Of a DNA stretch of 64,000 bases, positions 1 through 64,000 are shown one piece after another. The position numbers and the translations under genes are program-made. Location of the stretch: NCBI RefSeq assembly GCF_963169125.1, contig NC_084796.1, forward strand, positions 87,156,888 through 87,220,887, in the 5' to 3' direction. Source of the DNA: Humulus lupulus (Eukaryota; Streptophyta; Magnoliopsida; Rosales; Cannabaceae). How positions within the stretch are numbered: the first letter of the stretch is position 1; each line of letters begins with the position of its first letter. The notes below the pieces were generated by a model. That model worked only from the letters and a program-made list of their open reading frames with translations. It made no database searches and had not been told where the DNA came from.

Positions 1-488
1 TTTGCATGCTTGAATAAAGTTATGTTTTCTAGGCATGCCAGATATGATTTGATATCATGATATGACTGTTCATGAGCATATGAGTTTTCTTGCTGGGCTT
101 CGGCTCACGGGTGCTATGTGGTGCAGGTAAAGGCAAGAGAAAGCTGGACCATCCTTGAGTTGGAGAGCTCAGGTGACGATGTGTACATATGCAGCTGCTC
201 GACCGCCACGGCTGAGGTTTGAAGGAGAGAAACTAGGGATAAACCCTGTTTTGCCGCATAGATTGGCTGGTTGTAAATATTTTGTTGTAATAAACCTTTA
301 AATTATATTTTTGGGATCCCAATGTATACAGTAATCGTTCTAGTGAAACGTTACATCTTAACCGAAATTTTTAATCCCTAAACCTCTAATCATACTTAGT
401 TACACGTTTATGGCCAAATGACTCGATTAGCGAGTTTAGCACTGTTTGCAATGTGCACCGTAACGGTCCCTGGAGTTGGGGAGTTACA
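1..488 (+). mobile_element. Right end of an LTR from an unrelated gypsy-like element (X)
   Basis: No open frame is seen. The stretch has the look of an LTR of a chromovirus-type (Tekay/Del-like) Ty3/gypsy element: a GGTGCAGGTAAAGGCAAGAG tract near 120-140, an AATAAA-like stretch near 290, and a terminal GTTACA at 483-488. To the right, from about 494, the sequence is recognisably the pol-aORF spacer of element B, so X probably inserted into B. The next five bases (TAAGT, 489-493) would be the target duplication, but the other side is outside the window. The lineage call is by resemblance only, and the boundary at 488 is inferred. Confidence 0.4.
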
Positions 489-493
489 TAAGT

Positions 494-700
494 GTTTGGA
501 AATAACCAATTACGTGAGCTAAGATAGTTTGGACATAACCAAATTATTAAAAAATAAGTTTTTGGAAATAACCAAATACGCGATCTAAGATAGTTTGGAC
601 ATAACCAAATTATTAAAAAATAAAAGTATTTGGAAATAACCAAATGCGCGAGACAAAATAATTTGGATAGAACCGAATGCACGATCTAGGTATAACTAGA
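494..700 (+). repeat. About 66-bp tandem repeat in the spacer of element B
   Basis: Three imperfect units start near 495, 561 and 629. Each has TTTGGAAATAACCAAAT, then a CGCGATCTAAGATAG core, then GTTTGGACATAACCAAATTA. The third unit is the most diverged. The same unit in the opposite orientation, period about 68, occurs in element E near 54960-55160, so the array belonged to the family before the two copies separated. Confidence 0.75.
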
Positions 701-1251
701 TCAAAAAAATATTTGTGTGGATTACGAACCAAAAGCATGACCTCAATAGGTTTGGAACCAAACCAGCTAAAATTAATCGACAAAAATTTGGAATACACCT
801 ACTTCAAGTTAAGTCAAGATCAAGGCTAGAGTATCTTGCAAAAAGATAGTTTCGACCTCATAGCTTTGGGGAGCTACCCGAGGACATGGAAAAGTAACTA
901 GAAAAATAGGATATAATTAAACCACCTATATTACACGCCATATTAGTACTTTCGGGTGCATGGTAAAAGTAAGTTCCGACCTTGACAAGTAACGAGATTG
1001 GACACAGATACGTCGAGTAAACTATGCATGAATGCATGGAAGCTCAAGCTTAAAATCCACCACATGTTTGTATGAATAAACAGACATAAGGACTCTTTAA
1101 TATAAATTGCTTGAAATGTTTCATCTTAAGAAATGTAAAGCAATATTAAAGTAAAGTCAAAAACGGTATTATAAATATCATAAATAAAAAAAATAACTCT
1201 TACACTAGCTATAAATTGTCTTGGCCCCAGGGGCATAAAAAACAGAAGATA

Positions 1252-1256
1252 AAAAC
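1252..1256. repeat. Target site duplication, left of element A (AAAAC)
   Basis: These five bases directly precede the 5' LTR of element A and are repeated exactly at 12923-12927 after the 3' LTR. A 5-bp duplication is normal for plant Ty3/gypsy integration. Confidence 0.85.
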
Positions 1257-1845
1257 TGTTATCCATAAAATTAGCATTGATGACGTGGCAAGTAATCCCT
1301 GGACACGTGGCTGACACCTGGAAGCGTCTGCTAGAGTATCGACCAGAGGACACATTAGAAGCAGTGTAAGCCTGTCTTACCCACGACCAGTCTGGTCGAT
1401 GGTTCCGTGTACAAGGCGACATTTATGGGAAGATCTTTATGAATCCCGAATTTATCTCATACAATCTTCTGGGTATTTGATTATTCAGGAAAGAATATCT
1501 GTAACAATCTTTTGTAATCCCCCTTGAGCCTATAAATAGCAAGAGATAGCTCAAGGGAGGAGACTTTTTGCTTTTGAATCACTTGAGACTATAGTAATTC
1601 TCCTAGTAAACTTGTATCGTTCTTCAGAGATTAGTGAAACTCATTGAACCCCAGTTCTTTGATCACTCTTCTGATTTTTATATCAATATCATTCTAAGTG
1701 GAAGTAGGTCATTACCAGATCCTGGGGCCGAACCACTATAAATTGCTGTGTCTTATTTACTTTTGTCATTACGTTCTTCTCATCTCTTTCATTCATATCA
1801 AGCATATTTTGACTCCGTGTCAGTTGGCCAAATCTTGGGTCAACA
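1257..1845 (+). repeat. 5' LTR of element A
   Basis: Starts TGTTATCC and ends GGGTCAACA. U3 holds two ACGT-core boxes (TGACGTGGCA at 1281-1290 and ACACGTGGC near 1303). A TATA box (TATAAATA, 1531-1538) lies in the loop of a perfect 9-bp inverted repeat. The 3' copy at 12334-12922 keeps all of these. Confidence 0.95.
1521..1557 (+). promoter_or_regulatory. Core promoter of element A inside an inverted repeat
   Basis: TATAAATA at 1531-1538 sits between CCCTTGAGC (1521-1529) and GCTCAAGGG (1549-1557), a perfect 9-bp inverted repeat. The same arrangement is at 12598-12634 in the 3' LTR. Transcription would be expected to start about 30 bp after the TATA box, just past the right arm. Confidence 0.75.
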
Positions 1846-1848
1846 TTC

Positions 1849-1867
1849 TGGTGCTTTCGTTGAGAGC
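1849..1867 (+). other. Primer binding site of element A
   Basis: TGGTGCTTTCGTTGAGAGC begins three bases after the LTR, and its TGG would pair with the CCA end of a tRNA. The same site with one base changed (CATTG for CGTTG) is used by elements D and E. I cannot name the tRNA with confidence. It is not the initiator Met site used by copia elements. Confidence 0.8.
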
Positions 1868-1893
1868 TTGATTTATCGTCGTTGAGAAAACTA

Positions 1894-4833
1894 ATGGCAA
1901 AAGCTGGAAGGAAAACTGGACAGGCGGCCGCCGCTGCACCGTCAAACCCGCCACCTCCTCCTCCTCCTGCGAGCATGGCGGAGGATGAGCCACAACTGGA
2001 CTTTGAAGAGGAGGAAATGGATGATACAACGCTGAAGAGTACTCTGGGCGCGTTGCAGGAAGAGCTGGCTAATTTGAGAGCCAGTCAGGAGACTGCCGCT
2101 GAAGTTATGGCGCGGCAGCAGCAGGAGATTGAACGGTAGCGTGCAGAATTGAGCTAAAGGCAGGCGGAGGTGGACCGCTGCCGGAACGAAGCCATGGCAG
2201 CCCTTGAAGCAGCCTTGCTATTGGCCAGAAATCAGACTGCACCTGCCTCGCAGCCTGACCAACCGGTGAATGGGCCACCCCAAAGGGGTCCTAATCCGAG
2301 CCCACCGATCCAGCCTTCGAGTCCGCAAAGGCCCGAGCAGCCTCAGATGCCCCATGACGATGTCCCACAGGATCCTGAAGCACACCCACCATCCCAAGCT
2401 GCTTGGGATAACCCCCCGCAACAGAGGCAGAATAGGGTCGAGCATCAGCCTCACGGCCCTAGATGTCGTAGGGATGATGGGTCGAACCTACCGAACAGAG
2501 GTCAATACCCTCCTGGCAACAGGAGAGATTCAGAGTTAGGCTCTGCGGTCCGGGGCCCCCCACGGCACGATGATGCACGGGGACACCACGACCAGCACAG
2601 GCCATCCTCTAATGCTCGGGATGGTTCAGCTAGGAACGGACCTCGAGGGAATAGTCGATCTCACCATAGCCAGTCGAGGTTCAGAGATGGCCACGGATAC
2701 GATGAGGCCGACTCAGGCAAAGGAAATGCCGGTGGGAGGAATAGAGAAAGAGGTAAAGGCAGAAGCCAAGTACCTTAATATGACCAACCAAATGGACAGA
2801 ACGCTGGGGGGCAGCCCAGACAAAATAATGTCTTCAACCGACTCGGGGGTAGCGAGCAGCGGAGAAGAGACGAGGATTTAAGAGACGTACTCAACGATCA
2901 CCACGAGCGGCACGGCGAGAACATTCCCCCAACAACAGAGGCCACAGCAATTCCTACCGCAGTGCAGGCCCAGATAGACGCCCTCAACCAGGCTGTGCAG
3001 CAACTGGTCGGGGGAAGGACTTCATACATCGACCAAGATAGGAGGAAAGGCACTCCTTTCGTACAAAGGATAGCTAACGCCGAAACTCCCAGCAAATTCA
3101 AGATGCCTACACTTCCAAACTTTGACGGGTATGGAGACCCAGTCTCGCACGTCAATAAGTTTGAAATTCAGATGGATATTCAGAAAGTGTCCGAAGACGC
3201 TCGGTGCAGGATCTTCCCTGCAACACTTTCTGAAGCTGCACAGGAGTGGTTCTTTAATTTCCCTCCCGCGAGCATTGTTTCCTGGGAAATGTTCGTACGG
3301 GAGTTCTACGGACAGTTCTATGCTGGTCATGTGCACCCAACCGAAGCAAACTAGTTAGTCAAAATTCACCAGCAGGACGGAGAGTCGGTAAAGGATTACG
3401 TCCAGCACTTTATGCGAGCGGCGGCTGGAGCAAAAACAGTAGGAGACGAAGGCAAGATGATGGCCATTACCGCAGGGGTTAAACGTTGCTCTCCCCTCTG
3501 GAAAAGTCTCCGAAAAGAAGGAGTGAGAACTACCCAAGAATTCTTAGACCGAGCTGACCGCTACATCAAGCTCGAAGAAGCCATTGCTGATGATGGAAAA
3601 CCCTCGAACAAGGGTAAGAAGGCTGCCGAACCCGCCAAAGCCGCCAATGGTTCCAAACCTAATGGCAACGGCAAAGGCAACGGGAACGGCAATGGTAATG
3701 GCAAGAATGGTGGAAAACGGCCGTATAACGAGCCTTCCACCTCCGACAACAAACGAGCTAAGGGTAATCGTTATGAGCCTCGGTTCACTAACTACACTGC
3801 CCTCGTTGAGTCTCGAGGAGAGGTTTACCAGTCCACAAGCTCCAGTGTGCCATATAAGAAACCTGGACCCATTCGGAAGGACATTTCAAAAAGAGACACT
3901 ACCAAGTTCTGTCGTTACCATAACGACTACGGACATGACACTAATGAATGCAACCAGTTAAAAGACGAAATCGAGTTCCTTATTAGACAAGGACACTTGA
4001 GAAGATACGTACGGGCCTCGGGAAATTCCCAACGAGAAGCTCCAGGTGGCAACGAGCAGGCGTCCACACGCCAACGCTCGCCACCATTACAGCCTGCCCC
4101 CGTGGCTGGAACACTCTTAACCATCTGTGGAGGCCTGCACCTCATGGGAAACAGCGGAAAAGCTAGAGAACGATATGCTCGGATACTGCGCCACGACCAG
4201 GACATCAAGATGATGACTGTGGAAGACCGTGCACCAAAAAAGGCTCGGTCAGAGGAAGGTGAGATAACCTTCTCTGATAGCGATGCCCAACACGTCCGAT
4301 TCCCACATTCTGATTCGCTGGTCGTGGACATCCAGATGGCCAATATGATGGTGAAGAGAGTACTGGTCGATACAGGAAGTTCAGTAAACATCCTGTATAA
4401 GTCAACACTGGAATGCATGAAATTGTCCGTAAAAGACTTAGAACCCTACAATCAAACAATATACGGCTTCTCTGGAGAAGGACTCGCCCCAGCCGGAATG
4501 ATCAAACTCCCAGTAACGACAGGTACAGCGCCTGCAACAAGGACATTACTCGCCACTTTTGTAGTGGTCGATTGTCCTTCGGCGTACAACGCCGTTATTG
4601 GAAGGCCCATACTGGTTGATCTACGGGCCGTCATCTCTATGTGGCACCTAGCCATGAAGTTCCCAACAGACGCGGGGGTAGGACGTGTTTTGGGAAACCA
4701 AAGAGAAGCCAGGGAGTGCTACAATGCCTCGATCACAAAGGCGAAAAGCGGAACACCGAGGAGCACTGCCCCAGATAGATTGCAGATGGCAGTTGATGCG
4801 CAAGCCCAATCAGGTGATGAAGTCACCAAATAG
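1894..4833 (+). pseudogene. gag: Element A gag and protease
   Basis: Start of a single gag-pol frame that runs to 8142. ATG 1894 is the first in-frame ATG after the primer binding site. The product begins with a low-complexity, acidic, probably coiled-coil N-terminus and a long hydrophilic stretch. A retrotransposon gag domain follows (about 3110-3590), then an Asn/Gly/Lys-rich linker and a zinc knuckle at 3910-3951 with spacing C-x2-H-x4-H-x4-C instead of the usual CCHC. The aspartic protease has the active site Asp-Thr-Gly at 4369-4377. Gag would form the particle and bind RNA; the protease would cut the polyprotein. In-frame stops lie at 2137, 2152, 2776, 3352 and 4831, all explainable as C-to-T changes of Gln codons. 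The frame itself is not shifted. Confidence 0.9.
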
Positions 4834-4860
4834 GGTGTTGCCCAAAGTGAGGATGGAGAT

Positions 4861-6261
4861 TTGGATCCTCGCTTTGGGGATTTTGAAGAAAATGTTGGAC
4901 CCGTCGAGGACCTGGAGGAGGTCCAACTCGACAAAGAAGACCCAACCAGAGTCATAAAGGTTGGGAAAAACTTAGAGCCTTCCACAAAGCACGCCCTGGT
5001 GGAATTCTTGCGAGAGAACCAGGAAGTTTTTGCCTGGTCGCATAAAGACATGGTTGGGATAGATCCTGCAATAATCAGCCATGTCCTGAATATAGACAAG
5101 ACCTTTCCACCCGTGCAACAAAAAAGAAGGCTGCTCGATAAAGACAGATCACGAGCCTTAAAAGAAGAAGTGGAAAGGCTAAAGGAGAATGGATTCATAA
5201 GGGTGGCTTTTTATCCATCGTGGGTCTCCAACCCGGTGCTGGTCCCCAAGCCTAACGGCAAGTGGCGGACCTGTGTTGATTTTACAGACCTCAATAAAGC
5301 CTGTCCAAAAGACTGCTTCCCACTCCCAAGGATCGACCAACTGGTCGATGCTACTGCAGGGCACGAGATCCTCTCATTCATGGATGCATATTCAGGCTAT
5401 AACCAGATTAGCATGCATCCCCCAGATGAGGATCACACCAGCTTTCGGACCGATACGGGCTTGTATTGCTGCAGAGTAATGCCCTTCGGACTGAAAAACA
5501 CAGGTGCGACTTACCAACGGCTGGTCAACCACATGTTCAAAGAACAAATTGGAGTAAACATGGAGGTATATGTGGATGACATGCTGGTAAAGTCTAAGAA
5601 AGCAGAAGGGCATGTGAGGGATTTACAAGAGTGCTTTAATGTGTTAAACAAGTACCAAATGAAATTAAATCCCCTCAAGTGTTCCTTTGGAGTCGGATCA
5701 GGGAAGTTTTTGGGGTTTATCGTAAATTCAAGGGGAATCGAGGCCAACCCCGACAAGATAAAAGCCCTGATCGACATGAAGTCGCCAGAAAGGATCAAAG
5801 ATGTACAAAGTTTGACCGGAAGAATCGCATCCCTAAGTAGATTCATTTCAAAATCAACAGACAAGTGCGTCCCGTTCATCAATCTACTTAGGGGGAATAA
5901 AAAATTTGAGTGGACAGAACACTGCGAGCAAGCATTCCAGGCGCTGAAAGCTCATATGGCACAGCCTCCCATCTTATCAAAGCCGATCGAAGGAGAAACT
6001 TTGTTTATTTATCTAGCGATTACTGAAGTTGCCGCCAGCGCGGTGCTAGTGCGAGAGGAAGAGGGAGCACAAAAAGTAGTCTACTATGTCAGCAAGAGAC
6101 TGATCGGGGCAGAATTGAGATATCCACCAATCGAGAGGTTAGCATATTGCTTGATCCTTGCCTCTAGAAAGCTGTGCCCCTACTTCCAAGCTCATCCTAT
6201 CGCGGTTCTAACTGATCAGCCCCTTTGGCAAGTCCTCCAAAAACCCGAGGCGGCTGGGTGA
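4861..6261 (+). pseudogene. pol: Element A reverse transcriptase and first RNase H domain
   Basis: Continues the gag-PR frame after the stop at 4831. The RT palm and fingers run from about 5150 to 5800, with the ACPKDCFPLPRIDQLVDATA segment and the catalytic YVDD at 5569-5580. Connection and the RT-linked RNase H-like domain follow (about 5930-6255, with YYVSKR and TDQPL motifs). This part would copy the genomic RNA into DNA in the cytoplasmic particle. The segment ends at TGA 6259-6261, where D and E have an Arg codon, so the stop is most simply a CGA-to-TGA change. Confidence in the domain calls is high; activity is not expected. Confidence 0.92.
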
Positions 6262-6672
6262 TTGTTGAAATGGGCAGTCGAGTTAGGGCAGTTCGACATA
6301 ACCTATTCACCACGAGCAACAGTAAAAGGACAAGTCTTAGTCAATCTTATTGCAGAATTCATCGAACTCCCAGATAGCGAGCAGTGCGAACAGCCTGAAG
6401 CGCCCGGGCCTCAAGAAAAAACTCCTTCGTGGAAGCTATTCACGGATGGTTCATCCAACGAATCCCACGCTGGAGCGGGAGTGATATTGATAACGCCAGA
6501 AGGGCATCGATTTCACTACGCCATCAGGTTCGACTTCACTGCATCAAACAATGAAGCAGAATATGAAGCACTCCTCGCTGGATTGAGGATGGCAAAGGAT
6601 ATGAGCATAAAGACGCTTGATATCTACAGTGATTCACAGCTGGTGGTGAATCAGGTCCTTGGAGAATATTAA
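6262..6672 (+). pseudogene. pol: Element A second (archaeal-type) RNase H domain
   Basis: In frame with the RT. A linker is followed by a separate RNase H fold: FTDGSSNE supplies the first Asp, NNEAEYEALLAGL the Glu and YSDSQLVVNQ the second Asp. Tat elements are known for such an extra RNase H downstream of the gypsy one, so the combination supports the lineage call. The TAA at 6670-6672 replaces a Gln codon that D and E still have at this position (GEYQARG). Confidence 0.88.
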
Positions 6673-6681
6673 GCGCGGGGT

Positions 6682-8142
6682 TTGAAAATGGTAGCCTACT
6701 TAAATAAAGCAAAAGACCTGCTAGCCCAGTTCACGAAGTACACCCTCCAGCAGATCCTGCGAGATCAGAATTCAAACGCGGATGCCTTAGCCAAACTCGC
6801 GAGCGCGAAGGATGCTGACACCTTGAACATTGTGCCAGTTGAAAAATTGAGTAAGCCGAGCATACAAGCAACTAAGTCCTGTATGGAGATTCGAATGGAG
6901 GATACATGGATGGTGCCTTACTTGGAGTATCTGACAAATGGTACGCTCCCAACAAACAGGAACAAAGCTAGAACTCTGCAAAGACGAGCTGCTAGGTACG
7001 TATTGGTCGATGGAGTTATGTACCGAAGAGGATTTTCAATGCCACTACTCAGGTGCGTTACGCCAGAAAAGGCTAAGGAACTCATGAAGGAGGTGCATGA
7101 AGGCTTCTGCGGGGATCACGCTAGGGGGCAGAGTTTGGCAAAAAAGATTCTAAGGCAAGGCTACTTCTGGCCAACGATGAACGAGGATTCGATGGAGTAT
7201 GTACGAAGATGGGATAAATGTCAAAGGTTCTCCAAGATTCCACGAGCAGCTCCAAACGAATTGAAGTAGATGCAAAGCCCATGGCCTTTTGCAGTATGGG
7301 GGATAGATTTGATTGGATCCCTGCCCACAGGGAAAGGCGGAGTAAAGTACGTAGTTGTGGCAGTTGATTACTTCACCAAATGGGCCGAAGCTGAACCACT
7401 CGCAACCATCACGACCAAGAAAGTTCTTGACTTCGTCATCAAGAACATTGTATGCAGATATGGTTTGCCCAAGAAGATAGTTTCAGACAACGGGACCCAA
7501 TTTGACAGCGACTTATTCACATATTTCTGCGAGAAGCATGGAGTTATTAAAAGCTTTTCTTTAGTTGCACACCCCCAAGAAAACGGGCAGGTCGAAGCCG
7601 TAAACAAGACTCTTAAAGACACCCTGAAGAAAAGACTTGAAGAAGCTAAAGGAGCGTGGCTAGAGCAGTTGCCTGAAGTCCTCTGGTCGTATAGAACATC
7701 TCGCCGTACAGCGACAGGACATACTCCATTTTCCCTAGCCTACGGATATGAAACCATGTTACCTGTCGAGTTAGATCCTCCCTCGCATCGGCGTTTGACT
7801 TACGACCAAGATCAGAATAGCCAACTAATGATGGAGTCCCTAGACTCAATCGATGAGATACGAGAGAAATCTCAACTCCGAGTTGGTGCATACCAGCAAA
7901 AAGTCGCCCGGTACTTTAACTCCAAAGTTAAAGAAAGAAAATTCAACGTCGGAGATTTGGTGCTACGACGAGTTTTCTTAAATACCCGCGACCCTACTGC
8001 TGGAGTGCTCGGACCTAATTGGGAGGGACCTTACCAGATTGAAGAAGTCCTTCACCTAGGCACATACAAAATTGCACGCTTAAACGGAGATCTCGTTCCA
8101 CGTTACTGGAATGGAGAACACCTACGCAAGTATTATCAATGA
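6682..8142 (+). pseudogene. pol: Element A integrase
   Basis: Same frame as the rest of pol. The tail of the RNase H region is followed by the zinc-binding HHCC domain (HEGFCGDH to DKCQRF, about 7090-7230). The catalytic core has WGIDLIG, SDNGTQFD and the Glu of ENGQVEAVNK (about 7305-7620), and the C-terminal domain has GPNWEGPYQ near 8015-8045. The protein ends KYYQ at TGA 8140-8142. A TAG at 7267 interrupts it between the zinc domain and the core. Integrase would insert the cDNA with a 5-bp staggered cut, which fits the AAAAC duplication. Confidence 0.92.
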
Positions 8143-8847
8143 ACAGTCCTTTTTAAAGAACTGGCTTGTGTTAAATTTTTTCTAATTTTTACAAGTTTTG
8201 CAAAGAGGGTTAGCCACGCTGTATGGCTAACTGCTCGTATATGTAAGGTTCTATTATAGAATCGCTCGTAAAGACATGTTTAGTCCATTTTTAATACGAG
8301 ATTATAAGGGACTGTGCGCAGCCAGTCATTCTTGCCAACCATTGTGAATTTACATTTACAAGTATTTGTTCATTACGTGTGTTGTTTTGCTGTATTACAA
8401 GTATCATTTTTCGCACGAATAGGAATGTTCGAACAGGCCACGGTCAGGGCAAGTGACCAAGGACCTAAAGCTCCTCGATCACTTTGGGAGCATATAAGGC
8501 ACATCGATAGCAAAGCATACTCGCAAGGTATGTAAACACATGAACAAAATGAGTGAAAGCATGCTACAATACTTAGAATATTTTTCAAAATTTATGTTTT
8601 GATTAAGTCATGCCAAAGTACTATGCTAAGTTCGGTCATACGGAAAAATGTTATAATAAATAAAGATATTATAGCATCAAGATTTAAGCTTTTACACCGC
8701 AAGCATCGCTGCTTGGATGTAACTGTTCGAGTAAAAGAAAAAAGGATTTACTGCCCGTGCAGCAAAGTTTAAAAAGAAATTATTTGTCTTTACACCACGA
8801 CCCGTGGGTCGTATAGCCAAAAAGAAAGAAAAAATAAAGGAGAAAGT
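8143..8847. other. Element A spacer between pol and the antisense gene
   Basis: About 700 bp separate the stop codons of the two convergent genes. It is AT-rich with several CTCG(T)A and TGCTCG tracts, but unlike the matching spacers of B, D and E I see no clear tandem array. It should contain the 3' ends of both transcripts. I cannot place poly(A) sites. Confidence 0.6.
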
Positions 8848-11493
8848 TTAAGAGGCATTTGGGGCCGAAGGGTCCTGGGCAGCATCCTGGTTGGTCGTGT
8901 CCTCGACAACTTCTTCTTCTTTCACACCAACGATGCTTGGAGAGGCAGGGATCCTCAATCTCGCCTCCTCCTCCGCCAGTTGGGCGGTGTAGCGAGCCAA
9001 CTCAGCAGCCCTGACTTCCTCCGAAAGATAGCTAAAGTCGGCACCCTGATTATGTTTCCAGAAGTTGTAGAAACATCGGAGCGTCGTCCTCTTGTACTTT
9101 TCAAGATTTTTGGAGTTGTCAAGCTCCAGCTACTTCACCTTGCCTCCAAGAGTGGCAATAGCCTCATCCTTGGACTTGAGTGTCTCTCCCAGATGCTTGA
9201 TCTCGCGAAGATGAGCTTGATTGAACTCTCGATACTCTTGCCTCAACTTCACGGCAGCATCTTTTGCTGCTTCAGCCTCTGACAGTTTGGTCACCGCAGC
9301 ATCCCTCTCTCGAGCCAGTGCCTCCAACTCTTTGGCGTGCCTGGCCTTGGCAGCCGAAAGCTCCTCAGCTGCCTTCACTTGATGACTCTCAGTGGCCTTT
9401 GCCTTGGCCTGCTCGATGGAAGCCTGGATACGGGTGCGAGCAGTGATAGCAGATAGCAAAGCCTGTGAACAAAGGAAAAAGTCAGAGCCTGCCGTGAAGG
9501 ATAAAAGACTAAGGTCTAAAAAAGTGAAGAAGTACTCACACTGGAGATTTCATTCAGGGCCCTATTCAGAACCTGGTCAGCCCCCAAGTTTTCAGCCTCG
9601 ACCATTGCATCCCTGACACGGTCACCTTTGCCAATGCGGTCAAAGCAATCCCTGGCTGATCGAAGGGTGCGGCTCATGAGTTTAGCCCCGAGAGCTTCGT
9701 CACGAACAATTTCATCTCTGGAGGGTGCAGCCGGAGGATTCGGTGGGGCAGGAGTAGTCCTCTTCTCAGTTGAAGCTGGTGGATGAGTTTGCCCCGTTGG
9801 CCCAGGAGTCTGCCCAGTTGGCGCGTCCTTGGGAAGGTCTTCTGTTCGACCCTTCTTGGCTGGAGGGCCTCGGCTGGATTCGCCAGTTCTCCTCTTGGAT
9901 CTCCGTTGGAGTTGGGGAACCTCCTCTTCTTCCTCGGCTTGGTACATGTCGAAGATATTGGGAGTAGCCATATCTGCATGCAAGTAAACACAGGAAACTG
10001 ATAAGAATAAGAGGCAGATGAAAATATATTATATGCAACAAAAGAAAGGCAACAAAGTGAATACCCGAGCTACAACTACTGGTCGCTTCACTATTGACTC
10101 TATTAGTCATATACTCATTATCTGGCATGAAGAAGTCTGGCCCTAATTTTGGAGTATACGTAAAATTGCCCTCCCCATCGAACAAATGATAGGGAATTGG
10201 CAAACCATTTAAAAGTAAAATTGTGTTACCATTATCATCAAAGGACTCTCCCAAGTCCACAGCTGGTTCTTTGGCCTTTTGTTTCCCCTTGCCTTGGGGA
10301 GCAGAAGGCCTTTCTGCGGAAGGATTGCCCGTGGACTCCCTAATAGTAATCCCCGTTGGCCTCCTCCTCCGAGGAGACACGGGAAGTTGCTGCTTGGGAA
10401 CCCCCTCGGCAGTGGCTTCGTCCACCACGGACCCTCTATTTTCATGGCGAGGAGCCAAGAGGCCAGACCGCCTCAAGTTTTCTTCAGTCACCAGGATCTT
10501 GACGCTTTTTGCTGCGTCGGACATCCTGGCCAAAGTGTTAGACCTCAACACCATGTCTGGTGTTGGGGTTGGACGTAACCAAGGGCCTGAAAAACATAAT
10601 ATGGTTTAAGAACAACGAAAGGAGACACCTTGAGTAAAAGTATCAACCAGTCAGGAACGGTGCTTACCTCCTCGTACGAAGGCCAGGTTGTAGCTGGATA
10701 TGTCCGGGGTGAGGAAGTACTCCTTATTATATTGCCCCACGTTCGATATGTGTGTTGTGTCACTCAGGAATGTTTGACTGGTTTCCTGGTGACAAAAATG
10801 GAAGAAACCCTTTTCGTGTTGTTGCGGGTTAGACTTGAGGTCAAAGAGATAGTTGACCTCGTGGGGCGAAGGTTCTGGCCATTTCTTAAGTTTATACAGG
10901 ATATAGAGTGCGGCCAGCATTCTATATCTGTTTGAAGTTATTTGGAAGGGGGCGACACCAAAATAATTGGCCACCCCCACAAAAAAGGGTTGAAGAGGGA
11001 GATAAGCTCCCGCCTCAATATGATACCGAGACCAGGCGCTGTTGACACCTCCGGGGAGGTTAGCCCTCTGGTCTGCGGCAGGTTGTATAATGGAAACCCC
11101 TGTGAGGGGGAATTTTCTGAAGCAGTTAGCAATCATTCGAAGAGTTACTGAACTGGCGGGGGAAGTATACCACTCGACATCAGGCAAGTTCTGATGCCGA
11201 GGGCTGGCCCTAATTTGGATATTAGGGTCAGGAGCAAGATTTTCTCGACCACTGGTCGAGGGAGCCCTTGCCTGCGAATCAGGACGGGCAGGAGAATTTG
11301 GGTTGTTTTCAAACTCGGGTCTTTTCTTGCCTGAAGATTTGGAACGGGCCATTGAAGGAGAAGGATGGGATCTAGAAGAGGATCACGAAAAAGGGATCTC
11401 CCTGACACAGTCAGCTGGTTGATCTTCTCCCTCGAGCAGTTGGGCGAGAAGGTCGTCGCCAATAGGCCTTTCACCTCCCCACAAATCTGGCAT
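8848..11493 (-). pseudogene. Element A antisense gene (aORF), four coding exons
   Basis: Spliced gene opposite to gag-pol. Exons: 11493-10668, 10586-10065, 9973-9540 and 9462-8848. Each intron begins GTAAGC, GTATTC or GTGAGT and ends CAG, and the intron phases are 1, 1, 0. About 798 codons. ATG 11493 is preferred to 11352 because the peptide after it (DLWGGERPIGD) is also found in F. Exon 1 carries a domain resembling Pfam PF04195 (GAYLPLQPFF, GVAPFQI). Exon 2 has LPIPYHLFD, shared with F. Exon 4 is coiled coil followed by FYNFWKHN. Stops at 11383 (TGA) and 9130 (TAG) are both C-to-T type. Function unknown; extra ORFs of this kind are known in Tat elements. Confidence 0.85.
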
Positions 11494-11499
11494 TAAAAT

Positions 11500-12101
11500 C
11501 TACATACAGAAGAATGGGGAGGTGAGGATAGAAAACTTTTAAAAGCTTTTTAGAATAACGTTGGTCGAGTATAAAAATTAAGTTTTTATACAACAGCATT
11601 CTAACAAGAAGCTAAATCTTTCTACACGAACATTTTGAAAAACGGATCAAAGGGTGAAAGTAAAAAGTTTTTCTGAAAAAGCTTTTTCAACTCCCCTTAG
11701 GGCGGGAAAAATTTATTTTTCAACTAGCCTAAAGATCGAATTTTTACTTCGATTTTATGTTCTAAAAAGCATGATCCTGGATTTTAAACTAACTCGTAAC
11801 TCTACTTTGCCTACAAAACATTCTGTTTACAAGTACCTCAAACCAGAAACCGATAATCTCAAGCAGTCCACATTCAGAAGCATGCACCACGAAAAATTAG
11901 AAGCATGGGATTTCGAAAACTTACCAAGAAGAGTGATCATGGAGGTGGAAGAAAGGTCTTTGGAGATCAAGCTCACAGTCTGAGTCTTGGAAGTGCAGGA
12001 AAACGGTCTCCAGGAAAGTTTAAAACTCTGGTTTTTAGGGTTTCTTGCAAAAACAGTGGCGTGCGTAAAAAGAAAAAGGAGGCTTCGAAGGTCTTATATA
12101 A
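11500..12101 (-). promoter_or_regulatory. Promoter, 5'UTR exon and 5'UTR intron of the element A antisense gene
   Basis: Read on the minus strand, CTTATATAAG gives a TATA box (12095-12101). About 170 bp downstream a strong donor (G|GTAAGTTTT) ends a non-coding exon at 11925. The acceptor TGTATGTAG ends the intron at 11500, six bases before the ATG at 11493. The 425-bp intron has counterparts in B, D, E and F at the same place. Confidence 0.65.
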
Positions 12102-12320
12102 GTTTGTCTCTGACATTAAAAAGTGTAATCATTAGTTTTCCTTTTTCAAAGTATCGGGAAACGCGATGGCCATCGAAATCATTTCTGGGGAACCGAGAGG
12201 ACATGATTAGACAGAAGTGGGTTACTTTTTTCAAGAACACACGAAGGTATCTAACACGTCAGGCGGGGTTACCGAAGAGTCGTTCGTCCAAAATTTTATT
12301 TACTGCTCGTGATAAATAAA

Positions 12321-12333
12321 CTTGGGGGGCAAA
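12321..12333 (+). other. Polypurine tract of element A
   Basis: CTTGGGGGGCAAA lies directly before the 3' LTR and would prime plus-strand DNA synthesis. The GGGGG-C-A core is shared with B, D, E and F. Confidence 0.85.
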
Positions 12334-12922
12334 TGTTATCCATAAAATTAGCATTGATGACGTGGCAAGTAATCCCTGGACACGTGGCTGACACTTGGAA
12401 GCGTCTGCTAGAGTATCGACCAGAGGACACATTAGAAGCAGTGTAAGCCTATCTTACCCGCGACCAGTCTGGTCGATGGTTCCGTGTACAAGGCGACATT
12501 TATGGGAAGATCTTTATGAATCCTGAATTTATCTCATACAATCTTCTGGGTATCCGATTATTCAGGAAAGAATATCTGTAACAATCTTTTGTAATCCCCC
12601 TTGAGCCTATAAATAGCTAGAGATAGCTCAAGGGAGGGGACTTTTTGCTTTTGAATCACTTGAGACTATAGTAATTCTCCTAGTAAACTTGTATCGTTCT
12701 TCAGAGATTAGTGAAACTCATTGAACCCCAGTTCTTTGATCACTCTTCTGATTTTTATATCAATACCATTCTAAGTGGAAGTAGGTCATTACCAGATCAT
12801 GGGGCCGAACCACTATAAATTGCTGTGTCTTATTTACTTTTGTCATTACGTTATTCCCATCTCTTTCATTCATATCAAGCATATTTTGACTCCGTGTCAG
12901 CTGGCCAAATCTTGGGTCAACA
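12334..12922 (+). repeat. 3' LTR of element A
   Basis: Same length as the 5' LTR (589 bp), with about 13 substitutions and no length change by eye. The TATA box is at 12608-12615 inside the inverted repeat 12598-12606 / 12626-12634. Confidence 0.95.
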
Positions 12923-12927
12923 AAAAC
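12923..12927. repeat. Target site duplication, right of element A (AAAAC)
   Basis: Exact copy of 1252-1256, directly after the CA end of the 3' LTR. It marks the point where B resumes. Confidence 0.85.
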
Positions 12928-12986
12928 TATTACAAAAGGTTCAAAGGGACGCAGCCCCGGGTCGAGATTTAGGAGGGAGGAGCATC

Positions 12987-15709
12987 CTACTTAGCCTTCT
13001 CAACATCCTCCTTGGCTCTCTCTGCCTCCTCCCAAGCAGCCTCCTCTGCGTCGAGCCGAGCCTGCCATTTGGCCACGAGTTCTACCTCGAAAGAGCCTAG
13101 GAAGCTGGTATCAAGATCGGCATTACTGGCCCAAATCCTATACATGGCCAGGTTGACCACCCAATCCTTTTTCTCCTTAAACTCTACGAGGCGACGAGCC
13201 TTTTCGCTCTCCCTTATCTCGAAAGTGGTCACTTTCTCCTCCTCAAGCTTGGCATTGATCTTCTTAAGCTTGGCTATCCTGGCCTTCATCTGGTCAGCTT
13301 CAGCTTCCATCTTCGCCTTTGCAACCTTATATTCATCAGTAAGCTTAAGCTGAAGATTCTTAGCCTCTTGGGCATAGGACATGCTCGAGTGGACCTCGTT
13401 GCTCATCTTATAGTTAAGCTGAGCAACGGCAGCAAGAGACTGAAACACAAACAAAACCAATTAGAACACATGCTAAGCATAAGTACAATAAATGGTAAAG
13501 TGAGAGAAATTACCACAGTAGCAAGCTCGATACTCTTGTCATAAAGGGTGTTGCAGTCCCGAGCATTGTTCAAAAACTGCCACTGGGGAGCCTCGAAGTT
13601 GCTGATACTCTGGCCTACTCGAGACAAGATGTCCGAGCCGAGAGTAGCTCCATGAGTCCCAGCGGCGCTGTCGACGACATACTCATCAACATGAGTAGAA
13701 ATCGACAACAAGCGCTCTTTCGACGCTGGCTTCTTCAGAGGAGGGCCGAGAGTTGGGCGGACCATGATAATAGGAGGCACATGAGGGGCATCTATGGTGG
13801 AAGCTTTGACCTGGGAAGCAGGGTCCATGGCTGAGCTCATAACAGTGGTCCGCTTAAGGACTTTGGCAGACCGATCTGACCTCAGCGAGCCCCTCGGGCG
13901 CTTACTCCTTTGAGCCCCCTCGCCACTGGCGAGCACAGTGTCGAGATCAGAGTACATGGCACCTGCATAGTTACACCACATTATAAGAAAATCCCAGACA
14001 TAAAAAAGTCAATACAATGCAGACAAGCACAGAATAAAAGACAAGTAAAGAGGAACCTAACTGGAACTCTCCCCCGAGCTCATGCTCGGTGACCACGTAA
14101 TTCCCCCATCTTTAGAAGAGGCAGGGGGAGTCGCTTCCCTATAAGTGGAAGTCAACCTCGAAAGGTCCCTATAATCATTTGTCTCGTTTTGAACGGCTAT
14201 TCCGTCCCATACCTCGTTCAGGCTATACATGGTATCGTATTTCCCTAGCCAACTATCGAACCTATGTACTCTCTCATCCACCCAGGACCATACATAAAAG
14301 TGGTCCTTATCATCTTCACACAAGACTAATTTGTCTGGCTTATGCTTAAGTAATGAGGGAGACCATAAGTCTGAGCTAAGGATGACTATACCTCTGTCGC
14401 TCAATCTTGAGGCATCGTCATTGGCCTCGTTCCCTGATTGCGGACTCCTGGGATGTCGAGCTAGAGGTTGTGGCTTAAAATTGCGCCTCGGAGGGAGGCT
14501 GCTAGTTGGGAGAGGCATGAACTCCCACTTGGTATATTTCTTGATGGACTAGTCATTTGTAGACTAACCCTTTTCTAGGAGGCCACAAGCTTGAAGCATA
14601 TCTTCATGAAGAAGATAGGAAAGGGAACGCCTACCGTAAGGTAATTGGAGCAAAGCCTCCTTGTGTTATTTCATCTTCTTGGAGGGAGTAGGCTGATGAT
14701 AATTGGCTGGAGAAATAAACATATCATGAGTGATTCGAGCATAAGCAAAAAATTTGAGCACAAAAAGAAGAGATTATTTATACTTACGAATTCGTCTGAA
14801 CGAATAGTATCTGGAAGGGGCCAGGCCATCTTTCCAAAAGAAAGCCTTCTTCAAATCGGGGGGATTGTTGGGTAAATCCTCAAAGATTTTCTTCTCCTTG
14901 GGATAGCTCGAAAGGTAGTAGAAGTCGTCCCCTCCCCGAGCTCGGTAGGGATTGCTTTTCAAGCAAAAGAGATGCAAGATCTCCTATGGTGAAGGTCCTT
15001 CCCACTTTAGCTCGTGGTAAATCGACCTCGAGGCTGAAAAAACCTTGTAAGAGTTGGTGTTGAACTGTAAAGGAGCAAGCCCGATGAAATCCAATAAGTC
15101 CTTGAAAAAGGACTTTAAGGGCAATAAAGCCCCTGCCTTCATGTGCTCCTGACTCCAAGTAGCATATCTTAGCTTGTTGTCGGGATTACCATTTCCCGGG
15201 GCGCGGCAGCTTCGCTCGTGGGAGGTCGGAGCTCGACACCTCAGCGAGCCCGACAGTCCAATATTATGGAAGGCCAAGATGTCAGAGATCTGCCCCAATG
15301 AAGAAACCGAGCTCCAGTAATGCTCGGCCTCAAAAAATTCTCTCTTCGAGGTGGAAATGGAGGTTGGCTGTGAGGTAGAAGGGAGATTTGATGGCTCTCC
15401 CATCAGTGAAAAATGGAGATCACCTGGCCTGAAGGTGACTGTCACTTTAAGTGTGGTATCGAGGGGGATTGGTCTAGGCTTGGGGTCTGGATCTGGGTAG
15501 ATGGCGACCCCAAGCCTCTTCCTTTTTCCTTCTTCGACCTCCTCGATATGACGTCAAAAGTGGGCTCGGGTGTCTTCTTGCTCACACCTTAGTTCGTGCT
15601 CCCGAATCAAGCGTTGATTCTGAGTAAAAGGTGACTCCGGGCTCAGAGTTACCGGTGAGTAAGGAATCGCGATTTTCGACCCCCACCGCTTTTCCAAATT
15701 CTGCGACAT
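12987..15709 (-). pseudogene. Element B antisense gene (aORF), four coding exons
   Basis: Exons: 15709-14788, 14706-14062, 13962-13514 and 13439-12987. Exon 2 is 645 nt, exactly as in E, and the intron phases are again 1, 1, 0. The donor after exon 2 is the weak GTTAGG in both B and E. The protein starts MSQNLEKRWGS right at the 5'UTR intron acceptor. The PF04195-like region has GALLPLKSFF and GLAPLQF. Exon 3 ends NTLYDKSIEL. Exon 4 is coiled coil plus MYRIWASN. Stops include 15554 (TGA) and 14984 (TAG, where E has CAA), plus more in early exon 2. The 5' two thirds matches E throughout, so the model is well supported although the copy is dead. Confidence 0.82.
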
Positions 15710-16413
15710 CTAACAAGAGAGAAAAAGGGTGAGGGTCAGACGGACAAGAATAATAGCAAAAATCAAAATAGTCTGAGCTCGAATGCTCAAGACTATGGAA
15801 CAAGCTTAATCATAAGAGCGAGATTAGGCTTATGGCGTGTATTCCACATAAAGGGAAAAATTGGATTTATTTTTTTTAGAATCCCTGATTTTCAGGGAAA
15901 AAAGTTGGCGATTACCCAAAAAGTGAAATTTTTGGGAAACGTGCAATTTGAAAACCCTAATCTTGTACGAGTTTCTTGGTCTACACGATACGATAGTTGG
16001 AAATAAAGATAACCCATTGAAATGCAAAAATTTGTGTTCAAAAAATCCTAACAGAAGAGCCTAAAAACTACATGGCATTGGTCGAAGCATTCTAGCATAA
16101 AACAAGTAAAATGTACATAAACGCTACTGCAACAGTAAACATGCATGGAAAGACATAACATATACACGAACATATGAGACCAAAAATAAATACTTACACA
16201 ATGAAGATGCTGGAAACAGAGAAATGGACGACTGGGAAGCGGCTACAAGAATGATCCCACGGAGTCGAAAAGGCCAAGCTTGTTTTGTCTTCTTGGTTTA
16301 GAGAACATGCAAAGAAAAAAAGAAGAAGTTCTCGGCTCTGGTTTTTTCTTTTTCTGAAACTTAAAGTAAGAATGAAGAGGAAAGGGGTGACACTATTATA
16401 TATATATATATAT
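15710..16413 (-). promoter_or_regulatory. Promoter and 5'UTR intron of the element B antisense gene
   Basis: On the minus strand a (TA)n tract at about 16394-16413 provides the TATA box. A non-coding exon runs to 16198, where TTCATTGT|GTAAGTATT is the donor. The intron (16197-15710) ends CTTGTTAG immediately before the ATG. E has the same donor context (TTATTGT|GTAAGTATG) and the same acceptor position. Confidence 0.65.
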
Positions 16414-16675
16414 GCGTCCCAAGAGAAGGTCAAAGGTCGAGATAATCTGGGCCTTTGGCTTGATTTGGTATTTGATCCAATGGTCAGGTGCGAATGTCAC
16501 AATGGCGGCAAAAGCTGAAAACTGAAAGGACGTGGTGTGGTGAAAACACACTCAAGTATTCTGATATTTCAATATCCACCTAACGTGTGTCCACACTTAA
16601 GTACAAAGGATGGCACAGTTTCCCAAAAGGGCAGTTAAAAAGTTTCCTTCTCATGGGATTCGAACTAATACTTTT

Positions 16676-16687
16676 GAGGGGGCAAAA
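16676..16687 (+). other. Polypurine tract of element B
   Basis: GAGGGGGCAAAA directly precedes the TGTTATACCC start of the LTR. E has the equivalent GAGGGGGCAAGA on the other strand. Confidence 0.8.
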
Positions 16688-17518
16688 TGTTATACCCAGA
16701 TTTTGAGATAAGGAGTCATGATCCCGAAAGCTGGGCTCGTCAAGTGTGAGCTCAAAGTATGCATGGTCGTCATTTGATCCTTCAGTCAAACCACTCTGCT
16801 GTAATTGCCAACCTCGAAAGCTCAAAGATGTGTAGCCTCGAATATGTTCTGAGCTCGCACGGCATGACACTTAAACATATATTTCGCCAATTGCCTTCAA
16901 GCTAGATAGCTCAAACTCGGGAAGTACAAGCTCGGATGTAACAGCTTCGTCGGCATCCACATGTCCTGAGCATAGCACGAAGTTGGGGTGGCAAGCTCGT
17001 GATTGACTCTTGGTCTCGACAGAGTCAATGTTAATGGCCGATCTCGAAGATTGGATATCATCTGAAATAACCCATTACGTGTGAACATGTTTATTGTTAT
17101 TTAATCCCTTAATTTAAGGGATATCATTTAAGCTGTTATCCGTTCCCGATTTTCATGGGACGTTTCCGTGTATATAGGAGATAATGCATTTAATATCATT
17201 ATTTCAATTGATATACAGAATATCTTCCCGAAATATGTGGGAATGAACTCTGTAACATTCCCTATAAATAGAGAAGGAATCACCACTTGCAAGGGATCGA
17301 ATTCTGATTTTTGATTTCTTGGGAGAAAGCTCTAGGTAAATCATCTTTGAAGAATTCACAGAAAACTCCAAGTCTTAATAACATAGACTCGTGGACTAGG
17401 CAGAATTAATTGTTGAACCATGTAAAAACCTTCTTATCTTCCTCTTTAAATTCATTCGCTCCATTTTCCATTTGCTTAATTGCTCTACTATTTAAGTTGA
17501 TGAAAAACAACGTCAACA
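16688..17518 (+). repeat. 3' LTR of element B
   Basis: Runs from TGTTATACCC to CGTCAACA and aligns along its length with the E LTRs (read in reverse), including repeated TCGAGG/AGCTCG motifs and the TATAAATA box at 17273-17280. It is 831 bp against 797 bp in E. Its partner 5' LTR is outside the window. Confidence 0.88.
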
Positions 17519-17520
17519 AT

Positions 17521-18780
17521 AACTGACCAATGATGCTTGCATGATAAGTTTGTTCCAAGACTAACCTATAATGCAACATGATAAGTCTGTTCCAGAACTG
17601 ACCTATACTGCAGCATGATAAGTCTGTTCTAGAACCAACCTATGATGTTAAAATTAAAAAATATATCATTTTAATTTTTTGATATTTTATTTTAAAATTA
17701 TAAATCTCTAACTTATTTAATTTAATTTATTCTAATATTTAAAAATATGTAATTTATTTTATTTAATTTTAAATTTAAAATATATATAATTTCAATTTGT
17801 TTTAACAAAATTATAAAGTAATATTAATTACTATAAATTTATCAAAATTAATTATACACAAAAAAATCATATATATTTATGAGTTAAATTAACTGAGAAC
17901 AAATTTATAAGTTTATGATAAAAAAATAAAAATAATTTCAAAATTCAAATTATGTTTATGCCACAAGTCGTTTGTAGTATAACTGACCTATGATGCTTGC
18001 ATGATAAGTCTGTTCCAGAACTGACCTATAATGCAGCATGATAAGTTTGTTCCAGAACCGACCTATAATGTAGCATGATAAGTCTGTTCTAAAACCGACA
18101 TATGATGTTAAAATTAAAAAATATAAAATTTTAAATTGTTGATATTTTATTTTAAAATTATAAATCTCCAACTTATTTGATTTAATTTAATCTAATATTT
18201 ATAAATATGTAATTTATTTTATTTATTTTGAAATTTTAAAAATATATAATTTCAATTTATTTTAACAAAATTATAAAGTAATACTAATCACTATAAATTT
18301 ATCACAACTAATTATACACAAACAAATTATATATATATATATATTTAAGAGTTAAATTAACTAAGAACGAATTTATAAATCTATGATAAAAAAATAAAAA
18401 TAATTTTAAAATTCAAATTATGTTTACGGCATAAGTCATTTGTAGTATAACCGACATATGATGATTGCAGGATAAGTCTGTTCCAGAACCGACCTATAAT
18501 GCAGCATGATAAGTTTGTTCCAAAACCGACCTATAATGTAGCATGATAAGTCTGTTCTAGAACCGACCTATGATGTTAAAATTAAAAAATATATAATTTT
18601 AAATTGTTGTATTTTATTTTAAAATTATAAATCTCCAAGTTATTTAATTTAATTTATTATAATATTTAATAAAAATATAATTTATTTTAAAATTTTAAAA
18701 ATATAATATAAATTTCTTTTAACAAAAAGTAATATTTATCACTATAAATTTATTACAACTAATTATAAACAAAAAAATTA
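17521..18780 (+). repeat. Large tandem repeat, period about 460-468 bp, nearly three units
   Basis: Units start near 17521, 17981 and 18449. Each opens with three or four AACTGACCTA...GATAAGTCTGTTC modules and continues with about 330 bp of AT-rich sequence carrying TATTTTATTTTAAAATTATAAATCTC. The third unit loses register after about 18700. The array lies wholly inside the CACTA subterminal region. Confidence 0.8.
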
Positions 18781-19227
18781 TATATATTTATAAAGTAGTT
18801 ACTTTTTTTAAATTACAAATAGTTGATTAATTCAACTCATTTATGTTTATATTTCAAAATATTATAATGTAATATTAATATATATAAATTTTTTACATTT
18901 ATTTTATACACTAATAACTTATATATATATTGATAGTTTAAATAAATTAATATATTTTAAAATTCAAATAATGTAAAATAAATAATTATGTGACGTGACA
19001 AGTCGGTTCACACAGCACTGACCTACCATGTCAACATGGTAAGTCAGTTTTGCATGAACCGACCTACTATGTCTTTTACAAGCATGGAAGGTCAGTTCGC
19101 GCGCAAGCGACCTACCATACTTACCTTTGACATACATGATAGGTCGGTTCAATGTGAACCAACTAATGAACATGAGTTAAAAGTCGGTTTAAGCAGAACC
19201 AACTTCTCATGATCGATGGCTGACGTC

Positions 19228-19242
19228 GAGATTGTAGTAGTG
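19228..19242 (-). repeat. CACTA terminal inverted repeat (right copy)
   Basis: Reads CACTACTACAATCTC on the minus strand. The matching left copy is not in the window, so a 3-bp target duplication cannot be confirmed. Confidence 0.65.
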
Positions 19243-19397
19243 AGAGGAAATGAGAATTGAAATTGAACAAGCCTTAATGTCAATCACTTTCTTTATGAGT
19301 TTCTTGGAGAAAACTTGAGAATCTTGAAATCTAGAGAGAAAGGGTTAGAGAGAGATTTGAGAGAGAGAATATTTCTTCCAAAACTCTATGAGGACCA

Positions 19398-19404
19398 TTT
19401 TATA
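19398..19404 (-). promoter_or_regulatory. Possible minus-strand TATA box
   Basis: TATAAAA on the minus strand, followed 30-70 bp downstream by a CTCTCTCTC-rich leader, as in many plant promoters and LTRs. No coding sequence follows before the CACTA end. Confidence 0.3.
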
Positions 19405-19477
19405 GTGTAAGCACTGTCATTAGGTCTAACCAATAGGATTAGAAACAAAGAACTCATCATTTGGAGCTTAAAACACA

Positions 19478-19574
19478 TGTCCGTACGGACACGTCAGGTG
19501 ATACATCGCCTGCATGTAGGCAATATATTGCCTGCTAGGCAATATGTCTCCTACTAGCAGGCGATGTATCACCT
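19478..19574. repeat. Cluster of perfect palindromes and an 18-bp hairpin
   Basis: TGTCCGTACGGACA (19478-19491) is a perfect palindrome. AGGTGATACATCGCCTGC (19496-19513) is the exact reverse complement of 19557-19574. In the 43-bp loop lies a second perfect palindrome, AGGCAATATATTGCCT (19518-19533). The AGGCGAT/AGGCAAT unit recurs at about 19603 and 19624. Confidence 0.85.
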
Positions 19575-20033
19575 AGTGGGGCTTTTGAGCCCCTTTGCAT
19601 TCAGGCGATGCAACATGTCCAAGGAGGCGACACATTGCCACCTACTCTGACTTGTGACCTCTCCAATGGTCCTGAAATTACTCCAAATGCTACCAAAAAT
19701 TTTGGGGATCTTTAGATACCTCCATGAATCACTTTGGACCAAAAAACACAGTTTTTAAGTGCCTACAATTGAAACTTAAATTTCACATCTGTACTATGTG
19801 AAATTTACTGAGTGTTCTGTACCTAACTCGTATAACAACACTTATCATTTGTATTTAACCAATCATAACATTATAACATCAATCCATCATTAATCTCTTG
19901 CATGCATTCAAGAATTCTCATAAATGCATAGTTAGGGTTCAAGAACCCTAACTTCAACTTCAACCTCACAACACCTCTTTAAAACATGATCAAACCTCAA
20001 TTAATTACCATAAATCATTCCCTAACATGTTTC

Positions 20034-21120
20034 TGTAAGTTTCATTTTTGGAAAATTATATTTGGCAAAAAAAAATTTGATTTATTCTTGTAATATTAGC
20101 ATTCAATAGAAGATTATTTCATTTTTATTCTATTCACATTTATGTTATGATTATATAAAAAGCTAATTATATCAATCTATTCTATTTATAGAAAGTTTGA
20201 CAATATACTTAGCTTTTAACATATGAATCAAATAATAAATGTTGATTTATTTTATATATGGCTGATTTAATTTGGAAACTTGATTCTTCTGACCAGATTT
20301 CAACAAATAGGATCAGTTTGATCCTCAATAAAACCGAAGATAGGATCTTGCAATGACAGCTCAGATTTAGATTGATTTGTAGCTATAGACAGTCTGTCTG
20401 TTTCCTCAAATCTCGGATGATTCAATGAAATTGATTGATTATTTAAGGAAACATTTCCTAGTGAGTTGTGTGCGTTCAGACCTAGTAAATGATGTCTTAT
20501 GTGCGTATATTTGTGTATAAATACTTACCATAGCATTCTTGTCTAGGTTAACTCTTTGGTCTATTCTTTTACATCTTTAGAAAAATAGTGTTTATTTTGT
20601 AGAGGTTAGTGGTTCGACTATACCTCTGTTATTTTGTGACTTTGTATGTGTTTTGTGCATTGAAACAATTCAACAAAGAGAAGAACAAGAGCAAACCTTC
20701 AGGAGAAGGTTCATCCTAGTCTTGCCTCGGGAGGAAGCAAGTGTTCTTCAAGCAAATCAAAGAGAGTTCAAGTTCTTGAAGTTTCAGCAAGGTTCATTCA
20801 TCAAGTGGAAAATACATCAAGTTTGCGGCATAAAATTAGAGGGAGTCTAATATTTGCTTAAGTCAAATACTTTGTATTTTTGAGAAACTTTATTAATGGA
20901 TCTTATCTCTAGGCGTGGCCACGTGGACTAGTAATATCTGAAAGGATATTGACACCACATAAAAAAACTTTGTGTGTTTTTTATTTTTCTGTTTTATCCT
21001 TCTGTTGTGTATTTTTGTAGTTACAGAATCTCTGTCTATAGCTACAGAATATCTGTTCCAATACCAACTTTTTATTCCGCATTTAATTAGTTAATTTAAT
21101 TTAATATAAAGTTGGTTACA
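20034..21120 (+). repeat. 5' LTR of element H
   Basis: Begins TGTAAGTTTC, matching TGTAAATTCC at 42033. TATA box TATAAATA at 20516-20523 (42515-42522 in the 3' copy). The right edge is uncertain: GTTACA at 21115-21120 is a reasonable end, but the primer site starts 20 bp later and the 3' LTR is cut short, so the end cannot be checked by alignment. Confidence 0.75.
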
Positions 21121-21140
21121 TTAAAATATGAAATTTAATT

Positions 21141-21152
21141 TGGTATCAGAGC
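21141..21152 (+). other. Primer binding site of element H (initiator Met tRNA)
   Basis: TGGTATCAGAGC is the standard sequence complementary to the 3' end of plant initiator Met tRNA, used by most copia elements. Confidence 0.9.
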
Positions 21153-21207
21153 AATTCACTAAATACTCTTAGTGAGATCTTGTGGTTATTTTTCCGTTTA
21201 ATTTGTT

Positions 21208-22491
21208 TTGTGTAAGATTTCTTTCTTTGCAGAAGGAAGTTCCATAACTAGACCTCCTCTACTGAATGATACTAACTATCCTTATTGGAAAGTCAAAATG
21301 AGGGCATTTATCAAGTCACAAAATGAAAGGGCTTGGAGATCTATACTATCTAGATGGACTCCACCAACTGATAAAGACAAAGAAGGTAATACTAAGGTAA
21401 AGTCTGAACTCAAGTGGTCTATTGAAGATGGAAAATTATCTTGTTACAATAATAAGGCTTTGCATGCGATCTTTAATGGAGTTGGTGAAGGATTTATGAA
21501 ATTGATTTCCTATTGTGAGTCTGCAAAAGAGGCATGGAAAATCCTTCAAACTCAATTTCAAGGGACTGTTAATGTCAAAAGATCACATTTTACCATGTTA
21601 CAAACTAAATTTGATGAATTGAGAATGTTAGAATCTGAAACTTTATCTGAGTTTTATGAAAAATTGTTTGACATTGCTAACGAGTTTTTTGCTTTTGGTG
21701 AGAAACTTGATGAATCTGCTTTAGTTCAAAAAATAGTTCGTGTGCTTCTAGATAGATTTGACATAAAGCTTCTGGAAATGGAAGAAGCAAAGTATTTTGG
21801 CAAAATGAAGGTTGAAGAGCTAATATGCTCTTTGAGAACGTTTGAACTAAACCAACCGATCAAGAAAAAAGATAAGCCGAAATCCTCAGGTGAGAAAAAT
21901 AAAGGTATTGCTTTTTAGACTTCTAAAATCTTTTATAATAATGAAGAGGATGAAGAAATGGCCTTGTTGATAAGGAATTTCCAAAAATTCATGAAAAAGG
22001 TTAGCAACAAAAATAATCTATCAAAATTCCCTAAAAGTAACACATCTTCTAAATGTTTTGGTTCTACTAACAAAAAGGGTATCCAATGCAGAGAGTGTGG
22101 AGGTTTTGGTCATATTCAATCAGAATGTGCCAATATGTTGAAAAAGAACAAAAAAGGGCTAAATGTCACTTGGAGTGATGATGAGACCGAAAGCAGTGAA
22201 GAAGATGAGGGAAATGTTGCTTTAACCTCTATTTTGTCTAGTGTTTTTCAGGAAAAACTTGCGTGTTTGAACAACACTATCACGGAAAGCAATATTTATG
22301 GTGTAGTCTCAGATTCTGATGAGTCAGAAATCAATGAGGATTCACTGGCTGAATCTTACAAGGTAATGTATGGTAAGTGGGTACAAGTTTATGCTGAAAA
22401 TCGTTCATTGACAAAAATTAATAAAATTTTGTCTCATTGCATCATAGAACTTGAGATGAAAAACAAAAGTTGTGAATCTGAATTGTGTTAA
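21208..22491 (+). pseudogene. gag: Element H gag
   Basis: Copia-type Gag. The conserved ITRPPLLNDTNYPYWKVKMR region is at the N-terminus, the UBN2-like capsid domain (KEAWKILQTQFQG, LSEFYEKLFDIANEF) covers about residues 90-210, and a CCHC zinc knuckle, CRECGGFGHIQSEC, is near 22087-22130. No ATG is present at the expected N-terminus, so the start codon is probably lost. A TAG at 21916-21918 interrupts the frame, which then continues to 22491. A frameshift near 22490 separates it from the next segment. Confidence 0.85.
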
Positions 22492-23110
22492 AAAGGAATG
22501 AAATTAATTATTTAACAAAAGAACTTGAAAATCTGAAAAGAAATGTTAATATGTTAAATCTAGGTTCGTCTATTTTTGAAGAAATTCAGAACACAGGGCA
22601 AAGAAGTCATGCTGGGTTGGGATTTTTTGAATCTCAAAATAAAATAGACACAAAAAATTTTAAATCTGAGAAAATACGTCCTGGATATTCTGATCTAACA
22701 TTACAGGTGTTTCATACTGCAAGTAGGTCTTCTGCACCTACAAAGTAGAAGCGATCAGGTAAGGATGACAGATGTCGTGAACAATCTAGAAAATTTGTTC
22801 TCTTTTGTCATTTTTGTGGTGTAAGAGGTCACATTCGACCTAAATGCTTTATTTTGCACAATATGTTTAGGTCCAATTATTTTGGAAAAACCAATAAAAA
22901 GCATAATAACATTTTTTTACCAAAACAAATATGGATAAAGAAAGAAAAATGTCGTGTTGGTTTTTCTTGCTTTAAAACTACTGCTTCTCAAATGTGGTAT
23001 TTTGACAGTAGTTGATTTAGACACATGACAGGTAACAGAGACTTTCTTGTCAATATTCAACCTATGCAATGTGGTGGAGTGAAATTTAGAAATGATTTAG
23101 CTAGAAATTT
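22485..23110 (+). pseudogene. pol: Element H gag-pol junction and protease
   Basis: A Lys/Glu-rich, probably coiled-coil stretch, then a second zinc knuckle, CHFCGVRGHIRPKC (about 22808-22850), a SIRE-lineage feature. The copia protease follows: the WYFDS...HMTG active-site region near 23000-23030 reads Asp-Ser-Ser then a stop, where the family has Asp-Ser-Gly-Cys. The protease is therefore dead. Stops also occur at 22746 and near 23119. Confidence 0.78.
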
Positions 23111-23111
23111 T

Positions 23112-24440
23112 TTTGGGATGTGAATCCTGAATTTTGAAGGCTTACCAAAACTAAAAAATGTGCTGTTAGTTGAAGGACTAAAAGCTAATTTATTTAGTGT
23201 TCGTCAAATCTGTGATCAAGGGTATACTGTCAATTTTGATAGTGATCATTGTTATGTTCTCAACAGTGATAAACAATGTATTTTACAAGGTTTTAGATCT
23301 ACTGATAATTGTTACACTGTCACTCCTGTTCTTACATGTCACTCAGCCATAGATAACACCATTGATCTATGTCATTAAAAACTTGGGCACGTAAACTACA
23401 AAAATTTGAAAAAGTTGTCAAATGCAGGGATTGTTCGAGGGATGCCTAAATTAGGTAAAGAATATTAGAGTAAATGTGAGCCAGCTTGGTAAGCAATTGA
23501 AAGTTACCCACAAATGCATTTCTAATGTTAATACCACCAAGGTTCTTGAATTACTCCACACGGATCTGATGGGTCCAATTCAAGTTGAAATTTTGAATGG
23601 TAAGAGATATATTTTTGTCCGTGTTGATGATTTCTCTCGTTTAATATGGGTTGATTTCTTAAGAGAAAAATCTTATACTTCTGATGCTTTTAAATCTCTT
23701 TGTTTGAAACTAAAAATTGAAAAAGACTGCAATATTGGCAAAATAGTTTGAATTAGTAGTGATCACGGGAAATAATTTGAAAATGATGTTTATGATGAGT
23801 TTTGTAAGTCTACATGTATTTCTCATGAATTTTCTGCTCCTAAAACTCCTCAGCAAAATGGAGTTGTGAAAAGAAAGAACCGCACCTTACAGATATGGCC
23901 AGGGTGATGTTAAATGGAAAAAAGCTTTCCAAGCGATTATGGTCTAAAGTAATCAACACAGCTTGTTATATCATAAACATAGTGTTTCTTCGTCCAGGTA
24001 CTCTTAAGACACCTTATGAAATCTGGAAAGGTAAGAAAACCAATGTAAGTCATTTTCATGTGTCTGGTTGTGCTTGCTATATTCTAAGAGATCGTGAAAA
24101 CACTGGAAAGTTTGATGCTAAGAGTGACGTTGGTGTTTTTATTGGATATTCTATTAACAGCAGGGCATATCGTGTGTATAACATGAGAACTAAAACTGTA
24201 ATGGAGTCTACTAATGTTGTTGTTGATGATTTCAAGGATTTTTCTAAGTTTTCTACAAAAGTCAACATAGAAGACTTGCTGGAAAAATCTCCTGCACTGA
24301 CAGAGGATTTGATTGAGCTATCAGAATCTGCATCTGATGCAACAACTTCGGATTCTGTAGCTACAACTAATGATTTTCCAAATTCTACATCAAAGAATGA
24401 AATAAATCAAACATCAAACATCATCACAGATCCAGTTTAG
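23112..24440 (+). pseudogene. pol: Element H integrase
   Basis: GAG-pre-integrase segment (LLVEGLKANLFSVRQICDQG, then LGHVNYKNL), then the catalytic core: first Asp in LHTDLMGPI (about 23565), second Asp in SSDHGK (about 23760), and QQNGVVKRKN near 23853-23880, where the catalytic Glu of the family is Lys here (GAG to AAG). C-terminal region with GCACYILRDRENTGKFDAKS and FIGYS. Stops at 23376, 23466, 23749 and 23773 and a frameshift near 23892 break it. It then runs open through an Asp/Ser/Thr-rich linker to TAG 24438. Confidence 0.88.
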
Positions 24441-25367
24441 AAAGAACCATCTTCCAGAGTAAAAAAGAATCACCCTACTGACCTCATTCTTGGAAATATG
24501 GAAGAAAGCATGGTTACTCGAAGAAGGTATGCAAATTTGGTTCTATTTTCATGTTTTACTTCATCTTTTGAGCCTAAAAATGTGAAGGAAACTTTGACGG
24601 ATGAATCATGGATTCATGCAATGCAAGAGGAGTTGGATCAGTTTTCTCACAATGAAGTTTGGACTCTTGTTCCTAGACTGAGCCATGCCAATGTCATTGG
24701 AACAAAATGGATATTCAAAAACAAGAGTGATGAATTTGGCACCATTGTGAGGAACAAAGAAAGATTGGTGGCTCAAGGATACACAAAAGTTGAAGGTATT
24801 GATTTTAATGAAACATTTGCACCAGTGGCAAGACTTGAATCCATAAGGTTACTTCTATCTATTGCTTGTGTTATTGGATTTAAATTGCACCAAATGGATG
24901 TTAAGTCCACTTTTTTAAATGGCATTTTGAATGAAGAAGTTTTTGTTGAGCAACCTAAATGGTTTGAGGACCCTCATTTTCCTAACCATGTTTACAAATT
25001 AGACAAAGCATTATATGGTTTTAAACAAGTTCCACGAGCTTGGTATGAGCGTTTAACTCAATTTCTAATTTCACATGGTTATCAAAGAGGTAGTGTAGAC
25101 AAGACACTGTTTATCAAAAAAATGAATTATGATGTTATTGTTGCTCAAATTTATGTTGATGATATAGTCTTTGGCTCTACATCTAACTCTGAAGTGCAGG
25201 TTTTTGTTCAGCAAATGCAAGATGAATTTGAAATTAGTATGGTAGGTGAACTCACCTATATTTTGGGTCTTCAGGTTAAGCAATCTGAGGATGGTACTTT
25301 TGTTTTGCAAAGTCAATATGCAAAAAACTTGGTGAAAAAATTTGGTCTTGAAAATGCCAAACATACC
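24441..25367 (+). pseudogene. pol: Element H reverse transcriptase, N-terminal part
   Basis: Typical copia RT: EPKNVKETLTDESWIHAMQEE, then NEVWTLVPR, GTKWIFKNK, LVAQGYTKVEGIDF, ETFAPVARLESIR, MDVKSTFLNG, ALYGFKQVPRAWYERL and the catalytic YVDD at 25152-25163. The frame is intact up to the insertion of element D after 25367, and continues at 37883 once one ATACC copy is removed. This is the best preserved part of the element. Confidence 0.93.
25363..25367. repeat. Target site duplication, left of element D (ATACC)
   Basis: Exact match to 37883-37887 after the other LTR of D. Removing D and one copy restores the RT reading frame of element H across the junction, which confirms the insertion point. 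Confidence 0.92.
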
Positions 25368-26101
25368 TGTTGACGCGGTTCTTCGGCAACAGGTAATTAA
25401 GAGGAGAAGAGAAAGAGATTAGCACTCAAGGTAGAACCGTCACAGATATGAAATCTTATATAATGAACTAGGTGACTCAAGACACGTTTTTAAGTGGTTC
25501 GAAGGTTAAAATCCTTCTACTCCACTAGTCAATATTATTCATCCTCTCTAGGTATTTGGTTTACAAAGTATATAGTTCTTCAAAGACTATTTTTCCCAAC
25601 CCCTATCAACTCCCAGGGTCTCCATATTTATAGGAGAAGGCACCTGGAAGTTGGTAGGGAGGTCATCCCGTGACCTTACCATTTGTCATATCAACTCTGT
25701 GGCATTCATGATTAATTCCTAAACCTGACACATAAGTGTGGTCTAATCAGCATGGAAGGAGATAATGGGCCGCACGGCCCAACCCATCCGTGGGTGTCTG
25801 ACACGCACGTTCCTGCTGCGTGTCCGAGAAGTCAGGGGGATATCAGACACGTGATGTCAAATATATGCACGTTTATCTTGCGTGCGTTGACTTCATAAAG
25901 GCTCAGAGCTTCCTGGGCTCCTCGTGACACGAACAGCTCGTATTACGAGCTGTTCTCCTGGCGTGACCTTCTGATGCCCCCTCTCGAGCTGAGAAGATCC
26001 GTCCTGGAAATAGGATCTTCTTCCTGTGGGCACCTCGGACTAAACTTGATTAGTCCGAGGCTCGTCCTGCTAATCAGCCCGTGGGAAAATCAGGGCGTAC
26101 A
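25368..26101 (-). repeat. 3' LTR of element D
   Basis: On the plus strand it runs TGTTGACGCGG to GGGCGTACA. The minus-strand TATA box (TATAAATA, 25625-25632) lies between inverted repeat arms 25607-25617 and 25643-25653 (one mismatch; perfect in the other LTR). The terminal TGTTGACG is followed by CGGCAACA, forming a short stem at the U5 end. Confidence 0.95.
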
Positions 26102-26113
26102 TCTGCCCCCCAA
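26102..26113 (-). other. Polypurine tract of element D
   Basis: TTGGGGGGCAGA on the minus strand, directly next to the 3' LTR. Same core as in A. Confidence 0.82.
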
Positions 26114-26351
26114 GCTCTTGCTCGTGGTATATGACGTCATATATAGGAGATCACAGTAGGGGCTTTTAGGCTTCCCCCACAACCCTTCGCATTCCATTCT
26201 CTTCACAGGCGTCTGATACGTGGAACGTCGTGGGTGGCGACGGTACACTCTACGAGAACCGCATTAAATGGCCTAGCCTACTGACCAGCCGTCGTTTCAC
26301 ATTTCGAGTGGAGGGTCTCCCAAGAGCCTTTTACACGTGATCCATCCCTTG

Positions 26352-27077
26352 TATAAAAAAGGGGGTGGCCACCCTACGCACGGGCCATCTTATCATTAAA
26401 AAATTTCTCAAATTTCCTTCTTCCTTCTCTGACTTTCTGAAGGACGAAACCCTCATCTCTGCTGTTTTCATCTTCTCCGTTCACGAAGCCTAAGCGTATG
26501 AGTTTCTTCAAAGCCTTGGAAGCCACTGTACCAACGAAGCTCCTACCAGCGCAGCAATCTCGCTCACCATCCAGCCATACACTGTAAGTTTTCTGACCCA
26601 GTTTATTTTGAAAGCATGCCACTGTAGCTTAGGTAAAAAATTTCACTGTAGCCACATGCAGGGGTTTTCTGGGTTGCGTGGATATGGAGGGTGACAGCCC
26701 TTCTTAGATTAGGGCACGCCTGTTGCAGGAAATCGTTTTAGAATATGGGTTTCAAGGTGTTTCTTCAGGGACAATTTCTGGGTAGGACCTTTAGGAATTT
26801 TGGGTGCAAAACTGGGTAGCTTAGGGAATACGCCTCAAAAGCGATTTTGCAACGTTTTGCCTGTTGAAACTTTCCCCCCAAGGCAAATTTTTACTCTGAG
26901 CCCCCTGACAACGGAATTCCGAGTAATCTGGGATCTGTTGAGGGTATAGGCGCGTGTTCATTGAACCGCGTGGTTCCACTCTCCACGGGCTGGGCTTACC
27001 CCAGCTCGTGTAACTAATACTTGCTTCATCCTTCTGCTTGGGTCGCCTTTTCTAAAGTGTTTTCTTTTGTTCGATAG
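26352..27077 (+). promoter_or_regulatory. Promoter, 5'UTR exon and 5'UTR intron of the element D antisense gene
   Basis: TATAAAAAA at 26352-26360 is a strong TATA box. A CT-rich leader from about 26385 ends at the donor ACT|GTAAGTTTT (26584). The 494-bp intron ends TTGTTCGATAG at 27077, and the ATG follows at 27086. A second TATA-like site next to a TGACGTCA palindrome (26132-26146) lies closer to the LTR and could be an alternative start. Confidence 0.7.
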
Positions 27078-27085
27078 GCGACAAG

Positions 27086-29697
27086 ATGGCCTCGAAGAAG
27101 AACCTGCCCCAGAAGAACGTGGGAAGTTCGGCCTCCCAACAAGATAAAGGAAAGGCGGTGATGCCCAGCTCGCCGATTCCCCACTTTGGCCCGGCCGTGG
27201 AGAAACAGGCCGAGGTGGCCCCTGACGCGTTTTTCGAGGCAGAGAGAATCGTCTCGAAGATAACCGAGCAGGCAAAGGTCACCAAACTCTTCATCACCCA
27301 CAACATTCCCTTGGGGAAAGCCTCAGTGATTGCCCGACCTGCCGCAGAGGGCGAGCGGAGCTGCACGCCGCTCGATGAATCGTTCGCGGCCTGGAGCGGT
27401 GAACACTTCAAGGCAGGGGCCTTCCTCCCCCTGGACCAGTACTTCGCCGACTTCCTGAATTATGTGGGGTTGGCCCCATTTCAGCTCCCTCCCAACTCCT
27501 ACCGTCTGCTGGCGGGGTTGAGGTATTTATTTCAAAAGCACGAGTGGGAGGTCCCCACTCCTGCTGATATTCTATACTTATTTTGCCTCAAAGCCAGCCC
27601 AGACCAGCGGGGGCGAGGCGACGGGTTCTATTACTTAACCCGTTTCCCTAATACAGCGGCGGTCATCGAGCTGCCGAGCCACCCGAATGACTTCAAGGAC
27701 AAGTTTTTCATGTCAACTGGGTTCCGCAACTGCGATCATCATTACTTTAACCGCCCTCGTAAGTGATCCTTGACCTTAGCCCGCCTTTTAAGGGTTATCT
27801 TATTTTAGTTCCCTCCTTATCCCACTTCTGACTTCAACCAATCTTGCAGCCATCTACGCGATGACCGAAAAGTCCGCGACCCTCGGGGGTCAATACGACA
27901 CACTGGCGAGCTTGCCCCCCAGTGAGAAAGACTACTGCGTGCTTGTGATTGACGAGACGATGGTCTTCTGCAAGCTGATTTTCCCAAATCAGACTTTGAA
28001 TTTGAAGAGGCCCCGGGGGCCGCCCCCAGCTCGCGACAACAGACCGATCGTCGCGGAGGAGATCGCAGACGACGAAGGTGAGGAAGAGGATGACGAAGTT
28101 CCTCTCGTGAGGAGTAGGAAGAGGACCTTGGAGGTCGCCCAGATGATGGACGAGGAGAGGGTCCAATCCGGAGCAGCCGCGGGTCCCTCCGGCCAAGGTA
28201 ATCCTTACTTATTTAAGAATGTAGATAGGGCCACTGCAGACCCCCGGCTGGTTAGGTTCAATCCTAGGCAGCTCGTCCATCGTCACCAGAGGAATCCGGA
28301 CCTGGATACGCTCTTGCTCCATTGTGTTGACCGGCTCGTGCTGGATCACCAAGAGAGTCGGCCTAGGGGGACCGTAGTAGTAGATAACACCCTAGCTTTT
28401 AGGTTGATCCTTTTTTAGGAGTATGGGACCAACTTACGCACGTGGCCGGCGCTCCAAAGGGGCATCTATGCTCCGGGGATTAGGCAGTATGTAGAAGAGT
28501 CTAGCCCCGAGTCAGAACCGGACCTAGAACCTGCGCCAGTTCGTGAGATAATCGTCTTAGGCTCTTCCAGCTCGGGGGGTAGGGTTCCCTTAGTATTCGC
28601 TTATTTATTGCCTTTAAACCTTTTGCCTCTATTTCTGCATGATTGCTACCTTGTGATAACCATGTTTTTTTATGTTCTTGGCAGAAGAGATGTCTCATCC
28701 CGGAGGTAATCTGCGGGGCGTGGTCTTCGGCGGGAACCCCCCAGCGGGGCCAAGGTTGAAAAGGCTTCGAGAGTCCAAGAGCTCGGCTGGGACCTCCACC
28801 AAATCCCCGGCTAAGGAGAAGGAGAAAGCCCCTCCATCCCAGGTCGCGGGGGCGATCCTTCCTGTCGTCAGGACAGGACCCATGCCCCCGCCACCCCAAC
28901 GATCTCCATTAGCCGTCCAGGACGGGGTAATGGAGGTCGGGAATCCGGCCGCGGCAGCCCCGGATGTGCGCATCCCGGTCGATCCCCAGGATCTGGAGAA
29001 GATGCCAGAAGCATTCTGGGGGATGGTGTATGAGTCGTCGAGCTATGCCGTCAGCCATTTCTACAAGCTCAGAGAGAAGGAGCTCCGGGCCATCGAAACA
29101 ATGAGCCCGGTCCGAGTTATAGAGTCTTCGATGGACATGACCCTAACGGTAAACTGCCCCATTCTTTTAAAGCTTTAACACTCACACGCCGCCTTTTTTC
29201 TTCCAGTTAGTTAATTTATCCTTCCTTTCTTGAAGGGCATTGCTGTCGCATACAGAGGCATCGCTAGGACCAAGGCCCAGCTCGAGGGTATGGAGGCTGA
29301 GCACCAGACCGCCCTTCAGGAGGCTCAGGAGGCGAAAGATGCGCTGGCGGCCTCTAAAGCCGAGCTAGAGAAGATCCGCTCCAAGAACCGAGAGCTTAAA
29401 AACTCCCTGGCCGCATCGCGGACAGATCTCGAGGTAGCGAAGACCGAGGCCCAGGCCACCGTGGAAGCCGAGCGGGCCGTCTCGGAGCAGTCCCTGCAAG
29501 ACCTGTTCTATCACTGCTGGTCCCACAACCCGAATGCGGACTTTTCTTTCATGCCGCCGGACCTCTGGGCGTTTTTGCTGCCGAAGCTCCAAGCCCGCCT
29601 AAATAAAGAGGTACCTCCCTCGGAGACTGGAGAGGCCTCTGTCACGGCGGAGCAGGATGAGACCGCGACCTCCAAAGGGCCAACTGATGGGGCTTAG
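27086..29697 (+). pseudogene. Element D antisense gene (aORF), four coding exons
   Basis: Exons: 27086-27758, 27850-28578, 28685-29148 and 29236-29697. Introns are GTAAGT-GCAG, GTAGGG-GCAG and GTAAAC-GAAG, with phases 1, 1, 0; about 775 codons. Residues 105-175 form the PF04195-like domain (GAFLPLDQYF, VGLAPFQLPPNSYR, LYLFCLKASP). Exon 2 is acidic in the middle (EEIADDEGEEEDDE). Exon 3 is Pro/Lys-rich, then helical. Exon 4 is a coiled coil followed by FYHCWSHNPNADFSF. The only stop is TAG 28416, consistent with a former CAG. This is the best preserved antisense gene in the window. It has no transmembrane segment. Function unknown; a role in transposition or host interaction is only inference. 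Confidence 0.87.
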
Positions 29698-29845
29698 GAT
29701 GCTTCTCTTTGGGCATTTTGAACTATTTTATTTTCCATTGTAATTTTTTCATGAGGTGTTTCCACCTTGAGACAATTTGCTCAGCAACTTTAACATATAT
29801 ATATATTTTATATGCTTTTGGCTACAATTCATCTCTTTATTTTTA
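29698..29845. other. 3' flank of the element D antisense gene
   Basis: AT-rich, with a TTTTCATGAGG and (TA)n tract. Likely holds the poly(A) region of the antisense transcript; no gene. Confidence 0.5.
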
Positions 29846-30760
29846 TGAACTTAGTTCGGGTTAACCGTTATTTATATCTCGGGCTTTTAAAGAAGAGCCA
29901 CAATCAAAGTTAAAGTTAACCCCTAAGTTTTATGACCTGGTTAAAACCAGGAACTTATTTTGAAAACTTAGTTCGCGTCAACTTTTATCCATATCCCGGG
30001 CTCTTTTAAAGAAGAACCGCGGTCAATAAATTTTAGTTAACTTCTAAGTTTTATGACCTGGTCAAAACCAGGAACTTATTTTGAAAACTTAGTTCGCGTC
30101 AACTTTTATCCATATCCGGGCTCTTTTAAAGAAGAACCGCGGTCAATAAATTTTAGTTAACTTCTAAGTTTTATGACCTGGTTAAAACCAGGAACTTATT
30201 TTGAAAACTTAGTTCGCGTCAACTTTTACCCATATCCCGGGCTCTTTTAAAGAAGAACCATGGTAAATAAATTTTAGTTAACTTCTAAGTTTTATGACCT
30301 GGTTAAAACCAGGAACTTATTTTGAAAACTTAGTTCGCGTCAACTTTTATCCATATCCCGGGCTCTTTTAAAGAAGAACCACGGTCAATAAATTTTAGTT
30401 AACTTCTAAGTTTTATGACCTGGTTATAACCAGGAACTTATTTTGAAAACTTAGTTCGCGTCAACTTTTATCCATATCCCGGGCTCTTTTAAAGAAGAAC
30501 CACGGTCAATAAATTTTAGTTAACTTCTAAGTTTTATGACCTGGTTAAAACCAGGAACTTATTTTGAAAACTTAGTTCGCGTCAACTTTTATCCATATCC
30601 CGGGCTCTTTTAAAGAAGAACCACGGTCAATAAATTTTAGTTAACTTCTAAGTTTTATGACCTGGTTAAAACCAGGATAGGACTTAGTTTGTGATAACTC
30701 TTATCCATAGATAAAAATTAACACCTAAGTCGTTAAGGAGACCTGGTTATATCCAGGTAC
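29846..30760. repeat. Tandem array, period 120-121 bp, seven clear copies
   Basis: Marker GACCTGGTT at 29934, 30055, 30175, 30296, 30417, 30538 and 30659 gives periods of 121, 120, 121, 121, 121 and 121. Each unit holds CTTAGTTCGCGTCAAC, ATATCCCGGGCTCTTTTAAAG, TTTTAGTTAACTTC and a small hairpin, CCTGGTTAAAACCAGG. The inner copies are nearly identical and the first is the most diverged; a degenerate eighth copy runs to about 30760. Tandem arrays at this site are known in Tat elements and can seed satellites. Confidence 0.93.
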
Positions 30761-30796
30761 CATATGCCCCTCAAGTAACTGGGCCTTACAAGTGGA

Positions 30797-31963
30797 TCAT
30801 TGATAGTATTTCTTTAGGTGGATGGCATTCCAAGTCCGCGGGACCGCCCCTCCACCAAGTCGAGCTAACTTATAAGTTCCCTCTTTGACAACTTCGATGA
30901 CCTGGTATGGTCCTTCCCAGTTTGGTCCCAAAACCCCATCTTTGGGATCTTTCCCGGCTAGGAAAACTCTCCTTAAGACTAAATCGCCGACGCTAAAGGC
31001 ACGTCTTTTGACCTTAGTGTTGAAGTAGCGAGTGATCTTCTGTTGATAATGGGCGAGCTGGAGTTGTGAATCTTCTCGCCTTTCATCCACTAAGTCTAGG
31101 GAATGTCATAAGAGCTCGTGGTTCCTGTCTTGGTCATAGGACTGGACCCTATGTGACAGAACTTTAACCTCCACAGGGAGGACTGCTTCACTCCCAAAGG
31201 TTAGGGAGAAAGGCGTGTGACCCGTGGGAGTCCGATGTGAGGTCCGGTATGCCCACAGGACTTGGGGGAGCTGTTCTGGCCAGATCCCCTTTGCCTCATC
31301 TAGCCTCTTCTTGAGGTTCGCCTTCAGAGTTTTGTTGACAGCCTCGACCTGGCCGTTCGCCTGGGGATAGGCCACGGACGAGAAGCTTTTCACAATTCTG
31401 TGCCTTTCGCAAAATTCGATGAACAGATCGCTATCAAATTGAGTGCCGTTATCGGAGACGATTTTCTTAGGTAGGCCAAATCGACATATGATGTTCTTAA
31501 CCACGAAGTCTAACACCTTTTTCGATGTTATTTTTGCCAACGGCTCTGCTTCGGCCCACTTGGTGAAGTAGTCAATGGCTACTACGGCGTAACGGACCCC
31601 GCCCTTTCCCGTAGGCAGGGCGCCTACTAGATCTATCCCCCAAACGACAAATGGCCAGGGAGACAAAATCATTTTTAGCTCGACCGGAGGAGCTCGGGCA
31701 ACCGCAGCGAATCGCTGACACTTGTCGCACCTTTTTACATATGAGATTGAGTCTTTGGACAAAGTCGGCCAGTAATAACCTTGCCTGAGAACCTTTAAGG
31801 CCAGGCTTTGCCCCCCAGTGTGGTCTCCGCAGAATCCTTCATGAACTTCTTGCAGGATGGCCTTCACTTCACTTGGAAGAACGCACCGGAGGAGAGGTAG
31901 GGAATGCCCACGTCGGTACAACACCCCTTCGACTAGCGTATATCTCGGAGCTTGATAAAGGAC
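30797..31963 (-). pseudogene. pol: Element D integrase
   Basis: Minus-strand frame with zinc domain (HEGFCGDHTGGQSLALKVLR, CDKCQRF), core (WGIDLVGALPTGKGG, SDNGTQFDSDLF, QANGQVEAVNK) and C-terminal GPNWEGPYQ. It ends KYYQ at 30797. TGA at 31106-31108 separates the C-terminal 97 codons and is best explained as a former CGA. Otherwise the domain aligns fully with A and E. Confidence 0.92.
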
Positions 31964-32562
31964 TCACCGTACGTCATTGGGCCCTTCGGGTAACTTGCCC
32001 TCGACGAGATACTCAATAATGGGAGTCATCCAGGTCGTCCTGATGTCAATCATTTCAATTTCTGCCCGATCCCCGTCTATGCTAGGTTTCTCCAAGAACT
32101 CAACTGGCACCAACCCCAGGGTTTCTGTCTCCCCCGAGGCGGCGAGCTTGGCGAGAGCATCTGCGTTGGCGTTCTGCTCCAGAGGTATCTGTTCGATTGA
32201 CCCTCGCCCAAACGCAGACAGCTCGGACTTTACCTTTGCCAAATAGGCGGCCATCTTTGGTCCCCGCGCCTGATATTCGCCTAGAACCTGATTCACCACG
32301 AGCTGGGAATCGCTGAAGCACTGGACAGAGCTTGCCTTTAGCTCACCAGCTATCCTAAGTCCAGCCAATAAAGCCTCGTACTCTGCCTCGTAGTTAGACG
32401 CCTTGAACCCGAACCTTAGCGCCGAGTGGAATCTATGTCCCTCTGGGGATATCAGAATGATTCCGGCCCCGGAGCCGTTCTCGTTAGATGATCCATCAAC
32501 GAAGATCTTCCACGACGAGTGTGGGGAGGCGACCTGAGGTGAGTCTCCTGATGGAATCCCGT
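31964..32562 (-). pseudogene. pol: Element D second RNase H domain
   Basis: WKIFVDGSSNENGSGAG, NYEAEYEALLAGL and CFSDSQLVVNQVLGEYQARG carry the three acidic catalytic positions. A one-base frameshift near 32560 separates this part from the RT-linked RNase H. The TGA at 31964-31966 ends it just before the integrase zinc domain. Confidence 0.88.
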
Positions 32563-34692
32563 GCATTCCGCCACGAAGTCGGCCAAGGCCTGACTTTTTA
32601 TGGTAGTTCGGGGAGTATAGAAAATCTCGAACTGACTGAGTTCGACCGCCCACTTTAGCAAGCGTCCCGATGCTTCAGGCTTTTGCAAAACCTGCCTTAA
32701 AGGCTGATCGGTCATGACGTGTATAGAGTGGGACTGGAAGTATGGCCTGAGCTTTCGCGAGGCCGTGATTAGGCAGAAAGCCAGTTTTTCCATCATTGGA
32801 TATCTTGATTCAGCTCCGAGGAGTCTCTTGCTGATGTAATAGACCGGTTTCTGAGCCTGGTCCTCTTCTCGCACCAGAACGGCACTAGCTGCATCCTCAA
32901 TGACGGCCATGTAGAGGAAAAGAGGTTCTCCTACCTTGGGTTTTAATAGCACAGGCGGTTAAGCCAAATGCGCTTTTAGGTCGAGGAATGCGCTTTCGCA
33001 CTCTACTGTCCATTCGAATTTCTTGTTTCCCCGGAGCAGGTTGTAGAAGGGAAAACACTTATCGGTCGACTTGGAAATGAACCGGTTCAGTGCTGCCACT
33101 CTTCCTGTGAGGCCTTGGACATCTTTCCGCGACCTGGGGGAAGGAAGCTCGAGTAGTGACCTGATCTTGTCGGGGTTTGCCTCGATTCCTCGGGTATTGA
33201 CTATGAAACCCAAGAATTTCCCCGATGCGACACCGAAAGTGCATTTATGAGGATTGAGCCTCATGCCATATTCTCGCAGTATGTTAAAAAATTCTTCCAG
33301 GTCGGCAACGTGGTTGTCGGCAGTCTTTGACTTGACAAGCATGTCATCGACGTACACTTCCATGTTTTTTCCGATCTGGTCCGCGAACATTCTGTTTACT
33401 AACCTTTGGTAGGTCGCTCCGGCATTCTTCAGGCCAAACGGCATGACCTTATAGAAATAGACATTAGTCGGGGTCATGAAGCTGGTATGTTCCTGGTCTG
33501 CCGGATTCATCGCGATCTGATTGTAGCTTGAGTACGCATCCATGAAGGACATGAGCTCGTGCCCCGCCGTGGCATCCACCAATTGATCGATCCTTGGTAA
33601 TGGAAAGCAATCCTTGGGGCAGGCTTTATTCAGGTCGGAGAAGTCAATACAGGTCTGCCACTTCCCGTTGGGCTTTGGAACTAGCACGGGATTGGCGACC
33701 CAAATTGGAAATTTGGCTTCACGAATAAAGCCACATTTTTTGAGCCGGGCCACTTCTTCTTCGAGGGCTTCGGCTCGGGTTGTTCCCAGACGCCTCTGTT
33801 TTTTAGACTTGGCAGGAACGCTTTTATCCAGGTGGAGCGTGTGCATGATGATGCTCAGGTTGATTCCTATCATGTCCTCGTGCGACCATGCGAATACGTC
33901 TAGGTTCTTCTGCAGAAACGTAGTCAGCTCCGCCTTTCTTTTGTCGCAGAGGTTCTTTCCGAGCTTAACCATCCGTGATGGGTTTTGTTTATCGATGCTC
34001 ACCTCCTCGAGCTCCTCAATAGCTTGTAGCTCGGACCTGTCCTCGCCTACACGGGGGTCAATATCCTCACTTAGGGCGAGCTTTTCGTCTTTGGAAATCT
34101 GAGGTTTTTCAATCTCAGGAGCCGCCTTGGGTCCCTGAGATTCCTCTTCATCCTGAATGGCCATCGTCACCTGCCCGGGTTTAGATTTTCCCTTCATGGA
34201 AATGCTGTAGCGTTCCCTGGCAGCGAGCTGATTGCCCTTGATAGTACAGACCCCTGTTGAAGTAGGGAACTTCATGGCGAGGTGCCGGATGGAAGTGATA
34301 GCCTCGAAGGCTATGAGCATAGGTCGGCCCAAAATGGCATTGTAGGCAGCGGAGCAGTCAATGACCACGAATTCGAGTAGTTTGGACACTATTCGGGACT
34401 CCTCTCCTAGGGTGATCACCAGCTCGATTGTCCCTATCGCTGCTGATCCTTCTCCTGAAAAACCATATAGCATCATCGAGGTTGCCTTCAGCTCGGCAAC
34501 AGTCAGACCCATTTTTTCTAAGGTGGATCGGAACAGGAGGTTCACCGAGCTCCCATTGTCCACCAACACTCTCCTTACTTTCCGGTTGGCGAGCTGGACT
34601 GCTACGACCAAGGGATCGTTATGAGGGAATTGGACATGGCCTGCGTCTTCCTCCATGAAAGTTATCGGTTGTTTCTCTAATCGTTGCTGTTT
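32563..34692 (-). pseudogene. pol: Element D protease, reverse transcriptase and first RNase H
   Basis: The protease active site reads Asp-Asn-Gly (34552-34560), as in E, where A has Asp-Thr-Gly. RT follows with PKPNGKWQTCIDFSDLNKAC and YVDD at 33343-33354, then the RT-linked RNase H (YYISKRLLGAESRYPMMEKL). The frame is the same as gag upstream of TAA 34693-34695. A further TAA at 32959-32961 interrupts the RNase H region. With the Asn variant the protease may still be normal for this lineage, since E shares it. Confidence 0.92.
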
Positions 34693-37093
34693 TTATTGAC
34701 GTTGTTCCGGGGCGAACTCCGCTCCGTTGTGGGCCTTTAATTCATTCACATACCTCTTCTGGGCGCCCCTACTCGTGCCAGCCATGTGTGGTCCTCCAGA
34801 GATGGTGGATATCTCTCCCTCGACCACGGGGGGAAGGACGTCCTGATCTGCCCGACGCCCGGGCTGACTGGCTGGGACCTCCGGAACGGGTCGACTTGCC
34901 GGGACCCTGTTCCGCAAGTATTGCGCCAATGGACCTGCTCGGATGAGAGTCTCGATTTCATCTTTGAGGTGCCTGCAGTCGTCGGTATTGTGCCCGACGT
35001 CGTTATGAAAACGGCAGAATTTGGAAGCGTCTCTCTTTCCCTTAGGGTGCTTCAATGGCTCCGGCCTCTTCCAAGGGACCCGAGTAGCGTTAGCCAGGAA
35101 AATATTTTCCCTGGTCTGGGTGAGCTCAGCATAGGTTGTGAACACGGGCTTGAACTTATCCACAGACTTATTCTTCTTCTGGCCGTGCTGGTTTTTTTCA
35201 CCATGTCCTTTTCTTTTGCTACCACCGGGCTGGTTATTCTGTGCGACGTCGGGAGTCGCCACTACGATCTCCGTCCCCGTCCCAGCGGTCTTCTCGGGGA
35301 CCTGGCTGGTACCGGCGGCCGAAGCTTCAGCTTCTTCCAAGTTTATCCACTTTTGGGCTCTGTAAAGGAATTCGCTAACCGAGCTGACTCCCCTCCTTTG
35401 AATATCTTTCCACAGGTCTCCGCCGACTAGGATCCCGGTCCTCATGGCCATGAGTTTGGAGCTATCGTCAGCATCCCTTGCTCGAGCAGCGACATTTGCA
35501 AATCTGCTCAAGTAGGCTTTCAACGTCTCACCGGGCTGCTGCCTCACGTTAGCTAAAGAATCGGCCTGGACTCGAGCGGCCTGAGAGGCACGGAATGCCC
35601 TCTTGAAGTCCGCCGAGAAGGTCTTCCAGGAGCTGATTGACTGCCTTTTACTCTGCTTGAACCACTGCCTGGCAGGTCCAGTAAGGGTGGAGGGAAAGAT
35701 CAAGTAACGCAGCTCCGGGCCGATGTTATGGGCCATCATTAGGGTGGTGAACATCCCTAAGTGGTCAAATGGGTCTCCATCCCCATTGAACTTTGACAAG
35801 TGGGGCATGCGAAAGCCAGAAGGGTATGCCGTTGCTGCTATATTGGGGGCGAAGAGTTCCATCTCGTCCCTTGAATCATATTCGTCTTTTTCTTTTTCCG
35901 ATAGGAGCTTCTTCATCAGCTCCTCCATCTGAGTTAGGCGCTCTAGGGTTTTGTCCTGAGATCCTGGGTTATTTCGGGGCTGTTCAACAGCTCCGGACCC
36001 ATTGTACATATTAGGTGGGTTGTTGCCCCTCCTATCTTGAGATAGGTTATTTGGGACATTTCCACCGTTACGTACTTCGGATCGAACCCCCACTAAGTGG
36101 TCCTGGCTACCATCCCTAACTCGATCCTCTCTGTGAGAATTGAGGCGATCTCGAAGGTCGCCTCCCTGGGTAGTATAGTGACTTTGTGCTGAACTTAGTC
36201 GCTGGCGCAGGTCTCCTCCCGAGAGATCACTCCGTCCACTACCGGTCCAGTGACTCCTGCTGGACAGGCTCGGGGTGCGTCTTTGGCGGTTACGACCTGA
36301 TCCTTCCTCCGGCACCCTGCTGCGCCAGGAGGGTCCGGCTGACGGCGGGTCTCTCCTACTATTTCCATAGGTCGGGATGTCTCAGACGGGCTGAGGAGAC
36401 GGATATCTGATGGGAGAAGGAGGATGCCTGATCGGGGAGGCGATCCTAGTGCCGTCCGGACGGACTAAATTTGGTGGGGGCCTCTCGGCCCTGCCAGCTT
36501 GCTGGTCTCGCGCTGGGCGAGCTGTACGAGGAACTGGACGTTCTTCGGGGACGGGCTGACGTCTCTGGCCTTCCTCGGCCCTTCTTCGGGAATTTCCTCG
36601 ATCTCTTCTGGGCGTCCTCGAGGAAGGCTGAGAGCTAGGGGTTGACGTCCTAACCGAACAGCTGTACTGCTGCTGTCCGGTTCGAGGCATTTCCCTGAAG
36701 TTTGCCTCCTGATGGTGTGATGAAGGGGTGGAGTTGGCTGCAGGAAGTCTACCCGAACGGCTATGCCTGGACCGATTACTCCGGCGAGACTTAGGAGCCT
36801 CGCCTTGCCTCTCTCCAACGTTACCGTTGGTTGTGAGAGGGGGTAGTCGGCTCAGAATATCCTGGATTTGCTAACCAGCTGCTGCTAACTGGCTCCTCAG
36901 CTGAACATTCTCCATCTCCACCGCAGAATAATAACATGGATTCGGATTAGGCGGCCGGGGCGCTGAACTACTAGTGTCGTCTTGGCCCGCCGGCTGCTTT
37001 CCTGGCCTCTGCTGGACTTCAGGAGCTTGCTCATCAGGGATGGCAACCTGGTGGGCCTCCTGCCCATCATGATGTTGATCGAGTGGTCACCAT
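34693..37093 (-). pseudogene. gag: Element D gag
   Basis: ATG 37093 is the first ATG after the primer site, but a one-base shift near 37080 is needed to enter the main frame. N-terminal Pro/Ser/Arg-rich region, then an Arg/Asp/Gly-rich stretch and the gag capsid-like domain (FNGDGDPFDHLGMF, QPGETLKAYLSRF, about 35850-35300). A zinc knuckle, CRFHNDVGHNTDDC (CHHC), lies near 34985-35030. Stops at 36871 (TAG) and 36382 (TGA) are C-to-T type. It ends at TAA 34693. Gag would package the element RNA. Confidence 0.9.
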
Positions 37094-37126
37094 AGTTGGA
37101 TGTTTGCGGTAGTACTAATCGAACTT

Positions 37127-37145
37127 GCTCTCAATGAAAGCACCA
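37127..37145 (-). other. Primer binding site of element D
   Basis: TGGTGCTTTCATTGAGAGC on the minus strand, three bases from the LTR. Identical to the site in E and one base different from A. Confidence 0.85.
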
Positions 37146-37148
37146 AAC

Positions 37149-37882
37149 TATTGACGCGGTTCTTCGGCAACAGGTAATTAAGAGGAGAAGAGAAAGAGAT
37201 TAGCACTCAAGGTAGAACCGTCACAGATATGAAATCTTATATAATGAACTAGGTGACTCAAGACACGTTTTTAAGTGGTTCGAAGGTTAAAATCCTTCTA
37301 CTCCACTAGTCAATATTATTCATCCTCTCTGGGTATTTGGTTTACAAAGTATATAGTTCTTCAAAGACTATTTTTCCCAACCCCTATCAACTTCCAGGGT
37401 CTCCATATTTATAGGAGAAGGCACCTGGAAGTTGGTAGGGAGGTCATCCCGTGACCTTACCATTTTTCATATCAACTCTGTGGCATTCATGATTAATTCC
37501 TAAACCTGACACATAAGTGTGGTCTAATCAGCATGGAAGGAGATAATGGGCCGCACGGCCCAACCCATCCGTGGGTGTCTGACACGCACGTTCCTGCTGC
37601 GTGTCCGAGAAGTCAGGGGGATATCAGACACGTGATGTCAGATATATGCACGTTTATCTTGCGTGCGTTGACTTCATAAAGGCTCAGAGCTTCCTGGGCT
37701 CCTCGTGACACGAACAGCTCGTATTACGAGCTGTTCTCCTGGCGTGACCTTCTGATGCCCCCTCTCGAGCTGAGAAGATCCGTCCTAGAAATAGGATCTT
37801 CGTCCTGTGGGCACCTCGGACTAAACCTGATTAGTCCGAGGCTCGTCCTGCTAATCAGCCCGTGGGAAAATCAGGGCATACA
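37149..37882 (-). repeat. 5' LTR of element D
   Basis: Starts TATTGACGCGG (first G changed to A relative to the other LTR) and ends GGGCATACA. The minus-strand TATA (37406-37413) sits inside a bipartite stem: CAACTTCCAGG (37388-37398) pairs perfectly with 37424-37434, and TCTCC (37400-37404) with GGAGA (37414-37418). Confidence 0.95.
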
Positions 37883-38607
37883 ATACCAATACTCCAATGA
37901 GTACAACAGTAAAATTATCCAAAGATGAACATGGAGCAAAGGTAGATCCAACACTATATAGAAGTATGATTGGTAGTTTGCTTTATCTTACTGCTAGTCG
38001 TCTTGATATTTGTTTTAGTGTTAGTGTGTGTGCTCGTTATCAAGGAAATACCATGGATTCTCATATTACTGCTGTGAAAAGAATCATTCTCTATGTAAAT
38101 AGCACTCTTGATTTTGGGATTTGGTTTTCCAAGGATACCAATTTTAACTTGTTTAGTGATGTTGATTGGGCAGGTAATGTTGATGATTGAAAAAATGCTA
38201 GTGGAGGATTTTTCTATCTGGGAAACAATCTTGTTTCTTGGCACAGCATAAACCAAAACTCAATTTCTCTGTCAACTGCAGAAGCTGAGTACATTGTTGC
38301 GGGTAGATGTTGTACCCAACTACTATGGATGAAACAAATGATGGTAGAGTAGGGATTTGATTTGAAAACTTTAACCATTGTTTGTGACAACACTAGTGCT
38401 ATAAATATTTCAAAAAATATTGTTCAACACTCACGCACTAAGCACATAGATATCCGTCATCACTTTATTAGAGAGCTTGCGGAAAATAAAATTCTAGTCT
38501 TGGAATATGTTGAAACGTGCAAACAAATTGCAAATATCTTTACTAAAGCTCTTGAGTCGGTCTGTTTTAATTCTATAAGGAAATCCTTAGGGGTTTGTTC
38601 CATTTAA
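37883..38607 (+). pseudogene. pol: Element H RT end and RNase H
   Basis: Continuation of the H pol gene after D. KVDPTLYRSMIGSLLYLTAS and the copia RNase H motifs (FSDVDWAG, STAEAEYIVA, CDNTSAINIS, KHIDIRHHFIRE) are in order. ATACC 37883-37887 is the target duplication. Stops at 38188 (TGA) and 38350 (TAG) break the frame. It ends at TAA 38605-38607. Confidence 0.92.
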
Positions 38608-39944
38608 ATTTGTGTAGCATGTGTATCTTGATATTGTTGCCTTGATTGTATTGATCAAAAAGTCTTGTCTTGTTCTTGTTCTAGAAGAAGTTGTCAAACT
38701 CAAAAGAAATACATATTATTATGTTACTTGCTAATTTCTCTAGTTTATTTTTTCATACAAGTTTAGTTTAGGAAAATTAATTTACTCCTCCTACAAATAT
38801 TTGATTTTTTCAATCAATGTTATGTTCAAGCTACCATTGTTTGTTTAATAACAAAATATAAATAAAAAAGTGTTTCGAGCTACATTGGAAGAATAGAGCT
38901 ACCTGTCTCAATGTGTGAAAGCCATCTATGAGTAAGTTGATACTATGTAATTAGCAGTTATGTAGTGGACACGCTACCATTGAAAAGGGCTACCATTGAG
39001 GTAGTGTGATAGCGTCTCCATTGGTTACAATTCTCAGAAAAATTCTCTTTGAAAATTTTGGGCTATGTTCCCTGCTTTCACTTTCACACACAAATGCTTG
39101 ACACATTTTCAAATAAATAAAAACATGGTCTCAAACGTTATTACATACTGATTGAACTACTTAAAATATTTATCTGTGACTGAGTAAATTATTTTCCTGC
39201 ATAACTTTTATGATTTTAGTGCAATAGATAATTAGCTTGTTAATATAATATTTGTATTTTCTTACGATTTTGATTCTTTCATCAGGAACAAAAGCAAGCA
39301 GAATAGTTGATTCAATTGGTTGGAAAAATTAACAAGGTCTGTGGTTTATATATATATATATATAATAATACAAAAAAATGTTTTGACCATTTTAAGTGCT
39401 TCATTAAAAATATTGTATTTTTTTGTCTTGGTTTAATTTTATTTCATAAACTAGCATTTTCGCTCTGAGTATGACAAATGTCTTGTCCTTTTTTGTTGTC
39501 ATTTAAAAAAAATACTAAAAAAAGGAAAAATAAAAAAAAGAGGTCGAAAATTTAAAATAATAATAATAAAATTTTGCAAAATATATATAAAAAAAAAAAG
39601 GAAGGCTTCGGCTGGTAAGTTTTTTATGGTTATTTTGTTAATAATCTTTTGTTTTCCTTTTTAGGTTTTCTAATTGAGATAATCAGATTGTGTGGGATTT
39701 GGGAAATGAAAAAAAAATTCTTAATTGATAGTTACCTAATTTGTGTCCCTTTATTGCACATATTTAGTTTCATTTTCTTGATTTCTCATTTTAGGTAACT
39801 ACCCACTCGTTCTCTTTTTAAACCCCTAACCCACGATCACATCTATCATTCTCATTTTTTGTTTCATCTTCTTAGTTTCACCTTCTCTTCTCGTGTGCTT
39901 GTGCTTTCTCTAGTTCTTTGTTTTTTTGTTTTTGTTTTTTAGGA
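38608..39944 (+). other. Element H spacer between pol and the third ORF
   Basis: AT-rich, no gene. Contains a (TA)n run near 39347-39365. From 39918 there is a long T-rich tract ending TTTTTTAG just before the ATG at 39945, which resembles a splice acceptor and could mark how the third ORF is expressed. Confidence 0.55.
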
Positions 39945-41703
39945 ATGGCTAAAACCAAATCAGTTGGCTGTTCCAGGCGTCCTGCTCGTGCAAAACCCTC
40001 GGTCAAAGCCCCAATCGACCCTCCTGCTACTGCAAACCCTTCGGGAAAAATAAGGGGTCAAGCTCGGAAAAAAGTCCTTAACCTGAATGAGAAGCCATCT
40101 CATATCGCCTCTCTAATTGCTTCTGCTACTATGGGTCTGGGTGCTGATGACCCTCAAAAGACCTCCTCATCTGCGCACTCAAGTCCTAAGTCTTCATCTT
40201 CAAAGGAGGCTTCTGCATCTCGGTCTGCGGTTCTGGAGGCGCAAAACCCAGCACTAAAGTCTCCCTACAAGTATCCTCTCCACCTCTTTCTGCATCTAAA
40301 ACGATCTCTTCTCATCGATCTATCAGACGATCTAAACATGGTGTGGATGTCTCAACTCCCCTGGCTGCTCGTCTCAAACTAAATCCACTTTCTGTGTCAA
40401 CAACTGAATTTGAGGGTGGCGATAAGAGTGACTCAGGAGCTAAATCTGATCCTAGTGAGGGCTTGAATACAGAAACCCAACCTGAGGAAGAAGAGACTAG
40501 TGAGGGTGGCGATAAGAGTGACTCAGGAGCTAAATCTGATCCTAGTGAGGGCTTGAATACAGAAACCCAACCTGAGGAAGAAGAGACTCTTGGTGAAAGT
40601 GAGCCTTCAAAAGACCGAACTGTAGCTTCAGAACCTAAAGATGTGTCTCCAGGGCTCCCTAGTCTGGATAAGCATAAATCTACAAGCAAACGACTTCTAG
40701 AAATTCCTCCCTCTGCTCCTATCTCTAAAAAGGCCTGAAAGTCTGGTAAACTCGAAGATTTTTCTCCACATTTTCATTTTTTCAGCTTTAAAGACAATGA
40801 AAGGCACATGAGTCTTTATGCTTCTCAAAAATTCATTGTTGAGAAAATTTTTGATATTGATGCTCATAGGGTTTATGGGGTTCTAAAAAAATTTCGAGGG
40901 GTTGGATGAATACTATAAATGGCTTTACTGGTTATGTTGATAGGGTGGTCAAAGAATTATATGCTAATCTAAATGATGAATTTCTTGCCAAAAATTCTTG
41001 CATGTTTGGGAAAGTCTATGTTAAAGGTCATTGGTATTCTTTTATTGTTCAAGATATTGTTGCTGCACTCAGTCTTCCTGCAGATGTAGAGTCCACCGAG
41101 GTGCCATTTGACAAAGATGCGGTTTTGTACGAAATTATTGGACAAATTGTTACTTAGAATACTCATGATACTGTTCATATTGGCCATCTCACATATCAAC
41201 ATGCTGCACTAATGAGGCTTGCTCTTTCTAATTTGTTGCCATCTTCCAACATGGTTGCGGTCTCTCAAGAATTAGCCTTCTTGCTGTTTAAGCTCACAAC
41301 TGATACTCAAATTGATCTATCTGACTTGATTTTATATCAGATTGTGGCCTTGCGCAAGGGAAATTATAGGAAATTAAATTTTCTTTTTCCTAACTTGATA
41401 TATAAAGTGTTGTCTTCACAGAAGGAGCTAATCTTGGACACTGAATCTAAAGAGCCCTATGTGTCTGGAATGACTTTCAAACCCTCTGAGAAGTTTGAAT
41501 CTTCTAAGCATCCTAAAGGAATATTTTTGCGACCTGTGCGTGCTGATTCTCCTGCAGATTCAGAATCACCGTCTGTAGCTCCAGCTTTTCAATCTGTTCT
41601 GACAGAAATTGCCAGGGTTACCACTCGTTTGGGTAAATTGGAGGAAGGTCAAGCTTCCATTCTTCAACACCTCAGTTCAATTCAGAAGTTTCTTACTGCA
41701 TGA
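39945..41703 (+). pseudogene. Element H third ORF (SIRE env-like position)
   Basis: MAKTKSVGCSRRPARAKPS starts a basic, Ser/Pro-rich N-terminus. A frameshift near 40300 leads into an acidic Ser/Glu region with a duplicated 30-residue block (40411-40590). After TGA at 40736 and a frameshift near 40900 comes a folded-looking domain (YANLNDEF, VYVKGHWYSF, LTYQHAALMRLALSNLLPSS, LYQIVALRKG), which resembles the 'putative plant transposon protein' domain found in many plant elements. The C-terminus, TRLGKLEEGQASILQHLSS, is probably coiled coil. TAG at 41155. I see no clear signal peptide or membrane anchor, so calling it an envelope protein is not supported by sequence; only its position matches SIRE env-like ORFs. 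Confidence 0.75.
40411..40590 (+). repeat. Near-perfect 90-bp tandem duplication inside the third ORF
   Basis: 40411-40500 and 40501-40590 agree at 88 of 90 positions. The unit is in frame and encodes EGGDKSDSGAKSDPSEGLNT plus an acidic tail, so each copy adds 30 residues. Confidence 0.95.
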
Positions 41704-42032
41704 TTAGTATTTCTGTCTTGTTGAACCTTGTGTTTTTATTTGGTCTTGTCTTTTATTTTTTTGTTTTTCATTGGCCTATTGATAGACAAAAATGGGGAGT
41801 AGTGTTTATTTTTGTTGTTAGTTCCAACTCTAGACCCTATTTTCAGGGGGAGTTGTTGTGTTAAACTTTTTTCTTTAAAAGTTAACAAGTTTGTTTGTTT
41901 TATGTGTTAGTAACTCTTATGCGTATGGGGAGTATTGTATACTCTCATTATTTCTAACATTTCTTAATTGCATATTCTTCTTGGGTATTTAAATCTAAAA
42001 TATTTTGTCAATCAAAGTGCAAAGGGGGAGAT
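41704..42032 (+). other. Element H 3' untranslated region and polypurine tract
   Basis: T-rich, with GGGGAGT and GGGGGAG motifs. AAAGGGGGAGA at 42021-42031 directly before the LTR is the plus-strand primer. No gene. Confidence 0.7.
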
Positions 42033-42954
42033 TGTAAATTCCATTTCTAGAAAATTATATTTGACAAAATATTTTTTGATTTATTCTTGTAATCTCGGCA
42101 TTCAATAGAAGATTATTTCATTTTTATTCTATTCACATTTATGTTATGGTTATATAAAAAGCTAATTATATCAATATATTCTATTTATAGAAGGTTGACA
42201 ATATACTTAGCTTTTAACATATGAATCAAATAATAAATGTTGATTTATTTTATATCTGGTTGATTTCATTTGACAACTTGATTCTTATGACCAAATTTCA
42301 ACAAATAGGATCAGTTTGATCCTCATTAAACCTGAAGATAGGATCTTGCAATGACAGCTCAGATTCGAACATGATTTGTAGTTACAGACAATCTGTTTGT
42401 TTCCTCAAATCTCGAATGATTCAATGAAATTGATTGATTATTTAAGGAAATATTTCCTAGTGAGTTGTGTGCGTTCAAACCTAGTAAATGCTGTCTTATG
42501 TGAGTATATTTGTGTATAAATACTTACCATAGCAGTCTTGTCTAGGTTAATTCTTTGGTCTATTCTTTTACATCTTTAGAAAAAGAGTGTTTATTTTGTA
42601 GAGGTTAGTGGTTCGACTATACCTCAATTATTTTGTGTCTTTGTATGTGTTTTGTGTATTGAAACAATTCAACAAAGAGAAGAACAAGAGCAAACCTTCG
42701 GGAGAAGGTCCATCCTAGTCTTGCCTCGGGAGGAAGCAAGCATTCTTCAAGCAAATCGAAGGGAGTTCGAGCTCTTGAAGTTTCAACAAGGTCCATTCAT
42801 CAAGTGGAAAATACATCAAGCTTGCAGCATAAAATTAAAGGGAGTCTAATCTTTGCTTAAGTCAAATACTTTGTATTTTTGAGAAACTTTATTAATAGAT
42901 CTTATCTCTAGGCATGGCCCGGTGGACTAGTAACATCCAAAAGGACATTGACAC
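42033..42954 (+). repeat. 3' LTR of element H, cut by element F
   Basis: 922 bp that align with 20034-20955 of the 5' LTR without a large gap. The sequence switches at 42955 to an element F LTR. The remaining roughly 165 bp should lie beyond F, outside the window. Confidence 0.9.
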
Positions 42955-43519
42955 TGTTGACCCTTGATTTGGTCAACGACACGGAGTCATCTAAAACAAT
43001 AAAAACAAGATGAATTCAAGCCAAAAAGATAAATGACACCAAATTTTTAGAGTGGTTCGGCCCCAAGTAATGGTAACAACCTGCATCCACTTAGTGTTCT
43101 TATTAATATGGAACTCCAAAAACCGTGATCAATGAACTAGGGTTCACGAGTTTCACAAGCTTGGAGAAGAATACAAATTGGACGGATAAATCCAAAAAGT
43201 CCCTTCGCTTGAGCCCTTTGAGTCTTATTTATAGGCTCAAGGAGTTCTTCATAGGCTGATGGGCCTTAATTACATTTAATACAAGCGTATCTAAATAATA
43301 ATAGAAATCACAATTATTACATAAATGCGAAATTACAAATCTGTAGAAAATATCTGAAATACTGCAACCAGACTGGTCGCCCCATAAAATATGTCGTCTG
43401 CTGAGTGAATTCTCTTCTGGTCGATGGTCGAACGGAACATACTCACTTAAACGGTCACGTGTATCCCACATGCATGTTAATTCAGCCACGTCATTAGGTA
43501 AATCTTTTTTGGGTAAACA
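42955..43519 (-). repeat. 3' LTR of element F
   Basis: Plus strand TGTTGACCC to GGGTAAACA, 565 bp. The minus-strand TATA box (43226-43233) lies between CTTGAGCC (43208-43215) and GGCTCAAG (43234-43241), the same kind of arrangement and similar arms as in A. The two ACGT boxes of A are also conserved here (43439-43496 region). The polypurine tract on the minus strand is 43534-43520. Confidence 0.88.
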
Positions 43520-43740
43520 TTTGCCCCCAAGTTTATTTTACTGCGACCAGCATATAATAAACTTAATCGACCACCTTTCCGTCGGACCTGTCATGTTTGT
43601 CAGCACCTTTTCGAAAAAGTAAATAATCATGACTATTACAGTTTCCCAAAAATATTTCAACGGCTAACACGATTTTCCACACATCGAAAACTTACCCCCA
43701 TCATTACTTCTTTAACCGCGCCACGATCAGTATAAATAAG

Positions 43741-44370
43741 TCACTTTTCCCACTTTTTACCTTTTACCAAATCCTTTTCTCTCAAGAACTCAGAAGAACT
43801 CTCAAGGGAAACCCAAAAAGCCTCGGTGATCTGAGACGTGTTCGATCAACCTCCAGCAACGACACCCATGACTCCTTCGCAATCTGCAATCCAAGTAAGC
43901 TTTTGAACTCCTTGTCTCTATTATACAATTAAAAATTAATTTCACGAGTTTTCTAGTGTGAGTTTTGAATGTACTTGAGAAAAAAAATTGGGAAATCGGG
44001 CTCGTATGCGAAAACATGATAGGATAGGAATTTTAAGCAGTAAAAAATATTAAGTGAGACTTATAAATTGGTGTGGGAAGTAGAAATACTATTTTAGGGC
44101 CCAAAATCGAAGTGAAGATTCAATTTTTATGTTCTCGGATAAAAACTGAGTTTTTCCCGCCTGTTTTCGGAGTCGAAAAGTTTTTCTGAAATAACTTTTT
44201 ACTTCCACTTTTTAATCTATTTTTCCAAACTACTCGCATGTTTAGATTGTTTATATTAGGATGTTGTTAGGCGTATAAAAGCTTAATTTTTATACATGAG
44301 CAACGTTATCCTAATACTTCTTCTTCTATCTATTGGTCGTAGATTCTCACTTCCCCTTTATTCTTCTCAG
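43741..44370 (+). promoter_or_regulatory. Promoter and 5'UTR intron of the element F antisense gene
   Basis: TATAAATA at 43741-43748. A non-coding exon ends at 43894 (CCAA|GTAAGC). The 476-bp intron ends ATTCTTCTCAG at 44370, six bases before the ATG at 44377. Same layout as A, on the opposite strand of the window. Confidence 0.68.
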
Positions 44371-44376
44371 ATCTTC

Positions 44377-46974
44377 ATGCACGATCCTTGGGGAGGTGAG
44401 AGGCCAATAGCAGATGGCCTTCTTGCGCTACTATTCGAGGACCAAGAACAGCCTTCACTTTTGTTCTCTGAATTCCCATCTTAACTGTACAATCCTCCGA
44501 CCAGCCCTTCGACCAGTCAACCTAACATGGGTCACGTGAAATACACTGCTCGTAGAAAGAAGAAAACAACCAACTCGCCTTCTAACCAATCTACCACTCG
44601 CGCCGAGGACCCTTCAACTAATCCTCAACCTGTAAACTTCGCACTGCCTAACATTCAACCCAAAGACAGGCCTCACGATGGCCCTCGAAGCAGAAGACGA
44701 AGTCAAGTGGTATCTTGCACCTCCTAGTGTTATATCAGCTAGGACGGTAACGAAATATCTCAAGAAGTATGGCCTTCCTAGGATTACATTAATTAAGCCT
44801 ACACCCGACCAGAGGGCAAACTTTCCTGGGGGCGCCTTCAACGCCTGGTCGAGGTTTCATATCGAGGCAGGGGAAATCCTACCTTTGCACGACTACTTCC
44901 AAGGGGTGGCCAACTACTTCGAGGTCACCCCTTTCCAAATAATACCCATCGGGTAGAAAGTACTATTAGCACTCTATATCCTCTACAACCATAAAAAATT
45001 GGCTTGTGCCAACACCCCACGAGATCAATTACCTATTTGATCTCAAATCTAACCCTAACCAGAACAATACGGGGTTCTTCCACTTCTGCCACCAGGAAAT
45101 TGGTTGAGTATTTCTGAGTGACGTTACCCATAAATCCAATGTGGGAAAATACTTCCAGGAGTACTTCCTCACGACAGACCTGGTCATTGACAATCTGGCC
45201 TTCACGCAAAGAGGTAAATTTCTCAATTTCTGGTCGTGTGTTTTCTTATCGTTTTTTCCTTCACTATCCTTAGAGCATTAGTGTTGTATCTAGGCCCATG
45301 GTACTGACCAAACCCCACTCCAGAGATGGAGATCAGGGCTGCAGCATTGGCCAGCATGACGAACGTCGAAAAAATCATCAAGGAGCTAGTTACTGAAAGC
45401 AACATTAGGCTGGTAGGCCTTCTGGCACCTCACCAGGAAGTGAGGGAGTCCACCGTGAGGAGTGCCACTGGAGAGGGTACCGAACCAGAAATCCCCGAGC
45501 AGCAGCAAGATGTATCATAATCCCAAAGGCGATGACCAACGGGTGTGACCATCCGAGAACCACCCAGCAACACTCGAGCTGCTGCTACCCCTGCCCAACA
45601 TGGGAGGGGGAAACAAAAATTGCCGGAATACACCGACACTATATCTAAATCCTCTGACGAGAATGGTATAGATCTCTCGCTTTTAGATAGCTTGCCCATC
45701 CCTTATCATCTATTCGATAGGGATGGAAATTTTAATTTTACAGCCTGAAATTTTAATTCGGATTTCTTCAAGGCAAAGAGTGAGTGTAGTTGTAGTTCTA
45801 TAGATAATATAGCGACCAGTAATAATTGCTCGGGTATACTACTTAGAATTTCCCTTTCTAATATTTTATTGCTTCTTTAATTCTTTATCTGATTGTTTGT
45901 TTCTATTTTGTAGTCATGCCTTCCGAAGAAGCCTTCGACATCTACACTAACATCGACGCCGAAGCTCCTGCAAGCAAGAAGAGAGGAAGCAAACGACACC
46001 CTGGGGAGAGTAGTAGCGACCCCTCCAAGAAAAGGGCTCGAACAGAGGACCCTCTAACACCAACACCCTCCAAGGACACGACCCCTCCTCCAACTCCCCG
46101 CAACACGACTCCTCCAGCTCTTCGCGACACAACTCCTCCTGAGCAGTCAGGAAAAACCCAGGTCGAGGTTATCTTGAACACCGCATATAGCTCGACTAAC
46201 GACATGCTGAAGAAACTGTCAAGACACCATCATAGCCAGGAAGCTTTCAGCAACATCCCCACCATGAAGACCAATCAGATTCTTAGCCGCACACTAAATG
46301 AAATACTCAGTGTAAGTTGCAACCTTTGCTGTGTTTTAGCTGACTAGCTCGCCCTTTCACATATACTAACAGCGTTACTTTCTCTCTGATCACAGGGTGT
46401 TTTGACCATGAGTATTGGTTGGCGTCACTCTAAGGAGACTGATGTCAAGCATGCTGAGGAGATCAAAGCATGCGAGGAGAGGGCTAAAGTGTGTGAAGAG
46501 AAGGCCAAAGCATTCGAAGAGCAGGTCGCCTGTCTAAGCAAAGAGCTGAGAAAGAGCCAATAAGTGATAGTCAAAATTACTGCTAGCAAAAACCAGTTTA
46601 AGGAAGCTTCGGAGATTAAATTCAAAGAAGCGTCCAAACATCAGGATGAGCTGGTGGCCTACCGGCAAGAAGTCACCGAGCTGGAGGGGCGAGTAAAGCT
46701 GCTCAAGGAAACAAATGCTCGGAACCTGGAGAAGTTCAAAGGGGCAACTTTCAACGGCTTCTACCTATTCTGGAAGAATAATCCAGAGGCAAACTTTGAC
46801 TACCATCCTGATCATGCAAGGCAACTCGAGTTGATGAGATACGCTACTCACCTAGAAGAGGAGAAAGCCTGGGAATCTCCTGAAATCTCCTTGGCAACAT
46901 GCATTGAGGGTGTTGAAGAAGAGGCGGGGACCACAGTCAACCAACAATCCTTGCCAGATCCTCCTGTGCAATGA
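44377..46974 (+). pseudogene. Element F antisense gene (aORF), four coding exons
   Basis: Exons: 44377-45213, 45294-45833, 45914-46311 and 46396-46974. The splice sites are at the positions found in A, and exons 2 and 3 keep the same length class (multiples of three; remainder two). N-terminus MHDPWGGERPIADGLLA, then the PF04195-like domain (GEILPLHDYF, NYFEVTPFQI). Exon 2 has LPIPYHLFDRDGNF. Exon 4 is coiled coil, then FYLFWKNNPEANFDYH. Damage: TAA 44482, a frameshift near 44680, TAG 44954, several stops in exon 2 and TAA 46561. Exon 1 is out of frame with exon 2 because of the frameshift. It ends at TGA 46972-46974. Confidence 0.82.
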
Positions 46975-47663
46975 TTTATCCCTTTATTTTTTATTTATAT
47001 TTTTTTTTTTGTAACTGGGACATACGAACTACGGTTCGTAATGTCGAGACAATTTTTTGCTGCGTAGGGCAGCTTCCTTTTAATCACTAATTACATCCGA
47101 GCAGCAACTGCTCGCGGTGTAAAACATTTCATTTTAATATTATAATATTTGCTATTTATTATAACATATGCTGGTATGAACGAACTTAGCATAGCACTTT
47201 GTTTTCTTCTTACAAAATCCAAAAAATTTGAAAAATACTCTAAGTGTCTTAGTATGCTTTCCCTTATTTTTCTCGCGTGTTTACATATACCTGTTGATAT
47301 GCTTTGCACGATTAGTGTCTTATATGCCCCCTAAGTGATTGAGGATTTTAAGGTGCTCGGTCACTTGCCATGACAAAGCCCTATTCGAACATTACTGCTC
47401 GCGTATTTATAATAAAAAAGATAATATAGCAAAACAACACACGTAATGAGCAAATACTTGTAATAACTACAATAATTGGCAAGAATAACTGGCTGCGCAT
47501 AGTTCCTTTTATTTCTCGTAATAAATGGAAAAAATCGTGTTTTTACAAGCGATCGAAAATTGATCTTACACTTGTAAGCGACCAGTCATATAATTGACCA
47601 ACCCTTATTCATAAACTTGTAAAAAGTAAAATTAATACAAGCCAGTTCTTTAAAAAGAACTGT
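46975..47663. other. Element F spacer between the antisense gene and pol
   Basis: AT-rich convergent-gene spacer resembling 8143-8847 of A (ACTGCTCG and CGAGCAG tracts, AATACTTGTAA). No gene and no clear tandem array. Confidence 0.6.
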
Positions 47664-47921
47664 TTATTGATAATACTTGTGCATGTGTTTTCCATTTAAG
47701 CGAGCAAGTTTATATATGCCTGGTTGAAGAACTTCTACAATCTCATACGGACCCTCCCAGTTAGGTCTGAGCACTCCGGCAACTTGATCGCGAGTGTTGA
47801 GAACAACTCATCTAACTACTGAATCTCCCACATTAAACTTTCTTTCTCGTACTTTAGAGTTAAAATATTGAGCCACCTTTTGCTGATAAGCTACCACTCG
47901 AAGTTGAGCTTGCTCGTGCCT
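47664..47921 (-). pseudogene. pol: Element F integrase, C-terminal fragment
   Basis: 86 codons on the minus strand: QLRVVAYQQKVAQYFNSKV, then RERKFNVGD, GVLRPNWEGPYEI and the terminal KYYQ before TAA 47664. It aligns with the last part of A integrase. One in-frame TGA lies after SVVR. The N-terminal side is cut by the Athila LTR. Confidence 0.88.
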
Positions 47922-49567
47922 TGATTAGTGGTGAAAACTGCATATTTATTGATTTTAATGGCCAAAATAAATTAAGTTTAATTAATATTTTCATTGAATT
48001 AATATAATTTATTTTATAAATGAAAATATATGATTATGATCTAATTTATTGTTATTTTGTAAGAATCAAAGTTGCATTTTGGCATAAAGAAAAAGAAAGA
48101 AGAAATAAAGAGTTAAATCTGAAAATCAATTGAAAAAATGGCATTCTTGAAGCAAACAAATAGGCCCAGAATTTGGCCTATGAGTCCAGGCCCAGCCAGC
48201 CACCGAGCCGAAGCCAGCAAACCACCGAGTCGAAGCCATCCGCAAGCCGCCTGATGCCTCCTTGCGCCACGTGTCCACACCATTCAGCACCCCAGCAGGC
48301 CTAGCAACCCTCCAGGCCCAACACAGGCCCAGCACCTCCAGCAGCCCACTCCGAAACTCCCACCAACGTAGGCCCAGCGCCTCCAGCAGCCCAATCCGAA
48401 GGCCCTTCTCCTTTCCCTTCAGCCAGCATCCACATCGCGCCTCCCCATTGGCTGGGAATGGCTCAAAACCCTCCTCTGCCACCAGCCACCTTCAACCCAT
48501 GTTTTGTGGGTATTAAGCCTTGCACGTTACTATTTTGAGCTTCAAAGCTCACTTTTTTTGGTGTTTTAGAAAAAGGACATATTGACCATGCTCCAAAATA
48601 ACTAGGTTAATATATGTAATAAGATTTGATTTTTTTTCAAAATCATATTTTATTACAAATATTTCAGATTTATGTTGTCAAACCCATTTTGTTGTTTAAT
48701 TTCTTTTTAGTCATTTCCCCCCTCTATAAATAGGGACTCTTTCTTCACAATTAGTATGTAATTTTTTTAGAGTAAATAAACTATAGAAAAATTTCTACTC
48801 ACTTTCTTCTCATATTTTCTTCTTAGAATTTTATGAGAATCATGAGCATAATGGCCTATCTTCCTAGGAAGGTTATGGATGATTCCATATTCTAGTGATG
48901 TTATTTTGCTACTTTGATTTACTATGTTCTTAATGTAATGTATTTGAGTTATTTACGTTCTTTCATCCCTATCTCTATTTTATTATCTTTATTTACTTGT
49001 GCTAATAGTATATATGATTAGTCAAGCTCTTTCTATGTGCTTCTAATTAGTAAAAGTAATATTGATACATAATTTTTTGTTTAATCTTCTATTGCATTAT
49101 TGCCCTTGGGTATTTTGTCATTTTTAGATTTTTCATAAGATTAACATTGTGCTCCTAAAGTAAAGAACTTTATAACTCAAATGAACTTTTGTTAGAAAAG
49201 AATATGGACTTTAATGTTAGATTTTCCAAGTAAATGTTGGGATGTGAACTATTTACTTGTGTATTTTTGTAAATCAAGTAACTAAGTAACCAAACAAGCA
49301 TATGGATGATTCTTGAAACATTTCTATTTCTCAAACTCTTGATTACACCTTACTTTTATTTCACTTATCTCACTTTATCATTTCATCAAAAAGACAATAC
49401 CAAAATCTCAAATCTCGTTTCATTTCCATTTTTTATTTATTTCATGTTACTAACTTTTTGTGTTATTTTTTACTAATCTTTTGGTTTTAGGTTACATCCT
49501 TGTGGATCGACCGCCCGATTTCATTACAACTACCGCTTAGTGGTAGTCACATTTTGAGCGTTAAACA
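47922..49567 (+). repeat. 5' LTR of element G (Athila-like)
   Basis: Likely starts TGATTAGTGGTGAAAA and ends GCGTTAAACA, just before the primer site. TATA box CTCTATAAATAGGG at 48723-48736. The left part (48150-48520) is Pro/Ala-codon-rich but has no conserved frame. The exact left edge is uncertain by a few bases (47922 or 47929) because the other LTR is outside the window. Confidence 0.72.
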
Positions 49568-49570
49568 AAT

Positions 49571-49590
49571 TTTGGCGCCATTGCCAAGGA
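49571..49590 (+). other. Primer binding site of element G
   Basis: TTTGGCGCCATTGCCAAGGA matches the primer site typical of Athila elements (TGGCGCC core), three bases after the LTR. Confidence 0.85.
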
Positions 49591-49901
49591 GGTAGTTTTC
49601 AAAGGTTTTGTGAATTTTTACCAAAATGTTAGTAACTTTATTTGTATTTTTGTTAGTATGAATATTGTGTTAGTATAGTTTTTTTAATTTGCTATTTTTT
49701 AGTTAATTGGGTTATTATTGTAACGAAAAAAAAAAGAACTAAAAATTATTAAAAAAAAATCGAAATATTTATATATTTTTTCTTTCTTTCTTTTCTTTAT
49801 TTTTCGGTAAAACAAAATAAACAAAAAAAAAAGAGAAAATCTTATAAATATAATTATTCGTATATATATATATAAAACAAACGTAAAAAAATATATATTT
49901 A
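49591..49901 (+). other. Element G leader, left part
   Basis: Very AT-rich with poly(A), TTTC and (TA)n runs; no gene. It continues at 62419 after element E. Confidence 0.6.
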
Positions 49902-50698
49902 TGTTGACGCCGTTTTTCGTCAACAGTGAAAGGAGAGCATGTAAACAATAACTGATAATGGCCAATTAAAATATGACAATACAAACACACGATTTTTACG
50001 TGGTTCAGCAGTTAAATCTGCCTAGTCCACGAGTCTCTGTTATTAAACTCAAGATTATCTTTGAAAATTCTTAAGAATGAATTCTTCAGAGTTTTCTCTC
50101 AAGGTTCAGAATTTCGGTCCCTTACAATGGTGCATGGCCTCTCTATTTATAGAGAATGCTGCAGAATACTATCCCACATATTTTGGGTAGTTACTCTTTT
50201 TGTGTAAATAAAATAAATGGCTTTAAATGCCTATAATCAGATATAAAAGGAAACGTCCCCTGAAGACCAGGGGGCGTATAACTAACCAAATAATATCCCA
50301 TGATATTATGGGATTTACAACAATAAATGCAGACTGCGTCTCTTGTGGATAACACTTGTGGATATTCAAAGTCATAATCATGTCTCTCTAAGACCTTAGT
50401 CCCTCAGATTCCTCATCAGCTTTCGAGCTAATGACATCTCCCGAGGTCACATGTCTTTCGAGATCGTATGCGCGTCAGGGCTCGGAACCCCTGATCCGAG
50501 GTCATTCCTGAAGATAGATGCGTCTCGGAAACTACCTTTCGAGATCGTAAATATTTCGAGGTCACCATAATTGAGGTCGTCTCAGTTTTGCAGGCTTGAT
50601 ATTTAATCCTGGAGCATGCTTCAAACTGTACGAGTTCATTCGCTGCGAATCCAGCTTTCGAGGTCACATTTAACATGGCTCTAAAACTGGGTACAACA
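49902..50698 (-). repeat. 3' LTR of element E
   Basis: Plus strand TGTTGACGCC to GGGTACAACA. The perfect terminal stem TGTTGACG (49902-49909) / CGTCAACA (49918-49925) lies at the U5 end. The minus-strand TATA (50154-50161) overlaps the 6-bp inverted repeat 50150-50155 / 50160-50165. The polypurine tract follows on the minus strand at 50710-50699. Confidence 0.95.
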
Positions 50699-50963
50699 TC
50701 TTGCCCCCTCAAAAGTATTTGTTCGAATCCTAAGAGAAGGAAACTTTTGAACTACTTTCCTCGGGAACCATACCGTCATACATTTTTTGAAAATGGACAC
50801 GCGTCAGCCAGGTATTGCTCATTTTTGGTACTTGAGTACCTTGGAAACATGCCCACGATTATCCGTCTGCGACCTTTTCGGCGCCATCTTGTCATTGATC
50901 CCCATCCGTTGGATCTAGCAAGGATTTCATTCAACGCCCCGGATTAATCCCCCTTTTTCCATC

Positions 50964-51691
50964 TATATATACGAGACCCCACTCTTCATCTTCTTTTTTA
51001 TTTTCGTTCACCAGAAGCAAGAAAAGAAGAAAAAATGAAACCAGAGACCTTCCTGTAAAGTTTCTATCCTGTGCATGTTTTCTCAGCCAAAAAAACAAAG
51101 AAACCCTGGTTTGTTCGAGTCCGTGAGTTCTTATTTGCAATCTCTCCTTCAATCGACAATCTCTCTGCAATCGCCATTATTGTGTAAGTATGCAATCTTT
51201 GTTTTTCATTTTGTTAGTTTTTGTTCATGCTGTTCTTGCTGTGTCTGTGTATGTACTAGTTTACATTCTTAGCATAATACGATAGGAGATTTCTATCCGA
51301 TAGGCTTCTTGTGCTTTTTTAGACTCCCAACATAGAATTTACATCACTGGTTCATATCCAGTTTTGATGTTTGAACAAGATTACTGTTTTCTGGGTTTAA
51401 AATTTTAAGAGACGTTTCTTGTACACCAAGATTTCGGGTAAAAAACATTGGCCTTGACAAATGCACGAAACCCAAGGCAGCCTTTTCTGGTTAACCGCCA
51501 CTCTTTTTTCCCTTGATTTTCGAGATTTTCAAAAAATTATCCACTCTCCTTCCTTTCTCGTGGAACGCACGTCCTGACTCTTTAATAAGGGCCTTAATAT
51601 ATAGCTTGTTTTGTTCCTAATCCCCGAGCTCGTAACTTCGAGCTCGCAACTCTTGCATGCATGGCCCTCACCATTTTTTCTTTCTCGCTAG
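50964..51691 (+). promoter_or_regulatory. Promoter, 5'UTR exon and 5'UTR intron of the element E antisense gene
   Basis: TATATATA at 50964-50971. A non-coding exon runs to 51183 (ATTATTGT|GTAAGTATG). The 508-bp intron ends TTTCTCGCTAG at 51691, directly before the ATG at 51692. B has the same donor context and acceptor. Confidence 0.72.
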
Positions 51692-54464
51692 ATGTCACAG
51701 AATCTGGAAAGACGATGGGGGTCGTTGCTGGCAATCCCTTACGAGCCAAAAACCCCGAGCCCAGAATCGATGTTCGCCCGGAATCAGCGTCGGATAAGCG
51801 AGTACAAGCTTGCGCGCGAGCAGGAGGATATTCGAGCTCATTACCGCCACCAGATAGACAAGGTCATAGAGGGGAAGAGGAGAGTTCTTCGGGAGGCCCT
51901 CTATCCGGAATCCAATTCAGTACCTAGGCCGATTCCCCTCGACCCTACACTAAAGGTCACTGTTGCATACCATCCAGGAGAGCTCCAATTTTCACTAATG
52001 GGGGAACCTTCTTCCTCGCAGCCGAGGAGAGAAATGTTTGAGGCCGAGCACTATTGGAGCTCGGTTACCACAACCAATCAGATAGCTAAAATCCTGGCTT
52101 TCCACGGCCTCAGCCTGTCAGGCTCCTTGAAGTGTCGAGCTCCGGCCGACCATGAACGAAGCTGTTTTGCCCCTGGGGGCCATGACGCCAGGTTGAAGTA
52201 CGCGGCGTGGAGCCAGGAACACATGAGGGCGGGAGCACTGTTGCCCTTGAAGTCTTTTTTCAAGAACTTCACGGATTTCATTGGGTTGGCCCCGTTCCAA
52301 CTCAACACCAATTCTTACAGGGTGTTGTCTGCCCTGAGGTCCTTATACCACGAGATGGGGTGGAAAGGACCTTCGCCTCAAGAGATTTTGTATCTCTTTT
52401 GTCTGAAAAGTAACCCCTCCTGAGCTCGGGGAGGGGATGGCTTTTATTATCTCTTGAGCTATCCCAAGGAGAAGAAGGTCTTTGAAGATCTTCCCAATCA
52501 TCCGCCTGATTTCAAAAGGGCCTTCTTCTGGACAGACGGTCTGTCCCCGTCTCGACACTACTCATTCAGGCGGATTCGTAAGTATTCTTGTTATCTTTAT
52601 TTCTGTGCTCGAGATTTTAGCTCTTAGATCCGTACTTAGTAGAAATATGTCTTGTCTTTCAGCCAATTTTCAGCGTCCCACTCCTGACGAGACAATGAAG
52701 GAGCATAGAGAGACCCTGCTCCAACTCCCCCATGGCAGGAGGTCTCTCTTATACCTTTTACACGAGGATAGGCTCCGAAAGTGCAGACTTTTGGGGGAGG
52801 GCCAGTCCACCTCTGACTGGTCCAATAAAAAGTATGAACTTTGGGAGCAGGTGCCTCTGCCCACAGGTGTCCTTCCTCCGAGGAGAGAGGCAAGGCCCCT
52901 ACTTCCAGTCCGTAGGAGGAGTCCGCCGTCAGGGAACGAGGCCAATGACGAAGCCTCGAGCCCAGATTCGGATGAAGGTACAGCCCTCCCTACCTCGAGA
53001 ATGTGGTCCCCCACTCTACTAAAGCATAAGCCCAATAGGTTAGTCTCATGCCCACAGGATAGATACCACTTCTACATATGGAGTTGGGTAGACAACTGTG
53101 TTCATAGGTTTGATAGTGGGCTCGGGAAGTACGACACCATGTATACTACGGACGAGGTGTGGAACGGGATAACTGTTCAGTACGGGACCAACGATTATAG
53201 GGACCTTTCGAGGTTATCACCCACCTATAGGGAAGGTCCTCCCCCTGCTTCTTCTGAAGATGGGGGAATTTCATGGTCCCCGAGCTCTAGTTCGGGGAAG
53301 AGTTCCAGTTAGGTCTTTTCTTTACCTGGTTTTCTTTTCTCTTTCCAAACTTATTATCATTGTCTAACTTAGATTGGAACTGCGCAGGTGCCATGGATCC
53401 CGATCTCGACGCTGTGATTTTTAGCGATGGGGGAGCCGGAGCTCAGAAGAGTAAACGTCCGAGAATATCGCGGAGGTCTAACCGACCATCCAAGATCCCC
53501 AGACGCCACGAGACGACCCCAACGGCCCAGACTACTGCGAGCACAACCGCGGAACCGACTGTCCAGGTTGATGCGTCTGGCTCGACCGCGCCCCTCTCGC
53601 TTCCTCCGACCGATACTCAAATAACAGTCGGTCGGCCCCCGAAGAAACCTTCTGTCTCCAAGGTCCAGCTGCCGACGACCCAACCTCATATTGAGGAGTT
53701 GGTGCTTGATGGCACTTCTGGGACCCAAGGGGCTATGCTCAGCTCGGATGTCCTCTCTCGAGTGGGTCAGAGCTTTTCAGGCTTCGGCGCCGACCATTGG
53801 GACCTCGTGTACAAGGCCTCGGACAGCAATACTCTTTATGATAAGAGTATCGAACTTACTGCCGCGGTAACCTTCGCAACTCTCCTTTAAATGTTTTTAT
53901 CTCAGCTCGCGATCTAATTCGTTCTTCGTATTTCAGGCCCTTGTCGTCTCAGCACAACTTAACTATAAGCTGACCAACGAGGTACACACGAGCATGTCTC
54001 TGGCCCAAAATTCGAAGGATCTCGAGCTTAAAATGGCTGACGAACTCAAGGACTCGAAGTCTGAACTTGAAAAAATGAAGACCCGTCTCGAGGAGCTGGA
54101 GAAGACGAATGCCGAGCTTGAACAGGCGAAGACTCGTCTTGAGAAGGCCAATGCCAAGCTCGAAGAGGAGAAATCTGCCACCTTCGACATCGTGGAGAGC
54201 GAGAAGGCCCGCCTCCTGGATGAGTTTAAGGAGCAGAAGGAGAAAGCGGTCGACCAAGCCATGTACAAACTTTGGGCTGATAATGCTGACCTCGATACCA
54301 GCTTCCTGGGCCCTCTCGAGGCCAAATATCTTGAGCGGTGGAATGCCCGTCTTGAGGCGAGTGAAGCTGCTCGAGAGGCTGCTCAGAAGGATAGTCATGC
54401 TATTCGTCCTGGGGGGTCCGGTGCTACTGATGCTGAGAAGGCCAAGGAGACTCCTCTTCCTTAA
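51692..54464 (+). pseudogene. Element E antisense gene (aORF), four coding exons
   Basis: Exons: 51692-52577, 52663-53307, 53388-53866 and 53937-54464; phases 1, 1, 0; about 845 codons. The second donor is GTTAGG, preferred because it keeps the frame and avoids the TAG three bases later; B has the same. Residues 175-265 are the PF04195-like domain (GALLPLKSFF, GLAPFQLNTNSYR, LYLFCLKSNP). Exon 2 has FYIWSWVDNCVHRFD and a Ser-rich end. Exon 3 ends NTLYDKSIEL. Exon 4 is a long Glu/Lys-rich coiled coil, then MYKLWADNADLDTSF. The single stop, TGA 52421, stands where B has Arg/Tyr-Arg context and is consistent with CGA. Function unknown. Confidence 0.88.
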
Positions 54465-55372
54465 ATCTGATCTCGGGGAAATCACTTATTGAGGCTGCGT
54501 CCCCTGATTTTTGTAACTTTTTAATTTATGCCCATGGGGCTGATACAATTTCTTTTAACATTGACTTTCATATGCTTTACATTTCTTGGCTCGAAATATT
54601 TTGCACATTTTTTATGGATGAATCATTTATGTTTATTTATTCATACAAACATATTGTGGATTTAGGTTCAAAGCTCAATGCATTCATGCACAGTTTGTTC
54701 AAATTATCCGCTCCCGACCTCATTATTCATCAAAGTCGGATGTTACTTTAACCATGAACTCGAAAGTACTTATATGATATGTAACGTGAATGGTTTGGTT
54801 ATATCTTTTTTTTTGCTTAGTTACTTTTCCTCGTCCTCGGTTTTCATTCCAAGGTTAAGAGTTTGAAACTATTTTTCTTTAAGATATTCCAGCCTCGATC
54901 TCGACTTATCCCGACGTAGGTTTAGGTTCCTACTTATCGTCGATTAGTTTTTTTTTTTTTGCCGGTTTGTTCCAAACCTGTTGAGTTTGCACATTTGGTT
55001 AATTCCAAACGTTTTCTGTTTTTGATAATTCGGTTATGTCCAAACTATCTAAGCTCGCGCATCTGGTTATATCCAAATGCTTCATGTTTTTGATAACTCG
55101 GTTATGTCCGAACTATCTAAGCTCGCGCATCTGGTTATATCCAAATGCTTCATATATTTTTTATTTTTTAAGCTGATGGTATATATACCAATGATGCCCC
55201 CTTAATATCCTATGAGTGTGACCATACGTTATTAAATTAAGAGAGATTGCAAAAATAAAAAATAAAAAGAGATAATATACTGAATGAAATAAATCTTTAT
55301 TTGATGGTAATCAAAAGGCAAACAAACTAATACAAATAAAAACTCATGGTTATAGGCAACACTTTTCCTACA
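54465..55372. other. Element E spacer between the antisense gene and pol
   Basis: Convergent-gene spacer, AT-rich, with a T-rich run near 54950 and a tandem repeat at 54960-55160. No gene. The part next to the antisense gene (GGCTGCGTCCC) matches B at 12949-12957. Confidence 0.65.
54960..55160. repeat. About 68-bp tandem repeat in the element E spacer
   Basis: Two good units start at 55024 and 55092 (GATAACTCGGTTATGTCC, then AACTATCTAAGCTCGCGC, then ATCTGGTTATATCCAAATGC), preceded by a diverged unit from 54962. Reverse complement of the array at 494-700 in B. Confidence 0.85.
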
Positions 55373-56639
55373 CTACTGATAGTAAGGTCTAAGGTGTTCG
55401 CCATTCCATGCTCGTGGTACTAGGCTCCCGTCCAATCTCGCAAGTTTGTACACACCAGGATGGATGATTGACTCTATCTGGTACGGTCCTTCCCAGTTCG
55501 GCCCGAGCACTACAGCTGCTGGATCTCGGGTTGCCAAGAATACGTGTCTCAACACCAGATCTCCCATTCCGAACTTTCGATCTCGAACCCTCTTGTTGAA
55601 ATATCTGGTAGTTCGTTGCTGGTAGGCAGCATTTCTCAGCTGAGCCTCTTCTCTTTTTTCTTCAATCAAATCTAGGGTTTCTTCGAGCTAAGTGTGGTTT
55701 GAACTTTGATCGTAAATCTGAGTTCGGATCGTTAGGATTTCTACCTCAATAGGCAACATTGCCTCGCAGTCATATGCTAGAGAGAACGGGGTATGTCCTG
55801 TTGAGGTTCGAGCTGTGGTCCTGTATCCCCAAAGGACTTGGGGAAATTCTTCGGGCCACCGTCCCTTTGCTTCCTCCAACTTTTTCTTTAAAGAACTTTT
55901 GAGAGTTTTGTTCACAACTTCGACCTGGCCATTCGCTTGAGGGTGAGCCACTGATGAAAAACTCTTTATTATACCGTTCTTTTCACAAAAGTTGGTGAAC
56001 AAGTCGCAATCGAACTAGGTTCCGTTGTCGGATACGATCTTCCTCGGCACTCCGTATCGGCACACGATGCTCTTTACAACGAAATCAAGGATCTTCTTTG
56101 AGATTATAGTTGCCAATGGTTCATCCTCCGTCCATTTTGTGAAGTAATCCACGGCGACTACAGCATATTTCACTCCGCCTTTGCCAGTTGGGAGAGAGCC
56201 TATGAGGTCGATGCCCCATACCGCGAAAGGCCATGGGGATGTCAACATGGTCAGCTCGGATGGTGGGGCTCGGGGTATCGTGGCGAATCTCTGGCATTTG
56301 TCGCATTTCTTCACATACTCGAAATAATTTATTTTAATGGTTGGCCAGAAATATCCCTGGCGTATGATCTTCTTGGACAGGCTATGCCCCCCGGTGTGGT
56401 CTCCACAGAACCCTTCATGAATTTCTTCAATGATTTTCTTAGCTTCGGGAGGGGTTACGCACCTAAGTAATGGCATGGAATATCCCCTTCGGTATAGCTT
56501 TCCGTCCAAAATGGTGTAACGGGGAAGTTGATACATCAACTTTCGAGCCTGGTTCCGATCTTTTGGAAGAGTTCCATTTTCGAGATAATCAACTATTGGG
56601 GTCATCCAGGTCGGCTCTGTTTCGATCATACACACATCT
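55373..56639 (-). pseudogene. pol: Element E integrase
   Basis: Zinc domain (HEGFCGDHTGGHSLSKKIIR, CDKCQRF), core (WGIDLIGSLPTGKGG, SDNGT then stop, QANGQVEVVNK) and C-terminal GPNWEGPYQ; ends YYQ. TAG at 56015 replaces the Gln of NGTQFD, present in A and D. TAG at 55686 also interrupts. A frameshift near 56640-56660 separates it from RNase H. Confidence 0.92.
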
Positions 56640-58505
56640 TCCCCTTTCTGGCTCGTTAATGCTAGGTGCTGATAGGTGTTCTATGGGTACAACATTCAGC
56701 TCTTCATTTTCGGCGGATGTGGCGAGTCGAGCTAAGGCATCTGCATTTGAGTTCCGTTCTCGGGGAACCTGTTCGATTGCATAAAACTCGAAATACTCCA
56801 ATGCGGATTTTTCCTTTTCTAGATAAGTTGCCATTTTAGTGCCACGAGCCTGGTATTCTCCTAGGATTTGATTAACCACGAGCTGGGAGTCACTGTAGCA
56901 ATGTATAGCTTTAGCTTTGAGCTCCTTAGCTATACGAAGTCCCGCGAGCAAAGCCTCGTATTCGGCCTCATTATTCGACGCTTTGAAGCCAAATCTTAGG
57001 GCAAAATGAAATCTGCTTCCTGCGGGGGTAACCAAAATGACCCCTGCCCCTGCTCCATTTTCATTTGACGAGCCGTCGACGTAAAGTTTCCACAGCTCGT
57101 GGGCCGTGGTTATTACCTCATCGTCGGCTATACCAGTACATTCCACTATAAAGTCCGCCAATGCCTGTGCCTTAATGGTCGTTCTCGGGTGGTAGGTGAT
57201 CTCGAACTGTCCGAGCTCAACAACCCATTTAAGAAGTCGACCTGAAGCTTCTAGTTTAGACAGGACTTGCCTAAGTGGTTGATCAGTCAGCACATGGATG
57301 GGATGTGCCTGAAAGTAGGGGCGGAGCTTACGGGATGAATGAATTAGACTGAGTGCGAGTTTCTCCATCAATGGATATCTTGACTCTGCCCCCAGTAATC
57401 TTTTACTGATGTAGTAAACGGGTCTTTGCACCCTCTCTTCTTCTCGAACGAGCACTGCGCTTATCAAGTGTGCGGTGGTTGAAAGGTATAGGTACAATAC
57501 TTCTCCCGTTTCAGGTTTTGACAGGATGGGTGGTTCCGCTAGGTGCTTTTTGAGCTCCTGAAAGGCCAGCTCGCATTCCTCTGTCCATTCAAACTTCTTA
57601 CCTCCTCTCAGTAAGTTGAAAAATGGAAGACCACGATCCGTAGATTTCGAGATGAATTTGCTTAGGGCTGCCATCCTGCCAGTCAGACTTTGGACATCTT
57701 TGTGCCTTCGAGGTGAGGGCATGTCAATCAGGTCCTTGATCTTGTCGGGGTTAGCCTCGATTCCTCGAGAGTTCACAATAAAGCCCAGAAATTTTCCTGA
57801 AGATACCCCGAAAGTGCACTTTTGAGGATTTAGCTTCATGTTATACTTCCTGAGCACGCTGAAGCACTCTTCGAGGTCATCAACATGGTTCTTGTTGAGT
57901 TGAGACTTTACAAGCATGTCATCAACATAAACTTCCATGTTGTTCCCTATTTGTTCTGAAAGCATCATGTTTACGAGCCGCTGGTATGTGGCTCCAGCAT
58001 TCTTGAGCCCGAATGGCATGACATTATAGCAGTATAGCCCTTTATCCGTGATGAAGCTCGTATGTTCTTGGTCGAGGGCATACATGGGAATCTGGTTATA
58101 TCTAGAATATGCATCCATGAACGACATTAGGCCGTGCCCCGCCGTGGCATCCACGAGCTGGTCAATCCTTGGTAACGGAAAACAGTCTTTTGGGCAAGCT
58201 TTGTTGAGATCTGAGTAGTCAATACAGGTTCTCCACGTCCCATTGGGCTTTGGGACCAACACCGGATTGGCTACCCAGTCAGGGTAAAAGGCATCCCTAA
58301 TGAATCGGTTGGCCTTTAACCTGTCGACCTCCTCCTTTAGCGCCTTCTTCCTGTCTTCGTCCAGCTGTCTTCACTTTTGTTGCTTTGGAGGAAAGCTTTT
58401 GTCTATGTTTAGCGCGTGGCTTGCTACATTCGGGCTTATCCCCACCATGTCTGAGTGTGACCACGCGAAGACATCTAGGTTTTTCTTTAAAAAACAAATT
58501 AATTG
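56640..58505 (-). pseudogene. pol: Element E reverse transcriptase and both RNase H domains
   Basis: One long open stretch from 58262 to 56640 holds RT (PKPNGTWRTCIDYSDLNKAC, YVDD at 57918-57929), the RT-linked RNase H (YYISKRLLGAESRYPLMEKL) and the second RNase H (WKLYVDGSSNENGAGAG, NNEAEYEALLAGL, YSDSQLVVNQILGEYQARG). Upstream, the RT N-terminus is interrupted by TGA 58371-58373. It is the most complete RT-RNase H block in the window and shows the dual RNase H arrangement without a break. Confidence 0.94.
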
Positions 58506-59360
58506 CTATTTTGCCTCGTCCTGGAGGTGTTTTCCGACCTTCACCTTCTTCGAGGGATCAGCTTCCTCGAGCTGAATTTCTTCAAGCTCCTCTAAGGGTT
58601 CGAGGTCAACTTTCTCCTCAATCCTCGGATCAATCTCCTCATCAATTTCTAAGACTGCTCCGTCTTTGTTTTGTACAATAACGAGTGCTTGAACGCTCGT
58701 TTGTTTCTTTCCCCTCAGGGAGATTCTATAGCATTCCCTCCCTGCCAATTGGTCTCCTTTTAATGTCCCGACTCCGCTAGGGGTTGGGAACTTAAGGGCC
58801 AGATGCCTTACTGATGAAACTGCCCCCAGCCCGACCAGGGCGGGTCTCCCGAGCAGCACATTATAGGCAGATGGTAAATCTACTACCACGAACTCCATTA
58901 TCTTGGTCACCGAGACTGGATAGTCTCCCAAGGTCACGGGGAGCTCAATGGATCCCATACAGGCAGTTCCTTCCCCTGAAAAGCCGTACAAAGTAGTTGC
59001 ACATGCTTTAAGGTCGCGAAGGGAGAGTCCCATCTTCTCGAGGGTTGCTTTATAAAGGATGTTGACTGAGCTCCCATTATCTATGAGAACTCGGTGGACC
59101 CTTTTATTGGCCAACTAAAGAGTAATGACCAGCGGATCATGATGAGGGAACTGAACATGGGAGGCGTCTTCCTCGGTGAAGGTTATTGGTTGTGTTTCAA
59201 TCCTCTGGCTTTTTGGTGCCCTAGGTTCGGGTTCATAAGGAGACCCGTCCCCTGTCTTCAACTCATTAACATACCTCTTTTGGGCATTCCTGCCCCCTCC
59301 TGCGAGATGAGGCCCTCCCGAGATGGTTATTACATCCTCTCCATCTATCGGCGGGGCCTG
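58506..59360 (-). pseudogene. pol: Element E protease region
   Basis: VLIDNGSSVNILYKATLEKM carries the protease active site with Asp-Asn-Gly (59073-59081). An acidic linker follows, up to TAG 58506. TAG at 59115 lies where the family has Gln before LANKRVHR. A one-base frameshift near 59360 separates it from gag, because gag continues in the neighbouring frame. Confidence 0.88.
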
Positions 59361-61573
59361 TCCTTTTCCTGAGCTCGGGAGTTATTGTTTTGTGTCGTCG
59401 GAGGTGCGGCTACTCTCTGGCTCGCGGCCGCCTGACCAGTACTCTGGTTTTTGACATATTTCCGGAAGTAACCTCTCGAGATCAACCCTTCGATCTCGTA
59501 CTTCAATTGTCGACATTCATCTGTTGTATGCCCGGTGTCTCTGTGGAGCCGGCAATATTTACTGGAATCCCTCTTGGATTTTTGATTTCTCATCGGGTCC
59601 GGGCGCCTAAAGGGGACCTGGTTTTCATTAGCCAGGTATATGTTCTCCCGAGACTCATTGAGCTCGGTGTATACCCTATACACGGAGAAATACCTCTCCC
59701 CTTTCTTCTTCTTTCCTCCCTCGGCTTCGAGGTTACTTCCTTCGTTCTTTTTTCTCTTGGAGGGGTTCTCCGTGGCAGGCTTTGGAGCTGCTGGGTCCGC
59801 CAAGGTTGAGGCAGAGTTGATGTTTATCGTTGTAGTATCGGACTGGGGAGTCGCTTTGAGCGTCGACCTCGCTTCCTCTACATTGACAAACCTCTGCGCT
59901 CGTCTGTTAAACTCAGTTATTGACCTTACCGGTTTCCCTTGCATGTCGTCCCAAAGGTCACTTCCCGGTAATACACCAGCTCGGATAGCCATTAGGTGCC
60001 CACTGTCATCTATGTCCTGAGCTCGGGCTACTTCCAGATTAAATCTTGTTAGGTAACTTTTTAGTGTTTCGCCCGGTTGTTGCCAGACGTTAGTTAAGGT
60101 GGATGCTTATGGTCTGACCCCCATCATTGCTCTGAACTGCTTCTTAAAGTCTTTAGACAACTGCTCCCATGAGGTTATTGAGTGTCTCTTATATTTTTCG
60201 AACCAACTTTTGGCAGGTCCTGCCAATGATGTTGGAAACAACATGCACCGGAGCTCGTAACCCACGTTACTGGCTCTCATGATAGTGTTGAACGTGCTCA
60301 GGTGACTACACGGGTCGGTTTTTCCTTCAAACGTTGGGACGTGAGGGATCCGAAACCCTTGAGGAAGTTGAGTGTTGGAAATATGGGGAGCAAACGGCTC
60401 GAGCTCCTCGTCAGAGTCCTCATATCGACCATTTCCTCGTTCATTCTTTAAAAGCCTAAAGGCTCTTTCGAGCTGATCGATTCTTTCTTGGACTGGGTCA
60501 ATAGAAGGTACTGTCTGGAATTGATTGTCATTGATCGTGATTCCAGGCTCGGGTCTCCGCGAGGGGTCTCTACGCCTATTCAAGCAATTCCTCAAGTTAG
60601 GATTCTTTTGGTCACCATTACCCCGACTCTGATTCAGGTGGTCTCGCAGGTCGTGATGATTTTTGCGACTTCCGGTATTCTTACAACCTCGGTCATGCTT
60701 ACTGACTGACCTGGTATCTCCAGAATCTTCACTGGTAAAACTCATTGCTTGGTTATTTCGTGATGGATTCTTCCCACGTCGCCTCGTCTCCGCAGTGCGA
60801 GACCGAGATGTCTGACTTTTCTCAGACGGGGCGCCTCTCCGCTCCTGGAAAGTCTCCCTATTTCCTTGTCTTTCTCCCGCACGCCCTTCATTCTAATCTC
60901 GAACGGGTTGAGTGTTCCTGCGGGGGGGCGAAGGATATCTTATGGGTGACGGAGGAAACCGTATAGGTGACGATGGCTGCCACCCTTGTCGCGGCCTAGA
61001 GGGTCCAGAATTCGCCCGAGATGGTCCGGTCGCATTTGGTGCGCTCCCAGGTACCTGAGTCCGAGCCTCTGCAGGGGTTCAGTTATTCTCAGTTCCTGCA
61101 GGCACTTCCACAGGCGGGTTAGCCGGGGCCCGAGCCCAAGTACTCCTCTGGGGCGTAGGTGGAGCGGATGGCTCTGCTGGTGCCGGAGGTTGAGTCGGCC
61201 TCCTTGTGGCAGCATCTTATCGTGGACGCCCACGGGGTCTCCGGGGAGGAACATGCACGTCCCTTGGAGGAGGGACTTGGTTTTCGCGCGGAGGCGGGGG
61301 CTGAGCCACCTGTGCCTCTGCGGCTATCCTTGTCAACTCTTCATTCCGTTTGTTGGCCTCTGCCAATAGCTGTTTCAACTGCCGGTTTTCAAGTTCCACA
61401 ATAGGAACGTACCGCTCAGGATTGTAGTACATATCCTCATCTCTTGGTGGAGGAGGTGGTCCCCGGGAATCAGAAGACCCACTTCTCTCTTCAACGTCCA
61501 GGTTCTCCATTGGCTGTTTTCCAGGACGTCTTGGGTAATTTTCTTCAGGTATGTTCTGATTTTTTGTGGCCAT
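59361..61573 (-). pseudogene. gag: Element E gag
   Basis: ATG 61573 is 27 bases after the primer site. N-terminal coiled coil (VELENRQLKQLLAEANKRNE), then a Pro/Arg-rich region, the gag domain (FEGKTDPCSHLSTF, AKSWFEKYKRHSI, QQPGETLKSYLTRF) and zinc knuckle CRLHRDTGHTTDEC (CHHC), about 59475-59520. Stops at 61217, in the 60950-61090 region and at 60107. The N-terminal layout matches D and A, so the family gag is well defined. Confidence 0.9.
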
Positions 61574-61599
61574 GACTTTTTCAGGGATGAATGCTTAAG

Positions 61600-61618
61600 G
61601 CTCTCAATGAAAGCACCA
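61600..61618 (-). other. Primer binding site of element E
   Basis: TGGTGCTTTCATTGAGAGC on the minus strand, three bases from the LTR; identical to D. Confidence 0.85.
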
Positions 61619-61621
61619 AAC

Positions 61622-62418
61622 TGTTGACGCCGTTTTTCGTCAACAGTGAAAGGAGAGCACGTAAACAATAACTGATAATGGCCAATTAAATTATGACAAT
61701 ACAAACATACGATTTTTACGTGGTTCAGCAGTTAAATCTGCCTAGTCCACGAGTCTCTGTTATTAAACTCAAGATTATCTCTAAAAATTCTTAAGCATGA
61801 ATTCTTCAGAGTTTTCTCTCAAGGTTCAGAATTTCAGTCCCTTACAATGGTGCATGACCTCTCTATTTATAGAGAAGGCTGCAAAATACTATCCCACATA
61901 TTTTGGGTAGTTACTCTTTTTGTGTAAATAAAATAAATGGCTTTAAATGCCTATAATCAGATATAAAAGGAAACGTCCCCTGAAGACCAAGGGGCGTATA
62001 ACTAACCAAATAATATCCCATGATATTATGGGATTTACAACAATAAATGCAGACTGCGTCTCTTGTGGATAACACTTGTGGATATTCAAAGTCATAATCA
62101 TGTCTCTCTAAGACCTTAGTCCCTCAGTTTCCTCATCAGCTTTCGAGCTAATGACATCTCCCGAGGTCACATGTCTTTCGAGATCGTATGCGCGTCAGGG
62201 CTCGGAACCCCTGATTCGAGGTCATTCCTGAAGATAGATGCGTCTCGGAAACTACCTTTCGAGATCGTAAATATTTCGAGGTCACCATAATCGAGGTCGT
62301 CTCAGTTTTTCAGGCTCGATATTTAATCCTGGAGCATGCTTCAAACTGTACGAGTTCATTCGCTGCGAATTCAGCTTTCAAGGTCACATTTAACATGGCT
62401 CGAAAACTGGGTACAACA
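61622..62418 (-). repeat. 5' LTR of element E
   Basis: 797 bp, same ends as 49902-50698. Minus-strand TATA at 61864-61871 with the same overlapping inverted repeat. Confidence 0.95.
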
Positions 62419-63267
62419 ATTTTTTTTTTTTCATTTTCCTTTCTTTGGTTACAAAAAAAGAATCATATAAATATATATAAATTTTCTTTTTAGTTAATTT
62501 GTATTCCTTTTCTCCTTCTTAATTTATTTTTATTTTTATTTTTTTATTTTAATAAATATTTGAAAACAAAAAAAAAGATTAAGCTTGATATTTTATCCTC
62601 ACTTCAATTCTTTTTTTTTTTCCTTCTTTACTGTATTTTTCGTGTTGATTATTTTGTTGCTTTAGGTTCCTTAGTTTAGGCGTTTCTTTATTTGTCTTAG
62701 TTTTCCTTAGAATTTAGGTTTTCCAAAAGAAAAAAAAATAACATAAAATTGCATAAAATTGTTCATAAAATTTCAATCATAAAACGCTTAGTATTGGGAA
62801 CAATTGTGTAATATTACAAATGGTAGAAACCGATATTGTTCTGTCTAGAAAGATTGGTTGTTAAATAAGGTTTGTGATAGCGTTACCCTCCACACTTACC
62901 TAGGGAGTTCTGTCTAGGCAAGTGTGGGTCTAAAGCGGTACCTTGGCAACCTTCCCAATCAGCCTGGGAACATTTCGAGCATATACCTTTGCACTATTAC
63001 ATTGTTGAACTTATTACTATAAGAAAACCAAGCTTGTTCTATCAAAATACTCAATTTCACTATGCTTAAAGGTTGTTTGGTCGAAAAGGTTAACTTGTGA
63101 TCCACCATACTTACTCAGTAACCTCGGGGAGTTCTAGTAAGGCGTTGGAGATCACCTCAAAACCTCCAAATCTACCTGGGAACAAGTTTAACAAAAAAAA
63201 AATTAAAAAAAAATCAAACAAATAAAATAAAATAAAAAATAAATCTAATTCTGATTTCTAAGAATGG
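62419..63267 (+). other. Element G leader, right part
   Basis: AT-rich leader with T-runs and A-runs. It contains a GGGAGTTCTG/A-TCTAGG motif pair and a hairpin at 62890-62927. No open frame before the ATG at 63268. Confidence 0.6.
62890..62927. repeat. 14-bp stem-loop in the Athila-like leader
   Basis: CCACACTTACCTAG (62890-62903) pairs with CTAGGCAAGTGTGG (62914-62927) with one mismatch and a 10-base loop. It lies in the transcribed leader upstream of gag. Confidence 0.7.
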
Positions 63268-63586
63268 ATGAATCATCACGAAACTTCTAGTGACACTTCT
63301 TCCAATTCATCCACCACTCCTTCCGGAACTCCTTCCACCAATCATGCTTCTCCACAAACTTTAGCTGATAATAATCCATTCGCGAATGGCTCGCAATGAT
63401 AAAATCCAACCAAGAACTCTCAATGACTACCTCAATCCTACTCGTACTTCCACACCTTAATGCATTATCTTCCCTCCTAATATGCCCGCATTAGAATTTA
63501 AACCTGGCATGATTCAACTCTTGCCCACATTTCATGGAATGGAAAACGAAAGCTCATATGTGCATATTAGAGAATTCAAGTAGTAG
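63268..63586 (+). pseudogene. gag: Element G gag remnant
   Basis: ATG 63268 opens 43 codons (MNHHETSSDTSSN, Ser/Thr-rich) to TGA 63397. A frameshift leads to the frame from 63386, which reads IQPRTLNDYLNPTRTSTP, a stop, then CIIFPPNMPALEFKPGM and YVHIREFK, and two stops at 63581-63586. These are N-terminal Athila Gag motifs. Only about 110 codons of a normally several-hundred-codon gag remain. Confidence 0.8.
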
Positions 63587-64000
63587 CCACATTCTATAAC
63601 CGACTTACGCAGTAGAAGGACTCAGTTTTGGCAACCTCGCTTTGAAGAGCTACCACATGAGAGGTCACAGCCAAAAACTTCAGCCGAAGAGGTTCCAATT
63701 CTTCAATTGACCCAACTTTCCGAGGGTTTGAAACATGACTTCTTGGGAGAAGGTGAAACCTTTCCAGTTATCATCTCGTCCAACCTTCAAAATTCTCAAG
63801 AATTGCAGTTACTCGAGCTACTGCGAACGCATAAATCTGCGATAGGTTGGACGCTTGCTGATATCAAAGGTATTAGCCCTTTAATTTGCTCCCATCAAAT
63901 CAATCTAGAGGACGAGGCTATCCCTCGAAGAGACCCTCAAAGGCGACTGAACCCCACAATGAAAGAAGTTGTAAAAAATGAAGTTTTGAAATTGCTAGAC
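63587..64000 (+). pseudogene. pol: Element G pol, start of the RT region (partial)
   Basis: Open without a stop for 138 codons to the window edge; no start codon. It encodes the stretch just before the Athila RT: FEELPHERSQPKTSAEE, IGWTLADIKGISPLICSHQI and RRDPQRRLNPTMKEVVKNEV. The rest of gag and the protease are absent between 63586 and here, so the copy has an internal deletion of probably more than 2 kb. RT itself continues beyond the window. Confidence 0.82.

What the first reader, a model, noticed from the sequence alone, without database searches (positions are those of the whole stretch)
8848..11493. A spliced antisense gene with the same four-exon structure in five Tat-like elements
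Seen in sequence: A (11493-8848), B (15709-12987), D (27086-29697), E (51692-54464) and F (44377-46974) each carry, opposite to gag-pol, a gene with three coding introns at the same positions. Intron phases are 1, 1, 0 in A, B, D and E. F has the same splice sites with one frameshift in exon 1. The proteins of A/F, B/E and D are strongly diverged outside short motifs, yet the architecture is kept. Known: extra ORFs, some antisense, exist in Tat elements. Inference: the gene was present, with introns, before the three families split, and the introns survive because they are on the strand opposite to the genomic RNA and are not spliced from it.
Basis: partly seen in the sequence, partly recalled or inferred. 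Interest (0 to 1): 0.9.

Follow-up and report, generated by a model that had tools for sequence, protein, structure and literature searches.

The report
Intron-bearing antisense gene in plant retrotransposons
Three families of plant jumping genes in this stretch carry, on the strand opposite to their usual genes, one accessory gene split by introns at matching places and kept under selection in its coding parts; it likely makes a spliced message for a predicted nuclear control protein, and being backwards likely lets the introns survive copying through RNA.

Summary
Confirmed and extended. A, B, D and E each carry, antisense to pol and before the 3' LTR, a gene with three GT-AG coding introns of phases 1, 1, 0; F is a decayed relative of A. 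In further copies from the same genome (38 D-type, 10 A-type, 10 E-type), splice dinucleotides are kept at 339 of 348 sites, a retained intron breaks the frame in 173 of 174 tests, and codon-position constraint runs up to the donors, vanishes in the introns and resumes after the acceptors. dN/dS is about 0.15 (D type). I add a predicted 5'-UTR intron and TATA-like boxes in A, B, D and E, so the gene likely has its own promoter and five exons. Corrections: every window copy has in-frame stops, and F more than one frame change. Antisense TRP28 ORFs are known from Retand and Grande elements, and HTLV-1 HBZ is a spliced antisense retroviral gene; in the papers I could search, this gene is not described as spliced. 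No RNA data were available: splicing is inferred from evolution. The predicted product has roughly 800 residues: a diverged TRP28-like region, a basic segment and a coiled coil.

The parts
12093..12100 (-). A: TATA-like box of the antisense gene (TATATAAG), about 230 nt from the 3' LTR (12331-12922)
   Evidence: kept in 4 of 4 A-type copies fetched for it
11500..11924 (-). A: predicted 5'-UTR intron (donor TTG|GTAAGTTTT, acceptor TAG 6 nt before the ATG)
   Evidence: donor kept in 3 of 4 copies, acceptor AG in 10 of 10
10668..11493 (-). A exon 1 (TRP28/PF04195-like region); one in-frame stop not seen in the 10 sampled copies
10587..10667 (-). A intron 1, phase 1, 81 nt
10065..10586 (-). A exon 2
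9974..10064 (-). A intron 2, phase 1, 91 nt
9540..9973 (-). A exon 3 (Met codon next to the acceptor; basic, NLS-like segment)
9463..9539 (-). A intron 3, phase 0, 77 nt
8848..9462 (-). A exon 4 (coiled-coil-like, C-terminal FYxxWxxN...DFSY motif); one in-frame stop
15710..16196 (-). B: predicted 5'-UTR intron (donor TGT|GTAAGTATT; acceptor TTAG directly before the ATG); TATATATA tract at about 16411
   Evidence: window copy only
14788..15709 (-). B exon 1 (2 in-frame stops)
14062..14706 (-). B exon 2 (3 in-frame stops); intron 1 is 14707-14787, phase 1
13514..13962 (-). B exon 3; intron 2 is 13963-14061, phase 1
12987..13439 (-). B exon 4; intron 3 is 13440-13513, phase 0
26352..26362 (+). 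D: TATA-like box, about 250 nt from the 3' LTR (25367-26101)
   Evidence: a TATAAA-like box in 24 of the 25 copies listed (29 examined)
26584..27077 (+). D: predicted 5'-UTR intron (donor ACT|GTAAGTTT, acceptor GATAG)
   Evidence: donor GT in 28 of 29 copies (one gap); acceptor AG in 27 of the 28 copies listed (29 examined)
27086..27758 (+). D exon 1 (TRP28/PF04195-like region)
27759..27849 (+). D intron 1, phase 1, 91 nt
27850..28578 (+). D exon 2 (one in-frame stop)
28579..28684 (+). D intron 2, phase 1, 106 nt
28685..29148 (+). D exon 3 (Met codon after the acceptor in 38 of 38 copies)
29149..29235 (+). D intron 3, phase 0, 87 nt; many indels among copies
29236..29697 (+). D exon 4 (coiled-coil-like, FYHCWSHNPNADFSF motif)
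50964..50971 (+). E: TATA-like box (TATATATA), about 266 nt from the 3' LTR (49902-50698)
   Evidence: TATATAT in 4 of 4 copies fetched for it
51184..51691 (+). E: predicted 5'-UTR intron (donor TGT|GTAAGTATG, acceptor CTAG directly before the ATG)
   Evidence: donor in 4 of 4, acceptor in 10 of 10 copies
51692..52577 (+). E exon 1 (TRP28/PF04195-like; one in-frame stop)
52663..53307 (+). E exon 2; intron 1 is 52578-52662, phase 1
53388..53866 (+). E exon 3; intron 2 is 53308-53387, phase 1
53937..54464 (+). E exon 4 (coiled-coil-like, MYKLWADNADLDTSF motif); intron 3 is 53867-53936, phase 0
44377..46974 (+). F: decayed copy related to A; GT-AG introns at 45214-45293, 45834-45913 and 46312-46395
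1253..12922 (+). element A (LTR matches 1253-1845 and 12331-12922, 97.6% identical), pol on +
25367..37882 (-). element D (LTR matches 98.8% identical), gag and pol on -, nested in element C
49902..62418 (-). element E (LTR matches 97.6% identical), gag and pol on -

Best explanation
It is one accessory gene on the strand opposite gag-pol in Retand/Tat-type LTR retrotransposons, divided by three coding introns at conserved positions and under purifying selection in its four coding exons, and it likely is transcribed from its own TATA promoter beside the 3' LTR, spliced from a predicted five-exon transcript and translated into a predicted nuclear regulator of the element. Shown by sequence: the exon-intron structure, its conservation within and between families, the codon-level constraint, and TATA-like and 5'-UTR splice motifs at matching places in A, B, D and E. 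Inferred: that the RNA is made and spliced; that the product (TRP28-like region, basic segment, coiled coil, C-terminal YxxWxxN motif) acts in the nucleus on the element's DNA or RNA; and that the introns persist because the sense genomic RNA carries only their reverse complement, so no spliced form passes through reverse transcription.
For: Splice models with phases 1,1,0 in A, B, D and E. Splice dinucleotides kept at 223/228 (38 D copies), 56/60 (10 A) and 60/60 (10 E) sites; in D, 0.92-1.00 per site against 0.81 for any intron-internal dinucleotide. Codon-position-3 excess in the spliced frame has p < 0.05 in 11 of 12 exon tests. Pooled variable sites by codon position 1/2/3.050/.022/.178 in the 60 nt before donors.185/.167/.139 in 36 nt inside the introns.044/.056/.206 in the 60 nt after acceptors. 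dN/dS in four D-type pairs: 0.04-0.07, 0.21-0.25, 0.23-0.31 and 0.17-0.22 for exons 1-4; B against E: 0.09, 0.17, 0.34, 0.21. Distinct indels in D copies: 28 in 2328 exon nt (14 multiples of three) against 27 in 284 intron nt (6 multiples of three). D exon 2 has no in-frame ATG in its first 20 nt in 38 of 38 copies although first codons after acceptors are constrained. By the script's count on aligned columns, 5 of 38 D copies have all four exons open and all six splice dinucleotides. 5'-UTR intron and TATA-like motifs. Pol domains of the Ogre/Retand kind. Exon 4 is similar between families (A/D 4e-8, D/E 5e-8).
Against: No RNA evidence. E exon 4 shows no significant periodicity with 7 copies (p = 0.29) and A exon 2 only p = 0.024. 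No fully open copy among the 10 A-type or the 7 non-mosaic E-type copies. Exons 2 and 3 barely align between the A, D and B/E families. In A and E copies an ATG lies about 30-35 nt into exon 2 (10 of 10 each), and exon 3 starts with a Met codon, so inner starts are possible. PF04195 stays below its cut-off. The upstream scans that found the TATA boxes and donors also listed other TATA-like and GTGAG/GTATG sites. A genome pattern search for a spliced exon 1-exon 2 junction of D found none, so no retroposed cDNA supports splicing. The AlphaFold model of exon 1 failed (pLDDT 41), so DNA binding is not supported here. Two of three protein searches found nothing; the third found one hop gene model.
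Confidence: 0.85

Rival explanations
1. The antisense pieces are separate genes: a TRP28 ORF (exon 1) and one or more coiled-coil ORFs, each translated on its own, as an ORF survey would draw them.
For: Vicient 2025 used ORF Finder and counts TRP28 and Smc-like antisense ORFs separately (PMC11963269). A Met codon follows acceptor 2 in all five window copies and in 38/38 D, 10/10 A and 10/10 E copies; A and E copies also have an ATG about 30-35 nt into exon 2.
Against: D exon 2 has no in-frame ATG in its first 20 nt in 38 of 38 copies; codon constraint, pooled over families, reaches within 60 nt of the splice sites and is absent in the introns; splice sites are conserved; the frame is coherent at all three junctions in A, B, D and E although intron lengths mod 3 differ.
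Confidence: 0.07
2. The protein is a by-product and the antisense transcript itself is the functional part, controlling the element through double-stranded RNA.
For: Proposed for antisense ORFs in plant LTR elements (PMC7264820, section 8 read).
Against: dN/dS of 0.14-0.16 over all four exons in four D-type pairs, with conserved splice sites and phases, is selection on a protein. Both roles could hold at once.
Confidence: 0.05
3. The gene is a host gene captured backwards together with its introns, and its product has a host-derived role rather than an element-serving one.
For: TATA-like boxes, a 5'-UTR intron next to the start codon and short GT-AG introns look like an ordinary plant gene. 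An antisense capture would keep introns.
Against: No free-standing homologue was found here, and Vicient 2025 reports none for TRP28 outside TEs. Long retention with low dN/dS argues for service to the element. As an origin alone it is compatible with the best explanation.
Confidence: 0.03

Closest known systems
Retand-lineage antisense TRP28 (PF04195) ORFs (Vicient 2025, PMC11963269; parts 1-3 of 5 and term passages seen)
   Same: Same kind of element, same place and strand, TRP28-like region; Smc/coiled-coil antisense ORFs are also reported.
   Different: Found there with ORF Finder; the word intron occurs 0 times in the main text. Here the pieces are exons of one gene with conserved phases, a predicted 5'-UTR intron and a promoter motif.
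Grande gene23 of maize (Gomez-Orte 2013; not read, known here through PMC7264820 and citations)
   Same: Antisense gene between pol and 3' LTR, own promoter upstream, nuclear protein.
   Different: Introns are not mentioned in the passages and sections seen; sequence relation to this gene was not tested.
HTLV-1 HBZ (PMC1459196, passages seen; bZIP from the listing)
   Same: Spliced antisense gene near the 3' LTR of a retroelement; nuclear regulator.
   Different: One intron of 1400 or 1540 nt, first exon in the LTR; no sequence comparison was made. Here three coding introns and a promoter motif inside the element, outside the LTR.
Ogre gag-pol intron (PMC6317226, passage seen)
   Same: An intron in a Tat-clade element.
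   Different: That intron is on the sense strand and spliced from part of the transcripts; here the introns are antisense.

Membership tests
Retand lineage of Tat Ty3/gypsy elements | aRH domain between RH and integrase | tested here: met
   ORF pieces only: A RT-RH, then RVT_3 fragment just under its cut-off, H2C2, rve; D RT, RVT_3, H2C2, rve (RH not hit in the pieces given); E RT-RH-RVT_3 in one ORF (integrase piece not submitted). The same order also fits Ogre
Retand lineage of Tat Ty3/gypsy elements | long pol-3'LTR region with antisense ORF | tested here: met
   A: pol ORF ends 8142, LTR match starts 12331, gene antisense between; D and E likewise
Retand lineage of Tat Ty3/gypsy elements | RT places the element in the Retand clade | not tested
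   no reference RT set was fetched
TRP28 / PF04195 Transposase_28 | score above the Pfam gathering cut-off | tested here: not met
   19.3-24.1 bits against 26.2 in A, B, D and E exon 1, at a consistent position; F fragment no match: a diverged relative, not filed as a member
Grande gene23-like accessory gene | own promoter upstream of the antisense gene | tested here: inconclusive
   TATA-like boxes between 3' LTR and exon 1 in A, D and E and upstream of exon 1 in B; transcription not testable
Grande gene23-like accessory gene | nuclear protein | not testable with these tools
   only a basic segment in exon 3 of A, B, D and E (6-10 K/R in 20 residues)
HBZ-type spliced antisense retroviral gene | antisense transcript experimentally spliced | not testable with these tools
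   no RNA data; resemblance in arrangement only

The most novel reading that the evidence does not exclude
A whole lineage of plant retrotransposons carries an ancient, promoter-bearing five-exon gene that has passed through reverse transcription ever since before its families split, because its introns exist only on the antisense strand; the introns also serve as joints at which families exchange protein modules.
Probability: 0.6. Interest if true: 0.86.

Novelty: new variant of a known kind. Interest (0 to 1): 0.74.

Why it matters
Retroelements are expected to lose introns when they copy through RNA. A gene with conserved introns that would evade this by lying antisense could explain why ORF surveys see several antisense ORFs instead of one gene, gives a full predicted protein (775-845 residues in the window copies) whose function can be tested, and bears on the open question of where the TRP28 gene came from: it looks like a complete Pol II gene, not a stray ORF. 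Annotation that looks for single ORFs in transposons would miss such genes.

Tried and rejected
Start of A at 11352 and a conserved upstream ORF in A/F: rejected; the family reads open from 11493 (9 of 10 copies).

Long open frames as intron loss: five copies with unusually long exon 1 frames (472-529 aa) all keep intron 1 (5 of 5).

Spliced copies in the genome: a 36-nt exon 1-exon 2 junction pattern of D with up to 3 mismatches gave 0 hits. 30 of 38 fetched copies would have matched it had they been spliced. The tool warns that very common words may be skipped, and the genome-wide control with the unspliced pattern and a junction pattern for E did not complete, so the negative is weak.

Structure: AlphaFold of exon 1 with 5 sequences, pLDDT 41, so no fold search was made. 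Protein database: E found only a hop FAR1-like gene model that holds element exon 2/3 pieces; A and D found none. Other PF04195 lineages of the genome: the search did not complete. Between-family dS (A/E, D/E) is saturated in 7 of 8 exon comparisons.

Choice and rows dropped: copies were taken from lists of 150 best-scored matches (the 20 best of D after the window copy and 20 lower ones, 10 of E, 10 of A), not at random. L036 and L056 (truncated) were dropped from the D counts; L073, L078 and L079 (mosaic) from the E codon test, but kept in the splice-site and retained-intron counts. With those three kept, E exon 4 shows .26/.17/.42 by codon position (no test made).

Full report
What was checked. 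The window is G000:C4:87156888-87220887 of a 2.48 Gb assembly. The plant is not named; a 78% identical protein piece of 94 residues in hop (Humulus lupulus) suggests hop or a relative, which is inference. LTR pairs outline elements A, C, D and E; D lies inside C, and A appears to split B, since 561-1162 matches the reverse of E's 54553-55145. ORF pieces give RT, RNase H, a second RNase H (RVT_3) and integrase domains in the order of Ogre/Retand elements, though no single element showed every domain above its cut-off in the pieces submitted. The antisense genes of A, D and E lie between pol and the 3' LTR.

Gene structure. Reading each junction by hand gave four coding exons with GT-AG introns in A, B, D and E, phases 1, 1, 0, and spliced frames divisible by three. 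F shows the same six sites but is decayed, with at least two frame changes. Exon 1 resembles PF04195 just below the cut-off. Exon 3 has a Met codon within its first three codons and holds a basic segment; exon 4 draws only weak, mostly coiled-coil-type Pfam matches and ends with a motif shared by the families (FYNFWKHNQGADFSY in A, FYHCWSHNPNADFSF in D, MYKLWADNADLDTSF in E). Exons 2 and 3 barely align between the three families.

Copies in the genome. Exon 1 of D, E and A each gave 150 scored matches out of about 60,000 first-look candidates. From these lists I fetched 40 D-type copies (2 truncated, dropped), 10 E-type and 10 A-type. Splice dinucleotides are kept at 223/228, 60/60 and 56/60 sites. 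Retained introns would break the frame in 38, 37 and 38 of 38 D copies, and in 10, 10 and 10 of 10 for A and for E. By the script's count 5 of 38 D copies are open in all four exons with all six splice dinucleotides; none of 10 A-type and none of 7 non-mosaic E-type copies is fully open.

Selection. Sites that vary among copies fall preferentially on third codon positions of the spliced frame: all four exons of D (Fisher p 1.8e-24, 7.6e-8, 1.5e-4, 1.6e-7), all four of A (2.0e-8, 0.024, 4.6e-10, 2.2e-6) and three of four of E (1.7e-3, 8.8e-7, 7.0e-4, 0.29). Pooled over families, the pattern is present in the 60 nt before donors (.050.022.178), absent in 36 nt inside the introns (.185.167.139) and back in the 60 nt after acceptors (.044.056.206). 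dN/dS in four D-type pairs is 0.14-0.16 overall. Indels are about eight times denser in introns than in exons (27 in 284 nt against 28 in 2328 nt) and less often multiples of three (6 of 27 against 14 of 28). D exon 2 has no in-frame ATG in its first 20 nt in 38 of 38 copies (the window copy itself has one), which fits translation from exon 1; A and E copies do have an ATG about 30-35 nt into exon 2.

New parts. Upstream of exon 1 I found a predicted fourth intron: GTAAGT donors at 11924 (A), 16196 (B), 26584 (D) and 51184 (E), with acceptors 0-8 nt before the start codon, and TATA-like boxes 176-232 nt before the donors. In A, D and E they lie between the 3' LTR and exon 1. The scans also listed other TATA-like and GTGAG/GTATG sites, so this assignment is a prediction. 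In copies, donors are kept in 28 of 29 (D, one gap), 4 of 4 (E) and 3 of 4 (A). This fits the own promoter reported for Grande gene23 (PMC7264820, section 8).

Exon exchange. Three of the 10 E-type copies (L073, L078, L079) are 89-97% identical to E in exons 1-2 but, from about 15 nt into intron 2, belong to another lineage in exons 3-4. The splice phases match. This looks like module exchange between families with the joint in an intron; the direction is not known.

What it is. The most likely reading: an antisense transcript starts at the internal TATA box, is spliced four times and gives a protein of roughly 800 residues with a TRP28-like region, a basic segment and a coiled coil that acts in the nucleus on the element. 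The sense genomic RNA holds the reverse complement of the introns, which would not be spliced as such, so reverse transcription keeps them. Transcription, splicing and function are inferred; structure and selection are shown.

Against the literature. Antisense TRP28 ORFs are reported in 97% of Retand clusters, found with ORF Finder (PMC11963269; parts 1-3 of 5 read; intron occurs 0 times in the main text). A 2020 review by the same author and a colleague asks that antisense and spliced transcripts be looked for (PMC7264820; part 1 of 3, section 8 and passages seen; intron 0 times). My searches list no paper whose title or abstract start reports introns in this gene, but I opened only the papers named in this report and PMC12786077 (passages), and Gomez-Orte 2013 was not read. 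HTLV-1 HBZ is a spliced antisense retroviral gene (PMC1459196, passages), so the principle has at least one precedent; three coding introns kept across families, an internal promoter motif and exon exchange go beyond it. I therefore call it a new variant of a known kind.

Noticed in passing
L073, L078, L079 (E-type copies), from about 15 nt into intron 2: Exons 1-2 are E-like (89-97%) but exons 3-4 come from another lineage: an exchange of exon modules with its joint in intron 2.
   Followed up: partly
start of exon 3 in A, B, D, E, F: A Met codon lies within three codons of acceptor 2 in all five window copies and in 38/38 D, 10/10 A and 10/10 E copies, in an exon that barely aligns between families: a possible second start for a short coiled-coil protein.
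   Followed up: partly
26132-26139: TGACGTCA palindrome between D's 3' LTR and the antisense TATA-like box, present in the 27 copies listed of 29 examined.
   Followed up: no
P0001 (Humulus lupulus FAR1-RELATED SEQUENCE 9-like): A hop gene model begins with element exon 2 and exon 3 pieces (78% identical to E over 94 residues) fused to a FAR1-type protein.
   Followed up: partly
29837-30677: 121-bp tandem repeats just past the end of D's antisense gene.
   Followed up: no
17519-18791: Three direct repeats spaced by about 460 nt, right of B's antisense gene.
   Followed up: no
20034-42954: Outer element C (LTR matches 92.5% identical) hosts D; its own ORFs (21202-22491 and 23844-25373, 39876-41703 on +) and a 90-nt tandem duplication at 40411-40588 were not studied.
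   Followed up: no
D-type exon 1: dS in exon 1 (0.50-0.69) is about twice that of exons 2-4 (0.20-0.40) in four D-type pairs, as if exon 1 had a different history.
   Followed up: no
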